Assembly (NCBI RefSeq): GCF_023822065.1
Contig: NZ_CP084930.1
Location: 2,310,001-2,374,000 of the forward strand
DNA: 64,000 bases
Source of the DNA: Sphingomonas morindae
GTDB taxonomy: Bacteria > Pseudomonadota > Alphaproteobacteria > Sphingomonadales > Sphingomonadaceae
Direction of reading: 5' to 3'
In this document: positions 1-64,000 of the stretch, one piece after another
Numbering within the stretch: position 1 is the stretch's first letter
How the letters are laid out: every line of letters begins with the position of its first letter
Position numbers and translations under genes: made by a program
Notes under the pieces: model-generated
Told to the model about the DNA's origin: nothing
What the model saw: the letters and a program-made list of their open reading frames with translations, nothing else
The model's database searches: none

Positions 1-1126
1 AATACCAGTCGCCCAGGCTTGGCTGGTGGCCGGCAAAGCCGATGGTGAGGAAGCCGTCCGGCCCGAAATTGCTCGGATGCGAGAAGATGGCGCGCTGCGC
101 CGCGAGCGTCGCGGCGCGCGCCTGGCCTTCGGGCAGGGCGGGCGGCAGCGCCTTGCGCCAGGCGAGCAGCCCGATCGGCTGGAACACCGCCGTGCGATAG
201 GTGAGCGAGCGTCCGATCGGCGGATAGCTGCCCTCGGGCCCGATCAGCCGCTCCAGCGACGTGGCATAACGCTGCATCCGCTTCATCGCCTGGGGCAGCA
301 GCGCCGGCGCATCGAGGCTGTTGAACGCCGCCTTGGTGGCGACGAGCACCTCGAGGATCTCGACCATCATCGGGTGCATCACATAGGCGCCGTAATAGTC
401 GAAATGGAAATGCGGCCCATCGGCATACCAGCCATCGCCCACATACCATTCATTGACCTTGCGGATGGCGAGGTCGATCCGCATCGGATCCCACTCCTCG
501 CCGATCGAGAGCAGGAAGGCCTCGTTCATCGCGGCGAACAGCAGCCAATTCTGATAGGGCGGGGAGATGGCGCGCAGCCCCTTGATCTCCTTCACGATGC
601 GCGCCTTGGTGCGGGTGTCGAGCGGCTCCCACAAGGCCTTGGGCGCGCGGATCAGCGCATTGGTGAAATAGGCGGAATCGACCAGCGCCTGGCCGGCGCC
701 GGTCCAGCGGAGATAGTCCGGGCTCGCCGGGTCGACGGCATGGGCATAGCTGGCGAGCGCCTGTTCGGCGAAGCGCGCCCGCAGCCGGCCCTCGGCGTCG
801 TCGCTCGCCGGCAGCGCCAGCCAGGGCGCCATCCCGGCGATCAGCCGCCCGAAACATTCGAGATAGGCGACATCGACCGGGCGGCCATCCCAGGTCGGGC
901 TTAGCTCGGGCTCGAACCGCGCCTTGAGCTGGCCCTCGGCCATGGCGCCCAGCACCGGGCCGGCCATGCGCGCGAGCAGATCGACCATGTAGCGCCGGTC
1001 CGCCCCCGGGGCTGTGGCCGGTGCCGCAGAGCGCGCGGCGGCGGGATCGGCAGCCAGCGCGGCGCCGGCGGCGGCGCCCGCCCCCAGAAAGGCGCGGCGA
1101 TCGAGCGGCGGGACGGGGGACGCCAT
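1..1126 (-). CDS. DUF2264 domain protein, partial (3' end beyond the window)
   Basis: About 375 codons are present and no stop is reached before the left edge. The N terminus carries a Tat-type signal: twin arginine in DRRAFLGAG near residues 9-17, then an alanine-rich hydrophobic stretch. The body has the (alpha/alpha)-barrel-like helical pattern of DUF2264 proteins, with aromatic-rich stretches such as WYADGPHFHFDYYGAYV. DUF2264 proteins recur in pectin and rhamnogalacturonan loci and are presumed periplasmic glycan-processing enzymes, but the reaction is not established. The ATG at 1126 follows the stop of the DUF4861 gene with one base between (TGACATG), so the two are translationally coupled. 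It is the last visible gene of the beta-galactosidase operon. Family call is from memory of motifs; function is inference from context. Confidence 0.8.
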   Translation of the reverse strand, partial: MASPVPPLDRRAFLGAGAAAGAALAADPAAARSAAPATAPGADRRYMVDLLARMAGPVLGAMAEGQLKARFEPELSPTWDGRPVDVAYLECFGRLIAGMAPWLALPASDDAEGRLRARFAEQALASYAHAVDPASPDYLRWTGAGQALVDSAYFTNALIRAPKALWEPLDTRTKARIVKEIKGLRAISPPYQNWLLFAAMNEAFLLSIGEEWDPMRIDLAIRKVNEWYVGDGWYADGPHFHFDYYGAYVMHPMMVEILEVLVATKAAFNSLDAPALLPQAMKRMQRYATSLERLIGPEGSYPPIGRSLTYRTAVFQPIGLLAWRKALPPALPEGQARAATLAAQRAIFSHPSNFGPDGFLTIGFAGHQPSLGDWY

Positions 1127-1127
1127 G

Positions 1128-6253
<5,126 letters not shown>

Positions 6254-6345
6254 TCAAGCGGGATCACGCCGCGGGGAGGAGAGGCGATGCGAACGGGGAT
6301 TCGGCCAGGCTGCGCATCCTGTTTGCGGCCGCTTCGGGGCCGGCG

Positions 6346-7596
6346 ATGAGCGCGGACGCGGCCAGGGCCGGGCTCGGGCGCTATCGCTGGACGATCTGCG
6401 CGCTGCTCTTCGCCGCGACGGCGATCAACTATATCGACCGCCAGATGATCGGCGTGCTCAAGCCGGTGCTGCAGGTCGAGTTCGGCTGGCGCGAAGGCGA
6501 TTACGCCGACATCGTCTTCTGGTTTCAGGCGGCCTATGCGCTCGGCTTTCTGGCGGTGGGGCGCTTCATGGACGCGGTGGGCGCGCGCTTCGGCTATGCC
6601 ATCGCCTTCGGCTTCTGGACGGCGGCGCACATCGCCCATGGCCTGGTGCGCAGCCTGTTCGGCTTCGGCGTCGCGCGGTTCGCGCTCGGCATCGGCGAAA
6701 GCGGCAATTTTCCGGCGGGCCTCAAGGCGGTGGCGGAGTGGTTTCCGCAGCGCGAGCGTGCGCTTGCGGTGGGCATCTTCAACGCCGGCGCGAATGTCGG
6801 GGCGATCGCCACGCCGCTGCTCGTGCCCGCCATCACCGCCGCCTTTGGCTGGCGCCTGGCCTTCATCCTCACCGGCGTGATCGGGCTGGTCTGGGTGGCG
6901 GCGTGGCTGCTCCTCTACCGCTCGCCCGCCGCGCCCATGGGCGGTGCCGAGCCGGCGGCGCCCGCCTTGCCCTGGCTGCGCCTGTTCCGCGTGCGGCAGA
7001 GCTGGGCCTATGCCGTGCCCAAATTCATGACCGATCCGATCTGGTGGATGTTCCTCTTCTGGCTGCCGGACTTTCTCTCGAAACGCTATGGGCTCGATCT
7101 GCGCGGCTTCGGTCCGCCGCTGGTGGTCATCTATATCCTGTCCGATCTCGGCAGCATCGCGGGCGGCGCCGGCTCGTCCTGGCTGGTGCGGCGCGGCTAC
7201 AGCGTCAATCGCGCGCGCAAGCTCACCATGTTGGCCTGCGCGGTGGCGGTGATGCCGATCGCGATCGTGCAGCATATCGATTCCCTCTGGGGCGCGGTGC
7301 TGCTGATCGGCCTCGCCACCGCCGGCCACCAGGCTTTCTCCGCCAATCTGCTGACCGTGCCGTCCGATCTCTTCCCCCGCCACGCGCTGGGATCGGTGGT
7401 GGGCATTGGCGGCACGGCCGGTGCGATCGGTGGCATGCTGATCGCCAAGTTCGTTGGCTATGTGCTTGACATGACAGGCAGTTACACGCCGATCTTCGCG
7501 GTGGCGGCGTCGGCCTATCTGCTCGCGCTGGCCGCGTTGCATCTGCTCAGCCCCCGGCTCGCGCCGGCCGATCTTCCTTCCGGCGAGGCCCTATGA
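6346..7596 (+). CDS. MFS transporter, hexuronate (ExuT/ACS) type
   Basis: A 416-aa protein with twelve predicted membrane segments. Anion:cation symporter features include NYIDRQMIGVLKP in the first helix region and the loop-2/3 area VGRFMDAVGARFGYA. FALGIGESGNFPAGLKAVAEWFP is the ACS-family signature seen in hexuronate and glucarate transporters. It should move a uronic acid or unsaturated uronate across the inner membrane. The ATG at 6346 is 110 bases after the GntR stop, behind operator site 2. The last four bases overlap the GH105 start (ATGA), so transport and hydrolysis are coupled. Exact substrate is inferred from the neighbours. Confidence 0.85.
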   Translation: MSADAARAGLGRYRWTICALLFAATAINYIDRQMIGVLKPVLQVEFGWREGDYADIVFWFQAAYALGFLAVGRFMDAVGARFGYAIAFGFWTAAHIAHGLVRSLFGFGVARFALGIGESGNFPAGLKAVAEWFPQRERALAVGIFNAGANVGAIATPLLVPAITAAFGWRLAFILTGVIGLVWVAAWLLLYRSPAAPMGGAEPAAPALPWLRLFRVRQSWAYAVPKFMTDPIWWMFLFWLPDFLSKRYGLDLRGFGPPLVVIYILSDLGSIAGGAGSSWLVRRGYSVNRARKLTMLACAVAVMPIAIVQHIDSLWGAVLLIGLATAGHQAFSANLLTVPSDLFPRHALGSVVGIGGTAGAIGGMLIAKFVGYVLDMTGSYTPIFAVAASAYLLALAALHLLSPRLAPADLPSGEAL

Positions 7597-8762
7597 TGAT
7601 CCGTTCGCTGCTCCTGTCCTGGCTGGTGGCCACGCCCGCGCTCGCCGCGCCCGCGCCGCCCCCGCCGCCGGCGGCCGCCGCGCCCGCCGAAACGGCGATC
7701 GCCACCGCCGTCACGCTCGCGCGCTGGCAGCTCGCGCGCCTTTCCGACCAGGGCCATGTCGCGCGGGTGACGAGCGAGACCCGCAATCCGCGCAGCTGGG
7801 AACAGGCGGTGTTCTGGATCGGCATGACGGCGCTCGCCGATGCCGGCGCGCCGCCCGACATCCGCCAGGCCATCCTCGCCATGGGCCGGGCGCAGGGCTT
7901 CACCCCGGGCGGCCGGCTCTACCATGCCGATGATCTCGCCATCACCCAGGCCTATCTCTGGGCCGCGCGCCACGGGGCAGGAGCGGCGGCGCTGGCGCCG
8001 ACCCGCGCGCGTCTGGATGCCATTCTCGCCCGGCCGCCCCGGGTCGGCCTTGCCTTCTACCAGCCGCCCCAGGGCTATGACGCGACCGAATGCCTGACGC
8101 GCTGGTGCTGGTGCGACGCGCTGTTCATGGCGCCCCCCGCCTTCCTCGCGCTCAGCCGCGAGACCGGCGATCCGCGCTACGCCGCCTATGCGCTGCGCGA
8201 ATTCTGGGCGACCACCGATTTTCTCTACGATCCCGCCGAGCATCTCTTCTACCGCGACAGCCGCTTTTTCGAGCGGCGCGACGCGAACGGCCGCAAGCTC
8301 TTCTGGAGCCGCGGCAATGGCTGGGTGTTCGCGGGGCTGGCGCGGATCATTACGCTGCTGCCCGCCGGCAGCGCCGATCGCCGGCGCATGGAAGGGCTGT
8401 TCGTCGAGATGGCCGCGCGGTTGAAGACGCTGCAGAAGCCGGACGGCTATTGGGCGCCCTCGCTACTGGCGCCGGAGGGCGCGCCGCCCGAGACCAGCGG
8501 CACCGCCTTCTTCACCTATGGCCTGGCCTGGGGCGTGCACGCCGGGCTGCTCGACGCGGCCGACTATGCCCCCGTCGCGCGGCGCGGCTGGGCGGCGCTG
8601 GTGCGCAGCCTGCGGCCCGACGGCCGGCTCGGCTGGGTGCAGCAGGTCAGCGACCGGCCCGAGCAGGTCGCGCCGGACGATACCCAATATTATGGCGTCG
8701 GGGGTTTCCTGCTCGCCGCCACCGCCATCGCCGCGCTCGATCGATCCGCGCCCCGTCCCTGA
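7593..8762 (+). CDS. Unsaturated uronyl hydrolase, GH105 family, secreted
   Basis: A 389-aa protein with a signal peptide ([18 protein letters not shown]) and a proline-rich linker, followed by the (alpha/alpha)6 barrel typical of GH105/GH88. Visible family segments are [10 protein letters not shown], a Tyr/Asp-containing [26 protein letters not shown] with its conserved Asp, and [17 protein letters not shown]105 enzymes hydrate and release the 4,5-unsaturated uronic acid left by pectate or rhamnogalacturonan lyases. The product rearranges to 5-keto-4-deoxyuronate, the substrate of KduI encoded next. The start overlaps the transporter stop by four bases. The GH105 versus GH88 assignment rests on pattern only. 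Confidence 0.85.
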
Positions 8763-8779
8763 TCCCGGAGACCCGCCCC

Positions 8780-9616
8780 GTGTACGAGAAAACCTTCTAC
8801 GCCACCCATCCCGACATGATGGAAGGCGCGTCCAACGCGGATCTGCGCGCGCGCTATCTCGTCGAGGGGCTGTTCCGCCCCGGCGAGATCGTGCTCACCT
8901 ATTCGCACGGCGAGCGTTTCGTGATCGGCGGCGCGGTGCCCGGCGCCGATCCGCTCGCGCTGCCGCGCCAGCAGGAGCCGGCGAGCGCGGCGGGCCATGC
9001 GCTGCTCGAGCGGCGGGAGCTGGGTGTCGTCAATATCGGCGCCGGCACGGGAAGCGTCACCGTCGATGGCGAGGCGATCAGCCTTGCCAAATATGAAGCG
9101 CTCTACGTGCCGATGGGCAGCGAGGAGGTGGTGTTCGCGGGCGAGGGGGCGCGCTTCTACCTGCTCAGCGTGCCCGCGCATCGCCGCCATGGGCTGCGCA
9201 AGCTCACTCTGGCCGATGCCAATCCGATGGAGCGCGGCAGCCTGGAGACCTCGAACGAGCGGACCATCTACCAGCTGGTGCTGCCGCACACCTGCGCCAG
9301 CGCCTCGCTATGCCTCGGCATGACCCTGCTCAAGCCCGGCAGCGTGTGGAACACCATGCCGCCGCACGTCCATGAGCGCCGATCGGAAATCTATCTCTAT
9401 TTCGATCTGCCCGAGGAGGATCGCGTCTTCCACTATATGGGCCAGCCCGATGGGTTGCGGCACATCGTGATGCGCAACGAGGAGGCGGTGATCTCGCCGC
9501 CCTGGTCGGTCCATATGGGCAGCGGCACGCGCGCCTATGCCTTTATCTGGGCGATGGCCGGCGAGAACCTCGATTACAACGACATGGACGTGAAGGATAT
9601 CTGCCAGCTCTGCTGA
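8780..9616 (+). CDS. kduI: 5-dehydro-4-deoxy-D-glucuronate isomerase KduI
   Basis: The product is 278 aa, the same length as E. coli KduI. It interconverts 5-keto-4-deoxyuronate and 3-deoxy-D-glycero-2,5-hexodiulosonate in cytosolic pectin catabolism. The metal site is complete: His196, His198 and Glu203 in [15 protein letters not shown] and His245 in [10 protein letters not shown], at the same numbers as the E. coli enzyme. The start is GTG at 8780 ([11 protein letters not shown]), with GGAG a few bases upstream and 17 bases after the GH105 stop. A longer in-frame reading upstream is antisense-like noise inside GH105. The next enzyme, KduD, is not in this window. Confidence 0.95.
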
Positions 9617-9759
9617 GCAGGCCGCCACCTGCCGGCATCGCGGCCGGGCGGCGCCCGCGGGCCGTCCGGCGGGCGTCGTGGGGGGCGCCCTGATATGTCA
9701 TTCAAATCGACCGCATACGCAATCTGATCTCCACCAGCGTCAATAATTTGATGCAAAAC

Positions 9760-9770
9760 TTGTACTACAA
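9760..9770. promoter_or_regulatory. FadR-type GntR operator, site 3
   Basis: TTGTACTACAA is an exact TNGTNNNACNA match and lies in the perfect inverted repeat CTTGTACTACAAG, 80 bases before the TonB receptor ATG. It shares TACAAGCTCT with site 1. This links the outer-membrane receptor to the regulator at 5468-6235. Confidence 0.65.
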
Positions 9771-9849
9771 GCTCTTGCGCATCGAACCGACTCCTTCTAT
9801 GCAGAATGCAAGCCGGCAGCAGTTCGGCTCCTGCATGGGGAGGATTATC

Positions 9850-12147
9850 ATGCGCGTGAAACCCGTCGCCGCGCTGACCAAGGGTCTGGCGCTGAGCAGC
9901 CTGTCCGCCATCGCCACCGCCGCGCTGGCCCAGCCCGCCCCCGTCGCCACAGACGCGCCGCCCGCGCCGATGACGACCCCGCAGGCCGCCGAGCAGGGCA
10001 CGCCGCCCGGCGCCGCCATCGCGGACATCGTCGTCACCGCGCAGAAGCGATCGCAGCGTGTGCAGGATGTGCCGCTCGCGGTGCAGGTGGTGACCGAAAG
10101 CACGCTCCAGTCGCAGGGCGTGCGCCAGTTCGCCGATCTCACCAAGGCCACGCCCTCGCTGCTGATCCGGCCTTCGGAGCAGCCGGTCAACAATTCGCTG
10201 TCGGTGCGCGGCATCGGCACCTTCGCCTTCTCGCCCGGCGTGGAGCAGAGCGTCGCGGTGCAGATCGACGATGTGCCCGTGCAATTCGTCGCGCGCGCCT
10301 TCGCCGATCTCAGCGATATCGAGCGCATCGAGGTGCTGCGCGGGCCGCAAAGCACGCTCTATGGCCGCTCCGCCTCGGCGGGCCTGATCAACATCGTCAC
10401 CCAGGCGCCGACCAAGACGCTCACCGGCCGGGTGAGCGGCCTCGTCACCGCCGATGACGAGCAGCAGATCATGGGCGCGCTGTCCGGCCCGCTCACCGAT
10501 AGGCTCGGCTTTCGGGTGAGCGGCAATTATGATCGCTGGTCCGGCAACGTCCACAATCTGGCGACGGACGATACCGTCAACGGCTTCCGCACCCTCTCGC
10601 TCAAGGGCAAGCTGGTCTGGGATCCGACTTCGGCGCTCAGCATCACCGCGCAGGGCGGCTATATCGACGGGCGCACGACGATCGGCCGGCCCTTCATCCG
10701 GGTGTCGCCCAATGCCCGGCTGCGCGGCGTACCCGCCTATGGCCCCTCCGTCTTCGCGCCCGGCGTGACCTTTTCCGACGACAATCAGGATGTCGTCAAC
10801 AACATCAACTCCGGCACCAAATATCGCGACTATTCGGCGTCGCTCCGGGCGTCGCTGGATCTCGGCTTCGCCACATTCATGTCGATCACCGGCTATGACC
10901 GCTTCCGCCAGTTCGACATTCTCGATCAGGACGAATCCGCCATTGCCGCGCTGGACAATCGCCAGTTCGGCACCTTCCGCACCACGAGCTGGAGCCAGGA
11001 GCTGCGGCTCGTCTCGCCGAGCCGGCATCGGCTGCGCTACACGCTCGGTCTTTTCTATGCGAGCCTGGACCTGACCCGACCCTTTGTGCGCGGCCCCTTC
11101 TTCTCGCTCGCCAATTGGTACGCCACCACCGGCACCAAGCAATATGCCGCCTTCGGCCAGGTGGAATATGATATCTTGCGCAACACCACGCTGATCGGCG
11201 GCGTGCGCGCCGGCCGCAGCGCGATCCGCTACACCTTCCTCGATCATGTCGCCAATGATGCGCGCTTCGCCGGGCACGACGCCGACAATTACGAGACGTA
11301 CAAGCTCGGATTGCAGCAGAAATTCACCCCCGATCTGATGGCCTTCGCCACCTTCGCCACGGGCTATAAGAGCCTCGCCTACGATATCGGCACGGGCTTC
11401 AACCAGCTTCGCCAGGATTCCGGGCCGGTGCGGCCCGAAACCTCCAAGGATTGGCAGGCGGGCATCAAGTCGCAGCTGTTCGATCGCCGCGTCACCCTCA
11501 ACCTCACGCTGTTCAACACCCGCTTCAAGAATTTCCAGGCGCAGGGCATCGAGACGCTGGCGGACGGCACGAGCAATTTCCGGCTCGCCAATGTCGGCCG
11601 GCTGCGCACGCGCGGCGTCGAGCTGGAGGGCAGCGTGCGCGTGGCGGACGATCTGTCGGTGTCGGGCGGCGTCACCTATGCCGATGCGCGCATCCTCTCC
11701 TTCCCCTTCGCCCAATGCTATCCCGGGCAGACGGCGGCGCAGGGCTGCACCGGCACGCCGGCGCGGCAGGATCTGGCCGGCTTCCGCCCGGCGCAGGCGC
11801 CGCTCTGGAAGCTCGCCGCCAATGCCGAATATACGCCGCACCTCACCAGCCGCCTCGATGGCCTGGTGCAGCTGGCCTATAGCTACCAGAGCGCGATCAA
11901 TTTCGGGATCAACCAGGATCCGCAGACGCGCCAGCCCGGCTACGGCATCGCCAATATCTCGCTCGGTATCCGGCCGCCCGATCGCCGGTGGGAGCTGGTC
12001 GGCTTCGTCAACAACCTGTTCGACAAGCACTATTTCTCGAACATGACCAATTCGTTCGGCAATCAGGGCAACCAGCTGGCGACGCAGAGCTATCTCGCGC
12101 GCGATTTCAACCGCTATGGCGGCGTCCGCGCGAGCTTCAAATTCTGA
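9850..12147 (+). CDS. TonB-dependent outer-membrane receptor
   Basis: A 765-aa protein. I took the ATG at 9850 because GGGGAGG lies just upstream and the signal peptide (MRVKPVAALTKGLALSSLSA...ALA) is well formed. A TonB box-like ADIVVTAQKRSQ (about residue 58) is followed by the plug domain, including IERIEVLRGPQSTLYGRSASAGLINIVT. The 22-strand barrel follows and ends with an aromatic C-terminal residue (RASFKF). The receptor probably imports pectin or rhamnogalacturonan oligosaccharides. It follows kduI by 233 bases with its own upstream operator (site 3), so it is likely a separate transcription unit in the same regulon. Substrate is inferred from context. Confidence 0.9.
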   Translation: MRVKPVAALTKGLALSSLSAIATAALAQPAPVATDAPPAPMTTPQAAEQGTPPGAAIADIVVTAQKRSQRVQDVPLAVQVVTESTLQSQGVRQFADLTKATPSLLIRPSEQPVNNSLSVRGIGTFAFSPGVEQSVAVQIDDVPVQFVARAFADLSDIERIEVLRGPQSTLYGRSASAGLINIVTQAPTKTLTGRVSGLVTADDEQQIMGALSGPLTDRLGFRVSGNYDRWSGNVHNLATDDTVNGFRTLSLKGKLVWDPTSALSITAQGGYIDGRTTIGRPFIRVSPNARLRGVPAYGPSVFAPGVTFSDDNQDVVNNINSGTKYRDYSASLRASLDLGFATFMSITGYDRFRQFDILDQDESAIAALDNRQFGTFRTTSWSQELRLVSPSRHRLRYTLGLFYASLDLTRPFVRGPFFSLANWYATTGTKQYAAFGQVEYDILRNTTLIGGVRAGRSAIRYTFLDHVANDARFAGHDADNYETYKLGLQQKFTPDLMAFATFATGYKSLAYDIGTGFNQLRQDSGPVRPETSKDWQAGIKSQLFDRRVTLNLTLFNTRFKNFQAQGIETLADGTSNFRLANVGRLRTRGVELEGSVRVADDLSVSGGVTYADARILSFPFAQCYPGQTAAQGCTGTPARQDLAGFRPAQAPLWKLAANAEYTPHLTSRLDGLVQLAYSYQSAINFGINQDPQTRQPGYGIANISLGIRPPDRRWELVGFVNNLFDKHYFSNMTNSFGNQGNQLATQSYLARDFNRYGGVRASFKF

Positions 12148-12198
12148 ATTCGGCGGCGTGGCCCCGACGGCGCCGCCGCCGCCGGGGCCCGCCTTCCG

Positions 12199-13275
<1,077 letters not shown>

Positions 13276-13330
13276 GGACGTCTCTCTCTCCAGACAGGCG
13301 CGGGATGTGTGCGGCCGAACACGCGATATC

Positions 13331-13342
13331 GCAAGCGGTTGC
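13331..13342. promoter_or_regulatory. Possible LacI-family operator before the aldo/keto reductase
   Basis: GCAAGCGGTTGC has a central CG and near-perfect dyad symmetry (one mismatched pair), the pattern of LacI/GalR-family operators. It lies 56 bases upstream of the reductase ATG at 13275. It differs from the TGATAGCGCTATCA type further right, so it would need a different regulator. Single occurrence, hence weak. Confidence 0.3.
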
Positions 13343-13523
13343 CTGCGCCGCGCGGGCACGCGGCCAAAGGCTCCGCCGGTCGGGCCGGCGGACCGGCCCG
13401 TCGCCCCGGCCTGATCCATGTGGCGGCGGGGCCGGCCCGGCCACCCGCATCGCGCGTCCTTGTGCCCGCGCGGTCCGCCGCCGCGCGCCGGACCGGCCCC
13501 ACGCCTGGAAGCGGAGATTAAGC

Positions 13524-14375
13524 ATGCGCGTGCACCATCTCAATTGCGGCACCGATTGCCCGCTGGGCGGCGCGCTGTTCGATGGCCGCAGCGTCGCGCC
13601 GCTCGGCCGGCTGGTGTGCCATTGCCTGCTGATCGAGACACCCCGCGACGGGCTCGTGCTGGTCGATACCGGCTATGGCCTGCGCGATGTCGAGCATCCG
13701 CACCGCGGGCCGCATCCGCGCATCACCCGCTTCATGCGCGGCCTGCTCAACATCCGCCTGCGCGCGGAGGAGACGGCGCGCCGCCAGATCGAGGCGCTCG
13801 GCTTCGATGCCGGGGATGTCCGCCACATCGTGCTCACCCATCTCGATTTCGACCATGCCGGCGGGCTCGAGGATTTTCCGCAGGCGCGGGTGCATCTGCT
13901 CGATGCGGAATGGCAGGCCGCCAGCGGACCCCGGCGCGGCTTCGTGACGCGCAACCGCTACCGGCCCCGCCAGTTCGATTCGGTGCGGCAATGGCGCCGC
14001 TATGGCGCGCAGGGCGCATCCTGGTTCGGCTTCGATGCGGTGCGGGATCTCGAGGGCTTGCCGCCCGAGATCCTGATGGTGCCGCTGCCGGGCCATAGCT
14101 GGGGCCATGCGGGGGTGGCGATCGAGCGGCCCGAGGGCTGGCTCCTCCACGCCGGCGACGCCTATTTCTACCGGGGCGAGATGCGCGAGGCGGTGCGCCG
14201 CTGCACGCCGGGCCTCGCGGCCTATCAGCGCATGATGGAGGTGGATCGCACCGCGCGCCTCGGCAACCAGGCCCGCCTCCGCACCCTGTCGCGCGCGCAT
14301 GCCGCCGAAGTCCGCCTGGTCTGCGCGCACGACGCCACCGAATTCGAGCACGCCGCCGCCGGCCGCCTGCTCTGA
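13524..14375 (+). CDS. MBL-fold metallo-hydrolase (lactonase-like)
   Basis: A 283-aa metallo-beta-lactamase fold protein. The metal motif is HLDFDH (His106, Asp108, Asp110, His111), so the second His of the usual HxHxDH is an Asp. Further ligands are His in PLPGHSWGHAG and Asp in LLHAGDAYFY. The overall arrangement resembles quorum-quenching-type lactonases and related hydrolases, with no signal peptide. The ATG at 13524 follows GGAGATTAAGC. A longer upstream reading is unlikely, because it would run antisense to the neighbour. The gene is monocistronic. The substrate cannot be read from the sequence. Confidence 0.85.
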   Translation: MRVHHLNCGTDCPLGGALFDGRSVAPLGRLVCHCLLIETPRDGLVLVDTGYGLRDVEHPHRGPHPRITRFMRGLLNIRLRAEETARRQIEALGFDAGDVRHIVLTHLDFDHAGGLEDFPQARVHLLDAEWQAASGPRRGFVTRNRYRPRQFDSVRQWRRYGAQGASWFGFDAVRDLEGLPPEILMVPLPGHSWGHAGVAIERPEGWLLHAGDAYFYRGEMREAVRRCTPGLAAYQRMMEVDRTARLGNQARLRTLSRAHAAEVRLVCAHDATEFEHAAAGRLL

Positions 14376-14396
14376 CCTTCGGGTCGGGCGGCAGGG

Positions 14397-15533
14397 CTAG
14401 CGGCGCGGCTGGGCGGCGAACCAGGGAATGAGACGCGCCAGCGCCGTCTCGACGCGATCGGTGGAGACGGCGAAGCTGAAGCGCAGGAAGCGATGGCCTT
14501 CGACCGGATCGAAATCGATCCCCGGCGCGGTGGCGACGCCGGTATCGTGCAGCAGCCGCTCGCAAAAGTTGAGGCTGTCCGCGGTGAGATGGCCGATATC
14601 GGCATAGATGTAGAAGGCGCCGTCCGGCGGCGCGATGCGGGCCAGACCGAGGCGGGGCAGGGCGGCGAGCAGCAGATCGCGGTTGCGCGCATAGGTGGCG
14701 ACATGGCCGTCCAGCTCGTCGCGGCCCTCGAAGGCGGCGAGGCCGGCATGCTGGCTGAGCGATGGGGGCGTGAGGAAGAAATTGCCGATCCGCGCGCGTG
14801 CCGCGTCGAGCAGAGCCGGCGGCACCACCAGCCAGCCGAGCCGCCAGCCCGCCATGCTGAAATATTTGGAGAAGCTGTTGATGACCAGCGCCTCGGGCGC
14901 GCTCCGCAGCAGCGAGCGGGTCGGGGCGCCATAGCTCAGCCCATGATAAATCTCGTCCGAGATCAGGCCGATGCCCCGCGCGCGGCACAGCGCCGCGATG
15001 GCGGCAAGCTCGGCCTCGGGGATGATCGTGCCGGTCGGGTTGGCGGGGCTGGCCAGGATCAGCCCGTCGGGCGCGGGATCGAGCGCGGCGATGGCGGCGG
15101 CGCTGATCTGGAAGCCCTGTTCGGCGCCGCAGGCCAGTTCCACCGGCACCATGTGCAGCGCCTTCAGCGTGTTGCGATACGCCACATAGCCCGGCCGGGC
15201 GAGCGCGACGCGCGCGCCGGGGGCAAAGCGCGTGGTGAGCGCCAGCACGAGCGCCGGAGACGCGCCGCAGGTGAGCAGAATCTGCTCGGAATCGATCGAA
15301 ACCTGCTGGGTTTCGGCATAATGGCGCGCGATTCTGGCCTTGAGCGCGGGGCTTTCCCAATAGCCCATGGCGTCGCTGTCCAGCACACGGTGCGCGGCGG
15401 CGATCGCCGCCGCCGGCGCGCCGGTGGAAGGCTGGCCGAACTCCATATGGATCACCGAGCGGCCCTCGCTGGCGAGGCGATGGGCCTGGCGGCTGATCGA
15501 GATGGCGTGGAAGGGATCGATGGCGGCGGTCAT
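14397..15533 (-). CDS. Pyridoxal-phosphate aminotransferase, class I/II
   Basis: A 378-aa fold-type I PLP enzyme. The PLP lysine lies in SFSKYFSMAGWRLGW; the Asn and Asp/Tyr that hold the cofactor are in ASPANPTGTII and LISDEIYHGLSYG; the C-terminal substrate-carboxylate Arg is in FLRFSFAVS. These place it among aspartate/aromatic aminotransferase-like enzymes. No signal peptide. It is convergent with the MBL-fold gene, with 21 bases between stops. The amino donor and acceptor are unknown. Confidence 0.9.
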   Translation of the reverse strand: MTAAIDPFHAISISRQAHRLASEGRSVIHMEFGQPSTGAPAAAIAAAHRVLDSDAMGYWESPALKARIARHYAETQQVSIDSEQILLTCGASPALVLALTTRFAPGARVALARPGYVAYRNTLKALHMVPVELACGAEQGFQISAAAIAALDPAPDGLILASPANPTGTIIPEAELAAIAALCRARGIGLISDEIYHGLSYGAPTRSLLRSAPEALVINSFSKYFSMAGWRLGWLVVPPALLDAARARIGNFFLTPPSLSQHAGLAAFEGRDELDGHVATYARNRDLLLAALPRLGLARIAPPDGAFYIYADIGHLTADSLNFCERLLHDTGVATAPGIDFDPVEGHRFLRFSFAVSTDRVETALARLIPWFAAQPRR

Positions 15534-15579
15534 GCCGGCTCTTTACGCCCCGCGCCGGCCCGCGCAACGCCCCTGCGGC

Positions 15580-15831
15580 TCAGCTCGGATGCGCCTCGCC
15601 CGTGCGCGCGCCCAGGCCCTCGCGCTCGGCGATGGCGCGGATCCCCTCCGCCCCGTAATTTTCCTGAGTGACGGTGATGATGCGCGCATGGGCGAAGCGG
15701 GCGCTGTCCCAGCCCATCGCCAGCGTCACCAGCTCGCGCAGCGTGCCGCGCGCGAGATGCACCGCTTCGTCGCCGGGGCGTTCGTCCTGGCTCTCGTAGA
15801 GCGCCGCCTGTTCCTCGAGATTGTAGATCAT
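15580..15831 (-). CDS. Small protein of unknown function (83 aa)
   Basis: The ATG at 15831 has a strong ribosome-binding site (GAGGAGG, about 6-8 bases upstream), which decides the start over a longer upstream reading. The sequence is hydrophilic, has no membrane segment, and contains MIYNLEEQAALYESQDERPGDE, then a helical ELVTLAMGWDSARFAHARIIT. I do not recognise the family. It is downstream of the 41-aa ORF and the Tad pilus operon on the same strand, and 46 bases from the aminotransferase start, with which it may be co-transcribed. Confidence 0.65.
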   Translation of the reverse strand: MIYNLEEQAALYESQDERPGDEAVHLARGTLRELVTLAMGWDSARFAHARIITVTQENYGAEGIRAIAEREGLGARTGEAHPS

Positions 15832-15916
15832 GCCGGGCCTCCTCGCTGCTGCCGTCGACGCGAGGAGCGCGGGAAGGCGGCTGCGGTTCCCGGTCGCGGG
15901 GACGCGCGCGAGCGGC

Positions 15917-16042
15917 TCAGCCCCGCCGCGCCAGCCGCACCGGCGCGCGCGGCCGGCCGAAACCGGGCTCGTCGTCATTGGCGGCGCGGCGCGCCCGCTC
16001 GTCCCGCGCGGCCGCGACCGCGTCCCAATCCACCAGATCCAT
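15917..16042 (-). CDS. Possible very small protein (41 aa)
   Basis: This reading frame begins MDLVDWDAVAAARDERAR and ends in an Arg-rich tail (VRLARRG). The ATG at 16042 has an AGGA motif just upstream. It sits 92 bases after tadC and 85 bases before the 83-aa gene on the same strand. The composition (acidic helix then basic tail) looks protein-like, but length alone cannot exclude chance in GC-rich DNA. No family recognised. Confidence 0.4.
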   Translation of the reverse strand: MDLVDWDAVAAARDERARRAANDDEPGFGRPRAPVRLARRG

Positions 16043-16134
16043 GATCCTGCTCCCGCCAATCCCGTGGGCCGGTTATGCGCCCGCCCGCGCGGCGGAGCAC
16101 ACGAAGAGTCTCGATCGCGTCGATCGATCCCGCC

Positions 16135-17130
16135 TCAGAAATGCTTCGCCATGGCATCCGAGATGCTGCACGCCGCCGGGCCGAGGATGACGATGAACAG
16201 CACGGGCAGGATGAAGCAGATCAGCGGCACGGTCATGATCGCCGGCAGCCGCGCCGCCTTCTCCTCGGCGCGCATCATGCGCTCGTTGCGGAATTCGGCC
16301 GACAGCACGCGCAGCGCGGAGGCCAGCGGCGTGCCGTAGCGTTCGGTCTGGATCATGGTGGTGACGACGCCGCGGATCGCATCCAGCTCGGTGCGCGCGG
16401 CGAGATTCTCGAACGCCTGGCGGCGCTCGGTGAGGAAGCCCAGCTCGATCGCGGTGAGGATGAACTCGTCGCCAAGCTCGGGATAGGCGCGGCCCAGCTC
16501 GCGGCCGACGCGGCCGAAGGCGGCATCCACCGTCAACCCCGCCTCGGCGCAGATCACCAGCAGGTCGAGCGCGTCGGGCAGGCCCTTGCGGATCTCGCCG
16601 GTGCGCTTGATGATGGTGTTGCGCAGCCAGATGTCGGGCGCCTTGTAGCTCAGCAGCAGCGTCCCCGCGACGAGCATGTAGCGCTTCACGCCGCCCCAAT
16701 GGCCGAACCAGCCGAGCGCATAGACGCCGAAGGCGATCGTGCCGCCGAACAGCAGCGGCAGCGCGAGGCGCGCGAAGATCACCATCACCGCCGCATCGCG
16801 CGAGCGGATGCCCGCGCGCATCAGCTTCATCTGCGCCTGCTTGACCTGCTCGTCCTGCAGCACCCGCAGGCTCGACAGGGCCGAGCGCATCATGTCGGTC
16901 GTCTCGGTCCGCGCGGTCAGCTTGGCGCGCCGCTTGGAGGTCGAGGCGGTGATGCCGAGCTTGAGCTGCTCGCGCCGCTCGTTCAGCGCCTTGACCCGCT
17001 TGGCCATGGGATCGCGCACGGTGGTGGCGGCGTAGATGGAGACGAGCACCGACAGCGCGGCGATGCCCGAGCACAGCGTCGCCAGCACCTGGACCGGCAC
17101 ACCGAGCAAAGTCACGGGAACAGGGCTCAT
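16135..17130 (-). CDS. tadC: Tad pilus inner-membrane platform protein TadC
   Basis: A 331-aa type II secretion F-domain protein. It has a membrane segment near the N terminus (about 10-35), two more around 110-160, and a C-terminal hydrophobic anchor (PAIMTVPLICFILPVLFIVILGPA). The T2SSF domain spans about 170-300, with GLPDALDLLVICAEAGLTVDAAF. TadC partners with TadB to form the platform that couples pilin assembly to the motor. It starts 13 bases after the tadB stop and is the last clear gene of the operon. Confidence 0.92.
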   Translation of the reverse strand: MSPVPVTLLGVPVQVLATLCSGIAALSVLVSIYAATTVRDPMAKRVKALNERREQLKLGITASTSKRRAKLTARTETTDMMRSALSSLRVLQDEQVKQAQMKLMRAGIRSRDAAVMVIFARLALPLLFGGTIAFGVYALGWFGHWGGVKRYMLVAGTLLLSYKAPDIWLRNTIIKRTGEIRKGLPDALDLLVICAEAGLTVDAAFGRVGRELGRAYPELGDEFILTAIELGFLTERRQAFENLAARTELDAIRGVVTTMIQTERYGTPLASALRVLSAEFRNERMMRAEEKAARLPAIMTVPLICFILPVLFIVILGPAACSISDAMAKHF

Positions 17131-17143
17131 CGCGGGCCGATCC

Positions 17144-18115
17144 TCAAATCTCGAAATTGACCATCTTGGACATGATGAAGGCGCCGAGCCCCATCCACAC
17201 CAAGCCCACGGTGCCCGCGATCATCAGGCGCGGATCGTGGAAGAAATTCTGGATATATTTGCCGTTCATCCACCACACGAGCATGAAGACGATGAAGGGC
17301 AGCGCGCCGACGATATAGGCGGACGCCTTGCTTTCCGACGCCATGGCGCGGATCTTGAGCTTCATCTGCGCGCGTTTGCGCAGCACTTCGGCCAGGTTGG
17401 ACAGGGTTTCGGCCAGATTGCCGCCGGTTTCGCGCTGGATGGCGAGGGTGATGACGAAGAACTGGAACTCGGCGGTGCCGATGCGTTCGGCGGTTTCCTG
17501 CAGGGCCGCTTCCATGGTGCGGCCGATGCGGATGCGATCGCAGATCAGCCGGAACTCGACGCCAACCGGGCCGGGGATCTCGGCGCCGACCACTGCCAGC
17601 GTCTCGGAGATCGGCAGGCCCGAGCGCAGGCCGCGCACCAACAGCTCGATTGCTTCGGGGAATTTCGCGGTGAAGGCGTTGACGCGCCGCTTGATCAGGA
17701 AGCCGACCGCCTTGTGCGGCAGGCCGAGCCCCGTCGTCACCGCCGAGAGCAGGGCGAGGATCATCGGCGCGCCGCGCAGCAGCGGGAGCATGGCCGCGAT
17801 CAGCCCGAGGCCGCCGCAGACCATGAGATACTGGCCGAGCGACCAGTCCCGCCCCGTCATCGCCAGCCGCTGCTGGAGCCGCTCCGGATTGGGCAGCAGC
17901 CGCGTGGCGACGCTGTCCAGCCGGGTCTCGCGCTGGGTCTGCACGCGGCGCAGCTGCGCCTGGGCGGCGCTGTCGCCGCTCTCGCCGTGACGGGCGCGGA
18001 TCGCCTCCATCCGCCGGCCGCGGGTCTTGCTCGTCGATGGCGTCATCAGCGCCATGGCGACGAGCAGGAAGGCGCAGCTGGCCCCGAGCGGGAGGAGGAA
18101 GATCATCGCGCTCAA
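17144..18115 (-). CDS. tadB: Tad pilus inner-membrane platform protein TadB
   Basis: A 323-aa T2SSF-domain protein. It has an N-terminal membrane segment, a central hydrophobic pair (LMVCGGLGLIAAMLPLL and the following segment), the F domain at about 140-265 (FPEAIELLVRGLRSGLPISE and RETGGNLAETLSNLAEVLR) and two C-terminal membrane segments. The start overlaps the cpaE stop by four bases. In standard cpa/tad operons the cpaF/tadA motor gene sits exactly here, between cpaE and tadB. The overlap leaves no room for it. Confidence 0.92.
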   Translation of the reverse strand: MSAMIFLLPLGASCAFLLVAMALMTPSTSKTRGRRMEAIRARHGESGDSAAQAQLRRVQTQRETRLDSVATRLLPNPERLQQRLAMTGRDWSLGQYLMVCGGLGLIAAMLPLLRGAPMILALLSAVTTGLGLPHKAVGFLIKRRVNAFTAKFPEAIELLVRGLRSGLPISETLAVVGAEIPGPVGVEFRLICDRIRIGRTMEAALQETAERIGTAEFQFFVITLAIQRETGGNLAETLSNLAEVLRKRAQMKLKIRAMASESKASAYIVGALPFIVFMLVWWMNGKYIQNFFHDPRLMIAGTVGLVWMGLGAFIMSKMVNFEI

Positions 18116-19368
18116 TCCTTCTTGCGCGGCCGCTTGGGCTTGAGCGCGACCAGCCGGTCGAGCAGCGACTTGCCCGCCTTCTCCAGCTCCTCCTCGCCGT
18201 CATGGCTGACGATGGCGCGCGCGAGCGCGATCATCGGCGCGCTGGTGCGGCCGCTCTTGCCGACCTCGGCGACCGGCTTGCCGAGCTTGGCGGCCTGGGC
18301 CATCAGCTTGGGATCGAAGGGGATGGCGAAATCGATCTTGCGCTCGATCGATTCCTCGAACTCCTTGCGCGAAATCTCGGTGGCGGCGCTGCCCATCACC
18401 CGATTGGCCACCACCAGCACCTGCGCCGCCGGCATATTGGCCTTGAGCCAGGAGAGCAGCCGGATCGTATCACGCGCCGCCGCCAGCGTGAGATCCACCA
18501 CCACCACCACCGTGTTGCACTCGTGCAGCAGGTGGGGATGGTGGATCAGCATCTGGCGCGGCAGATCCAGCACCGTCACCTCGAAGGCGCCGCGCAGCTC
18601 TTCCTGCAGCTGATAGAAGGCCGAGCCGTCGCTGTGCATCGGCGCGTTGAGCGGCGCCTCGGCCGAGAGGAGCGAGAGCTTGGCGCTGGCCTTGACCATC
18701 GCGCGCTCGATGAACAGCCCGTCGATCCGGCCCGGATTTTCGATCGCGTCGGTGAGGCCGCGGCCGGGCTCCACGTCATAGGCGAGCGCGGCCGTGCCGA
18801 AATGCACGTCGAGATCGAGCAGCGCGGTCGAGCGGCCCTCGGCCTCGCCGAACAGCCAGCCGAGCGAGGAGGCGATCATCGAGGTGCCGATGCCCCCGCG
18901 CACGCCGATCACCGCGGACATGATGTGCGGCCGGTTCGCCTGCGGCTCGCTGGCGCGCGGCGCCGACAGGCTGAACTGCGCATGGGCCAGCGCCTCGCGC
19001 AGCTGATCGCCGTTGAAGGGCTTCAGCAGATAATCCTGGATGCCCGAGGCGACGAGATCGCGATAGAGGCGGACATCGTTCACCTTGCCGGCCGCGATCA
19101 CGATCGTGCCGGGCTCGCAGACTTCGGCGAGCGCGTTGATATCGGTGAGCGGATCGCCGGATTCGGAGAGATCGACGAAGAGGATCGTCGGGCTCGCCGA
19201 CACCGCGAGCGACTGCACCGCATTGCGCAGGCCGCCCCGCGCGACGCGCTCCGGCGCCCAGCCCATCTCGATCGCGATCGGGCGCAGAAGCTCGGCCGTG
19301 TCCTCGTCGCAGACATAGGCGGCAAAGGGTTCGCGTGTGCCGGCGCGCGGCTGGAAGGGGGCGTTCAC
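18112..19368 (-). CDS. cpaE: Pilus localisation ATPase-like protein CpaE/TadZ
   Basis: A 418-aa protein with an N-terminal receiver-like (ARD) domain (about 15-135) and a MinD/ParA-type domain (about 150-390). The deviant Walker A is RGGIGTS, so both lysines of the ParA-type KGGxGKT are missing. This is common in TadZ/CpaE and suggests weak or no ATP hydrolysis. The Walker B-like segments ALLDLDVHFG and EVTVLDLP are present. The C terminus is Lys/Arg-rich. CpaE positions the Tad machine at the pole. The gene overlaps both neighbours by four bases. Confidence 0.9.
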   Translation of the reverse strand: MNAPFQPRAGTREPFAAYVCDEDTAELLRPIAIEMGWAPERVARGGLRNAVQSLAVSASPTILFVDLSESGDPLTDINALAEVCEPGTIVIAAGKVNDVRLYRDLVASGIQDYLLKPFNGDQLREALAHAQFSLSAPRASEPQANRPHIMSAVIGVRGGIGTSMIASSLGWLFGEAEGRSTALLDLDVHFGTAALAYDVEPGRGLTDAIENPGRIDGLFIERAMVKASAKLSLLSAEAPLNAPMHSDGSAFYQLQEELRGAFEVTVLDLPRQMLIHHPHLLHECNTVVVVVDLTLAAARDTIRLLSWLKANMPAAQVLVVANRVMGSAATEISRKEFEESIERKIDFAIPFDPKLMAQAAKLGKPVAEVGKSGRTSAPMIALARAIVSHDGEEELEKAGKSLLDRLVALKPKRPRKKD

Positions 19369-20045
19369 TTGCCGCCTCCCGAGCTGAGCGTGGCGCGGGT
19401 GTTGGTTTCCTCAAGGCCCTTCTTGCCGGTCACATCGGCCTCGCGCCAGGCGGCCACCGCCTTGACGCTGAGCGAGGCGTCGCTCGCCGGCCCGGCTTCG
19501 CGACCCTGCACCAGATCCTGCGGATCGGCGACCATGGCGGCGAGGTTGGTGGCGGTGGCGCAGCCGAAATTGCTGGTATTGGCGTTGTCATATTCCGCCC
19601 AGTTGCCGCGCGCCCAATCCGGACAGCCTTCGACGCGGGCGATCGCGCGGCTCACCACCACGCGTGCGGTGCCCGGCGCGGGATGCCCGGCGGTGACGGG
19701 CGCGGGGCTGTGCGCGAGCAGCATGCCGTAGCGCGACAGCACCGCGCCGACCCCGTCCGCCGCGGCGGCATCGCCGCCCACGCCGCTGGCGTCCACGCGC
19801 ACCGTGTCGCCATAGGAGAGGGCGAGGCTATCGAACCAATCGGCCAGGCGCTGTGGCTCGCCGGGGGCGAGCGCGCCGCCGGCCATGGCGACATCGAACA
19901 TCAGATCGGTGCGGCTCACGATCGGCGCGTGCATCGAATCGGCGGAGCGATTGTAGCTCGGCCGATCCCGCGCCACGGCGGGCGCGGCGAGACCGAGGGC
20001 GAGCAGGGCGAGCAGGCGGAGGCGGGGCATGCGGGCGCTCCTCAA
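19365..20045 (-). CDS. cpaD: Pilus assembly protein CpaD
   Basis: A 226-aa exported protein with a signal peptide (about residues 1-25, LRLLALLALGLAAPAVA). The CpaD pattern includes CPDWARGNWAEYDNANTSNFGCATATNLAAMV, with two conserved cysteines and the NFGCA segment, and DPQDLVQGRE. CpaD helps the CpaC secretin assemble. Most CpaD proteins are lipoproteins, but I see no lipobox cysteine at the signal cleavage site here. Four-base overlaps join it to cpaC and cpaE. Confidence 0.9.
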   Translation of the reverse strand: MRSARMPRLRLLALLALGLAAPAVARDRPSYNRSADSMHAPIVSRTDLMFDVAMAGGALAPGEPQRLADWFDSLALSYGDTVRVDASGVGGDAAAADGVGAVLSRYGMLLAHSPAPVTAGHPAPGTARVVVSRAIARVEGCPDWARGNWAEYDNANTSNFGCATATNLAAMVADPQDLVQGREAGPASDASLSVKAVAAWREADVTGKKGLEETNTRATLSSGGGK

Positions 20046-21568
20046 TTGAACGAAAAGCCGGGGGCGGGCGTGCCGGCGGGGGCCGGCGGCGCGGGCCGGG
20101 GCGCGGCGGCCGGACGCTGCGTCACCGGCGGTTCGGCGCGCGGCGCGACGGGGGTCGCGCGGTTGGATCCGGCCGCCATCTGATCGAGGAAGACCCGGCC
20201 GAGCGTGGTCGGCGTGCGATAGCCATCGGTCGGCAGTGCGACGCGGGCATCGGACACCGGGCGGACGAGATAGGGGGTGATCACGATCACCAGCTCGGTC
20301 TCGCTCTTCTTGAAGCTGTTCGAGCGGAACAGCGCGCCCAGGATCGGCAGATCGCCGAGGAAGGGCGCCTTGTTGACGCTGTTGTTGCCGGTGTTGTTGA
20401 GCAGGCCGCCGATCGCGAAGCTCTGGCCCGAGCCCAGCTCGACCGTCGTCTCGGCGCGCCGCGTGGTGATGCCGGGGATCTTGTAGCCGTTGATGTTGAC
20501 GGTCGAGTCGGTCAGCTGCGAGACTTCGGGCCGAACGCGCAGCGAGATGCGCCCGTCGCCCAGCACCGTCGGGGTGAAGGCGAGGCTGACGCCATATTGC
20601 TTGTATTCGATCGTCGTCACGCCCTGGAACTGGGGCACGGGAATGGGGATCTCGCCGCCCGCCAGGAAGCTGGCCGTCTCGCCCGAAAGCGCGGTGAGGC
20701 TGGGCTGGGCGAGCGTGGTGGCGAGCCCGTTGGTCTCGGCGAGATCGATCGCCGAGAGGATGTCGAGCCCGAGGAAATGGCCCGCGAGGCCGAAGCGCGT
20801 GCCGGTGCCGGTGAGCTTGTTGAAGGCGTAGGTGGTGAGCGCCTGGCCGGTGCTGGCGTTGGTGGTCGTGGTGATGGTGCCGGGATCGCCCTGATTGCCG
20901 AAGCCGAGCGTCGAGCCGCTGCTGCCATGATCCTGGGCGAGGAAGTTGACGCCGATCTGCTGCGAGATGTCGCGGCTGACCTCGGCGATGCGGACGCGCA
21001 GCATCACCTGCAGCGGCGTCGCCGTCTTGAGCCGGGGGACGACCATCACCTCCTTGCCGACAAAGGCCTGAACGAGGCGCGTCGCCTCGGCCACGTCGTC
21101 GGGCGACTTCACGGTGCCGGTCAGCACGACCATGCCGTTCATGGGCGTCGCGGTAATCTGCGAATCGGCCATGGTCATCTTCAGCATCTGGCCGATGCCC
21201 GCCATGTTGGTGCCGACGCGCACCGTCGCCTGGAAGACCACGGCGCCGCTCTTGTCGGTGGCGGACAGGCTGGTCTCGCCCGCGGCCTTGCCGAACACAT
21301 AGAGCCGCGTCGGCGTGCGCGGCTGGACATCGGCGACCTTGTCGTCGGCGATGAACACGTCGCTCACCGCGCGCGGCAAGGTGATGAGCTGGCCGGTCGA
21401 GACCGACAGGGTGATCGTCTGCGCCGGCGCGGCGTCGGCGGCGCTGGGCACCGCGCGCAGCGTGGCGGCGGCGGCCGGGCGCAGCGGCGCGGCGGCGAGG
21501 CCGAGCGCGAGCGCGGCGGCGAGGCTCGCGCCCAGCGGCGCGCGGAGATGGACGAAGCGACGCGACAT
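20042..21568 (-). CDS. cpaC: Tad pilus outer-membrane secretin CpaC (RcpA)
   Basis: About 508 aa, with a signal peptide, an N-terminal pilus/secretin N-domain (about 45-120), a BON-like segment (VVLTGTVKSPDDVAEATRLV) and the C-terminal secretin domain (about 255-425). The conserved end is KAPFLGDLPILGALFRSNSF, followed by a Pro/Ala-rich tail. It forms the outer-membrane channel for the Flp pilus. I use the ATG at 21568; a GTG two codons earlier (21574) would give the same four-base GTGA overlap with cpaB seen between its neighbours, so either start is possible. Confidence 0.92.
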   Translation of the reverse strand: MSRRFVHLRAPLGASLAAALALGLAAAPLRPAAAATLRAVPSAADAAPAQTITLSVSTGQLITLPRAVSDVFIADDKVADVQPRTPTRLYVFGKAAGETSLSATDKSGAVVFQATVRVGTNMAGIGQMLKMTMADSQITATPMNGMVVLTGTVKSPDDVAEATRLVQAFVGKEVMVVPRLKTATPLQVMLRVRIAEVSRDISQQIGVNFLAQDHGSSGSTLGFGNQGDPGTITTTTNASTGQALTTYAFNKLTGTGTRFGLAGHFLGLDILSAIDLAETNGLATTLAQPSLTALSGETASFLAGGEIPIPVPQFQGVTTIEYKQYGVSLAFTPTVLGDGRISLRVRPEVSQLTDSTVNINGYKIPGITTRRAETTVELGSGQSFAIGGLLNNTGNNSVNKAPFLGDLPILGALFRSNSFKKSETELVIVITPYLVRPVSDARVALPTDGYRTPTTLGRVFLDQMAAGSNRATPVAPRAEPPVTQRPAAAPRPAPPAPAGTPAPGFSFN

Positions 21569-21570
21569 GA

Positions 21571-22596
21571 TCACTTACCCCCTACGGGCATGGCACTGAC
21601 GGCGTTGCCGCGGGCGACGCGGATCACCGGGCCGGCGGGGGCCGGCGTGGCGGCGGTGGCGGGCTGGGCGGGCGCCCCGCCCGGAGCGGCCGGGGCCGCG
21701 GGTGCGGCGGCGGGCATGGTGTTGCGCTGGAACCGCGACACCTCGCCGCCGGTGGTGAAGCTGGCGCGGCTGTCCTGCGGCTGGTTGGCGAGCTGGAGCA
21801 GCATGCTCCGCTCGGCCTTGGGGTCGCTGCCGTCGGGCACGGTCACGTCGCCGGCGGCGATCGCGGCCTCAAGCTCGCGGGTATCGTCGCTGAGCGGACG
21901 CAGCGACAGCGAGAGCGTGCCGATCTTCTGCGCCACCGCCACTTTCTCGGCGAGCTTGGGCGTCGCCTCCAGCGTCACCATGCTGTAGGCGATGATCTGG
22001 GTCTTGCCCTGGGCGTCGGGCTGGTTGTCGGTGCGCTGGTCGGTGGCGAGCACGCGCATGTTGCGGGCGATGGTTTCCGACGCCTTGAGCGACTGGCCGC
22101 CATCGCCGCCGGTCACTTCCTGGCTGAGCAGCACGTCGACCCGATCGCCGGGGAAGATGAAGCCCGCCACCGCCGTCGCCGCCGAGACCGAGACGGTCAC
22201 CGCGCGCATGCCGGGGGTGAGCGCGGCGGCGAGGAAGCCGCGATCGCCGGGCTTCACCAGCGCGCCCTGGGTGAGCGGCTGGCCGGCGGTGATGGCGGTG
22301 CGCACCACCATGCCCTGCATCTTGGCGGGATCGGTGCCGGCCGCGCCGCGCACGAAATAGGCGCCGTCCACCATGTCCTTCGGCCAGGGCTGGTAGCGCA
22401 GCACGTCCGGCCCGATGATCGTGCCGACGGGCAGCGGCTTGGTGGCGACGAGCACCTGCGGCCCGCTGGGCGCGGGCGAATAGGCGGCGACGACCTGAGG
22501 CGCGACGCCCGCATTGGCCATGTGCTTCGCCATCACGGCGGTGATCGCGGCGACGACGAGTGCGCCTACCAGCAAGGCCAGCTTTTTTGCGTCCAT
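21571..22596 (-). CDS. cpaB: Flp pilus assembly protein CpaB (RcpC)
   Basis: A 341-aa protein with an N-terminal membrane anchor (KLALLVGALVVAAITAVMA), a SAF domain (about 45-110, PLPVGTIIGPDVLRYQPWP) and the RcpC/CpaB domain (about 125-225, including GFIFPGDRVDVLLSQ). It ends in an Ala/Pro-rich low-complexity tail. CpaB is a periplasmic factor needed for secretin function. It is 45 bases downstream of cpaA, so both likely share one promoter. Confidence 0.92.
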   Translation of the reverse strand: MDAKKLALLVGALVVAAITAVMAKHMANAGVAPQVVAAYSPAPSGPQVLVATKPLPVGTIIGPDVLRYQPWPKDMVDGAYFVRGAAGTDPAKMQGMVVRTAITAGQPLTQGALVKPGDRGFLAAALTPGMRAVTVSVSAATAVAGFIFPGDRVDVLLSQEVTGGDGGQSLKASETIARNMRVLATDQRTDNQPDAQGKTQIIAYSMVTLEATPKLAEKVAVAQKIGTLSLSLRPLSDDTRELEAAIAAGDVTVPDGSDPKAERSMLLQLANQPQDSRASFTTGGEVSRFQRNTMPAAAPAAPAAPGGAPAQPATAATPAPAGPVIRVARGNAVSAMPVGGK

Positions 22597-22641
22597 GATG
22601 TCCGACGGGCTCCCAAGCGCGCAACTTCTTGCGCAAGCTAT

Positions 22642-23112
22642 TCAGCCAAAATGGTAAATATATCGTTCGGCGAATATCGGCAGGGCCGCGGCGACAATCG
22701 CCAGCCCATAGGGGATTTCGGGCCGGCCGGGCGCGCGGCGCAGCTGGTGCAGCACCAGCATCGCCACGGTGAGCAGCCCGCCCGCCAGCGCCATCCAGAT
22801 CAGCATGCGCATGAAATCGAGCGGCGCGAGCCACAGGCCGAGCGCGGCGATCAGCTTCACGTCGCCGCCGCCCATGGCGCCGAGCGCGAAGGCGGCGAGG
22901 AACAGCAGCAGCGCGGCGGCGGCGATGCCGATCTGGAAGGCGGCATCGGGCCACAAGGCGAGGCCGCTCGCCCACCACCAGAGCGGCGCGGCGAGCGCGA
23001 TCGCGGCGGTGAGCGGGTTGGGGATGATGCGCGCGCGCGCATCCGTCCAGCAGGCATAGCCAAGGCCGGCGACGAGCAGCAGGGCGAGCGACGCGGAAGC
23101 GACAGAGTGCAT
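22642..23112 (-). CDS. cpaA: Prepilin peptidase CpaA (A24 family)
   Basis: A 156-aa polytopic membrane protein with about five hydrophobic segments. The two catalytic aspartates of the A24 (GxGD) aspartic peptidases are visible in CWTDARARIIPN (about residue 24) and GGGDVKLIAALG. It cleaves the Flp prepilin at the inner membrane. It is the first gene of the operon, divergent from the alpha/beta hydrolase with only 50 bases between starts. The pilin gene usually found next to cpaA is not in the window. Confidence 0.92.
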   Translation of the reverse strand: MHSVASASLALLLVAGLGYACWTDARARIIPNPLTAAIALAAPLWWWASGLALWPDAAFQIGIAAAALLLFLAAFALGAMGGGDVKLIAALGLWLAPLDFMRMLIWMALAGGLLTVAMLVLHQLRRAPGRPEIPYGLAIVAAALPIFAERYIYHFG

Positions 23113-23162
23113 GATCAGGCACCCTAGACGGAGCGGCTTGCCAAACCGTAACCGGGCGCACG

Positions 23163-24110
23163 ATGTCCGCGACCGCCACGCTCACCGACTCGCGCCTCGA
23201 TCGCCGCCGCTATCCCGAGGGCTTTGTCTTCGCGACCTGGCGCGCGCCCGATGGCTGGGCGCATCGCCGCTTCGCTTGGCCCGCGCCGGCGCCGCGCGGC
23301 CAGCTGCTGGTGCAGACCGGGCGCGCCGATTTCATCGAGAAATATCTGGAGACCTGCGGCCATTTCCAGGCGCGGGGCTGGTCGATCGAGGGCTTCGACT
23401 GGCGCGGCCAGGGCGGATCGGGGCGGATTGCGCCCGGCGCCGGCGCCGATGTGCGGACCAGCCTGGTGCCGCTGATCGACGATCTCGAAGCCTATGTGGC
23501 GGCCTGGCGCGCGCGCACGCCGGGCCCGCACGTGCTGTTGGCGCACAGCATGGGCGGCCATGTCGCGCTGCGGCTCGTCGCCGAGCGCGGCGTGCGGCTG
23601 GACGGGCTGATCCTGGTGGCGCCGATGCTGGGGCTCAATCTGGGGCGGCTGCCGCTCTGGACGGCGCGGCTGATCGTCGCCGGCGCGCGCGGGGCGGGGC
23701 TGGGCGCGCGCGTCGCCCGGCACGATCGCGAGGCGGAGCCGGCGCGCCAGCTGCGCTTCACCGCCGATCGCGCGCGCTACGAGGATTCGGGCTGGTGGAA
23801 GCAGCAGCGGCCGGATCTCGCGCTCGGGCCGCCGAGCTGGTCTTGGCTGGGGGCGGCGCTGGCGGGCTGCGCCACGCTGCGGCGGCTGCCGCTGGAGCGG
23901 GTGGAGGTGCCGGTGCTGATGCTGGTGCCGGGGCGCGACCGGCTGGTCGATCCGCAGGCGAGCGTGCGGATCGCGGCGCGGCTGCCCGATGCGAGCCTGC
24001 ATCTCTTCCCCGGCGCGCGCCACGAATTGCTGCGCGAGGCCGATGCCGATCGGCTGGCCGCGCTGATCGCCGCCGAGGCCTTTCTCGATCTGCGCGTGGC
24101 GGGGCGATGA
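23163..24110 (+). CDS. Alpha/beta hydrolase (monoglyceride lipase / lysophospholipase-like)
   Basis: A 315-aa protein with the Hydrolase_4 pattern. The nucleophile elbow is LLAHSMGGHVALR, the acid Asp is in LVPGRDRLVDP and the base His in FPGARHELLREAD. An early FDWRGQGGSGR matches the oxyanion-side loop of lysophospholipases. No signal peptide. The stop overlaps the ATG of the FAD oxidoreductase (ATGA), so both are made from one transcript. A functional link between the two is not evident. Confidence 0.88.
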   Translation: MSATATLTDSRLDRRRYPEGFVFATWRAPDGWAHRRFAWPAPAPRGQLLVQTGRADFIEKYLETCGHFQARGWSIEGFDWRGQGGSGRIAPGAGADVRTSLVPLIDDLEAYVAAWRARTPGPHVLLAHSMGGHVALRLVAERGVRLDGLILVAPMLGLNLGRLPLWTARLIVAGARGAGLGARVARHDREAEPARQLRFTADRARYEDSGWWKQQRPDLALGPPSWSWLGAALAGCATLRRLPLERVEVPVLMLVPGRDRLVDPQASVRIAARLPDASLHLFPGARHELLREADADRLAALIAAEAFLDLRVAGR

Positions 24111-25231
24111 CGCGCTTCGATGTCGTGATCGTGGGCGCCGGCATGGCGGGGGCCAGCCTCGCCGCCGAGCTGGCGGGACAGGGCCGGGTGCTGCTGCTCG
24201 AGGCCGAGCCGCAGCCCGGCTACCACGCCACCGGCCGCTCCGCCGCCTTCTGGACCGAGACCTATGGCGGCCCCGCCGTGCAGCCGCTCACCAGCGCCTC
24301 GCACGCGCTGCTCGCCGCGCCGCCGCCGGGCTTCGCCGAGACGGGCTTTCTCCGCCCGCGCGGCGCGCTGCACCTGGCCGGGCCGGCCGAGGCGGCGGCG
24401 CTGGCGGACTTCGCCACGCGCTTCGCCGACAGCGGCGTGACGCTGCACGCGCTCGACGAGGCGGCCGTCCGCGCGCGCGTGCCGCGTCTGCGCGCCGGGC
24501 CGTGGCAGGCGCTGTGGGAGCCGAGCACCGCCGATATCGACGTGGCGGCGCTGCACGCCGCCTATCTGCGCGCGGCGCGGCGCGGCGGCGTGGTGCTGCG
24601 CACCGGCGCCCCGCTGGCCGAGGCGCGTCGCGTGGCGGGGGGCTGGCGGCTGGTGGCGGGCGGCAGCGCGATCGCCGCCGGCCTGCTCGTCAACGCCGCC
24701 GGCGCCTGGGCCGATGCGGTGGCGGCGATCGCGGGCGCGGCGCCGCTGGGCATCCGGCCCTATCGCCGCACCATGGCGCAGCTGCGGGTGGAGCCGCCCG
24801 CGCCGGCGGCGCTGCCGCTGGTGCTGGACATTGCCGGGCGCTTCTACTTCAAGCCCGAGGCGGGGGGACGGCTGTGGCTGACGCCGCATGACGAGACCGC
24901 CTGTCCGCCCGGCGATGCCGCGCCCGAGGAGATCGACATCGCCCGCGCGCTGGATCGGTTCGAGCGCGTGGCGGACTGGCCGGTGGCGGCGGTGGAGCGG
25001 CGCTGGGCGGGGCTGCGCAGCTTCGCGCCCGATCGTCTGCCCGTCTATGGCGCGGATCCGGCCTGTCCCGGCTTCTTCTGGTTCGCGGGGCAGGGCGGCT
25101 TCGGCATCCAGACCGCGCCGGCGGCGGCGCGGCTGGCGGCGGCGCTCATCCACGGCGCCGCCGCCCATCCGAGTGTCGCCGCGATCGATCCCGTCCGCTA
25201 CGCGCCCGGCCGCGCTTCGCTGGCGGGCTGA
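24107..25231 (+). CDS. FAD-dependent oxidoreductase (DAO / D-amino-acid dehydrogenase type)
   Basis: A 374-aa flavoprotein. The N-terminal Rossmann motif is VVIVGAGMAGASLAAELA with an acidic strand end (LLLEAEPQPG). The DAO-family segments HATGRSAAFWTETYG, VNAAGAWAD and the C-terminal FAD-binding GLRSFAPDRLPVYG and FAGQGGFGIQTAP are present. Such enzymes oxidise amines, glycine or D-amino acids. The substrate is not predictable. It forms a two-gene unit with the overlapping alpha/beta hydrolase. Confidence 0.88.
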   Translation: MTRFDVVIVGAGMAGASLAAELAGQGRVLLLEAEPQPGYHATGRSAAFWTETYGGPAVQPLTSASHALLAAPPPGFAETGFLRPRGALHLAGPAEAAALADFATRFADSGVTLHALDEAAVRARVPRLRAGPWQALWEPSTADIDVAALHAAYLRAARRGGVVLRTGAPLAEARRVAGGWRLVAGGSAIAAGLLVNAAGAWADAVAAIAGAAPLGIRPYRRTMAQLRVEPPAPAALPLVLDIAGRFYFKPEAGGRLWLTPHDETACPPGDAAPEEIDIARALDRFERVADWPVAAVERRWAGLRSFAPDRLPVYGADPACPGFFWFAGQGGFGIQTAPAAARLAAALIHGAAAHPSVAAIDPVRYAPGRASLAG

Positions 25232-25237
25232 GCGCGC

Positions 25238-26701
25238 TCAGCCATGGGCGACGCGGCGCGGGCGGGGGCTGGCCGCCGGTGCCCGCCGCGCCGCGGCGGC
25301 GGGCGCCGCGCCCGGCTCGTTGAGCGTGAAGGCGGTGAGCAGCCCGTCCAGCCGGCTCGCCTGACCGGCGAGGCTGCGCGCGGCGGCGGTGGTTTCCTCC
25401 ACCATCGCGGCGCTCTGCTGGGTCATCTGATCCATCTCGCCGATCGCGCTGTTGACGTTGGCGAGGCTGGTCGATTGCACCTCGGTCGCCTCGGAGATGC
25501 GGCTGGCGAGGGTGGAGACTTCGGAGACGTGGCTGGCGATGCGATCCAGCGTCTCGCCCGAATTGCGCACCAGCCCCACGCCCTTCATCACCTCGGTCTG
25601 GCTGGCGTCGATCAGCGTGCGAATATGTTTGGAGGCATCGGCCGAGCGCTGGGCGAGCGCGCGCACCTCCTCCGCCACCACCGCGAAGCCCTTGCCTGCC
25701 TCGCCGGCGCGCGCCGCCTCGACCCCGGCATTAAGCGCGAGCAGGCTGGTCTGGAAGGCGATGCCGTCGATCACGTCGGTGATCTGCGCGATCTCGGCGG
25801 CGGAGCGCTTGATCGCGTCCATCGCCGACACGGCATCCCGGATCACCACGCAGCCCGCCTGCGCGTCGCCATGCGCCTGCGACACGGCGCGATCCACATT
25901 CTGCGCATCGCCCGCGCTGGTGCGGACCGCGCCGGTGATCTGGCCCATCGCGCCCGCCGTCTCTTCGAGCGCGGCGGCCTGATGCTCGGTGCGGCGCGCC
26001 AGATCGTCCGAGGCCTGGCTGATCTCGTCGGCGCCGAGCTTCACGCTCGAGGCCGCGTCGGCCACGTCGAGCAGCGTCTGGCGGATCTTGGCGCGCATCT
26101 GCTCGAAATCGCCCGCGAGCGCGGCATAGGCCTCCGGCAGATCATCGAGCGGGCGGCTGAAATCGCCCGAGGCGAGCGCCGCCAAGGCGCTGCTGAGCCG
26201 ATCGAGCACCGCCACGCGGGCGGCCTCCTCCGCCGCGAAATAGGCCGACAGCGCGACATCCATGTCGAGCAGCGCGACCTTGACCAGCGTCGCGACGGTC
26301 CGCGCACGACGGCGCCCGAACAGGCCGCCGAGATGCGACCGGATCAGATGCTCGAGCGTGATGGCGTAGCCGCCGATATACCAGGTGGGCGCGAGCCCGA
26401 TCCGCGCATGGACATTGCCGATCTGCTCGCCCCGCGCGATCGCGGCGGCATCGATCCGGTTGCCAAACAGATGCTGCCAATGGCTGAACTGCTTGGCCGA
26501 GGCGCGATCCATCGCCGACTGATCGGGAAAATAGCGGTTGATGCCGGGCATCGTCGACATATGCTTGTAGAAGGCGACCAGCGCCGACTTAGCCGATTTG
26601 GTGACGAGCCGCGCGATGGCGGGGAACTGCTTGTAGTTGTCTTCGGTCAGATGAAAAAGACTGAGCCGGTTGATTGACGGATTGGAAGAATTCGTCTCCA
26701 T
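25238..26701 (-). CDS. Globin-coupled methyl-accepting chemotaxis protein (HemAT-like)
   Basis: A 487-aa soluble chemoreceptor with no membrane segment. The N-terminal protoglobin domain spans about residues 20-180. Its proximal heme ligand is probably His98, in [18 protein letters not shown], the hallmark of globin-coupled sensors. The signalling domain follows (about 225-440), with the hairpin tip [35 protein letters not shown]. It should sense oxygen or another heme ligand and signal to CheA/CheW. No C-terminal pentapeptide tether is seen; the tail is Ala/Arg-rich. No che genes lie nearby. The ATG at 26701 was chosen over a GTG/ATG farther up by fit to the family start. Confidence 0.92.
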
Positions 26702-26727
26702 GGCACTACTCCGCATCTCTGCGAACC

Positions 26728-26735
26728 TTATCGGA
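26728..26735 (-). promoter_or_regulatory. Possible sigma-28-type -10 element before the globin chemoreceptor
   Basis: On the minus strand the bases read TCCGATAA, seven of eight matching the flagellar sigma factor -10 consensus GCCGATAA, 26 bases before the chemoreceptor ATG. A matching -35 at the right spacing is not convincing. A related TCCGATAC precedes the second chemoreceptor gene. Confidence 0.3.
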
Positions 26736-26790
26736 TCTCACGGTTAATCAACTCTTGTATTCATTTTTTGTCCGACGAAGGTATGACGGG

Positions 26791-26815
26791 AAAAAGCCCG
26801 TAAATGCTGGGCTTT
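26791..26815 (-). terminator. Weak terminator-like hairpin
   Basis: AAAGCCC pairs with GGGCTTT across a nine-base loop. Read on the minus strand the stem runs into five T residues, as in a small intrinsic terminator. No gene clearly ends here, so it may close an unrecognised transcript or be chance. Confidence 0.3.
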
Positions 26816-27108
26816 GCCGGAGTCGGCCCGGCTGGAGAATGGCGCCGCCGGCATCGCCGCGCCGCCCCGGGCCGTCGCGTCCAAAGCGCTAAATAGTTGC
26901 CGATACTTGTGAAAACTCTCGAGCGCGGCGGCCGGGCGCGGCTGGCTCGAAGGGGCGTGGCGGCGGCAGGCGGTACGGCGATCGTCGGAGCGATGGCCGT
27001 CTTGCGGCCGGTCCGCGTCGCAACGCCGAGTTTAAAATCAATCCTGAGGAATATACGGTAGTTATGCCCGTCCCGGTCGAAGAATGCGGCGCGGCGCGGG
27101 ACAATGGC

Positions 27109-27138
27109 GAGGCGCCTCAATCGAAGCGCCTCGCTTCG
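27109..27138 (+). promoter_or_regulatory. Overlapping alternative hairpins in the FMN reductase leader
   Basis: Two stems compete for the same bases. GAGGCGC (27109-27115) pairs with GCGCCTC (27126-27132), and CGAAGCG (27122-27128) pairs with CGCTTCG (27132-27138). A T-rich run (TTCTTTTT) follows about 10 bases later. This layout resembles an attenuator, but no leader peptide or known riboswitch core is recognised. Confidence 0.3.
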
Positions 27139-27308
27139 GCCCATCCTGTTCTTTTTGCGACCGAAACGAGACGGGCGCCGAATGCCCGTCGGCGCGGGCG
27201 GTGGCGTGCGCGGATCGGCCCGCGGGCGATTGCCTTGGGCTGGGCCGCGTGCCAAGCGCTGCGCTCCAGACGGATGGCGCCGGAATGGCGCCGCAAGGAA
27301 GGGACAGC

Positions 27309-27917
27309 ATGGCCAATCCGTACATCGTCGGCATCGGCGGCACGACCGGTTCCGGCTCCACCACCGAATGCGCGCTGGCGGCCGCGCTGGCGGCGGCGGA
27401 GGCCGATGGCGCGCGGGTGCGGCTGTTCGGCGGCGGCGATCTCGTGGCGCTGCCGCATTATCGGCCGGGCGCGGTGGCCGAGTCTCCGGTGGCGCAGGCG
27501 ATGATCGAGGCGGTGCGTGCCGCCGATGGTCTGGTGATCGCCAGCCCCGGCTATCACGGCTCGATCTCGGGCCTGGTGAAGAACGCCATCGACTATCTGG
27601 AGGAGACGGCGCGCGACGCCCGCGTCTATCTCGATGGCCTGCCGGTGGGGCTGATCGTCACCGCCTATGGCTGGCAGGCGACGGGCTCGACGCTGGGCAC
27701 GCTGCGTGCGATCGTCCATGCGCTGCGGGGCTGGCCGACGCCGATGGGCGCCGCGATCAAGGCGCGCAGCGGCCTGTTCGTGGAGGGCGCCTGCACCGAT
27801 CCGGCGGCGGCGGCGCAGCTCGATCTGGTGGGGCGCCAGGTGGTGGAGTTCGCACGGCTGCGGCTGCGGGCGCCGCTCGTCACCTCGACCGGCCCGCAGA
27901 CCGACAATCTCGGCTGA
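27309..27917 (+). CDS. NAD(P)H-dependent FMN reductase
   Basis: A 202-aa flavodoxin-like protein of the NADPH-dependent FMN reductase family. The FMN phosphate loop is GGTTGSGSTTECAL (about residues 10-23) and the isoalloxazine-side segment is SPGYHGSISGLVKNAIDYLEE, the family signature. Such enzymes supply reduced FMN to monooxygenases or reduce quinones and azo compounds. The ATG at 27309 is 13-15 bases after GGAAGGGA. No partner monooxygenase is next to it. Confidence 0.9.
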   Translation: MANPYIVGIGGTTGSGSTTECALAAALAAAEADGARVRLFGGGDLVALPHYRPGAVAESPVAQAMIEAVRAADGLVIASPGYHGSISGLVKNAIDYLEETARDARVYLDGLPVGLIVTAYGWQATGSTLGTLRAIVHALRGWPTPMGAAIKARSGLFVEGACTDPAAAAQLDLVGRQVVEFARLRLRAPLVTSTGPQTDNLG

Positions 27918-27978
27918 AACGGATGCAATTGCCGCGCCCGTTTACCAGCTTTTAAAGCCTTGCCGCCAGGGTGAGGCC

Positions 27979-28887
27979 ATGGCCTCGCCCCGTCGCCTTG
28001 CTCCCGCCCTGATCGGCGCCGCGCTGCTGGCGGCGGCCGTCCCCGCGCCGGCGCAGATCCGCGTGCTGGTGGCGGGCGGGATCGAGGATGTGCCCGCCGG
28101 CGTGGTGCGCGTCATCACCGAGGATGCGCAGGGCCGCCGCAGCGTGGCCGACGAGCCCTTTGCCGGCGTCGCCACGCCGGGCGCGGCGACCATCACCACC
28201 ACCGAGGAAAGCGAGGAGGATGGGCGCGGCCGGCTCGTCTCCCGCCGGATCGTGACGCGGATCATGCCGATCGCGCTGGCGGCGGCGGCGATGCCGGTGC
28301 GCGAGGCGCGCTTCGCGCCGCCCCGCGATGGCGCCGCCTTCTACACGCCGCCGCCCCGGCTCGCGCTCGACGAGCAGGCGCTGGCCGAGGCACCGGCGGC
28401 CGAGGCGGTGCTCGACAGCCAGGGCCAGGACGATCCCGCGCCGGCGCGCCTCGCCGAGGCCGATCGCGCGGGCGCGGGCGGCGTGCTGCGCATCGCGCGC
28501 GACAGCGAGACCGGACATTTCATCGCGCCCGTGCGCATCAACGGCGTGATCGTGCGCGCGATCGTGGATACGGGCGCGCAGGAGACGATCCTTTCCGTCG
28601 CCGATGCCCAGGCGACGGGCGCCGACCGCGCCACCATCGGCAGCGAGCCGATGGCCGGCATCGGCGGCATGACCCAGCTCGCCGTGGCGCGGCTGCGCTC
28701 GCTGGAGGTGGGCGGGCAGCGGCTCGGCGCCTGTCGCGTGGCGATCGGCGCGCCCGGCATTCCCTATACGCTGCTCGGCCAGACCGAGATCGGCCGGCTC
28801 GGCCGGATCGTGATCGAAGGCGGGGTGATGACGATCACCGCGCCGGCGCCGGCCGGCCAGACGCCGCTGCGCGTCGCGGCGCGCTGA
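27979..28887 (+). CDS. Retropepsin-like (clan AA) aspartic protease, exported
   Basis: A 302-aa protein with a signal peptide (MASPRRLAPALIGAALLAAAVPAPA). A C-terminal single-domain aspartyl protease fold starts at about residue 175. The catalytic Asp197 is in IVDTGAQETILS, followed by the flap-like GIGGMTQLAVARLRSLEVGG and ending YTLLGQTEIGRLGRIVIEGG. It resembles the TIGR02281-type periplasmic/membrane proteases of alphaproteobacteria, which are expected to act as dimers. The N-terminal 150 residues are poorly conserved and of unknown role. It follows the FMN reductase gene by 61 bases. Confidence 0.85.
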   Translation: MASPRRLAPALIGAALLAAAVPAPAQIRVLVAGGIEDVPAGVVRVITEDAQGRRSVADEPFAGVATPGAATITTTEESEEDGRGRLVSRRIVTRIMPIALAAAAMPVREARFAPPRDGAAFYTPPPRLALDEQALAEAPAAEAVLDSQGQDDPAPARLAEADRAGAGGVLRIARDSETGHFIAPVRINGVIVRAIVDTGAQETILSVADAQATGADRATIGSEPMAGIGGMTQLAVARLRSLEVGGQRLGACRVAIGAPGIPYTLLGQTEIGRLGRIVIEGGVMTITAPAPAGQTPLRVAAR

Positions 28888-28988
28888 TCCCGCCGCCGCC
28901 TCCACCCGACGCGCCCCCCTCTTCCCCGCCGCCGCCACCCCGCTACAGACGGAGCGCACCGCGCCGGCGCGCGGGCGAAGGAGGCGAT

Positions 28989-29750
28989 ATGACCAGAACC
29001 GTTCTCATCACCGGCGCCACGGCGGGCATTGGCGAGGCCGCGGCCGAGCGCTTCGTGGCGGCGGGCTGGCATGTCGTCGTCACCGGCCGGCGCGAGTCGC
29101 GGCTGCGCGCGCTGGTGGAGCGGCTCGGGCCGGACCGCGCGCATGGCGCCGCCTTCGACGTGCGCGACGCCGCCGCGCGGGACGCCGCGCTGGATGCGCT
29201 GCCGGCCCCGTTCGCGGCGATCGATCTGCTCGTCAACAATGCCGGCCTCGCGCTCGGTACGCGGCCCGCTCAGGAGAGCGATCTCGGCCAGTGGCAGACG
29301 ATGGTGGAGACGAACATCGGCGCCGTGATCGCGCTCACCCACAAGCTGCTGCCGGGGCTGATCGCGCGGCGCGGCGGGATCATCAACCTGTCCTCGGTGG
29401 CGGCGACCTATCCCTATAGCGGCGGCAACGTCTATGGCGCGACCAAGGCTTTTGTGACGCAATTCTCGCTCGGCCTGCGCGCCGATCTGCACGGCACCGG
29501 CGTGCGCGTGACCTCGATCGAGCCGGGCATGGTCGAGACCGAGTTCACGCTCGTCCGCACCGGCGGCGATCAGGCCGCGTCCGACGCGCTGTACCAGGGC
29601 GCGGTGCCGATGACCGCCGACGACATCGCCGCCACGCTCCTGTGGGTCGCCGAACTGCCGCCGCACCTCAACATCAACCGGCTGGAGCTGATGCCCGTCA
29701 ACCAGAGTTTCGCGGGCTTCCAGGTCGCGCGGCCGTCCGCGACGGGCTGA
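28989..29750 (+). CDS. Short-chain dehydrogenase/reductase (YdfG-like)
   Basis: A 253-aa classical SDR. The cofactor motif is TGATAGIGEAAAERF, the NNAG motif is present, and catalytic Ser, Tyr and Lys are in NLSSVAATYPYSGGNVYGATKAF. The C-terminal VNRLELMP-like segment (LNINRLELMPVNQSF) fits YdfG, which uses NADP to oxidise serine, allo-threonine and 3-hydroxy acids. An ATG at 28989 follows AAGGAGG at ideal spacing. It stands alone. Confidence 0.9.
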   Translation: MTRTVLITGATAGIGEAAAERFVAAGWHVVVTGRRESRLRALVERLGPDRAHGAAFDVRDAAARDAALDALPAPFAAIDLLVNNAGLALGTRPAQESDLGQWQTMVETNIGAVIALTHKLLPGLIARRGGIINLSSVAATYPYSGGNVYGATKAFVTQFSLGLRADLHGTGVRVTSIEPGMVETEFTLVRTGGDQAASDALYQGAVPMTADDIAATLLWVAELPPHLNINRLELMPVNQSFAGFQVARPSATG

Positions 29751-29922
29751 ACCGCGCGCCGCGCCGGGTTTCGGCGCCTCCGGCCGGCGCATGTCGGGCA
29801 TGCGCACCCCGCTGGCGCGGGACGTGACGCATATTTAACCTGCTTCACGCGGAGCGGTCATGATCCCGCGCCTATGGACAGGGGTGCGGGAGGGTTGATG
29901 CGTCCAGTCTTGTCAAGCGTAT

Positions 29923-29937
29923 CGCAACGAAGTTGCG
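29923..29937. promoter_or_regulatory. Inverted repeat upstream of the RND efflux operon
   Basis: CGCAACGAAGTTGCG is a perfect six-base inverted repeat with a three-base centre, about 105 bases before the adaptor gene start. It is the clearest symmetric element in the 292-base gap (29751-30042) and could be an operator or a leader hairpin. No regulator gene is adjacent. Nothing else in the gap is recognised. Confidence 0.35.
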
Positions 29938-30042
29938 GCATAAGGCCCCGCACCATGGCGGCTTTCGCCTAGCATCGTCGCCCGTCCCGTCATGCGCCCG
30001 GCGCCGGCTCCGAGCTGGCGATCAGTGTAGAGGTCCGTTTTC

Positions 30043-31305
30043 ATGTCCTATCTCGAAGCCGTCGAGCCGCTGCCCGCCGTGCGTCACTATTCCCGCGCGC
30101 GCCAGGGCCGCATTCTGCTGATCGCGGTGGCGGTGGTGATCGTGCTGGCGTTGGCGATCAGCGGCGTGCGCCGCCTCACCCGGCCGGCGCCGCCGGCCGA
30201 AGCACCCGCGATCAAGGACGGCTTCCGCCCCACCCCCGATCAGCGCGCGGGGCTCAAGATCGAGACGGTGGGCGAGGGGCAGGATCCCGCCGCGCTGGTG
30301 GTGACCGGCACCATCTCGGTCGACGAGGAGCATAGCACGCCGATCGTGCTGCCTTTCTCCGGCCAGGTGGGCGATGTGTACGTGCAGGCGGGCCAGCGCG
30401 TGGTGCGCGGCCAGCCGCTGCTGCGCGTCGCCTCCTCGGATTTCGTCGAGGCGCGCGACGCGCTGTTCGCGGCCGATGCGCAGCGCGCCACCGCCGCCGC
30501 CCAGCTGCGGACCGCGCAGGAAAATGCGCGCCGGCAGGAAGCGCTGTTCCGCACCGCCGGCGGCGCCGAGAAGGACTATATCCAGGCCAAGAGCGATCTC
30601 GTCGCCGCCCAGTCGGCGGCGCGCAGCGCCGATGCCGCGCTCGGCGCGGCGCGCGACAAGCTCGCCCTGTTCGGCAAGACGCCCGACGAGGTGCGCCATC
30701 TCGAGGGGGTGAGCGAGGTGGCCGGCATCTATTCCGCCACCAATTTCCGCGCGCCGGTGAGCGGCACCGTCGCCAGCCGCGATGTCGCGCCCGGCCAGTT
30801 CGTCAGCAGCGGCGGTGACAAGCCGCTGATGACCATCACCGATCTCTCGCGCGTGTGGCTGATCGCGCAGGTGCCCGAGACCGAGGCGGCGCATGTGCGG
30901 CTGGGCGATATCGTGCGCGTGACCACGCCCGCCTTTCCCGGCCGCGTGTTCAACGCGCGGATCGACAATATCGGCGCCGAGCTTGATCCCGCCACCCACC
31001 GCCTGCCCGTGCGCGCCACCGTCGCCAATCCCGACGAGGCGCTCAAGCCGCAGATGTTCGCCAGCTTCTCGATCGCGGCGACGCGCGAGCCGACGGCGAT
31101 CCTGGTGCCCGCCAGCGCGGTGATCCGCGAGGGCGACCAGGCGCGCGTGTGGATCGCGGGCCGCGACGGCATTCTCCGGCCCCGTTCGGTGACGATCGGC
31201 GACAGCGGCAACGGCATGGTGCGCATCACCTCCGGCCTGAAGCTCGGCGAGCAGATCGTCACCGCCGGCGCGATCTTCGTCAACGAAGCCGGCCTGGACG
31301 GGTAA
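30043..31305 (+). CDS. RND efflux periplasmic adaptor (membrane fusion protein)
   Basis: A 420-aa HlyD/CusB-type adaptor. An N-terminal membrane anchor (ILLIAVAVVIVLALAISGV, about 25-45) is followed by the barrel-sandwich/lipoyl halves (LPFSGQVGDVYVQAGQRVVRGQPLLRV and FRAPVSGTVASRDVAPGQFVSSGG) that flank a helical hairpin (about 140-225). The beta-barrel and membrane-proximal domains follow (to about 415). The arrangement fits the CzcB/CusB group, but no His- or Met-rich metal-binding tail is seen. The permease gene begins five bases after the stop. Confidence 0.9.
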   Translation: MSYLEAVEPLPAVRHYSRARQGRILLIAVAVVIVLALAISGVRRLTRPAPPAEAPAIKDGFRPTPDQRAGLKIETVGEGQDPAALVVTGTISVDEEHSTPIVLPFSGQVGDVYVQAGQRVVRGQPLLRVASSDFVEARDALFAADAQRATAAAQLRTAQENARRQEALFRTAGGAEKDYIQAKSDLVAAQSAARSADAALGAARDKLALFGKTPDEVRHLEGVSEVAGIYSATNFRAPVSGTVASRDVAPGQFVSSGGDKPLMTITDLSRVWLIAQVPETEAAHVRLGDIVRVTTPAFPGRVFNARIDNIGAELDPATHRLPVRATVANPDEALKPQMFASFSIAATREPTAILVPASAVIREGDQARVWIAGRDGILRPRSVTIGDSGNGMVRITSGLKLGEQIVTAGAIFVNEAGLDG

Positions 31306-31310
31306 GCGCC

Positions 31311-34300
31311 ATGGACAAGATGGTCTCCTTCGCGCTGCGCCAGCGCGTGCTCATCGTCGTGCTGCTCGCCGGTCTCATCATCGCCGGGGGCATCGCCTTC
31401 TCCAAGCTGAACATCGAGGCCTATCCCGATCCCGTGCCGCCGATGGTGGAGGTGGTGACGCAGAGCGCCGGCACCTCCGCCGAGGAGATCGAGCGCAACG
31501 TCACCATTCCGCTCGAGATCGGCATCGCCGGCATTCCGCACATCACCGCGGTGCGCAGCATCTCGCTGTTCGGCCTGTCCGACATCCGCATCCAGTTCAG
31601 CTATGACGTCGGCTATATGGAGGCGCAGCAGCAGGTGCTGGCGCGGCTTTCGCAGGTCGGCCTGCCGACCGGCGTGCAGCCCACCATCTCGCCCACCAGC
31701 CCGGTCGGCGAAATCTATCGCTACCGCATCTCGGCGCCCGCGGGCTATTCGGTGATGGACCTGAAGACGCTGCAGGACTGGGTGCTGCAGCGCCGCTTCA
31801 AGCGGCTGCCCGGCGTGATCGACGTGACCGGCTGGGGCGGCAAGCTGCGCACCTATGAGGTGGTGGTCGATCAGAACAAGCTCGCCGCCCATGGCCTCAC
31901 CATCGGCGAGGTGATCGGCGCGCTCGGCAAGAGCGACGGCAATGTCGGCGGCCAGACGATCAATTTCGGGCCGCAGGCGGCGATCGTGCGCGGCATCGGC
32001 CTGATCCAGTCCACCGAGCAGATCCAGAATGTGCTGGTCGGCACCGATGGCGGCGCGCCCGTGCTGCTGAAGGATGTGGCGACGCTCCGCATCGGCAACG
32101 AGCCGCGGCTCGGCATCGCCGGCGAAGGCCATGACAGCGACATCGTGATGGGCATCGTGCTGATGCAGCGCGGCGCCGAATCCGCGCCCACCATCGCGGC
32201 GGTGAAGCAGGAGATCGCCACGATCAACGCCGGCGGCATCCTGCCGCCCGGGGTGACGCTGACGCCGATCTACGACCGCTCGACGCTGATCGGCCTCACC
32301 ACCCACACGGTGCTGCACAATCTGATCGAGGGCGTGCTGCTGATCTTCGTGCTGCAATGGCTGTTTCTGGGCAATCTGCGCAGCGCGATCATCGTCGCCA
32401 CCACCATTCCCTTCGCGCTCGCCTTCGCGGTGCTGATCCTCACCATCCAGGGCGAATCCGCCAATCTTCTGTCGGTCGGCGCGCTCGATTTCGGGCTGGT
32501 GGTGGATGCCAGCGTCATCATGGTGGAGAATATCTTCCGCCACATGGTCGAGCGATCCGAACATATCGGCTCGGGCCATGCCCATCCGACGCTGGCGAGC
32601 CGCTTCTCGGCGATCCTCCATGCCTCCAACGAGGTGAGCCGCGGCATCTTCTTCGCCGCCGCGATCATCATCGCCAGCTTCATCCCGCTGTTCACGCTCA
32701 CCGGCGTGGAAGGCCATATCTTCGGCCCGATGGCCAAGACCTATGCCTATGCCATCGCCGGCGGCCTGATCGCCACCTTCACCGTCTCGCCCGTGCTCGC
32801 CGCCTTCCTCCTGCCCGACCGGCTGGAAGAGGTGGAGACGCGGATCGTGCGCGGGCTGCGGCGCGTCTATGAGCCGGCGGCGGCGTTCGCGCTCGGCAAC
32901 CGGCTGCTCACCATCGGCGCGGCGGTGCTGCTGATGCTCGGCGCGGTGCTGGGGGTGCGCGCGCTCGGCATCGAGTTCCTGCCGCATCTCGAGGAGGGCA
33001 ATCTCTATATCCGCGCGACGCTGCCGGCCTCGATCTCGCTCGAGGCGGGCCAGCCGACGGTGAACGCCATCCGCAACATCATCGCCGACTATCCCGAGAT
33101 CGAGCATGTCGCCTCGACCCATGGCCGCCCCGATGACGGCACCGATCCGACCGGCTTCTTCAACGCCGAATTCTACGCCCCGCTCAAGCCGTTCGACGAA
33201 TGGCCCAAGGGCGTGGACAAGGACAAGCTGACCGCCGAGCTGCAGCACAAGCTCAACGCGCGCTTTCCGGGGGTGGATTTCGAGTTCAGCCAATATCTGG
33301 AGGATGGCGTCGAGGAGGCGTCGTCCGGCGTGAAGGGCGCCAATTCGGTCAAGCTGTTCGGGCCGGACATGCAGGTGCTCGCCAAGCTCGCGGACCAGAT
33401 CCGCGACCAGATGAGCCAGGTGCAGGGCATCGCCGATCTCGGCGTGTCGAGCCCGCTCGGCCAGCCGACCGTGCAGATCGACGTGGATCGCGTCGCCGCC
33501 GCGCGCTACGGCCTGACGCCCGACGACATCAACACCACCGTCGCCGCCGCGATCGGCGGCCAGTCGACCGCCGATCTCTACGAGAAGGGCACCGACCGCC
33601 ATTATCCGATCGTGGTGCGGCTGGATCCGGCGCAGCGCGACAGCCTGGAGGCGCTGCGGCGCATCACCGTCGGCGCCCCCGCGCCGGGTGGCACGGGGCA
33701 GATCCAGGTGCCGCTCTCCGAGGTGGCGCATATCCAGCTCACCTCGGGTGCGTCCTTCATCTATCGCGAGCATCAGGAACGCTATGTCCCGATCAAGTTC
33801 AGCGTGCGCGACCGCGATCTTGGCGGCGCGATCGGCGAGGCGCAGGCGCGCATCGCCCGCTCGGTGAAGCTGCCCACCGGCTATCATCTGGAATGGGCGG
33901 GCGAGCTGGCCAATCTGGCGAGCGCCACCGCGCGGCTCGAAATGGTGGTGCCGATCAGCCTCGCGCTGATCCTGGTGCTGCTCTACGCCAATTTCGGCTC
34001 GATGACCGACACGCTGCTCGCCTTCAGCGTCATCCCCATGGCGCTGGTGGGCGGCGTGCTGGCGCTGGCGCTGACGGGCACGGCCTTCTCGATCTCGGCG
34101 GCGATCGGCTTCGTGGCCCTGTTCGGCATCGCGGTGATGGACGGCATCCTGATGGTCTCGAGCTTCAACCAAGGCATCGACGAAGGGCTGGACCGCGCCG
34201 CCGCGCTCGCCTCCATGGTCCGCAAGGGTCTGCGGCCGGTGGTGATGACCTGCCTCGCCGCCGCCATCGGCCTGCTGCCCGCCGCGCTCTCCAACGGCAT

Positions 34301-34511
34301 CGGCAGCCAGGTGCAGAAGCCGCTGGCGCTGGTGGTGGTGGGCGGCATGACGCTGGCGCCGGTGCTGATCCTGCTGGTGCTGCCGCTGCTGATCGCGCGC
34401 TTCTCGCGCCATGTCGGCCCGCATGATCGCGGCGCCCATGGCCGCGATGTCGGGCATCACGCCCCGCCGCCGCCCCCGCACCCTCCGCTGCCCGCCGGGG
34501 AGCCCGCCTGA
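31311..34511 (+). CDS. RND efflux permease, heavy-metal (CzcA/CusA) type
   Basis: A 1066-aa inner-membrane proton antiporter with the two-fold RND repeat: membrane helix 1 at about 10-30, a large periplasmic loop, helices 2-6 at about 340-540, a second loop, and the last helices at about 860-1040. In helix 4 LDFGLVVDASVIMVEN keeps the Asp-Asp-Glu spacing (D, D+6, E+13) of the CzcA proton relay, which separates heavy-metal RNDs from drug RNDs. Metal choice cannot be read. The ATG at 31311 gives the standard short cytoplasmic start (MDKMVSFALRQRVLIVV). Its stop shares one base with the next ATG (TGATG). Confidence 0.9.
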   Translation: MDKMVSFALRQRVLIVVLLAGLIIAGGIAFSKLNIEAYPDPVPPMVEVVTQSAGTSAEEIERNVTIPLEIGIAGIPHITAVRSISLFGLSDIRIQFSYDVGYMEAQQQVLARLSQVGLPTGVQPTISPTSPVGEIYRYRISAPAGYSVMDLKTLQDWVLQRRFKRLPGVIDVTGWGGKLRTYEVVVDQNKLAAHGLTIGEVIGALGKSDGNVGGQTINFGPQAAIVRGIGLIQSTEQIQNVLVGTDGGAPVLLKDVATLRIGNEPRLGIAGEGHDSDIVMGIVLMQRGAESAPTIAAVKQEIATINAGGILPPGVTLTPIYDRSTLIGLTTHTVLHNLIEGVLLIFVLQWLFLGNLRSAIIVATTIPFALAFAVLILTIQGESANLLSVGALDFGLVVDASVIMVENIFRHMVERSEHIGSGHAHPTLASRFSAILHASNEVSRGIFFAAAIIIASFIPLFTLTGVEGHIFGPMAKTYAYAIAGGLIATFTVSPVLAAFLLPDRLEEVETRIVRGLRRVYEPAAAFALGNRLLTIGAAVLLMLGAVLGVRALGIEFLPHLEEGNLYIRATLPASISLEAGQPTVNAIRNIIADYPEIEHVASTHGRPDDGTDPTGFFNAEFYAPLKPFDEWPKGVDKDKLTAELQHKLNARFPGVDFEFSQYLEDGVEEASSGVKGANSVKLFGPDMQVLAKLADQIRDQMSQVQGIADLGVSSPLGQPTVQIDVDRVAAARYGLTPDDINTTVAAAIGGQSTADLYEKGTDRHYPIVVRLDPAQRDSLEALRRITVGAPAPGGTGQIQVPLSEVAHIQLTSGASFIYREHQERYVPIKFSVRDRDLGGAIGEAQARIARSVKLPTGYHLEWAGELANLASATARLEMVVPISLALILVLLYANFGSMTDTLLAFSVIPMALVGGVLALALTGTAFSISAAIGFVALFGIAVMDGILMVSSFNQGIDEGLDRAAALASMVRKGLRPVVMTCLAAAIGLLPAALSNGIGSQVQKPLALVVVGGMTLAPVLILLVLPLLIARFSRHVGPHDRGAHGRDVGHHAPPPPPHPPLPAGEPA

Positions 34512-35947
34512 TGCGTCGTTTCGCTTCGATCCTCGCGCTGCTCGGCGCCTCGGCCTGCTCGCTCGCGCCCACGCCCAAGCCCGATCTGCCGCCGCTGCCG
34601 CCCGCGCCGGCCGCGCAGACGCTGGTGCCGGCGAGCGGCCCCGCCCAGGCGATCGTGCCCGGCGGCGCGCTGGCCGCCGACTGGTGGCGCGCCTTCGCCT
34701 CGCCCGCGCTGGATGCGCTGGTGACGCGGGCGCTGGCCGCCAACACCGATCTCGCCCAGGCCGAGGCGACGCTCGGCCAGGCGCGCGAGCAGGCCTTGGG
34801 CACGGCCGGCGCCAGCCTGCCGCAGGTGGACGCCAGCCTGACCAGCCAGCGCACGCGCGTCTCGCGGATCTTCTCCAATCCGGTGCAGGATCCCAACCAA
34901 TATCTCTACTCGCTGCACACCGCGCAGATCTCGGTGAGCTATCCGCTCGATCTGTTCGGCGGCCAGCGCTCGCGCGTGCGCTCGGCCCGGGCGCAGGCCG
35001 AGGTCGCGCGGCAGCGGCTCGCGGCGGCGCGGACGACCGTGGTGGCCAATCTGGTGGTGGCGGTCGTCCAGCAGGCGGCGCTCGACCAGCAGATCGCGGC
35101 GGCCGAGCAGAATGTGCAGATCAACCAGGGCATCCTGGCGATGATGCGCCGGCGCCAGGCGCTTGGCGATATCGGCGCGGCGGATGTCGCGGCGCAGGAG
35201 ACGGCGCTGGCGACGGCGCAGAGCGCGCTGCCGCCGCTGATCCGCCAGCGCGATCACCAGCGCGCTCTCATCTCGCAGGCGATCGGCATCGCGCCCGGCG
35301 CGCCGCTGCCGGCGCTGCCCACGCTCGACGAACTGACGCTGCCGGGCACGGTGCCGGTGGCGCTGCCGGGCGCGATCGTCGCCAACCGGCCCGATGTCCG
35401 CGCCGCCGAGGCGCAGATGGTGGGCGCGGCGGCCGATGTCGGCACGGCGATCGCGGCGCGGCTGCCGGCGATCCAGCTCAGCGCCAATGCCGGCGGCGAG
35501 GCGCTCCACTTCGCCGACATGTTCGCCAGCGGCAATCCGTTCTGGGCGCTGATCGGCAGCGTGGCGCAGCCGCTCTTCCATGGCGGCCAGCTGCGTCACC
35601 AGCAGCGCGCGGCCGAGGCGGCGCTGCGCGGCGCCGAGGCGCAGTATCGCGGCGCGGTGCTCAACGCCTTTGGCGATGTCGCCGATGCGCTGACCGGCCT
35701 CACCACCGATGCGGCGCTGCTCGACGCGGCGGCGCGGGCCAGCGACGCGGCGGCGCGCAACCTGCTCTTCGCGCGCCGCCAGCTCGCGCTCGGCAGCGTC
35801 GGCACGCTGGCGCTGCTCAACGCCACCATCGCCGATGCCCAGGCGCGCAGCCAGCTGATCCAGGCGCGCGCGGCGCGGCTTTCGGATACGGTGGCGCTGT
35901 ACCAGGCGGTGGGCGGCGGCGTGGCGGCGGACGCGCCGCCGCGCTGA
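34511..35947 (+). CDS. Outer-membrane efflux factor (TolC/NodT family)
   Basis: A 478-aa protein with a lipoprotein signal: LALLGASACS places a Cys at the cleavage site near residue 17. Two OEP repeats follow (about 60-250 and 270-460), including the conserved DWWRAFASPALDALV, the DLFGGQRSRVRSARAQ and the NRPDVRAAEAQMVGAAADVG motifs. It completes the tripartite RND pump with the two genes before it. Translation is coupled to the permease by a one-base overlap. Confidence 0.93.
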   Translation: MRRFASILALLGASACSLAPTPKPDLPPLPPAPAAQTLVPASGPAQAIVPGGALAADWWRAFASPALDALVTRALAANTDLAQAEATLGQAREQALGTAGASLPQVDASLTSQRTRVSRIFSNPVQDPNQYLYSLHTAQISVSYPLDLFGGQRSRVRSARAQAEVARQRLAAARTTVVANLVVAVVQQAALDQQIAAAEQNVQINQGILAMMRRRQALGDIGAADVAAQETALATAQSALPPLIRQRDHQRALISQAIGIAPGAPLPALPTLDELTLPGTVPVALPGAIVANRPDVRAAEAQMVGAAADVGTAIAARLPAIQLSANAGGEALHFADMFASGNPFWALIGSVAQPLFHGGQLRHQQRAAEAALRGAEAQYRGAVLNAFGDVADALTGLTTDAALLDAAARASDAAARNLLFARRQLALGSVGTLALLNATIADAQARSQLIQARAARLSDTVALYQAVGGGVAADAPPR

Positions 35948-35981
35948 GCGCGGCGCGCCCGCCCGGGCTCACGCGCGCCAG

Positions 35982-36008
35982 AAAAGGGGGGCCTGGCGCC
36001 CCCCTTTT
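35982..36008. terminator. Bidirectional intrinsic terminator
   Basis: A perfect 11-base-pair stem (AAAAGGGGGGC with GCCCCCCTTTT) and a five-base loop lies between the RND operon and the convergent dehydratase gene. The A4/T4 ends give a T-run in both directions, so it can stop both transcripts. Confidence 0.85.
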
Positions 36009-36127
36009 GATGTCCGCCGCGTGGGGATCGGCCTGGGTGCGAGCCGCGGCCACAGGCCGCCGGGTCACGACGCCCGGCGCATCCTTCCGCGTGCCGGGCG
36101 CCGGCGCTCTCCGACGCCCCGCCACGC

Positions 36128-37924
36128 TCAGTGATTGTCGCGCGGCAGCCCCTTGGTCTGCGCGATGCGCTGATATTTCTCCGATCCTTCCAGGATCATG
36201 CCGGTGCTCATCTGGCCGACCACCGATCGCTGGATCTCCTGCCACGGCGTCTGCGAGGCGGGATAGGGATAGCCGCCCTTGGCCTCCAGCGCGCGCCGGC
36301 GCTCGGCCAGCTCGGCCTCGGGGATCAGCACGTCGACGCGGCCGGCGCGAAGATCGATGCGGACGCGATCGCCCGTCTCGAGCAGCGCGAGGCCACCCAT
36401 CGCCGCCGCCTCGGGGCTGGCATTGAGGATCGAAGGCGATCCCGACGTGCCCGATTGGCGGCCATCGCCGATGCAGGGGAGCGAATGCACGCCCTCGGTG
36501 ATGAGATAGGCCGGCGGCCGCATATTCACCACCTCGGCCGCGCCGGGATAGCCGACAGGGCCCGCGCCGCGCATGAACAACATGGTTTCGGGCGTGATGC
36601 CCGTGGCGGGATCGTCGATCCGGTGATGATAATCCTCCGGCCCGTCGAACACCACGGCCGGGCCCTCGAAGGCATCCGGGCTGTTCGGGTTGGAGAGGTA
36701 GCGCGCGCGGAATTCCTCCGAGATCACGCTGGTCTTCATGATCGCGGCATCGAAGAGATTGCCCTTGAGCACGAGGAAGCCCGCCTCTTCCTTGAGCGGC
36801 TGCTCGAAGGGGCGGATCACCTTCTCGTCCTCGATCCGCGCGTCGCGGCAATTGTCGCCGATGCTGCGGCCATTGGCGGTGATCGCGTCTTCCGCGATCA
36901 GCCCGTGCCGGATCAGCTCGGAGACCACCGCCGGCACGCCCCCGGCGCGGTAATAATCCTCGCCCAGATATTCGCCGGCCGGCTGGAGATTGACGAGCAG
37001 CGGCACCTTGTGGCCGAATTCCTGCCACTCCTCGATCGGCAGCTCCACGCCGATATGGCGCGCGATGGCGGCGAGGTGGATCGGCGCGTTGGTCGAGCCG
37101 CCGATCGCGGAATTGACCACGATCGCATTCTTGAATGCGTCATGCGTCAGGATGTCCGAGGGCTTGAGATCCTCGTGCACCATTTCGACGATGCGCTTGC
37201 CGGTGAGATAGGAAATCTCCTGGCGATCGCGATAGGGCGCGGGGATGGCGGCCGAGCCGGGCAGCTGCATGCCCAGCGCCTCGGCCAGCGAGTTCATCGT
37301 CGTCGCCGTGCCCATGGTGTTGCAATAGCCGGTCGACGGGGCGGAGGAGGCGACCAGCCGGATGAACTCGGCATCGTCGATCTCGCCGGCGGCGAGCATC
37401 TGGCGCGCCTTCCACACGATCGTGCCCGAGCCGGTGCGCTCGCCCTTGTGCCAGCCATTGAGCATCGGGCCCACCGACAGCGCGATCGCCGGAATGTTGA
37501 CCGTCGCCGCCGCCATCAGACAGGCCGGCGTCGTCTTGTCGCAGCCGATCGTCAGCACCACGCCATCCAGCGGATAGCCGTACAGCGCCTCGACCAGGCC
37601 GAGATAGGCGAGGTTGCGGTCCAGCCCGGCGGTCGGCCGCTTGCCGGTTTCCTGGATCGGGTGGACGGGGAATTCGATGGCGATGCCGCCGGCCTCGCGA
37701 ATGCCCTCGCGCACGCGCTCGGCGAGCACCAGATGGTGCCGGTTGCACGGCGAGAGATCGCTGCCCGTCTGCGCGATGCCGATGATCGGCTTGCCCGAGC
37801 GCAGCTCGTCCAGGCTGAGGCCGTAATTGAGATAGCGCTCCAGATAGAGCGCCGTCATGTCGATATTGGCGGGATTGTCGAACCAGGCGCGGGAGCGGAG
37901 CTTGGGGGTCGGGCTGTCGGTCAT
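36128..37924 (-). CDS. xylD: Sugar-acid dehydratase, IlvD/Edd family (D-xylonate dehydratase-like)
   Basis: A 598-aa enzyme with the Fe-S cysteines of the IlvD/Edd family visible in [20 protein letters not shown] and [12 protein letters not shown]. The C-terminal [22 protein letters not shown] is also present. The start ([27 protein letters not shown]) and end (RDNH) strongly recall Caulobacter XylD, which converts D-xylonate to 2-keto-3-deoxyxylonate. L-arabinonate or another aldonate is possible, since paralogues are hard to separate by eye. It faces the FHS permease across a 231-base divergent region that contains a FadR-type operator, and it ends at the bidirectional terminator. Confidence 0.85.
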
Positions 37925-38053
37925 GCTGCTATCCGATCAACAAGTCGGGAGGGAAGGGCGTGGGACACCGAACGGACGCCGCCGCCGAAGCGCAGCACGG
38001 GGCCTTGCGCCGAATCGGCGCCGCCTCCGCACCATTGCCCCCTCCAGCTGTCA

Positions 38054-38087
38054 TTGACGCCTCGTTCGCCGCTATATAGTCAGACAA
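38054..38087 (+). promoter_or_regulatory. Promoter and FadR-type GntR operator before the FHS permease
   Basis: TTGACG (38054-38059) and TATAGT (38075-38080) form a plausible -35/-10 pair with a 15-base spacer. TAGTCAGACAA (38077-38087), an exact TNGTNNNACNA match, overlaps the -10 and the likely start site, as expected for a repressor. The same core (TAGTCGGACA on the other strand) recurs at 40300-40310 next to the cognate GntR gene. The site could also control xylD, which diverges from here. Confidence 0.6.
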
Positions 38088-38155
38088 AAAGAAAGAGGGC
38101 AAGCGTCGGGCGGCGCCGCGATGCCGGCCCGACGATGCAAAGGAGAAGGTTCGCC

Positions 38156-39463
38156 ATGGCCATGCCGGTTTCCACTGCGGCCCGCGCGACGGGGGAGCCG
38201 GTGGACGCAGCCCGCTATCGCCCCGCGCTGACGCTGCTCGCCAGCCTGTTCTTCATGTGGGGCTTCATCACCGTCATCAACAACACGCTGCTGCCGCACC
38301 TGCGCAGCGTGTTCGATCTGAGCTACACCCAGACGACGCTGATCGAGAGCGTGTGGTTCATCGCCTATTTCTTCGCCTCGATCCCGGCCGCCAAGCTGAT
38401 CGAGCGGATCGGCTATCAGCGCTCGATGGTGACGGGGCTCGTCATCATGGCGGTGGGCGCGCTGCTGATGGTGCCCGCCGCGCGCATCCCTTCCTATGGC
38501 GTGACGCTGGTGGCGCTGTTCATCGTCGCCAGCGGCATCACCCTGCTCCAGGTGGCGGCCAACCCCTATGTGGCGGTGGTCGGGCCGCCGGAAACGGCCT
38601 CGTCGCGGCTCAACCTGGTGCAGGCGTTCAACTCGCTCGGCACGACGCTGGCGCCGCTGTTCGGCGGCTATCTGATCCTCGGCCGCTCCACCTCGGGCAC
38701 CGCCGGCGCGCACGCCGCCGCGCTCACCCCGGCGCAGCGCCTGGCCGACGCGCAATCGGTGCAGCTGCCCTATATCATCGTGGCGGTGGTGCTGGTGGTG
38801 CTCGCGATCGTTATCGCGCGCTTCAATTTGCCGGCGATGGGATCGGCCACGCAGCGCGCCGCCAAGGCGGATCGGCGCGGCCAGTCGCTCTGGGCGCATC
38901 GCAACCTCGTCTTCGGCGTGCCGGCGATCTTCATCTACCTCATCGCCGAGATCGGGGTTTCAAACCTCTTCATCAACTTCGTCTCGCAGCCGCAGATCGG
39001 CAACCTCACCCATGAGCAGGCGTCGCACTATCTCTTCCTGCTCTGGGGCGGGATGATGGTGGGCCGCTTCATCGGCAGCTTCGCGATGCGCAACGTCGCC
39101 GCCGAGCATGTGCTCGCGGTGGCGGCGGTGGGCGCCTGCGCGGTGATGCTGATCGCCGCCTTCGCGACGGGGCCGGTGGCGATGTGGGCGCTGATCTCGG
39201 TGGGCCTGTTCCACTCGATCATGTTCCCCACCATCTTCACCCTCGGCATTCGCGGGCTCGGGCCGCTGACCGAGGAGGGATCGGGCCTGCTCATCATGGC
39301 CATCGCCGGCGGATCGCTGGTGGTGGTGCAGGGCTGGCTGGCGGACAGCTATGGCCTGCAGACCAGCTTCCTGCTCACCGCCGCGTGCGAGGTCTATACG
39401 CTCTTCTATGCCCTGTGGGGCGCGCGTCCCACCCACGCGCTGCCGGATCGCGCCGCCCGCTAG
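38156..39463 (+). CDS. FHS-family sugar:proton symporter (FucP/GluP-like MFS)
   Basis: A 435-aa, twelve-helix permease. ALTLLASLFFMWGFITVINNTLLPHLR is the signature first helix of the fucose/glucose/galactose FHS family, followed by LLQVAANPYVAVVGPPETASSRLNLVQAFNSLGT. It should import a hexose or pentose across the inner membrane. The ATG at 38156 has AAAGGAGAAGG at good spacing; upstream in-frame sequence is noise. It is divergent from the dehydratase and convergent with the GntR gene. The substrate is likely an aldose whose acid feeds the dehydratase. Confidence 0.88.
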   Translation: MAMPVSTAARATGEPVDAARYRPALTLLASLFFMWGFITVINNTLLPHLRSVFDLSYTQTTLIESVWFIAYFFASIPAAKLIERIGYQRSMVTGLVIMAVGALLMVPAARIPSYGVTLVALFIVASGITLLQVAANPYVAVVGPPETASSRLNLVQAFNSLGTTLAPLFGGYLILGRSTSGTAGAHAAALTPAQRLADAQSVQLPYIIVAVVLVVLAIVIARFNLPAMGSATQRAAKADRRGQSLWAHRNLVFGVPAIFIYLIAEIGVSNLFINFVSQPQIGNLTHEQASHYLFLLWGGMMVGRFIGSFAMRNVAAEHVLAVAAVGACAVMLIAAFATGPVAMWALISVGLFHSIMFPTIFTLGIRGLGPLTEEGSGLLIMAIAGGSLVVVQGWLADSYGLQTSFLLTAACEVYTLFYALWGARPTHALPDRAAR

Positions 39464-39503
39464 CGCGGGGCGGCACCGGCCATTGGCACGGCGATGGCGC
39501 GGA

Positions 39504-40250
39504 TCAGCGCGCCATCGCCGTTCGCGTATCGGCGAGCGCGAGATCGACGAGCAGCCGCATCGCCTCGGCGGCGGCCTCGGGCCGCCCGGCGGCGATCGCT
39601 TCATAGACGCGGGCATGATCGGGCACGGGGTTGCGCGGCAGCGCCAGCGCGCGCTGCTTATACTGGGTCGTCCAATTCACCGCCGCGCCGATGCTGGCGC
39701 TGAGCACGACCAGCGCATCATTGTGCGTGGCGCGCAGAATGGCATCGTGGAAATCCCGATCGGCGGCGCGCCCCGCCTCGGTGGTGAGGCTGTGGCGGCG
39801 CATCGCCGCCAGCGCATCCTTGATCGCCTTAAGCTCGGTGCGATCGCGCCGCTCCGCCGCCAGCCGCGCGGCGGCGGGCTCGACGATCGCGCGCAGCTCG
39901 AACAGGCTGCGGACGAAGCCGGGATCGGGTTCGTCGGCAAAGGCCCAGGCGAGCACGTCGGGATCGAGCAGGTTCCAGCGGGTGCGCGGCAGCACCCGGG
40001 TGCCGGCCTTGGGCCGGCTCTCCACCAGCCCCTTGGCGGCAAGCACCTGGACCGCCTCGCGATAGGCGCTGCGCGACACGTCGAGCGCTTCCGAGAAGGC
40101 GATCTCGCCCGAAAGCCGCTCGCCCGGCGGATAGGCGCCGCTGACGATCGCCACGCCCAGCTTGTGCGCGATCGCGCCGTGCAGCCGCCGGCCGGTGCCG
40201 CGCGCGCGCCGGCCCGGCTCCTCCTCGCACTCGCTGACTGGTCCCACCAT
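39504..40250 (-). CDS. GntR/FadR-type transcriptional regulator (sugar-acid type)
   Basis: A 248-aa regulator with an N-terminal winged helix (about 22-90, including LGVAIVSGAYPPGERLSGEIAFSE and SRSAYREAVQVLAAKGLVESR) and the C-terminal FCD domain (about 100-240). Metal-site residues are in RAADRDFHDAIL and PDHARVYEAI. KAGTRVLPRTRWNLLDPDVLAW is the linker typical of the LgoR/DgoR-like group that senses aldonates or their 2-keto-3-deoxy forms. The ATG at 40250 was chosen because earlier sequence lacks a start with a ribosome site. It is divergent from the dehydrogenase gene, with the operator at 40295-40316 between them. Confidence 0.87.
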   Translation of the reverse strand: MVGPVSECEEEPGRRARGTGRRLHGAIAHKLGVAIVSGAYPPGERLSGEIAFSEALDVSRSAYREAVQVLAAKGLVESRPKAGTRVLPRTRWNLLDPDVLAWAFADEPDPGFVRSLFELRAIVEPAAARLAAERRDRTELKAIKDALAAMRRHSLTTEAGRAADRDFHDAILRATHNDALVVLSASIGAAVNWTTQYKQRALALPRNPVPDHARVYEAIAAGRPEAAAEAMRLLVDLALADTRTAMAR

Positions 40251-40294
40251 AAGCCGATCCCCTGCCGGGCAGGGTTGAAGCCATGCGCCCGGCA

Positions 40295-40316
40295 CCCTAA
40301 TGTCCGACTATTAGGG
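40295..40316. promoter_or_regulatory. GntR operator in the regulator/dehydrogenase divergent region
   Basis: The core ATGTCCGACTA (40300-40310) reads TAGTCGGACAT on the other strand, one mismatch from TNGTNNNACNA and almost identical to the site at 38077-38087. It is nested in a longer seven-base inverted repeat, CCCTAAT with ATTAGGG (40295-40301 and 40310-40316). The right arm overlaps the AGGGAG ribosome site of the dehydrogenase gene. Confidence 0.6.
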
Positions 40317-40324
40317 AGTAACCC

Positions 40325-41875
40325 ATGACCACCCAAGCCCCAATCACCGCCGCCTCCGACTTTCGCTCCATCGACGCTCAGACGGGCGAGCCCTTTGGCG
40401 AGCCCTTCGCGGTGCACGGGCCGGCCGATGTCGCCGCCGCCTGCGCCGCCGCCGAAGCCGCGTTCGATCCCTATCGCAGCCTCCCGCGCGAGCGCCGCGC
40501 CGCCTTTCTCGACCGCATCGCGGAGGAGATCCTGGCGCTGGGCGACGCGCTGATCGAGGCGGCGATGCGCGAGAGCGGCCTGCCGCGCGCGCGGCTCGAG
40601 GGTGAGCGCGGGCGCACCATGGGCCAGCTCAAGCTGTTCGCCGAGGTGGTGCGGCGCGGCGCCTATCTCGGCGTGCGCGTCGATCCGGCGCTGCCCGAGC
40701 GCCAGCCGCTGCCGCGCCAGGATATTCGGCTGCGCCGCATTCCGCTGGGCCCGGTGGCGGTGTTCGGCGCCTCCAACTTCCCGCTCGCCTTCTCCACCGC
40801 CGGCGGCGACACCGCCTCGGCGCTGGCGGCGGGGTGCCCGGTGGTGGTGAAGGGTCATCCCGCCCATCCGCTCACCGGCGCGCTGGTGGCTTCGGCGATC
40901 GCCAAGGCGGCCGCCGCGACGGACATGCCCGACGGCGTCTTCGCTCATCTCGTCGGCCCCGGCACCGCGCTCGGCACCGCGCTGGTCGAGGATCCGCGCA
41001 TCGCGGCGGTGGGCTTCACCGGCTCGCGCGGGGGCGGCCTGGCGCTGCTCCGCCTCGCCCAGGCGCGGCCCGAGCCGATCCCGGTCTATGCCGAGATGTC
41101 CAGCATCAATCCGGTGGTGCTGCTGCCGGAGGCGCTCAAGGCGCGCGGCACCGCGCTCGGCCAGGCCTTTGTCCAGTCGCTGACGATGGGCGCGGGCCAG
41201 TTCTGCACCAATCCCGGCCTGGTGCTGGCGATCGAGGGCGAGGGGCTCGACGCATTCATCGAGGCCGCCAAGGGCGCAATCCTCGAGTCCCGCGCCACCA
41301 CCATGCTGACGGGCGGCATCCACGCCGCCTATGAGCAGGGCGTCGAGGCGCTGGCGAGCCATGGCGATGTCGAGACGGTGGCCCGCGGCCAGCTGGGCGA
41401 GGGCGTCACCTGCGGCGTCGCGGCGCTCTTCGCCACCAGCGTCGAGGCCTTTCTGAAGGACGAGCGGCTCGGCCACGAGGTGTTCGGCGCCTCCTCGCTG
41501 CTGGTGCGCTGCCGCGACGAGGAGGATCTGCACCGCGTGCTGCGCGCGGCCGAGGGCCAGCTCACCGCGACGCTGCAGATGGACGCGGGCGATACCGAGA
41601 TCGCCGCCCGGCTGGTGCCGATCCTGGAGCGCAAGGCCGGCCGCATCCTCGCCAATGGCTGGCCGACGGGCGTCGAGGTGACGCATGCCATGGTGCATGG
41701 CGGGCCCTATCCGGCGACCTCGGACGGGCGCACCACCTCGGTGGGCACGCTGGCGATCGACCGCTTCCTGCGGCCGGTCTCCTATCAGAATCTCGCCGAG
41801 CCGCTGCTGCCCGAGGAGCTGCGCGACGGCGCCGCAGGCAGTGTGCCGCGGCTTGTGGACGGCCAGCCCGGCTGA
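40325..41875 (+). CDS. 2,5-dioxovalerate (alpha-ketoglutaric semialdehyde) dehydrogenase
   Basis: A 516-aa aldehyde dehydrogenase of the KGSADH group. Catalytic Cys294 lies in [12 protein letters not shown] and the general base Glu257 in [14 protein letters not shown]. The NAD(P)-binding [36 protein letters not shown] is the group signature. It oxidises 2-oxoglutarate semialdehyde to 2-oxoglutarate, the last step of the Weimberg pathway and of oxidative L-arabinose and galactarate routes. This is the XylA role in Caulobacter, but I leave the symbol empty because xylA is ambiguous. The ATG at 40325 follows AGGGAG. A strong terminator lies 25 bases past the stop. Confidence 0.9.
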
Positions 41876-41899
41876 GCCGGCCCGCCTTCGGGCGGCAGC

Positions 41900-41936
41900 A
41901 AAAGGCCGCGCGGATCATCCTCCGCGCGGCCTTTTT
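41900..41936. terminator. Bidirectional intrinsic terminator
   Basis: A perfect 15-base-pair stem (arms 41900-41914 and 41921-41935, GGCCGCGCGGA core) with a six-base loop and flanking A4/T5 runs lies between the convergent dehydrogenase and GH3 genes. Confidence 0.9.
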
Positions 41937-41956
41937 CGTGCGCCCGGCGCCCGCGC

Positions 41957-44425
41957 TCAGCGCGGCGCGGGGCAGGCGGCGTTGGTCGGATCGGCGTCGA
42001 GCTTGATGCCCACGATCGACACCGTGAAGCCCTTGTCGGCGGCGAGCGCGAAGGGCGTCGTCACCTTGGCCATATCCGCGCCCGCCTTGCGGAAGCAGGC
42101 GAGCGGCAGCTTGGCGCTGGTCCATGTGCCGGGCTGGGCCCGGGCGAACAGCGCGGTGGCGTCGATCGCGGGGCCGCCGGTGGAGAGCGTCACCCGGCCG
42201 GTGGGCGCGGCATCGACACGATAGTCGATCCGCAGCGTCACCTGCGCATTGGTCTGCCGCGCCAGATCGAGCGAGGGCCCTTCGATCCGCACCTCGCCCG
42301 GACCGGTGAAGGCGAGCTGGCGCGCGCCCTCCTGCCGGCCGCCGCCATCGACATTGGTGATGCGCACCGCGCCCTTGCTCACCAGCTTCCACGGCGCCAC
42401 CGCGCGCCCGGGGATGAAATAGAGCGAGGGATTGGCGAGCGAGGGATCGATGCCCGCCACCTCGGGCAGAGTGGGCACGCTGGTCCGGCTGGCATAGGTG
42501 AGGCCATAGCCATAGGCGAACAGCGGATCATAGCCGGGCTGGCCGACATTGTTGGCGAATTGGGCGGCGGTGCGCGGCCAGGAGAAGCTCAGCTTGCCGC
42601 GGAAATCGGCCTTGGGCGCGCCGCTGCGCGTGGCCACCAGCACATCGGCGATGCCCGCGCCTTCCGAACCGGGCAGGAAGGCCGCGACAAAGGCGTCGGA
42701 CTGGTTGAGTTCGGGATTGACCCAGAGCGGACGCCCCGAGAGGAACACGGACACGACGGGGATGCCCTGCGCCTTGAGCGCCTTGAGCTGGGCGAGCGCG
42801 ACCTTGTCGCCGGGCTGGAACTCGAGCGTGCCGACATCGCCGACCATCTCGGCATAGGGCTGTTCGCCGAACACCACCACCGCCACATCGGGCTTGGCGC
42901 CGGCCACCCGGCCATCGGCGCTGAGCGTGGCGGTGCCGCCGGCGGCCTCGATCGCCTGCTTCAGCCCGGCCCAGATGCTGGTGCCTTGCGGGAAATCGGC
43001 ATTGGTGTTGCCGGTGCCCTGCCAGGACAGCGTCCAGCCGCCTGATTGCAGGCCGATATCATCGGCGTGGCTGCCGGTGACGAGCACCTTCTGGCCCGGC
43101 CGGATCGGCAGCAGCCCACCATTATTCTTGAGCAGCACGAGCGATTCCGCCACCGCCTGACGGGCGACCGCGCGGTGATCGGGCAATGCCAGCTCGGCCT
43201 TGCGCTCGAACGGGCGGGCGGGATCGAACAGCCCCAGCTTCACCTTCACGCGCAGGATGCGGCGCACCGCATCGTCGACCCGGGCGCGCGGGATGGTGCC
43301 ATTCTCCACCTCGCGCAGCGTATTGTCGTACAGCGCCTTCCAGTCGGACGGCACCATCGCCATGTCGAGCCCGGCGTTGAAGGTGAGCGGGCAATCGCCC
43401 TCGGTGCAGCCCGGCAGCTGGCCATGGGCGTTCCAATCGCCGACGACAAAGCCCTCAAAGCCCATGCGGCCCTTGAGCACATCGGTCAGCAGGCTGCGAT
43501 TGCCGTGGTTCTTGACCCCGTTCCACGAGGAGAAGCTGGCCATCACCGTCATCGCGCCGGCATCGATGCCCGAGACATAGCCGGCCGAATGCAGGGCGAT
43601 CAGCTCGCGCTCGGAAATCTGCGCATCGCCCTGGTCGACCCCGTTCTTGGTCGCGCCGTCGCCGAGGAAATGCTTGATCGACGCGGCGACCTTGCCCTGC
43701 TGGATGCGGCCGGTGCCGGGCGGCCCCTGGAGCCCGCGCACCATGGCGGCGGCATAGTCGCGCGTGATCTCGGGGCGCTCCGAATAGCCCTCATAGCTGC
43801 GGCCCCAGCGATCATCCTGCGGCACGGTGACGGTGGGGCCGAACGCCCAATCGAAGCCGGCGGCGGCGCTCTCGGCGGCGGTCACCGCGCCGATCCGCTC
43901 CATCAGCGCCGGATCGCGCATCGCGCCGAGGCCGATATTGTGCGGGAAGATCACCGCGCCCTTGACGTTGGAATTGCCGTGCACCGAATCCATGCCGAAG
44001 ATCACCGGCACGGGCACATGGCCGGGCCGCGCCTCGATCGAGACGGCGCGGAACCGATCGGCGGTGGCGATCCAGGCCGAGACGGGGGCGCGATCATCCG
44101 CGTCGAGCGGCGGCGAATTGCCGCCGCCGAGCACCGAGCCCACCGGATATTGGCGCAGATCCTCGGGCTTGATCGAGGCGATGTCGGCCTGGATCATCTG
44201 GCCCACCTTCTCGCGCAGGCTCATCTTGGCCATCAGCGCGGTGACCCGGGCCTCGGTCTGCGCGTCGACCAGCCCGGTGCTGTGCGCGGCCGGCCAGAGA
44301 TCGGGATGCGCGGTGGCGGCGGCCGGGAGCGCGCTGCCGTCCACGGGCGCGGCGGCGAGCGGCGACACCGCTGTCATCACGAAAATAGCCGCACCGCCCT
44401 TCAGCGCGCCCCTGAACCCCTTCAT
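41957..44425 (-). CDS. Glycoside hydrolase family 3, exported (ExoP-type exo-beta-glycosidase)
   Basis: An 822-aa enzyme with a signal peptide (AAIFVMTAVSPLAAA), a GH3 N-terminal barrel (about 60-400), a GH3 C-terminal alpha/beta sandwich (about 430-640) and a C-terminal beta-sandwich domain (about 670-820). The nucleophile Asp is in FEGFVVGDWNAHG and the KHFLGDG motif is present. The layout matches ExoP-type beta-glucosidases. Cleavage of xylo-oligosaccharides is possible given the xylose genes nearby, but is not proven. The ATG at 44425 follows GGGAGAG; a GTG two codons earlier is an alternative. It is divergent from the LacI gene with a half-operator between them. Confidence 0.9.
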   Translation of the reverse strand: MKGFRGALKGGAAIFVMTAVSPLAAAPVDGSALPAAATAHPDLWPAAHSTGLVDAQTEARVTALMAKMSLREKVGQMIQADIASIKPEDLRQYPVGSVLGGGNSPPLDADDRAPVSAWIATADRFRAVSIEARPGHVPVPVIFGMDSVHGNSNVKGAVIFPHNIGLGAMRDPALMERIGAVTAAESAAAGFDWAFGPTVTVPQDDRWGRSYEGYSERPEITRDYAAAMVRGLQGPPGTGRIQQGKVAASIKHFLGDGATKNGVDQGDAQISERELIALHSAGYVSGIDAGAMTVMASFSSWNGVKNHGNRSLLTDVLKGRMGFEGFVVGDWNAHGQLPGCTEGDCPLTFNAGLDMAMVPSDWKALYDNTLREVENGTIPRARVDDAVRRILRVKVKLGLFDPARPFERKAELALPDHRAVARQAVAESLVLLKNNGGLLPIRPGQKVLVTGSHADDIGLQSGGWTLSWQGTGNTNADFPQGTSIWAGLKQAIEAAGGTATLSADGRVAGAKPDVAVVVFGEQPYAEMVGDVGTLEFQPGDKVALAQLKALKAQGIPVVSVFLSGRPLWVNPELNQSDAFVAAFLPGSEGAGIADVLVATRSGAPKADFRGKLSFSWPRTAAQFANNVGQPGYDPLFAYGYGLTYASRTSVPTLPEVAGIDPSLANPSLYFIPGRAVAPWKLVSKGAVRITNVDGGGRQEGARQLAFTGPGEVRIEGPSLDLARQTNAQVTLRIDYRVDAAPTGRVTLSTGGPAIDATALFARAQPGTWTSAKLPLACFRKAGADMAKVTTPFALAADKGFTVSIVGIKLDADPTNAACPAPR

Positions 44426-44504
44426 CGTCACTCTCCCGTCGACCCATGATCTTGCGCCTCCCCGCCGGAGAGGTTCGTCCCGAATAGGCGGAAAGGCGCG
44501 GCGA

Positions 44505-44519
44505 TGGTAGCGCTTCTAT
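44505..44519. promoter_or_regulatory. LacI-type operator, imperfect copy
   Basis: TGGTAGCGCTTCTA (44505-44518, with following T) keeps the left half and centre of the perfect site TGATAGCGCTATCA at 49203-49216, but the right half is degraded (10 of 14 positions shared). It lies between the GH3 and LacI genes, where autoregulation and GH3 control would be expected. Confidence 0.4.
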
Positions 44520-44603
44520 GAAGCGGCGCGGCCGCCTTGGCGCATCCCCGGGGGCTCGCCGGACGGTGAAGGTTGCGCTAACCAGAGGGCGGAGGGGGCG
44601 TGC

Positions 44604-45683
44604 ATGGCGAAAAAGGTTACGCGGCGACAGGGCGGGGCGCCCACGATCAGCGATGTCGCGGCGCGCGCGGGCGTGTCCGCGATGACGGTGTCGCGCGTGA
44701 TCAACGGCGAGGCGCGGGTGCGGAGCGAGACGCGCGAGGCCGTGCACGCGGCGATCGCGGAGCTGCGCTACGCCCCCAATCCCGCCGCCCAGGCGCTCGC
44801 GGGCGCCAGCCAGATCCGCATCGGCCTGCTCTACAGCAATCCGAGCGCCGCCTATCTCAGCGCCTTTCTCGTCGGCAGCCTCGATTCCGCCAGCCGCAGC
44901 AACATCCAGCTGATCGTCGAGAAGTGCGAGCGCGACGACGATCATGAGGCGGAGATCGCGCGCCGCCTGATCGAGGGTGGCATGGACGGGCTGATCCTGC
45001 CGCCGCCGCTGTGCGATTCCCCGGCGATCCTCAGCGTGCTCGCCGAAAATCCGGTGCCGGCGGTGGCGGTGGCGACGGCGCGCGAGGAGGGGCCGGTGTC
45101 GAGCGTCGGCATCGATGATTTCCACGCCGCCGAGGCGATGACGCGCCATCTCGTCGACCTCGGCCATCGCCGTATCGGCATCATCCTCGGCTCGCCCGAT
45201 CTCAGCGCGAGCGCGCGGCGGCTCGAAGGCTATCGCGCCGCACTGGCGGCGGCGGGGCTGGAGACGTCCGACGCGCTGATCGCGCCCGGCCTCTTCACCT
45301 ATCGGTCCGGCCTGGAGGCGGCCGAGCGGCTGCTCGATCTCGCCGAGCCGCCCACCGCCATCTTCGCCAGCAACGACGATATGGCGGCGGCGGCGGTGGC
45401 GGTGGCGCATCGGCGCGGCCTCGACGTGCCGGGCGATCTCACCGTCTGCGGCTTCGACGATACTACCATCGCCACCACCGTCTGGCCCGAGCTTACCACC
45501 GTGCACCAGCCGATCGGCGACATGTCGCGCGCGGCGGTGGAGCTGCTGCTCGAGGCGGTGCGCGCCCGCCGCGCGGGCACCGCCTTCCCGGCGCGCCGCC
45601 TGCTGCTGGATTATGCGCTGGTCCGCCGCAAGAGCGATGCCGCACCGCGCCGCCCCGGCCGCCGCCGCCGCCCGCGCGCCTAA
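44604..45683 (+). CDS. LacI-family transcriptional regulator (XylR-like)
   Basis: A 359-aa protein with an N-terminal LacI helix-turn-helix (about 13-60, TISDVAARAGVSAMTVSRVIN and hinge PNPAAQALAG) and a periplasmic-binding-protein-like sensor domain (about 70-345). Sugar-domain landmarks are GMDGLILPPPL, DLGHRRIGIILGSPDLSASARRLEGYRAAL and FASNDDMAAAAVAVAHRRG. The C terminus is Arg/Pro-rich. It is flanked by the GH3 gene and the xylXB-permease operon. A perfect LacI-type palindrome precedes xylX. Xylose or a derivative is the likely inducer; this is inference. Confidence 0.88.
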   Translation: MAKKVTRRQGGAPTISDVAARAGVSAMTVSRVINGEARVRSETREAVHAAIAELRYAPNPAAQALAGASQIRIGLLYSNPSAAYLSAFLVGSLDSASRSNIQLIVEKCERDDDHEAEIARRLIEGGMDGLILPPPLCDSPAILSVLAENPVPAVAVATAREEGPVSSVGIDDFHAAEAMTRHLVDLGHRRIGIILGSPDLSASARRLEGYRAALAAAGLETSDALIAPGLFTYRSGLEAAERLLDLAEPPTAIFASNDDMAAAAVAVAHRRGLDVPGDLTVCGFDDTTIATTVWPELTTVHQPIGDMSRAAVELLLEAVRARRAGTAFPARRLLLDYALVRRKSDAAPRRPGRRRRPRA

Positions 45684-45686
45684 CAA

Positions 45687-45711
45687 AAACCCCCGCCCTT
45701 GCGGGCGGGGG
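45687..45711 (-). terminator. Intrinsic terminator of the xylXB-permease operon
   Basis: CCCCCGCCC pairs with GGGCGGGGG across a four-base loop. On the minus strand the stem is followed by TTTTTG, so it ends the leftward operon, 33 bases past the permease stop. It begins only four bases after the LacI stop, and may also brake that transcript. Confidence 0.85.
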
Positions 45712-45743
45712 CTTAGGATTTGGTTCGGGTCCGCCGCGCCGGC

Positions 45744-47162
45744 TCAGCCGGGCATGTCCTCCAGCTCGCGGCCCCGCGTCTCGCGCACCATGCGGCGCAC
45801 GAAGAAGAAGGAGAAGAGCGCGCTGACGGCGTAGAAGCCATAGGTGCCGCCCAACCCGACCCCGGCGGCGAGCGCGGGGAAGCTGACCGAGATGAAGAAG
45901 TTGGCCGCCCATTGCGCGGCCCCCGCCACGGCCAGCGCCGAGCCGCGGATCTGGTTGGGGAACATCTCGCCCAGCATCACCCACATCACCGGGCCCCAGC
46001 TGCCGTTGAAGAAGATGACGTAGAGATTGGCCGCGATCAGCGCGACCAGGCCGACAGTGTCGGACATGTGGAGCCCGCCATCGGCGGCGACGTGCGCGGT
46101 GGAGAAGCAGGCGGCGACCACCGCCAGCGTCACCGTCATGCCGGCCGAGCCGATCAGCAGCAGCGGCTTGCGGCCGATGCGATCGACGGTGAAGACGGTG
46201 ATGAAGCAGGCGAGGATCGAGAGCGCGCCCGACAGGATGTTGATCTTGAGCGAGTCCGCCTCGCTGAAGCCAACCGACTGCCAGAGCACCGCGCCATAAT
46301 AGAAGACGATGTTGATGCCGACGAGCTGCTGCAGGATGGCGATGCCGATACCCGCCCAGACCAGCGTGCGCAGCCGGCCGGTCGCGGGATCGCGCAGATC
46401 GGAGAAGCGCGGCCGGTGGTGATCGGAGGCGAGCGAGCCACGGATCTCGGCCACCTTCTGCGCGGCCTCGGTCGGGCCGAGCAGGCGGACGAGCACGCGG
46501 CGCGCCTCGTCCTCGCGGCCGCGCGCCACCAGGAAGCGCGGGCTTTCGGGAATGACCATCAGCGCCAGGAAGTAGATGGCGGCCGGGATGGTCTGCATCC
46601 AGAACATCCAGCGCCACGCCGCCATGCCCAGCCAGAAGGGCGCGGTGGAGCCCCCGGCGGCGTTGGCGAGCACATAATTGGCCACGAACGCCCCGGTAAG
46701 GCCGGAGATGATCATGATCTGCTGGACGCTGGTCAGGCTGCCGCGGATGCGCGCCGGCGTCACCTCGCTGATATAGACGGGGGAGAGCACGCTCGCCGCG
46801 CCCACGCCCAGGCCGCCGAGCAGCCGCGCCATGACGAACACGGTGGAGCTGCCGGCCGCGCCGGCGATCAGCGCGCTGACGATGAAGAGCAGGGCCGCGA
46901 CCATCATCACGCTGCGGCGGCCGAACAGATCGGCGAGCCGCCCGGCGAGGAAGGCGCCGGCGGCGCAGCCGATCAGAATGGCGCCGACATTGAAGCCGGT
47001 GCCCAGCCGCGACAGGTCGAAGGCCTTTTCCAGCCCCTCCTGCGTGCCGTTGATCACGCCGCTGTCATAGCCGAACATGAAGCCGCCGATGGTGGCGACG
47101 GCGACGATCGCGAGCACGAAGCGGCTATTCGCTTCCCCCGCCACGCTGGCCGTATCCTGCAT
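45744..47162 (-). CDS. MFS sugar:proton symporter, SP family (XylE/GalP-like)
   Basis: A 472-aa, twelve-helix permease of the sugar porter family. Signatures include GYDSGVINGTQEGL in helix 1, the AGRLADLFGRRSVMM loop, PVYISEVTPARIRG, VIPESPRFLVARGRE after helix 6, and the sugar-site QQLVGINIVFYYG in helix 7. It likely imports D-xylose (or glucose/galactose) with protons. I use the ATG at 47162: AGGAG lies about 12 bases upstream, whereas the GTG at 47171 would touch the ribosome site. It follows xylB by 45 bases and ends at a terminator. Confidence 0.88.
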   Translation of the reverse strand: MQDTASVAGEANSRFVLAIVAVATIGGFMFGYDSGVINGTQEGLEKAFDLSRLGTGFNVGAILIGCAAGAFLAGRLADLFGRRSVMMVAALLFIVSALIAGAAGSSTVFVMARLLGGLGVGAASVLSPVYISEVTPARIRGSLTSVQQIMIISGLTGAFVANYVLANAAGGSTAPFWLGMAAWRWMFWMQTIPAAIYFLALMVIPESPRFLVARGREDEARRVLVRLLGPTEAAQKVAEIRGSLASDHHRPRFSDLRDPATGRLRTLVWAGIGIAILQQLVGINIVFYYGAVLWQSVGFSEADSLKINILSGALSILACFITVFTVDRIGRKPLLLIGSAGMTVTLAVVAACFSTAHVAADGGLHMSDTVGLVALIAANLYVIFFNGSWGPVMWVMLGEMFPNQIRGSALAVAGAAQWAANFFISVSFPALAAGVGLGGTYGFYAVSALFSFFFVRRMVRETRGRELEDMPG

Positions 47163-47207
47163 TCCCCTCACTCTCCTGATTTTGGCAGCTTGATTAGAGA
47201 TTTGCGC

Positions 47208-47996
47208 TCAGCGCCAGCCGGCGTCGACAAAATAATGATGGCCGGTGCACATGCGGGCGTCGTCGGACGCGAGAAACAGGGCGAGCGCGGCGACATCGGC
47301 CGGCAGCACGCGCTGCTTGAGGCATTGCGTGCCGAGGATCCGCGCCTCCTCCTCGGCATCATGCCACAGCGCATCCTGGCGCGGGGTCTTGATGCCGCCG
47401 GGTACGATGGTGTTGACGCGGATATTGTCGGTGCCGAGATCGCGCGCCAGCGCGCGCGTCATGCCCTCAATGCCGGCCTTGGCCGTCTGGTAGAGGACGA
47501 TATCGGGCAGGGCGAGGTGCCAGCTGATCGAGCCGAGATTGAGGATCACGCCGCCGCCGGCCGCGCGCATCCCCGGCGCCACCGCCTGGGCGGCGAAGAA
47601 AAGGTGGCGCAGATTGACGGCGAGCCGATCGTCCCAATAGGCCGGGGTGACGGCGCCGACCTCGTGCCGATCATCATTGGCGGCGTTGTTGACGAGGATC
47701 TCCATCGGGCCGCCCAGCGCCGCTTCCAGCTCGGCGATCGCGGCGGTCAGCGCATCGATGTCGCGCAGGTCGCACGGCCGGAAGGCGGGGGCGAAGGCGG
47801 CACCGGGGGCGAGCCGCGCGGCCAGCGCCTGCGAGGCGTCCTGCGCGATGTCGATGAAGCCGACGCGCGCGCCCTGCGCCACAAAGCCCTCGACAAAGGC
47901 CTCGCCGATGCCGCTGCCGCCGCCGGTGATGAGCACGCGCTTCCCGGCAAGGCTGGGATACACCGCCCGGCCGGGCGCTTCAGAAATGTCCGACAT
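47208..47996 (-). CDS. xylB: D-xylose 1-dehydrogenase XylB (SDR)
   Basis: A 262-aa classical SDR that oxidises D-xylose to xylonolactone with NAD. The cofactor loop is TGGGSGIGEAFVEGF; the unusual NNAANDDRHEVGAVT and the active-site GSISWHLALPDIVLYQTAKAGIEGMTRALARDLG follow. The C terminus is LCTG-like (MCTGHHYFVDAGWR). These segments match Caulobacter XylB as I recall it, so the assignment is stronger than for most SDRs. It is 21 bases downstream of xylX. Confidence 0.9.
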   Translation of the reverse strand: MSDISEAPGRAVYPSLAGKRVLITGGGSGIGEAFVEGFVAQGARVGFIDIAQDASQALAARLAPGAAFAPAFRPCDLRDIDALTAAIAELEAALGGPMEILVNNAANDDRHEVGAVTPAYWDDRLAVNLRHLFFAAQAVAPGMRAAGGGVILNLGSISWHLALPDIVLYQTAKAGIEGMTRALARDLGTDNIRVNTIVPGGIKTPRQDALWHDAEEEARILGTQCLKQRVLPADVAALALFLASDDARMCTGHHYFVDAGWR

Positions 47997-48017
47997 GCAA
48001 GTTCCTGGATGAGAGGG

Positions 48018-49157
48018 TCAGGCCAGCGGGGCGGCGCGCGCGGGCGCCAGCAGGCCCCGCTCGGCGAGATTGCGCATGAGCGCGCCCACGCCGAAGGTCC
48101 AGGCGGGCGCCGCCTTGGAGGTGGTGACGCGGTTGACAAGCCGGCCGAGCCGGGCGCTGGCGATGGTGACGCGATCGCCTTCCTTGTGGGTGAAGCCGCG
48201 GCCCGGCTCGTCGCGATCGTCGGTGGGCGCGAAGAGCGTGCCGAGGAACAGCACGAAGCCGTCCGGATAATGATGCTCGCTGAGCGCCTGCCGCACCAGC
48301 TCGAGCGGATCGCGGCTGATCTGGTTCATCGAGCTGTGGCCGTCGAGCCGGTAGCCGTCCTCGCCCTCGATCAGCATGTCCACCTCGGCCTGGCGGACAT
48401 CGTCGATGGTGAAGCCCTGGTCGAACAGCCGGACCAGCGGGCCGACGGCGCAGGAGGCGTTATTGTCCTTGGCCTTGCTCAGCAGCAGCGCCGAGCGCCC
48501 TTCGAAATCGCGCAGATTGACGTCGTTGCCCAGCGTCGCGCCGACCGCCTCGCCCCGCGAATCGACCAGCAGCACCACTTCCGGCTCGGGATTGTTCCAG
48601 CCCGAATCCGAGCGCACGCCGATCGCCGCGCCGCCGCCCACCGTCGCCAGCACCGGCGCCTTGGTGAAGATCTCGGCATCGGGGCCGATCGCGACCTCGA
48701 GATATTGCGACCACATGCCATCGTCGATCAGCGCCGCCTTGAGCGCGGCCGCCTCGGCGCTGCCGGGCACCACGCTGCGGATCGAGCCGCCGATCCGCTC
48801 CTCCAGCCGCGCGCGGAGCGAGGCGGCAGCGCCGGAATCGCCGCGCGCGCGCTCCTCGATCACACGCTCGAGCGCCGACACGGCGAAGGTGACGCCCGCC
48901 GCCTTCACCACCTGGAGATCGATGGGGCTGAGCCAGCGCAGCGTTTCCACCGGGCCGAGCGGCCGGCCCTTCTCGGCCGTGAAGAGCCGCGCCTCGACCA
49001 GCGCCGAGACGGTGGGGGCGAGGGCGGCCATGTCATAGGCCTGGCCCTGCTCGATCAGCACGGGGCTCGGGCCTTCCGGAGTCGCGACGCGGCCGAGAAA
49101 GCGGCCCTCCCGCCAGTCTTCGGGCAACAGGCTGATATCGATGATCTGGCCGTCCAT
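48018..49157 (-). CDS. xylX: 2-keto-3-deoxy-D-xylonate dehydratase XylX (FAH fold)
   Basis: A 379-aa fumarylacetoacetate-hydrolase-fold enzyme. The core contains VTFAVSALERVIEERARGD, DDGMWSQYLEVAIGPDAEIFTKAP, WNNPEPEVVLLVDSRG and GNDVNLRDFEGRSALLLSKAKDNN, where the metal-binding acidic residues lie. These segments match Caulobacter XylX, which dehydrates 2-keto-3-deoxyxylonate to 2-oxoglutarate semialdehyde. The ATG at 49157 follows GGGAGAG and sets the length; an upstream start adds an Arg-rich non-homologous stretch. It is the first gene of its operon, behind the palindrome at 49203-49216. Confidence 0.92.
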   Translation of the reverse strand: MDGQIIDISLLPEDWREGRFLGRVATPEGPSPVLIEQGQAYDMAALAPTVSALVEARLFTAEKGRPLGPVETLRWLSPIDLQVVKAAGVTFAVSALERVIEERARGDSGAAASLRARLEERIGGSIRSVVPGSAEAAALKAALIDDGMWSQYLEVAIGPDAEIFTKAPVLATVGGGAAIGVRSDSGWNNPEPEVVLLVDSRGEAVGATLGNDVNLRDFEGRSALLLSKAKDNNASCAVGPLVRLFDQGFTIDDVRQAEVDMLIEGEDGYRLDGHSSMNQISRDPLELVRQALSEHHYPDGFVLFLGTLFAPTDDRDEPGRGFTHKEGDRVTIASARLGRLVNRVTTSKAAPAWTFGVGALMRNLAERGLLAPARAAPLA

Positions 49158-49202
49158 GGGCGCTCTCCCCCGCTTATTTCTGGCTAGGACGCGCCGCGCG
49201 CG

Positions 49203-49216
49203 TGATAGCGCTATCA
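49203..49216. promoter_or_regulatory. Perfect LacI-type operator before xylX
   Basis: TGATAGCGCTATCA is a 14-base perfect palindrome with the central CG typical of LacI/GalR operators. It lies 46 bases upstream of the xylX ATG and downstream of the antiporter gene. An imperfect copy lies by the LacI gene (44505). Confidence 0.7.
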
Positions 49217-49241
49217 TATTCGCCGGGGAGCGGGCCCACTG

Positions 49242-50513
49242 TCAAGGGAGCGCGATCGGTCGCGTGTCCCAATTGCGCCGGATCGCGAGGCGTCGCGACC
49301 ATTCGAACAGGGGCGAGGCGATGAAGGTGGTCAGCACCGCCATCAGCACCAGAATGGAGAAGAGGCGCGGCCCGATAATGCCGCGATCCAGCCCGATATT
49401 GAGGATGATAAGCTCCATCAGGCCGCGCGCGTTCATCAGCGCGCCGATGCCGGCGGCGGTGGCATTGTCCTTGCCGGCGAGTCGCGCCGCCGCCCAGCAG
49501 GCGCCGCCCTTGGCGATCACCGACACCGCCAGCACCGCCAGCGCGATCAGCAGCAGCGCGGGATCGGCGAGCAGCGACAGCCGCGTGTTGAGGCCGGAAT
49601 AGACGAAGAAGAAGGGCAGCAGCAGCACCACGGTGAGCGGCTCCACCTGGGCGCGCACCAGCGCGGTCAAGCGGCCGCGCGGCATCACCGTGCCGAGCAG
49701 GAAGCCGCCGAACACGGCGTGCATGCCCACCGCATCCATGGCGAAGGCCGCGAGCAGGAACAGGCCCAGCACCAGCGCCAAAGCGCCGTGATCGACGTCC
49801 TCCCCGGCCTCGACGCGGCGGCCGAGCGGGCGCAGCAGGCGCGGCCCCAGGCCCAGCACCAGCGCCGCGAACAGCAGCGCGCCGCCCAGCGTCTTGGCGA
49901 TCAGCAGCGCGCCGCCGCCAAAGGTGGCCAGCACCACCGCCAGCACCGTCCAGGCGCCGGCATCGTCGACCGCGCCCGCCGCCAGCGCGAGCGTGCCAAG
50001 CGGCGTGCCGGACAGGCCGCGCTCATGGATGATCCGCGCGAGCATGGGAAAGGCGGTGATCGCGATGCAGGCGCCGAGGAACAGGGTGGCGCGGCCCGCG
50101 CCGAGGCCCGGCGCGAACAGGCCGGGCAGCGGCAGCAGCATGGGCACCAGCAGCGCCGCGCCGACAAAGGGCAGCGCCATGCCCGCCATCGACACCAGCG
50201 AGGCCGCGCGCGCATCCTCCGCAAAGCCTTCGCGGCTGAAGCCGAGCCCGACGATGAACATGTAGAGCCCGACGCCGAGCTGCGCGATCACGTAGAGGAT
50301 CGGCTTGGTTTCGGGCGGGAAGAGCAGGGCCTGCGCGGCGGGCGCGATCAGCCCGAGCAGCGACGGGCCGAGCAGCACGCCCGCGATCATCTCGCCCACC
50401 ACGCGCGGCTGGCCGAGCCAGCGCTGCGCGACAAAGCCCATGGCGCGCGCGGTCGCGAGAATGGCCGCGCCTTCCAGAAAAAAGGCAACGCTCAGCTGCG
50501 CCGGTGCCATCAT
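49242..50513 (-). CDS. Cation:proton antiporter, CPA2 (Kef-type)
   Basis: A 423-aa membrane protein with about twelve hydrophobic segments and the Na_H_Exchanger fold. QPRVVGEMIAGVLLGPSLLG and the ion-binding AAGAVDDAGAW (paired aspartates, about residue 180) identify the family. No C-terminal TrkA-N or RCK domain is attached, unlike KefB/KefC. It moves K+ or Na+ against protons. A second ATG three bases in is an equal start. The gene is followed by the xylX operator and looks monocistronic. Confidence 0.9.
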   Translation of the reverse strand: MMAPAQLSVAFFLEGAAILATARAMGFVAQRWLGQPRVVGEMIAGVLLGPSLLGLIAPAAQALLFPPETKPILYVIAQLGVGLYMFIVGLGFSREGFAEDARAASLVSMAGMALPFVGAALLVPMLLPLPGLFAPGLGAGRATLFLGACIAITAFPMLARIIHERGLSGTPLGTLALAAGAVDDAGAWTVLAVVLATFGGGALLIAKTLGGALLFAALVLGLGPRLLRPLGRRVEAGEDVDHGALALVLGLFLLAAFAMDAVGMHAVFGGFLLGTVMPRGRLTALVRAQVEPLTVVLLLPFFFVYSGLNTRLSLLADPALLLIALAVLAVSVIAKGGACWAAARLAGKDNATAAGIGALMNARGLMELIILNIGLDRGIIGPRLFSILVLMAVLTTFIASPLFEWSRRLAIRRNWDTRPIALP

Positions 50514-50691
50514 CCGCCTTCCCCCCCATGCCGCGCCTCCGATGCCGGGGCGCGCTTGTCGGTGTGCGCCGCGGCCAGGCCGCCGCGCAGGCCGGTGTCA
50601 TAGCAAGTCCGTACTATTCGCCAAGGGGTGGCAAGAAGAGGCCGCCGGCATCGCTGCCGACGGCCCAGCGCGCGGACAAAGCATTAGCGCG

Positions 50692-52155
50692 TCAGAATTC
50701 GGTCCAGTCGTCGCCGCCCCCCGACGGCGCGGCGGCGGCCAGCGCGGACGCGCTGGTGGCGAGCACGGGCCGCCGGAGCGTGGCGGCGGCCGCCGCGGCG
50801 ACCGGCGGCGCGCGGCGCGCGGCGCGCGCGGTGGTCAGCGAGGTGACGGCACCGCCGGCGGTGGCGGTGCGGACGCTGTCGGTCCGGAAGCGGCTGACGA
50901 GCGTGGCAAGCTCATCCGCCTCGGCGGCGAGGCTGCGCGCGGCGGCGGTGCTCTCCTCGACCATGGCGGCGTTCTGCTGCGTCATCTTGTCCATCTCGCC
51001 GACCGCGCGGTTCACCTCGCCCAGGTTCGTCGCCTGCGTCTCGGCCGAGTCGGAGATGGAGGCGACGAGGCTGCGCACCGCGCCAACGCGCGACACGATC
51101 TTCTGCAACACGGTACCGGTCTGGCCGACCAGCTGCACGCCGGAGCCGACCTGCTCGGCGCTCTTGGTGATGAGATCCTTGATGTCCTTGGCGGCGCTGG
51201 TGGAGCGCTGGGCGAGCGCGCGCACCTCGGAGGCGACCACGGCGAACCCTCTGCCGGCATCGCCCGCACGCGCCGCCTCGACCCCGGCGTTGAGCGCGAG
51301 CAGGTTGGTCTGGAAGGCGATGCCGTCGATCAGATCGATGATCTGCTTGATCTCCTGCGCCGATTTCTCGATCGCGCCCATCGCCGCGATCGCTTCGGAC
51401 ACGACCGCGCCGCCATCGGTCGCCTCGCGATGCGTCTCGCCGATCGCGGTCCGCACCTCGCTGGCGCTGCGCGCGGTCTCCTGCACCATGGACGTCACCT
51501 GGCTGGTGGCGCCGGCGGTGCGCTCCAGCGAGGCGGCCTGTTCCTCGGTGCGCTGCGCGAGATCGTCGGACGCGGCGCGGATCTCGCTCGATCCCGTGTG
51601 GATGGCGCTGGCCGAGTGCGAGACCGCCGCGATCGTCGCGGAGAGCGAGCTGAGCGCCTGGTTGAAATCGTGGCGAAGCTGTTCGTGCGACGCCGGGAAC
51701 GGCTCCTCGATGCGATAGGACAGATCGTTGGCGGAGATATGCTCCAGCCCGCCGCGCAGCGCGGCGACGATGCGATCCTGCGCCGCCGAGCTTTCGGCGA
51801 TCTTGCGGGCATTCTCGCCAAACACCTGCATCGCCTTGGTCATGCGGCCGACACAATCCCGATATTCGGTATATTGGATAGGGCTGGCCGTATCGCCCGC
51901 CGCGAGCGCCTCCATCCGCACCACGGTGTTGACATAGGGCGTGCAGATCAGATGCCCCGACACCAGCACCACCGTAACGACGATCGCCGCGAGGACCAGC
52001 GCGGCGACGCTGAGCAGGGTGGCCGATGCCGCGCCGGGCGCCCAGAGCGCGACGAGCGTCACCCCGGCGGCAAGAAGGGCGAGGGCCGTATGCACGATCA
52101 GCAATATCTTGAACTTGGTGCGGATCGGCGCCTGTGTCTCGAACCAGTGCAGCAT
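50692..52155 (-). CDS. Methyl-accepting chemotaxis protein, membrane-bound
   Basis: A 487-aa receptor with two N-terminal membrane segments (about 15-65) and almost no periplasmic loop, a HAMP domain (about 70-125) and a second HAMP-like region before the signalling domain (about 190-420). The hairpin tip is [34 protein letters not shown]. The protein ends GDDWTEF, matching the DWxxF-type pentapeptide tether for CheR/CheB. With no sensory domain outside the membrane, it may sense a cytoplasmic or membrane signal. No other chemotaxis genes are adjacent. Confidence 0.92.
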
Positions 52156-52213
52156 AAACCTATCCTCTCTCCCGCGCCCCGCGCAGGGACGCCCAGATGA
52201 GGTGCTCTTACGA

Positions 52214-52221
52214 GTATCGGA
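52214..52221 (-). promoter_or_regulatory. Possible sigma-28-type -10 element before the second chemoreceptor
   Basis: TCCGATAC on the minus strand resembles GCCGATAA (six of eight) and shares TCCGATA with the element before the globin-coupled receptor. It is 58 bases from the ATG. No clear -35 is seen. Confidence 0.2.
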
Positions 52222-52285
52222 CTAATCATCGCCAAAGTGACGACTAAGGGTTTTTGCCGTGGTAGATGCCCGATGCGCGGCCCGG

Positions 52286-54196
52286 CTAGAGATCCAGCAG
52301 ATGACGCACAATCGCGTCCGCCGCCGCTTCCGGGGTCATGTTGCTGGTGTCGATGTGCAGCTCGGGTGCCTCGGGTGCCTCATAGGGGCTGTCGATCCCG
52401 GTGAAATTCTTAAGCTTGCCGGCACGGGCCTTGGCGTAGAGCCCCTTGACGTCGCGCCGTTCGGCCTCGGCCAGCGGTGTGTCGATGAAGATTTCCACGA
52501 ACTCTCCCGGCTTCATCATCGCGCGCACCATCGCCCGCTCGGATCGGAAGGGAGAGATGAAGGCGGTGATGACGATCAGCCCGGCATCGGTCATCAGCCG
52601 CGCCACCTCGCCGACGCGGCGGATATTCTCGATCCGGTCGGCATCGGTGAAGCCGAGATCGCGGTTGAGGCCGTGGCGCACATTGTCGCCATCGAGCAGG
52701 AAGGTGTGGCGGTTCATCCGCGCCAGCTTCTTCTCGACAAGATTGGCGATGGTGGATTTGCCGGCGCCCGACAGGCCGGTGAGCCAGAGCACGGCGGGGC
52801 TCTGATTCTTCATAGCGGCATGATGGGTGCGATCGAGATCGGTCGCCTGCCAATGCACATTCTGCGCGCGACGGAGCGCGAAGTGCAGCAGGCCCGCCGC
52901 CACCGTGGCATGGCTCATCTTGTCGATCAGGATGAAGCCGCCGAGCGCGGGATCCTCCGCATAGGGGGCGAACACCAGCGGCTGATCGCATAGCAGCGTG
53001 ACGACGCCGATCGCGTTCAGCTCCAGCGTCTTCGCGGCGAGATGCTCGAAGGTGTTGACGTTGACCTGATATTTGGGCGGCTGCACCGTGACGCTGACGG
53101 TGCGAGTGCCGAGCTTGAGCCAATAGGCGCGGCCCGGCAGCAGCGGCTCGTCCGCCATCCAGATCAGCGTCGCCTCGAACTGGTCCGCCACCTCGGGCGG
53201 GGCGTCGGCGGCGGCGAGCACATCGCCGCGCGAACAGTCGATCTCGTCAGCGAGCGTCAGCGTCACGGCCTGGCCGGCCACCGCCTCGGCGAGATCGCCA
53301 TCCTGGATGACGATCCGCGCGATGCGGCTGGTGCGGCCCGAGGGCAGCACCCGCACGCCATCCCCCGGCCGCACCGTGCCGCTGCCGATCAGCCCGGCGA
53401 AACCCCGGAAATCCAGATTGGGCCGGTTCACCCACTGCACCGCCATGCGGAAGGGCCGGGCGCGGGCGGCATCCTGATCGAGCGGCACGGTATCGAGATG
53501 CTCGATCAGGCTCGGCCCCGCATACCAGGGCATGGCGGCCGAGCGCCGCGTGACATTGTCGCCCTTGAAGCCCGAGATCGGCATGGGCACGAAGCCGGCG
53601 ATGCCGATCCGCTCGGCGAAGCCGCGATAGGCCTCGACGATCGCATCGTAGCGCGCCTGATCATAGCCGATCAGGTCCATCTTGTTCACCGCCAGCACGA
53701 TGTGCCGGATGCCGAGCAGATGGGCGAGATAGCTGTGCCGCCGGGTCTGGGTGAGTATGCCCTTGCGCGCATCGACGAGGATCACCGCGAGATCGGCGGT
53801 GGATGCGCCCGTCACCATGTTGCGCGTATATTGTTCGTGGCCGGGCGTGTCGGCGACGATATATTTGCGCGCCTCGGTGGCGAAAAAGCGATAGGCGACA
53901 TCGATCGTGATGCCCTGCTCGCGCTCGGCGGCGAGGCCGTCCACCAGCAGCGCGAAATCGATCTGATCGCCCTGGGTGCCGACGCGGCGGCTGTCCGCCT
54001 CCAGCGCCGCCAGCTGATCCTCGAAGATCATCTTGGAGTCGAAGAGCAGCCGGCCGATCAGCGTGGACTTGCCATCATCCACCGAGCCGCAGGTAAGGAA
54101 GCGCAGCAGCGTCTTGTGCTGGTGGCGCGTGAGATAGGCGTCGATATCCTCGGCGATCAGCCGCTCGGCGACATAGGCGGGGTCCGCGTCGGACAT
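52286..54196 (-). CDS. cysNC: Bifunctional sulfate adenylyltransferase subunit 1 / APS kinase CysNC
   Basis: A 636-aa fusion. The N-terminal EF-Tu-like GTPase (CysN, about 25-440) shows [27 protein letters not shown] and NKMDLIG. The C-terminal APS kinase (CysC, about 450-636) has the P-loop [14 protein letters not shown] and the family segments [20 protein letters not shown] and [21 protein letters not shown]. Together with CysD it makes APS and then PAPS in assimilatory sulfate reduction. The start shares one base with the cysD stop (TGATG). The fusion is common in alphaproteobacteria. Confidence 0.96.
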
Positions 54197-55122
54197 CAGA
54201 AATAGCCCTCCTGCTTCTTCTTCTCCATGCTCGCGGCGCCGCCATCGCGATCGATGGCGCGGCCCTGGCGCTCGCTGGTGGTGGTCAGCAGCATCTCCTG
54301 GATCACCGCCGGCAGCGTCGCCGCCTCGCTCTCCACCGCGCCGGTCAGCGGGTAGCAGCCGAGCGTGCGGAAGCGGATCGAGCGGAGCACGGGCGTTTCG
54401 CCCGGGCGCAGCGGGAAGCGGTCATCGTCCACCATCAGCAGCAGCCCGTCGCGCTCGACCGTGGGGCGCGGCGCGGCGAAATAGAGCGGCACGATCGGGA
54501 TCGCCTCGGCCTGGATATATTGCCAGATGTCGAGTTCGGTCCAGTTGGACAGGGGAAAGACGCGGATGCTCTCGCCGCGCGCCTTGCGCGCATTGTAGAG
54601 CGACCAGAGTTCCGGCCGCTGGTTCTTCGGATCCCAGCGATGATTGGCCGAGCGGAAGGAGAAGACGCGCTCCTTGGCGCGGCTCTTCTCCTCGTCGCGC
54701 CGCGCGCCGCCAAAGGCCGCGTCGAAGCCGTGCAGGTCGAGCGCCTGCTTGAGCCCCTCGGTCTTCCACATATCGGTGTGCAGCGCGCCATGATCGAAGG
54801 GGTTGATGCCCTGTGCCTTGGCCTCGGGATTCTGGTGGACCAGCAACTCCATGCCGCTCGCCGCCGCCATGCGATCGCGCATCTCGTACATGGCGCGGAA
54901 CTTCCATGTCGTGTCCACATGCAGCAGCGGGAAGGGCGGCGGCGCGGGGTAGAAGGCCTTGCGGGCGAGATGCAGCATCACCGCCGAATCCTTGCCCACC
55001 GAATAGAGCATCACCGGCCGCTCGCACTCGGCCACCACCTCGCGCAGAATGTGGATCGCCTCCGCCTCGAGGCGCTGGAGATGGGTGAGCGGCAGATCGG
55101 CACGGGCGGCTTCAGCGGTCAT
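54196..55122 (-). CDS. cysD: Sulfate adenylyltransferase subunit 2 CysD
   Basis: A 308-aa PAPS-reductase-fold ATP pyrophosphatase. The PP-loop is [20 protein letters not shown]. The conserved [37 protein letters not shown] and [15 protein letters not shown] follow. The C terminus is the typical EKKKQEGYF. It uses ATP and sulfate to make APS with CysN. The ATG at 55122 matches the family start ([21 protein letters not shown]); upstream sequence in frame is Arg/Pro-rich noise. It leads the operon and is divergent from cysQ. Confidence 0.96.
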
Positions 55123-55219
55123 GATCGGGTCCAAGGCGGCGGGGCGCGGCGGGGCCGGGGCAGGCGCCGGACATGGGCCGCGGCGCGAGACTGCGTCAAG
55201 CCGGCCACAGTCACGATGA

Positions 55220-55237
55220 TCTTGGCCACGGCCAAGA
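55220..55237. promoter_or_regulatory. Perfect inverted repeat in the cysD/cysQ divergent region
   Basis: TCTTGGCCACGGCCAAGA has eight-base perfect arms and a two-base centre. It lies 98 bases before cysD and 34 before cysQ, well placed to control both. No regulator is adjacent; it is not a pattern I can assign to a known sulfur regulator. Confidence 0.5.
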
Positions 55238-55270
55238 ACGACTTGGGGCGGACGGCGCGGAAAAGGTGTA

Positions 55271-56143
55271 ATGCAGCGGCGGATACCCATATCGAGCCCT
55301 GTCATGCACGCCGGTTCCGCCTTGCCTCCCCTTGATCGCGTCGCCCTTGGCGAGGGGCTGCTCCTGTCGGTGCTTGCCGCCGGCGCGGCGATCCTGGAGA
55401 TTTACGCGCAGGATTTCGCGGTGGAGTGGAAGGCCGATCATTCGCCCGTCACGGCGGCCGACGCGGCGGGCGAGGCGATCATCCTCGCCGATCTCGCGCG
55501 GCTCGCCCCGGGCGTGCCGGTGGTGGCCGAGGAGGAAGCCGCCGCGGGCCGAGTGCCTTTGTGCGGCCGCCGCTTCTTCCTCGTCGATCCGCTCGACGGC
55601 ACCAAGGAGTTCGTCCAGCGGCGGGGCGATTTCACGGTCAACATCGCGCTGATCGAAGAGGGCGTGCCGACGCTGGGCCTGGTCTATGCGCCGGCGCGCG
55701 GCGATGTCTTCTTCGGCGATGGCGCGCGGGGCGAGGCCTGGGCCGCGCGGCTCGGCCCGGACGGCTTGGGCGCGCGCCGGCCGCTCTGCGTGCGCGCCGC
55801 CAGCCCCGAGGCGCTGGCCGTGGTCGCCTCCAAGTCGCACTGCAACGCCGCCACCGACGCCTATCTCGCCGCCCTGCCCGTGGGCGAGCGGGTGTCGTGC
55901 GGTTCCTCGCTCAAATTCTGCCTGGTCGCGGACGGCGAGGCCGATGTGTATCCGCGCCTCAGCCCGACGATGGAGTGGGACACCGCCGCCGGCGACGCGG
56001 TGCTGCGCGCGGCGGGCGGCGGCGTGTTCGGGCCCGACGGGGCGCCGCTGCGCTACAACAAGGCGCGCTTCTTCAATCCGGGCTTCGTCGCCTGTGGCGG
56101 GGTCAGCGCCCCGCCGGTGGGGCCCTTCCTCAAAACAGAGTGA
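55271..56143 (+). CDS. cysQ: 3'(2'),5'-bisphosphate nucleotidase CysQ
   Basis: A 290-aa inositol-monophosphatase-fold enzyme that removes phosphate from PAP/PAPS, recycling the by-product of sulfate assimilation. The metal site is visible: [53 protein letters not shown] and the C-terminal [19 protein letters not shown]. The ATG at 55271 follows AAAAGGTGTA; a second ATG at 55304 is possible. It is divergent from cysD, and its 3' end overlaps the convergent TerC gene by 14 bases. Confidence 0.93.
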
Positions 56144-56777
56144 GAAGGCCGGTCTGCGGGCTGGTGACGCCCTCGTAGATCATCTTGCCGGCCACCCAGA
56201 GGATCACGGCCAGGCCGATATAGACGATCCAGCGATAGCGCTCGATCACCCGGGCCAGCAGATTGGCGGCGAAGCCCATCAGCCCCACCGACAGCAGCAG
56301 GCCGATGATGAGCACGCCGGGATGCGCGCGGGCGGCGCCGGCCACCGCCAGCACATTGTCGAGGCTCATGCTGACATCGGCGATCGCCACCGCCCAGGCG
56401 GCGCGGGCGAAGCTGCGCGGCGCGGCTTCGGCTTGGTCCGCCCCGGCGGCGGGGGTGGCCTCGCGCAGCTCGCGCCACATCTTCCAGGCCACCCACAGCA
56501 GCAGCAGGCCGCCCGCGAAGACGAGCCCGGTCAGCCGCAGCAGCAGCGTGACGCCGAGCGCGAAGACGATGCGCAGCGCCAGCGCCGCCATGATCCCGAT
56601 CAGGATCACCTTGCGCCGCTGCGTCGCCGGCAGGCCGGAGGCGAGCGCGCCCACGACGATGGCATTGTCCGCCGCCAGCATCACGTCGATCAGCACCACC
56701 TGGGCGAAGGCGGCGAGCGCCGCCGGTGATCCCAAATGGGCGAAATCGGCGAGCATGCGCTGCCAAATGTCCATCAT
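56130..56777 (-). CDS. TerC/YjbE-family integral membrane protein
   Basis: A 215-aa protein with about seven hydrophobic segments. The TerC signature is VVLIDVMLAADNAIVVGALASGLP near the start and the repeat VAIADVSMSLDNVLAVAGAA in the middle, each with conserved acidic and Asn residues in the membrane. YjbE/YkoY members export manganese or help metallate secreted proteins. Two adjacent ATG codons (56777, 56774) follow GGAGGAG. I saw no yybP-ykoY riboswitch core, only a short GCCGCGA/TCGCGGC hairpin at 56810-56825. It overlaps the cysQ 3' end tail to tail. Confidence 0.88.
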   Translation of the reverse strand: MMDIWQRMLADFAHLGSPAALAAFAQVVLIDVMLAADNAIVVGALASGLPATQRRKVILIGIMAALALRIVFALGVTLLLRLTGLVFAGGLLLLWVAWKMWRELREATPAAGADQAEAAPRSFARAAWAVAIADVSMSLDNVLAVAGAARAHPGVLIIGLLLSVGLMGFAANLLARVIERYRWIVYIGLAVILWVAGKMIYEGVTSPQTGLLTLF

Positions 56778-56880
56778 CGCGTCGCTCCTCCGGCCAAGCC
56801 GCTCGCCCTGCCGCGAAATCGCGGCGCGGGCAATGCGGCTTGGTGCACCAGCAATGTTATGCGACGCAGGGTCCGCGGGA

Positions 56881-57069
56881 TCAGCCGCCGATACGGCCTA
56901 GCCGATGGTAGAGATTGCCGAACTTGGGAAGATCGGGGGCATCCTGCACGGCCCAGAGATAATGAGCGACGGCGGTGCGCAGCAGGCTGAAATCCTCGGT
57001 GGAGAAGACGGCGCGCGCGCGGGCGGGCTCGGGCGGCAAAGGCGGGGTGGCAAGCGGCTGGGGGGCCAT
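56881..57069 (-). CDS. Small protein of unknown function (62 aa)
   Basis: The ATG at 57069 has AGGAGT 7-9 bases upstream. After a Pro-rich N terminus the sequence is helical and aromatic (FSTEDFSLLRTAVAHYLWAVQD, then KFGNLYHRLGRIG), which looks like a real folded small protein. No family recognised. It is divergent from the ScfR-type regulator with 127 bases between starts, and the palindrome at 57171-57185 lies in that gap, so it may belong to the regulator's control circuit. Confidence 0.65.
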   Translation of the reverse strand: MAPQPLATPPLPPEPARARAVFSTEDFSLLRTAVAHYLWAVQDAPDLPKFGNLYHRLGRIGG

Positions 57070-57170
57070 GATCGATACTCCTGCAACATCTGTCTGCCGA
57101 CCCTGGCGCGCCACGGCGCGGCGGGCGAGGGCGAGGAGCGACACCCGGTCATGATCCGACTTGTTCAAGA

Positions 57171-57185
57171 TGTCATGCCATGACA
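57171..57185. promoter_or_regulatory. Perfect operator-like palindrome before the ScfR-type regulator
   Basis: TGTCATGCCATGACA has seven-base perfect arms around one central base and ends 11 bases before the regulator ATG. The position over the likely ribosome site or transcript start suggests autorepression. Confidence 0.6.
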
Positions 57186-57196
57186 AACCTACCGTC

Positions 57197-58597
57197 ATGA
57201 CCGCGCCCGCCGATCGCAAACTCTATCTCGGCCCCAGGCTGCGCGTGCTGCGGCGCGAGCTTGGCCTCAACCAGACGCGCATGGCCGAGGAGCTGGGCGT
57301 CTCGCCCTCCTATCTCAACCATCTCGAGCGCAATCAGCGGCCGCTCACCGCGCAGATGCTGCTTCGCCTCGCGCATACCTACGATATCGACGTGCGCGAT
57401 TTCGTCGCCGGGGCGCAGGAAGCGGCGGCGAGCGATCTCCACCATGTCTTCTCCGACGCGCTGGTCCGCGACATCGGCATTCCCCGGCAGGAGATATTGG
57501 AGGTCGCGGAAAACTATCCGAGCGTCGCCGAGGCGGTGAGCCGGCTGTACCGGGCGCTGTGCGATCTGCGCCAGATGCCCGACCGGATCGAGCGGCTGGG
57601 CGTCGCCGCCCCCGTCACCGCCTCGCCGCTGGAATGGCTGCGCCAGGCGATGGAGGCGCGGCACGCTTATCTGGCCGAGCTGGATCAGGCGGCCGAGACG
57701 CTCGCCGCCGCGCTGGGCGAGACCAGCGAGGCGCTCGCTGCCGGCTTGGTCCGCCGGCTCGGCGAGGCGCATGGCATCGGCGTGCGGGTGGTGGCCGAGG
57801 ATGTGCTGGCGGGCACGCTGCGCCATTATGATCCGCACCGCCGGCGCTTGCTGCTCTCGGAACGGCTGCCGCTGGCGAGCCGCAATTTCGCCATCGCCTA
57901 TCAGCTCGCGCAGCAGGCGCTCGCCGCGCCGCTGTCGGCAACGCTGGAGCGGCTCGCCCCGCCCGATGCCGAGGCGGCGCAGCTGGCGCGGGTGGCGCTG
58001 GGCAATTATGCGGCGGCGGCGCTGCTCCTGCCCTATGGCCGCTTCCACCGCGCCGCCGAGGCGCTGGGCTATGATCCCGATCGGCTCGCGCGGCGCTTCG
58101 GTGCCTCCTACGAGCAGATCGGCCATCGCCTCGCCACGCTCGCGCGGCCCAATGCGCGCGGCCTGCCGATCCTTTTCCTCAAGGTCGATGCGGCCGGCAC
58201 GATCGTCAAGCGCGTGGCGGGCGAGGCGGGCGGCCTCGCGCGCTTTGGCGGCGGGTGCGCGCGCTGGCACATCCATCGCGCCTTCCGCCTGCCGGGCGAG
58301 CCTGTGGCGCAGCGCGTGGAGATGCCCGACGGCCAGACCTATGTCACGCTCGCGCGCGCGGTGCCGCGCGCCGGGGGCGAAGGGCTGGTGGCGATCGTGC
58401 TGGCGTGCGAGGCGCGCCATGCCGATCGGCTCGCCTGGGCGGCGGGCCTGTCCGGCGCGCCGACGCCGATCGGGCCCGCCTGCGCGGTGTGCGAGCGCCC
58501 GGCCTGTCCCGAGCGGGCGCTGCCGCCGGTGATGCGCGCGCTCGATCTTAGCCCGGTGCAGCGGCCGATCGCGCCCTATCCCTTCCGCGCGACCTGA
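57197..58597 (+). CDS. XRE-family regulator of the ScfR/RamB/PccR type
   Basis: A 466-aa protein with an N-terminal Cro/C1 helix-turn-helix (about 15-65, LRRELGLNQTRMAEELGVSPSYLNHLERNQRPLT), a central IrrE/M78-like domain (about 200-310) and a C-terminal DUF2083-type region. The M78 protease motif HExxH is degenerate here (AYQLAQQAL), so no protease activity is expected. The tail has a Cys cluster, CAVCERPACPERA, possibly metal binding. Relatives control propionyl-CoA, acetate or glyoxylate metabolism through acyl-CoA sensing. No such target gene is in the window. The ATG at 57197 was chosen because it directly precedes the helix-turn-helix and follows the palindrome. Confidence 0.85.
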   Translation: MTAPADRKLYLGPRLRVLRRELGLNQTRMAEELGVSPSYLNHLERNQRPLTAQMLLRLAHTYDIDVRDFVAGAQEAAASDLHHVFSDALVRDIGIPRQEILEVAENYPSVAEAVSRLYRALCDLRQMPDRIERLGVAAPVTASPLEWLRQAMEARHAYLAELDQAAETLAAALGETSEALAAGLVRRLGEAHGIGVRVVAEDVLAGTLRHYDPHRRRLLLSERLPLASRNFAIAYQLAQQALAAPLSATLERLAPPDAEAAQLARVALGNYAAAALLLPYGRFHRAAEALGYDPDRLARRFGASYEQIGHRLATLARPNARGLPILFLKVDAAGTIVKRVAGEAGGLARFGGGCARWHIHRAFRLPGEPVAQRVEMPDGQTYVTLARAVPRAGGEGLVAIVLACEARHADRLAWAAGLSGAPTPIGPACAVCERPACPERALPPVMRALDLSPVQRPIAPYPFRAT

Positions 58598-58624
58598 GCC
58601 GGACGCGCCGGCGGGAGCGCGGCG

Positions 58625-60517
58625 TCAGCTCAGCGCGGCGCGCGGCAGCGCGGGCCAGCCGCCGCCCTGGCCGGCGGGCGGGTCGATCGCCTCGGCCGGG
58701 CCGGGGCGCGCCTCGAGGATCAGCGGGTTGGGGCGCCGCTCCTCGGGAATGAGGAAGAGCCGGTGGCGCCGCGCCGCGAGGCCGAGCGACTGGCGCGATG
58801 TCCAGGCCGCCATGAAGGGCGCCGCCAGCAGCCCGGCCGAAATGGGCGACATCCAGATCGCCGCCTGCCAGCCGAGCAAGGCGGCCGCCGCCACCAGCCC
58901 GCCCAGCGCGATGTGCCAGCGATAATGGCGGATCGCATCGGACACGGCGATGCCGTCGGACACGCGCGTCTGCGCCTCCCAGCCGCTCTTGCGGCCGCGC
59001 AGAATATCCACCACGGCGAGGGTTTGTGTCATCATGATCATCGGCGCGGCGAGCACCGAGAGCGGGATCTCGGCGAGCACGCTCAGCACCATCGCCCGGC
59101 CGCCGCCAAAGGCGGCGCGGCGCGTGACATCGGGCAGGAACCAGCCCAGCGCCATCGCCTTGGGCCCGAACAGCAGGATCATGGTGGCGCCGAACAGCCA
59201 CCAGGACGGCGCCATCACCTGGATCTGCCCGCCCGACTGGGCGGCGAGCACGGCGCTGGCGCAGAGCAGCATCAGCCACAGCGGCGAGGTGAGATAGGCC
59301 GAGGCGCCCATCAGCAGCTGCAAGCGGTTCACCCAGTGGAAACCAGCCGTGTCGAGCAGCCGCAGATGCTGGAGATTGCCCTGGCACCAGCGCCGGTCGC
59401 GCGCGGCATGCTCCACGAAGGTGGGCGGAAATTCCTCGTAGCTGCCGTCCTGCATCGTCACCATGTGGCAGGCCCAGCCGCGGCGGCGGAGCAGCGCCGC
59501 CTCGAGCATGTCATGGCTCATCACATGGCCGCCGAACGGCTCGGGCCCGGCCAGCTTGGGCAGGCCGCAGCTTTCGGCGAAGGCGGCGGTGCGGATGATC
59601 GCGTTATGGCCCCAGAAGCTCGCCTCCGCGCCCGACCACCAGAGCAGCCCGGCCGAGAAGATCGGCCCGTAGAGCCGCGCGGCGAATTGCTGCCAGCGCG
59701 CGAACAGGGTCTCCCCGCCGATCACGGTGGGCACCGTCTGGAGCAGGCCGACGCCGGGATGGCGATCCATGGCGGCGGCGAGGCGTAGGATCGCGGCGCC
59801 GCTCATCAGCGAGTCGGCGTCGAGGATCATCATATAGTCGTAGGCGCCGCCATGGCGGCGGATCCAATCGGCGATGTTGCCGGGCTTGCGGCCCTCATTC
59901 CTGGCGCGGCGGCGATACCAGATCGGCAGCGGCGCGATGGCGCGCAGCCGCTGGAAGGCGCGCTGCTCGTCGGCCTCGCGATCCGGGCGCGAGTCGCTCA
60001 GCACGAAGAATTCGAACAGATTCGCGCCGCCGGCTGTGCTGATCGAACGGGCCATGGCGCGCAGCCGCGCGAATACGGGCTCCACCTCCTCATTGTGGAT
60101 CGGCATGAGGATGGCGGTGCGGCCGACCGGCGCGGCCAATGGCGAGGCCGCCGGGCTCGGGACGGAGCGGCCCGAAAGCAGCAGCAGAAATCCCGCCAGC
60201 GCATTCAGAAAGCCGAAGGCGATCCAGGCGAACAGCGCGAAGAACAGGGCCATGAAGCCAAGATCCAGCCCGGCGATGCCGTCGCTCGCCAGGCTGCGCG
60301 TCACCTCGCCCGCGCCGAAGGTGCCGATCACCATGGTGCCGAGGATCAGCAGCAGGCGCCGTTCCTGCATGCCGTCGGGCGAGGTGCGCGGCTCGGGATG
60401 CGCGCCCGGATCCTGATCGAACCCCTGGATCGGCATGAGCAACGGGGTCTCGCCCGGCATGTCGCCGCGCGCCGCCGCCGGTGTGGCGCTGGGGATCACC
60501 ACCTGATCCTCGCTCAC
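58625..60517 (-). CDS. opgH: Glucan biosynthesis glucosyltransferase OpgH (MdoH)
   Basis: A 630-aa inner-membrane GT2 glucosyltransferase that makes the beta-1,2 backbone of osmoregulated periplasmic glucans from UDP-glucose. Membrane pairs occur at about 55-115 and 395-565. The catalytic region (about 125-350) shows ILMPIHNEEVEPVFARL, the DxD in MMILDADSLMSG, GHVMSHDMLEAALLRRRGW and the product-binding RDRRWCQGNLQHLRLL. It is shorter than E. coli OpgH (847 aa), lacking much of the cytoplasmic ends. It follows opgG by 134 bases on the same strand. Confidence 0.93.
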   Translation of the reverse strand: MSEDQVVIPSATPAAARGDMPGETPLLMPIQGFDQDPGAHPEPRTSPDGMQERRLLLILGTMVIGTFGAGEVTRSLASDGIAGLDLGFMALFFALFAWIAFGFLNALAGFLLLLSGRSVPSPAASPLAAPVGRTAILMPIHNEEVEPVFARLRAMARSISTAGGANLFEFFVLSDSRPDREADEQRAFQRLRAIAPLPIWYRRRARNEGRKPGNIADWIRRHGGAYDYMMILDADSLMSGAAILRLAAAMDRHPGVGLLQTVPTVIGGETLFARWQQFAARLYGPIFSAGLLWWSGAEASFWGHNAIIRTAAFAESCGLPKLAGPEPFGGHVMSHDMLEAALLRRRGWACHMVTMQDGSYEEFPPTFVEHAARDRRWCQGNLQHLRLLDTAGFHWVNRLQLLMGASAYLTSPLWLMLLCASAVLAAQSGGQIQVMAPSWWLFGATMILLFGPKAMALGWFLPDVTRRAAFGGGRAMVLSVLAEIPLSVLAAPMIMMTQTLAVVDILRGRKSGWEAQTRVSDGIAVSDAIRHYRWHIALGGLVAAAALLGWQAAIWMSPISAGLLAAPFMAAWTSRQSLGLAARRHRLFLIPEERRPNPLILEARPGPAEAIDPPAGQGGGWPALPRAALS

Positions 60518-60651
60518 TCGTCCGTCCTCGCTTTCACTCGATCGTCGCCAGCCCCCGCGGACCGGCGTCGCGCCCCTTTGCTACGGCAAGGCTGGGCCGG
60601 CTGCTCAACCCGGAGGCGACAAGCCGGTTCCGTATCGGGACCGGCGGCGGC

Positions 60652-62178
60652 TCAACCCGGGATCATCTGGATCAGGCAAACCTCGGTCAGCGGCTTGCCC
60701 TGGCGACGCAGCACCACGCGCACGTCTATGGGGTCGCTGCCGCCGGCGGGCGTGATGTCCGCCATGAAGCGCCAGCGGTCGCGCGTGCCGACCACCGGAT
60801 AGGCGACCGCGCCGGCGGCGCTGGCATGGCCGATCTGGAGATCGGGCGCGACGCCGCTGTCGCGGCCGAGTCCGGCGAGGCTCGCGCCGGCGAAATCCAC
60901 CACCAGCTTGGTCACGCCCTTGATCTGCGCATGGCCGGGCCGCCCGCCTGCGCCGCGCCAGCTGTCCACCACGCGCGCGAGGCCGCCCGGAATGGGCTCG
61001 CCCGCGATCCACCGCAGCCGGTAGCGCAGATCATAGCGCTTGCCCGCGCGCGCGGCTTCGGCCGGCGTCCAGAAGGCGACGATATTGTCGTTGGTCTCGC
61101 TGTCGGTCGGCAGCTCGACCAACGTCACCGCGCCGGCGCCCCAATCGCCCACAGGCTCCACCCAGGCGGTCGGGCGCTTCTCGTAGAAGACGCCGTCGTC
61201 CTGATAATGATCGAACTGGCGGTCGCGCTGGACCAGGCCGAAGCCCTTCGGCCCCTTATCGGCGAAGCTGTTGGTGATCGGATGCGGCGGATTGTTGAGC
61301 GCGCGGAAGATCTGCTCGCCCGCGCCGTTCCACATCAGCAGGCCATCGGAATCGTGGATCTCGGGCCGCCAGTCGCTCGCCTTGGCGCGCTCGGACTGAT
61401 CGTACCAGAACATGCTGGTGAGCGGCGCGAGGCCGAGCCGCTTGATGTCCTTGCGCACGAACAGCGCCGCCTCGACCTCCTGCACCACGCCGCCGGCGCC
61501 GTGCCGGTTGACGAAGCGATAGGCGCCGGTGACGCTCGGCCCTTCCAGCAGCGCATCCACCAGCAGCGCGCCATCCTCGCCGCGGCCGATCCAGAAGCGG
61601 GTGAAATCCGGGAATTCCTCCGCCTCCGGGCCGCCGGTGCCGATGGCGATGCCGCGCGCCGAGAGCCCGTATTGGTCGAGCGCGCCGGCCGAGCGGAAAT
61701 AGGAGGCGCCGGCAAAGGCGAGCCAGTCGCTCTGGCCATTGGGGTTCATCGCGCGGAAGCCGGAAAAGCCGGCGCGATCGCCCAGCTTGGCGAGCGGGCT
61801 CGAGGCCGGCATGTCGAATAGCGCGGGGCGATAGTCGAACGGATGGGCGATATTGTTCTCGACCAGGAAGATGGCCACGGGCTTGGGCTGCATCTTGTTG
61901 ATCGGGAAGAAGCGCACCCCGCCAAAGCCGGCGCCCGCCAGCTGGGTGGCGCCCGCCTTGTAGCTGATGGCGTTGAGCGCGTCGTAATCGACCGCCGCGA
62001 TCGCGGCGGGCGCATCGGGGCGCGCGGTGAAGGGACGCGCCGCGAGCCGGGCGGCCTCCGCCTTCAGCCAGTCCCAGGAGAAAGGCTGGCCGGGGGCGGT
62101 GGCTGCGGCAAGGCGGCCGGCGGGCAGGGCGGCGATCGCGCTCATGGCGGCGATCAGGGCGCGTCTCGTCGTCGTCAT
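60652..62178 (-). CDS. Periplasmic glucan biosynthesis protein OpgG/OpgD
   Basis: A 508-aa exported protein of the MdoG family. The signal has a twin arginine (TTTRRALIAAMSAIAALPAG), which favours Tat export as in OpgD over the Sec signal of OpgG. The family body includes YDALNAISYKAGATQL, GVRFFPINKMQPKPVAIFLVENNIAHPFDY, RSAGALDQYGLSARGIAI and SDGLLMWNGAGEQIFRALNNP. It acts on the glucan backbone in the periplasm with the OpgH made next. The ATG at 62178 gives the clean signal peptide. OpgG versus OpgD is not settled, so no symbol is given. Confidence 0.9.
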   Translation of the reverse strand: MTTTRRALIAAMSAIAALPAGRLAAATAPGQPFSWDWLKAEAARLAARPFTARPDAPAAIAAVDYDALNAISYKAGATQLAGAGFGGVRFFPINKMQPKPVAIFLVENNIAHPFDYRPALFDMPASSPLAKLGDRAGFSGFRAMNPNGQSDWLAFAGASYFRSAGALDQYGLSARGIAIGTGGPEAEEFPDFTRFWIGRGEDGALLVDALLEGPSVTGAYRFVNRHGAGGVVQEVEAALFVRKDIKRLGLAPLTSMFWYDQSERAKASDWRPEIHDSDGLLMWNGAGEQIFRALNNPPHPITNSFADKGPKGFGLVQRDRQFDHYQDDGVFYEKRPTAWVEPVGDWGAGAVTLVELPTDSETNDNIVAFWTPAEAARAGKRYDLRYRLRWIAGEPIPGGLARVVDSWRGAGGRPGHAQIKGVTKLVVDFAGASLAGLGRDSGVAPDLQIGHASAAGAVAYPVVGTRDRWRFMADITPAGGSDPIDVRVVLRRQGKPLTEVCLIQMIPG

Positions 62179-62240
62179 CGCCCCAGATACGGGGCGGCTG
62201 GCGGATTTTGCAAGGGGCGGCGCCATTTCACCGGGGTGTC

Positions 62241-62274
62241 GCCGGGCGGCGAAGGATCTCCTTCACCGCCCGGC
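62241..62274. other. Long near-perfect hairpin between the L,D-transpeptidase and opgG/opgD genes
   Basis: GCCGGGCGG pairs with CCGCCCGGC, then after one mismatch GAAGG pairs with CCTTC around a four-base loop. There is no T-run on either side, so it is not a standard intrinsic terminator. It may slow transcription or protect the end of the L,D-transpeptidase mRNA. Confidence 0.45.
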
Positions 62275-62326
62275 GGGCACGCCTCCCCCGGGCGACCAGC
62301 TTGCGCGCTGGCTTATGCGATCCGCG

Positions 62327-63037
62327 TCACACCTTGTCGGCGTAGATCATCCGGCCGGTGCCGAGCGCCTGGAGCGTGTAGTCCAGCTCCGCGACGGACA
62401 CCGCGAAACAGCCTTCGGAACGGCCGAGCTTGCCATGCTGCGCGACCATATCGGGGCTGACATACCAGGCCGAATGGACGACGATGGCGCGCGGCTCGGC
62501 ATTGTTGTTGGTGCTGTCGAGCCCGATCAGGCGACGCGAGCGACCATGCTGGCCGACATAGATATCGCCGGTGAGGAAGGCGCCCGAAGAGGAGGCTTCC
62601 GAGCCCGGCTCGTTCGAGAAACGGTTGAGCCAGCCGCTATGCGCGGGATCGGACCCGCGGCCATGGCTCACCAGCAGGCTGCGGCTCTGCCCCGAGGCGA
62701 GATCGACGATGTGAAAGCGCGGCTGCGACGAGGGCAGATCGAAATCGACCAGCGCGATGCGATCGCGCGCGCGCACCTGGTTCTGATGCCGGCCGAGCGC
62801 GGCCAGCGCGCGGCGGAAAAGATCGGGCCGGATCGTCATCGGCGTGGCCGGCAGCGCCGGCGAGCTCGCCTTGGCGGCGGCGGCGATGCCGCCATCCAGC
62901 GGCCCCGTCGCCAAAGCGGGCCCTGCAACCGCGCCGGCCGCGATGATAGTGCCGGTGCGAAGCAATTCGCGGCGCGACAGGGCGCCAGCCCCCCGGTGTG
63001 CAATCACTCGTGAATTCCTCGCTCGTTCTGCCCACAT
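62327..63037 (-). CDS. Murein L,D-transpeptidase-like protein (YkuD_2 type)
   Basis: A 236-aa exported protein. A Tat-type signal is visible (LSRRELLRTGTIIAAGAVAG). The catalytic region near the C terminus has HSAWYVSPDMVAQHGKLGRSEGCFAVS, where the Cys of SEGC is the expected nucleophile, with SHGRGSDPAHSGWLNRFSNEPGSEASSSGAF before it. The pattern fits the PF13645 branch rather than classic YkuD (SHGCxR). It may modify peptidoglycan cross-links or attach proteins. ATG at 63037; a TTG two codons earlier is possible. It lies between glucan genes and a second L,D-transpeptidase. Confidence 0.82.
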   Translation of the reverse strand: MWAERARNSRVIAHRGAGALSRRELLRTGTIIAAGAVAGPALATGPLDGGIAAAAKASSPALPATPMTIRPDLFRRALAALGRHQNQVRARDRIALVDFDLPSSQPRFHIVDLASGQSRSLLVSHGRGSDPAHSGWLNRFSNEPGSEASSSGAFLTGDIYVGQHGRSRRLIGLDSTNNNAEPRAIVVHSAWYVSPDMVAQHGKLGRSEGCFAVSVAELDYTLQALGTGRMIYADKV

Positions 63038-63166
63038 GCTCAAGGCGGACAGATAGCAGGAAAACAGTTAATAGTCCCGCAACCGAGTGGGGTAGTTCCA
63101 TCGCCGGATCGCAGTTGGGCCCAGCCGGCTCACGCTTCGTCGCTCCGTTGCCGGTTCGGCACCGAC

Positions 63167-64000
63167 TCAAGGCGCAGCAGAAGCGAGGTGCATCGTCTCC
63201 GTTTCACTGCCGTCCAGCGCCTCGATCAGCGCCGAGTCCTGCGCATAGGGATCGCCAAAGGTATGAAACTGGCCCTCTGCATCCGTTCCGGCGGTGAAAT
63301 AGGCGATGTAGACGGGCACGCTCTTCTCCAGCTGGAGCGTCTGCGTCGCCTCATCGTCGAGCGCCATGTCCACCCGTCCATCCTCGGCCAGCGCCTCGGC
63401 CAGCTGCGCGATCCCCTTGACCCGGATACAGCCGTGCGAGAGCGCGCGGTCGCTGCGGGCGAAGGCCGCCTTGGCGGGCGTATCGTGGAGGTAGATGGCA
63501 TAGGGGTTGGGCATGTCGATCTTCACCCGGCCCAGCGCATTGTTGGGGCCGGGCTTCTGGCGGATCATCGCGCGGCCGCCGACGACGCGCGTGACAAAGC
63601 CGCGCTCGGGCGAGTAGCGCTTGCCCTCGGCCAGCACGGTGGGCGGCAGCGTCCACCAGGGATTGACGACCACCGCATTGGCATAGCTGGCGATCATCGG
63701 CGTCGGCGTCTTGGGTGCGCCGACCACCACGACATGATCCGCCGTCACCGCGCCATCTTCGACCAGGTCGAGCCGATAGGCGGGCACGTTGACGAGGATG
63801 TAGCGATCGCCGAGCGTGCGCGGCATCCAGCGCCACCGCTCCATCGACGCGCGGATCGCCCGCACGCGGTCGAGATCGCTGGGATCGGAGTCGCGGAGCG
63901 CGTCGCGCAGCGCCTGGTAGCGCGCGTCGCGCGGCAGCAGCGACTGGAAATAGTCCGCCACGCGATCCGCGCGCACCGCCGGATCGAGCCCGGATTCGAG
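63167..64000 (-). CDS. L,D-transpeptidase (YcbB/LdtD-like), partial (5' end beyond the window)
   Basis: About 278 codons are present. The frame stays open to the right edge (reading LESGLDPAVRAD before the first internal valine), so the N terminus is missing. The YkuD catalytic motif is ALSHGCIRVKGIAQL, with His and Cys, and the upstream VNVPAYRLDLVEDG and PWWTLPPTV segments fit the long YcbB-type enzymes that carry a scaffold and peptidoglycan-binding domain before the catalytic domain. It forms 3-3 cross-links in the periplasm. It is on the same strand as, and 129 bases before, the YkuD_2-type gene. Confidence 0.88.
   Translation of the reverse strand, partial: LESGLDPAVRADRVADYFQSLLPRDARYQALRDALRDSDPSDLDRVRAIRASMERWRWMPRTLGDRYILVNVPAYRLDLVEDGAVTADHVVVVGAPKTPTPMIASYANAVVVNPWWTLPPTVLAEGKRYSPERGFVTRVVGGRAMIRQKPGPNNALGRVKIDMPNPYAIYLHDTPAKAAFARSDRALSHGCIRVKGIAQLAEALAEDGRVDMALDDEATQTLQLEKSVPVYIAYFTAGTDAEGQFHTFGDPYAQDSALIEALDGSETETMHLASAAP

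Follow-up and report, generated by a model that had tools for sequence, protein, structure and literature searches.

The xylose operon of Caulobacter answers to a LacI-type regulator. For Caulobacter crescentus the xylose (Weimberg) operon is given as xylXABCD (PMC6475665). The ara locus of Halomonas is described with two regulators, AraR (LysR) and AraR2 (GntR), the GntR regulator accompanying AraD, AraA and AraE genes (PMC5507952), and separate arabinonate and xylonate dehydratases are reported for Herbaspirillum (PMC6336799). Within the Pseudomonas putida group, xylDXA and araDXA clusters occur, and the XylX and XylA activities are reported to be replaceable by other proteins; in the strain that carries both, each cluster includes its own dehydratase, and growth on xylose ceases when xylD is knocked down (PMC10107873).

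We analysed a 64,000-nucleotide stretch of DNA from Sphingomonas morindae (the window), in which all genes named in an earlier note on this DNA were found (table below). Its parts are each of a known kind; the wiring is unusual. Like C. crescentus xylXABCD, the window has members of the XylX and XylB families, a LacI-type regulator and a predicted route to 2-oxoglutarate; unlike it, the window's operon lacks XylD and a lactonase, and both the dehydrogenase and the sole sugar-acid dehydratase recognized, itself outside the XylD clade, appear to be under another regulator. Two regulators of different families on one oxidative sugar-acid pathway recall the Halomonas ara locus (PMC5507952), although what is described there is one sugar and its acid at one locus, whereas here there are two pentoses, LacI with GntR, and a xylose dehydratase that was most likely lost. 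Oxidative L-arabinose use in Azospirillum, Herbaspirillum and Paraburkholderia likewise combines a Gfo/Idh dehydrogenase (here assigned by PDB match), an IlvD/EDD dehydratase and an FAH-type L-KDP dehydratase (PMC6336799; PMC5507952), but the window's dehydratase is under the PRK13016 cut-off and in PRK13017, uptake is by an FHS permease and control is of FadR type. Parallel oxidative xylose and arabinose clusters also link this genome to the P. putida group, but unlike the strain described with both, it has no xylD (PMC10107873).

Features of the xylose and arabinose genes in the window, positions counted from its first nucleotide
Feature	Position	Strand	Basis or remark
IlvD/EDD sugar-acid dehydratase, "clade A", not XylD	36128-37924	-	NF009560 1038 bits; tree and synteny
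Predicted GntR-type operator TTGTCTGACTAT	38076-38087	-	between dehydratase and FHS
FHS/GluP-type sugar permease	38156-39463	+	TIGR01272 300.7 bits, cut-off 202.55
FadR-type GntR regulator with FCD domain	39504-40250	-	PF00392 and PF07729 above cut-off
Predicted GntR-type operator ATGTCCGACTAT	40300-40311	+	between dehydrogenase and divergent gntR
Aldehyde dehydrogenase, probable alpha-ketoglutaric semialdehyde dehydrogenase	40325-41875	+	PF00171; neighbourhood with AraD1/AraDH
GH3 glycosidase	41957-44431	-	PF00933/PF01915; separates the two halves
LacI-family regulator, probable xylose repressor	44604-45683	+	PF00356/PF13377
LacI-XylE junction, 60 bp	45684-45743		terminator-like hairpin; xylD slot in same-genus genome G061
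XylE-like sugar-porter MFS	45744-47162	-	TIGR00879 354.8 bits, cut-off 237.8
XylB, D-xylose 1-dehydrogenase	47208-47996	-	NF053674 430.3 bits, cut-off 400
XylX, FAH-type 2-keto-3-deoxy-D-xylonate dehydratase	48018-49157	-	PF01557; 9kkt and 2q18 matches
LacI-type palindrome TGATAGCGCTATCA	49203-49216		precedes xylX-xylB-MFS (45744-49157, minus strand)

Comparison of these genes with their homologs makes it probable that two adjacent regulons meet here, and that a xylose branch which probably lost its own xylD borrows the arabinose dehydratase and aldehyde dehydrogenase. The first regulon would serve oxidative use of L-arabinose, and possibly of D-galactose, under FadR-type GntR repressors with TTGTCNGACTAT-type operators; it would comprise FHS uptake, the clade-A aldonate dehydratase and the ketoglutarate-semialdehyde dehydrogenase in the window and, about 56 kb upstream, AraD1, an aldose epimerase, a second GntR and a 1-dehydrogenase for L-arabinose or galactose. 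The second, for D-xylose under LacI, would consist of MFS uptake, XylB and XylX. Through XylB, xylose would be oxidized to xylonate, which the arabinose/galactose-type dehydratase, XylX and the single shared semialdehyde dehydrogenase would convert to 2-oxoglutarate. By occupying their -10 boxes, GntR would keep two divergent promoters shut until an intermediate of the sugar-acid pathway released it. It is rather doubtful that the loss of xylD has placed xylose oxidation behind the arabinose/galactose regulator, with the two repressors acting in series. Xylose would then call up XylB and XylX, whereas xylonate could be dehydrated only after arabinose, galactose or an intermediate common to the sugar-acid routes had released GntR; cells given xylose alone would excrete xylonate or turn to the isomerase route, and xylose oxidation would be primed by arabinose.

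The dehydratase, permease and dehydrogenase do lie around FadR-type operators, as the earlier note had read them: the two TTGTCNGACTAT-type sites, the second 13 bases ahead of the dehydrogenase start, are the only ones in the window at up to one mismatch (0.12 expected; 2 of 100 shuffles reach two). The exact 12-mer TTGTCTGACTAT has two copies in the genome against 0.03 expected from base composition, and the looser pattern TNGTCNGACTAT shows no enrichment across the genome (five matches, five for the mirror). In relatives, an operator match with up to two mismatches precedes the FHS gene in all 36 usable upstream regions (mirror 2/36) and the aldose epimerase gene in 32 of 36 (mirror 5/36), counts that are non-independent because the two frequently lie on either side of a single divergent promoter region; in a second set, this genome included, the figures were 8/9 and 7/7. 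A TTGAC box stands 22-23 bases ahead of the operator in 34 of the 36 FHS regions, and the site at 38076 overlaps putative -10 boxes of two divergent promoters; a promoter scan restricted to 16-18 nt spacers returned no sigma-70-like site against 0.9 expected, the spacer counted here being 15. An alternative GTG start of the window's gntR lies at 40295.

The rest of the arabinose pathway, about 56 kb upstream (locus L004), includes AraD1, arabinose dehydrogenase, a second GntR (GntR2, to which the window's GntR is 56% identical), an aldose epimerase and two more TTGTCNGACTAT-type sites, one ahead of AraD1 and one ahead of the epimerase; together with a third match, inside an unrelated frame, the locus has three against 0.02 expected. 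With its GntR and FCD domains and a conserved predicted TTGTCNGACTAT operator ahead of pathway genes, the system is assigned on predicted features to the FadR-type GntR regulons. AraD1 is of the GguC family (L004:6385-7368; NF040903, 513.1 bits, cut-off 340), and the Gfo/Idh dehydrogenase scores 389 bits to the L-arabinose 1-dehydrogenase 6jnj and 386 to the D-galactose dehydrogenase 4ew6. The window's aldehyde dehydrogenase, nearest in the PDB to 3v4c and 1eyy, had no NCBIfam equivalog above cut-off in the profile search and is the sole copy of its type in the genome at E 1e-40.

The best PDB match of the window's dehydratase is 7m3k, with 1098 bits; C. crescentus XylD (5oyn, which was compared by score only and has no position in the tree) reaches 812 bits. 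For a protein of clade X the order is reversed. In a quick tree the 15 clade-X rows form one side of a branch with SH-aLRT 100 and the window's enzyme falls outside, in "clade A", which is the remainder of the tree (2 changes) and not itself established as a single clade. Against the L-arabinonate dehydratase equivalog NF009559 (PRK13016) it scores 516.4 bits, under the curated cut-off of 882. Close homologs have AraD1 or AraDH beside them at 58 of 80 loci, DgoK or DgoA at 28 and, in the examined flanks, XylX or XylB at three; by neighbourhood, clade A appears to be of the L-arabinonate/D-galactonate type. Comparative evidence, from these loci and from recurrence of the operator at AraD1-AraDH-GntR2 and the epimerase, gives good support to the earlier proposal of L-arabinonate as a second sugar acid for the dehydratase and the semialdehyde dehydrogenase. 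The companion idea of shared lower steps could hold for the semialdehyde dehydrogenase and probably for the dehydratase, but not for the others, as each 2-keto-3-deoxypentonate has its own enzyme, XylX for the D form and AraD1 for the L form.

We think it improbable that the main role of the GntR half is in D-galactose use (De Ley-Doudoroff pathway), with galactose imported by FHS, D-galactonate the dehydratase's substrate and the pentose link incidental. The best PDB match is labelled a galactonate dehydratase, 16 of the 28 DgoK/DgoA loci are without AraD1, alpha-galactosidase genes occur in L004 and L005, and AraDH is equally near a galactose dehydrogenase; however, AraD1 and the semialdehyde dehydrogenase are pentose-route enzymes, AraD1 occurs without DgoK and DgoA at 38 of the 80 loci, and, in the genome parts examined, DgoK had no match and DgoA only a weak one next to Edd (36% identity over 73 residues).

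On the xylose side, the earlier placement of xylX-xylB-MFS under a LacI-type palindrome was borne out by a perfect one 45 bases ahead of the xylX start. The genome (4.24 Mb) has no other exact copy of it; the pattern occurs at seven places with up to two mismatches (mirror, five) and, with up to three, twice in the window against 1.78 expected, so the loosened pattern alone is uninformative and the weight of the site comes from its position. Such a site (up to three mismatches) was found ahead of 13 of 19 xylX genes, the window's among them and counted without a mirror control, 12 of the 13 at no more than one mismatch, and also in three of five further same-genus genomes. None lies within 300 bases upstream of the window's dehydratase or dehydrogenase, both of which have GntR-type sites upstream. 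An alternative xylX ATG at 49217 would place the palindrome inside the frame. The genes xylX and xylB, 21 bp apart on the same strand, form one operon, and the LacI gene adjoins XylD, XylE, XylB and XylX in relatives. Profile searches gave no NCBIfam equivalog above cut-off for the LacI or GH3 gene and no NCBIfam family for XylX; the MFS scores 368.5 bits against the XylE equivalog, under its cut-off of 608. No lactonase XylC lies in the window, the genome's SMP-30 family matches being at C1:2790949, C2:429714, C1:2388553 and C1:2384031. XylD and the semialdehyde dehydrogenase do not share an operon or regulon with xylX here, as the Weimberg xylXABCD arrangement has it.

The LacI-XylD-XylE slot is filled in G061 and empty in the window and G064. 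In the search for a second dehydratase that the earlier note had proposed, only two genes besides this one carried PF00920, making three genome-wide; they are IlvD and Edd, with none of clade X; an enolase-type match (L016) reached 95.5 bits against a cut-off of 500. Clade X is confined to XylX genomes (12/12 in a 59-genome sample). Eight of 23 XylX genomes, this one included, lack XylD, and all eight have a clade-A dehydratase, a statistically weak link (one-sided Fisher 0.0496, kinship uncorrected; 0.092 without G033 and G041). In the stretches examined, G033 and G041 have XylX without XylB or a LacI site; G041 is without AraD1 and its clade-A gene adjoins DgoK/DgoA, and in G033 no dehydrogenase of the window's aldehyde dehydrogenase type was found. 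The xylose genes most likely lost xylD from the LacI-XylE slot, loss being favoured over gain, so xylonate would be dehydrated by the arabinose/galactose-type enzyme. That enzyme could be poor on xylonate, because a 120-fold preference for D-xylonate over L-arabinonate is described for C. crescentus XylD and a 10-fold preference for L-arabinonate for the R. leguminosarum enzyme (PMC5770437).

Of a full second xylose operon, which would have counted against the reading in the earlier note, a part exists: contig C2 carries a xylose isomerase (TIGR02630, 649 bits) and a xylulokinase (TIGR01312, 550 bits), both above cut-off. A candidate LacI-like site nearby has two mismatches, a level at which the genome holds hardly more matches than the mirror pattern (seven against five). 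Because this route exists, the oxidative branch might be idle, with xylose going through the isomerase-kinase pair and xylX-xylB a leftover since the loss of xylD; an isomerase also occurs in three of eight XylD-less XylX genomes against two of 15 with XylD. We consider this quite improbable: xylX, xylB and the exact palindrome are all intact, five XylD-less genomes (G059, G064, G052, G047 and G027) retain both genes and have, ahead of xylX, a LacI-type site that differs at one position, and in five of the eight no isomerase was found at E 1e-60.

A single xylose Weimberg pathway split in two, with the dehydratase as XylD under GntR control, as first proposed, is very improbable. Although xylX, xylB and a XylD-family dehydratase do lie within about 13 kb, the enzyme falls outside the XylD clade, its close homologs rarely accompany XylX or XylB in the examined flanks, xylD seems lost from its slot, and the recognition-helix residues L26, E29 and R30 of C. 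crescentus XylD that it keeps (PMC5770437) do not vary in either clade (49 and 15 rows). "XylD-like" stands for it at family level, while identity with XylD was rejected on tree, PDB scores and synteny.

If the borrowing reading is right, this is a natural case of a pathway seemingly without an essential enzyme living off its neighbour's regulon, with sister genomes that have the enzyme as controls. It cautions that a XylD-family dehydratase near xylose genes is not necessarily XylD, a second, arabinose/galactose-tied group being common. For sphingomonads it puts a name to an operator and to a probable regulon of oxidative arabinose use, and for xylose engineering it suggests that a single dehydratase may serve several sugar acids. 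At locus L046, with AraD1 and AraDH absent from the examined flanks, XylX, XylB, XylE, LacI2, epimerase, clade-A dehydratase, GntR2 and dehydrogenase form, in that order, one cluster.

The two-regulon arrangement at this locus is real and well conserved. Of the Weimberg pathway split between two circuits that the earlier note had proposed, the two regulons with common enzymes were upheld; the dehydratase, which that note called xylD-like, proved to be of the arabinose/galactose type, and xylD has probably been lost. As had been claimed, the xylX-xylB-MFS group lies behind a LacI-type palindrome, and the dehydratase and aldehyde dehydrogenase lie at FadR-type sites. What is new here is the probable loss of xylD together with a dependence, likewise probable from gene content, on an arabinose/galactose-type dehydratase.

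Genes of the window (coordinates within the window) and of the second arabinose block at genomic locus L004
Feature	Coordinates	Strand	Basis of assignment
IlvD/EDD dehydratase	36128-37924	-	
FHS/GluP permease	38156-39463	+	subfamily cut-off only
GntR-FCD regulator	39504-40250	-	
Aldehyde dehydrogenase	40325-41875	+	above no curated cut-off
GH3 glycosidase	41957-44431	-	
LacI regulator	44604-45683	+	
Sugar-porter MFS	45744-47162	-	subfamily cut-off only
XylB	47208-47996	-	equivalog cut-off passed, 430 vs 400
XylX	48018-49157	-	FAH-family PDB matches
AraD1 (L-keto-deoxy acid dehydratase)	L004		513 bits vs cut-off 340
Gfo/Idh dehydrogenase (AraDH)	L004		L-arabinose 1-dehydrogenase 6jnj, 389 bits, residues 3-304 of 306
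GntR2	L004		56% identity to window GntR

The palindrome TGATAGCGCTATCA is perfect (49203-49216, with the xylX start 45 bases on), and has one exact copy in the genome, which comprises 4.24 Mb in four contigs, the window spanning C1:2310001-2374000. Weak matches to the pattern are by themselves uninformative, since with up to two mismatches it occurs at seven places genome-wide, against five for its mirror, the control motif run beside the operator scans; within the window, two matches at up to three mismatches compare with 1.78 expected. A site precedes xylX in 13 of 19 upstream regions, the window's counted, at up to three mismatches (12 at up to one), and in three of five further genomes of the same genus. 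Neither the dehydratase nor the dehydrogenase has a site at up to three mismatches in the 300 bases before it, and none of the seven genome-wide places lies in those stretches. Elsewhere in the genome, LacI-type sites with one mismatch lie close to where a 771-aa frame begins (L007:6812) and before a TonB-receptor-like frame, so named by reading (L006:11658). We took the 771-aa frame by reading for a GH67 alpha-glucuronidase (an NCBIfam search gave no family); it is followed by a second LacI gene (L007:9074-10150) with 68% identity to that of the window. These sites perhaps mark a xylan regulon. A xylose isomerase and a xylulokinase, each over its cut-off, are encoded at L008:2200-7110 (C2:227200-232110), adjoined by GH43-like and deacetylase-like genes (named by reading) and by a LacI-like site, TGGTAGCGCTACCA, with two mismatches, the level at which seven places stand against five for the mirror. 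These genes give the genome an isomerase route for xylose too.

The FadR-type sites, at 38076-38087 and 40300-40311, are the window's two matches at up to one mismatch, against 0.12 expected. The exact 12-mer TTGTCTGACTAT has two copies in the genome and no more, the second at C1:2290350 before an aldose 1-epimerase gene, and a one-mismatch site, TTGTCCGAGTAT (L004:6319-6330), precedes the AraD1-AraDH-GntR2 operon. A looser pattern was of no use as a genome-wide scan (five matches, five for the mirror), and a match at L004:3063 was kept out of the regulon, as it falls within a frame (L004:2499-3527). Among usable upstream regions of relatives, at up to two mismatches, the operator precedes the FHS permease gene in 36/36 (mirror 2) and the epimerase gene in 32/36 (mirror 5). 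Counts elsewhere are low, as expected if such genes mostly lie within operons: AraD1 9/50 (mirror 1), AraDH 2/47 (mirror 2), the dehydratase 21/81 (mirror 4), the dehydrogenase 5/30 (mirror 0), GntR2 5/20 (mirror 0) and the window-type GntR 4/20 (mirror 1). The counts are not independent, because FHS and epimerase genes often have one common region and the genomes are related. From all these upstream counts, and from those for xylX, regions were dropped where the match started past residue 30, identity was below 45% or the upstream stretch was shorter than 150 bases.

All 36 FHS regions carry TTGAC within 32 bases before the operator (spaced 22-23 bases in 34), and 27 of the 36 carry GCAA[GC] within 20 bases after it. 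We read this layout as two divergent promoters with -10 boxes overlapping one operator, which would suit control by repression; in a standard promoter scan the divergent pair went uncalled, and the full TTGAC/operator/GCAA layout is not shown by this genome's other sites. The stretch GGGCAAGC is common to two promoters, that of the window and that of the L004 epimerase gene. The idea that it is a remnant of the FHS leader was dropped, because it recurs, as GCAA[GC], in those 27 FHS regions of relatives and fits the -35 region of the leftward promoter.

AraD1, AraDH and GntR2 are encoded in L004:6388-9123, adjoining the epimerase gene and the C1:2290350 site. This block (C1:2286388-2290302) and that of the window (C1:2346128-2351875), separated by about 56 kb, jointly make up, as predicted from their genes, the oxidative L-arabinose route minus a lactonase; the genome has four SMP-30 matches, the best two (C1:2790949 and C2:429714) being candidate lactonases. 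With AraD1 as query, a PDB search at E 0.001 returned no match. It is moderately supported that the arabinose genes form a mosaic from two cluster types: identity to the window's dehydrogenase is 71.3% at 15 loci linked to the window-type GntR against 62.3% at 12 linked to GntR2, and for AraD1 it is 71.6% at 18 GntR2-linked loci against 68.2% at 22 of the window type. Between the blocks (L004:16728-19194 and L005:2189-4411), a further FadR-type GntR, the third, is encoded together with two alpha-galactosidases (matching PF16499 and PF02065), and TonB-receptor-like frames lie alongside.

PDB scores, neighbourhood and tree rule out the dehydratase being XylD. Its match to 7m3k, a PDB entry named as a galactonate dehydratase, reaches 1098 bits, against 812 to 5oyn, the Caulobacter crescentus XylD (PMC5770437), whereas a XylD-type (clade X) enzyme of the same genus (L149:5604-7379) scores 1044 bits to 5oyn against 830 to 7m3k. 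The best named match of the window's dehydratase, at 90% identity, is from a Sphingomonas. In a quick tree of 65 proteins, drawn from 25 of the best 80 loci and from further loci, a branch with SH-aLRT 100 separates the 15 clade X rows from all others, the window's enzyme being among the latter. The 49 rows of arabinose/galactose type (clade A) are the tree's remainder and were not demonstrated as a single clade, and the single outgroup row (L082_O) sits on a very long branch. The two sets are fixed differently at 24 columns, T93/G94/K95 versus N/C/R among them, which adjoin E92, a residue that binds Mg in C. crescentus XylD. Helix positions L26, E29 and R30, proposed to set substrate choice (both points from PMC5770437), were rejected as evidence for XylD and are indecisive because they are identical in both sets.

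The earlier note had also called for a search for a second dehydratase; besides the window's gene, the only PF00920 genes in the genome are IlvD (NF009103) and Edd (TIGR01196), each over its cut-off. Enolase-type matches comprised a D-mannonate dehydratase, a DgcA racemase, one protein that reached 95.5 bits where the cut-off is 500, and one match below threshold. Pieces of xylD-family, epimerase and other reference proteins were at chance level in three window gaps, except for the dehydratase's own N-terminal residues.

Across a family sample of 59 genomes, this one included, dehydratase matches were assigned by identity (at least 73%, clade A; 59-65% full-length, clade X; at most 45%, other IlvD/EDD), a partial match of 66% over residues 330-598 in G044, a genome without XylX, being assigned to neither clade. 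XylX occurs in 18/59 genomes and clade X in 12/59, all of them XylX-bearing, with clade X about 10 kb or less from XylX in 11 of the 12. Clade A occurs in 16/59, AraD1 (searched in this sample, the five further same-genus genomes being outside it) in 14/59 and both in 12/59; all four clade A genomes without XylX (G017, G020, G046, G031) have AraD1. With the five added, 23 genomes have XylX, 15 with clade X and eight without (G000, G052, G047, G027, G033, G041, G059, G064). Clade A is found in all eight, against 9/15 with clade X (one-sided Fisher 0.0496; 0.092 minus G033 and G041, where XylB or a LacI-type site was not found in the examined stretches around XylX), suggesting that a missing XylD is tied to clade A.

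Synteny gives stronger support for the absence of xylD than this association. The order LacI-XylD-XylE-XylB-XylX in G061 becomes LacI-XylE-XylB-XylX in the window and in G064, with LacI and XylE separated by 60 bp in the window and by about 45 bp between aligned parts in G064. Loss in the window's lineage seems more likely than many separate gains, because LacI or LacI2 adjoins clade X in 10 of the 15 clade X genomes (G024, G040, G058, G022, G011, G013, G057, G036, G062, G061). G062 resembles G033 and G041 in that XylX lies apart, here from the XylB-XylE-XylD-LacI locus. G059, without XylD, combines an xylX-xylB pair that has a LacI-type site with an arabinose cluster that is complete and has two operator sites.

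The neighbourhood of the dehydratase was taken from the best 80 of 591 matching loci (79-90% identity). Presence was scored at identities of 50% for AraD1, dehydrogenase and XylB, 45% for AraDH and epimerase, and 55% for FHS and XylX; DgoK was sought with PF05035 and DgoA with a query passing NF006600. In the examined flanks of these best 80, AraD1 or AraDH occurs at 58, FHS at 37, epimerase at 36, dehydrogenase at 32 and a GntR of either type at 40; XylX or XylB occurs at three (L023, L046, L067), and 19 have neither arabinose nor xylose genes. The galactonate genes DgoK or DgoA occur at 28 (AraD1 only 38, Dgo only 16, both 12, neither 14). In L046, a Sphingomonas MAG, one cluster runs XylX-XylB-XylE-LacI2-epimerase-clade A dehydratase-GntR2-dehydrogenase, and AraD1 and AraDH are both absent from the examined flanks, which argues that clade A is able to serve xylose. 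A deeper-branching clade A copy adjoins DgoK and DgoA at six of six loci (L133, L135, L136, L137, L151, L154), four of them with an AraDH-like gene alongside, and is probably a galactonate version.

We propose that xylose would release LacI from xylX-xylB-MFS. The product of XylB is xylonolactone, from which xylonate arises by lactonase or spontaneous opening; here, a lactonase encoded elsewhere, or spontaneous opening, would supply it. Without XylD, dehydration of xylonate would fall to the GntR-controlled clade A enzyme, the sole IlvD/EDD sugar-acid dehydratase found in the genome. L-arabinonate and D-xylonate have the same C2/C3 configuration, needed by the IlvD/EDD family, and differ at C4, and two characterised relatives use both acids, with preferences of 10-fold and 120-fold, according to PMC5770437 (for hexonate range, see PMC9795676). 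The D-keto-deoxy acid would then pass to XylX and the L-form to AraD1, the final step being common to one dehydrogenase, putatively a ketoglutarate-semialdehyde dehydrogenase as judged from neighbouring genes; the window type is single-copy in the genome at E 1e-40. If the GntR inducer is an acid or semialdehyde common to both routes, the lower pathway is shared, as the earlier note held; if only arabinose or galactose gives rise to it, those sugars gate xylose oxidation.

Among known systems, Halomonas has one oxidative route for arabinose under two regulators (PMC5507952), Pseudomonas putida M2 has separate xyl and ara clusters with a dehydratase in each (PMC10107873), Herbaspirillum and Paraburkholderia have FAH-type L-KDP dehydratases (PMC6336799), and Sphingomonas sanxanigenens NX02 is reported to possess isomerase, Dahms and Weimberg routes side by side (PMC10463938). 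A survey of LacI regulons (PMC4052901) has neither the word XylR nor the word Sphingomonadales in its main text, and we found no description of the GntR regulon, or of a XylD-less sphingomonad xylose operon, in the open-licence literature consulted; RegPrecise or subscription journals may have one.

Xylose isomerase and xylulokinase also occur near arabinose-oxidation genes or a clade A dehydratase at five loci of relatives (L029, L055, L058, L060, L138). Two loci named as Xanthomonadales, L039 (Rhodanobacter sp. A1T4) and L052 (Luteibacter jiangsuensis), hold the arabinose module, with dehydratase identity of 84-85% and an operator-like site with two mismatches before the dehydrogenase, likely reflecting horizontal transfer or a naming problem. 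The L048 record, named Bacillus sp. 2B10, is probably a mislabelled or contaminated assembly, its FHS, AraD1 and dehydratase (87% identity) being of sphingomonad type. Elsewhere in the window lie Type II secretion/Tad-pilus type genes (16135-21574; T2SSF and secretin Pfam matches) and an ACR_tran gene of an RND-type efflux pump (31308-34511).
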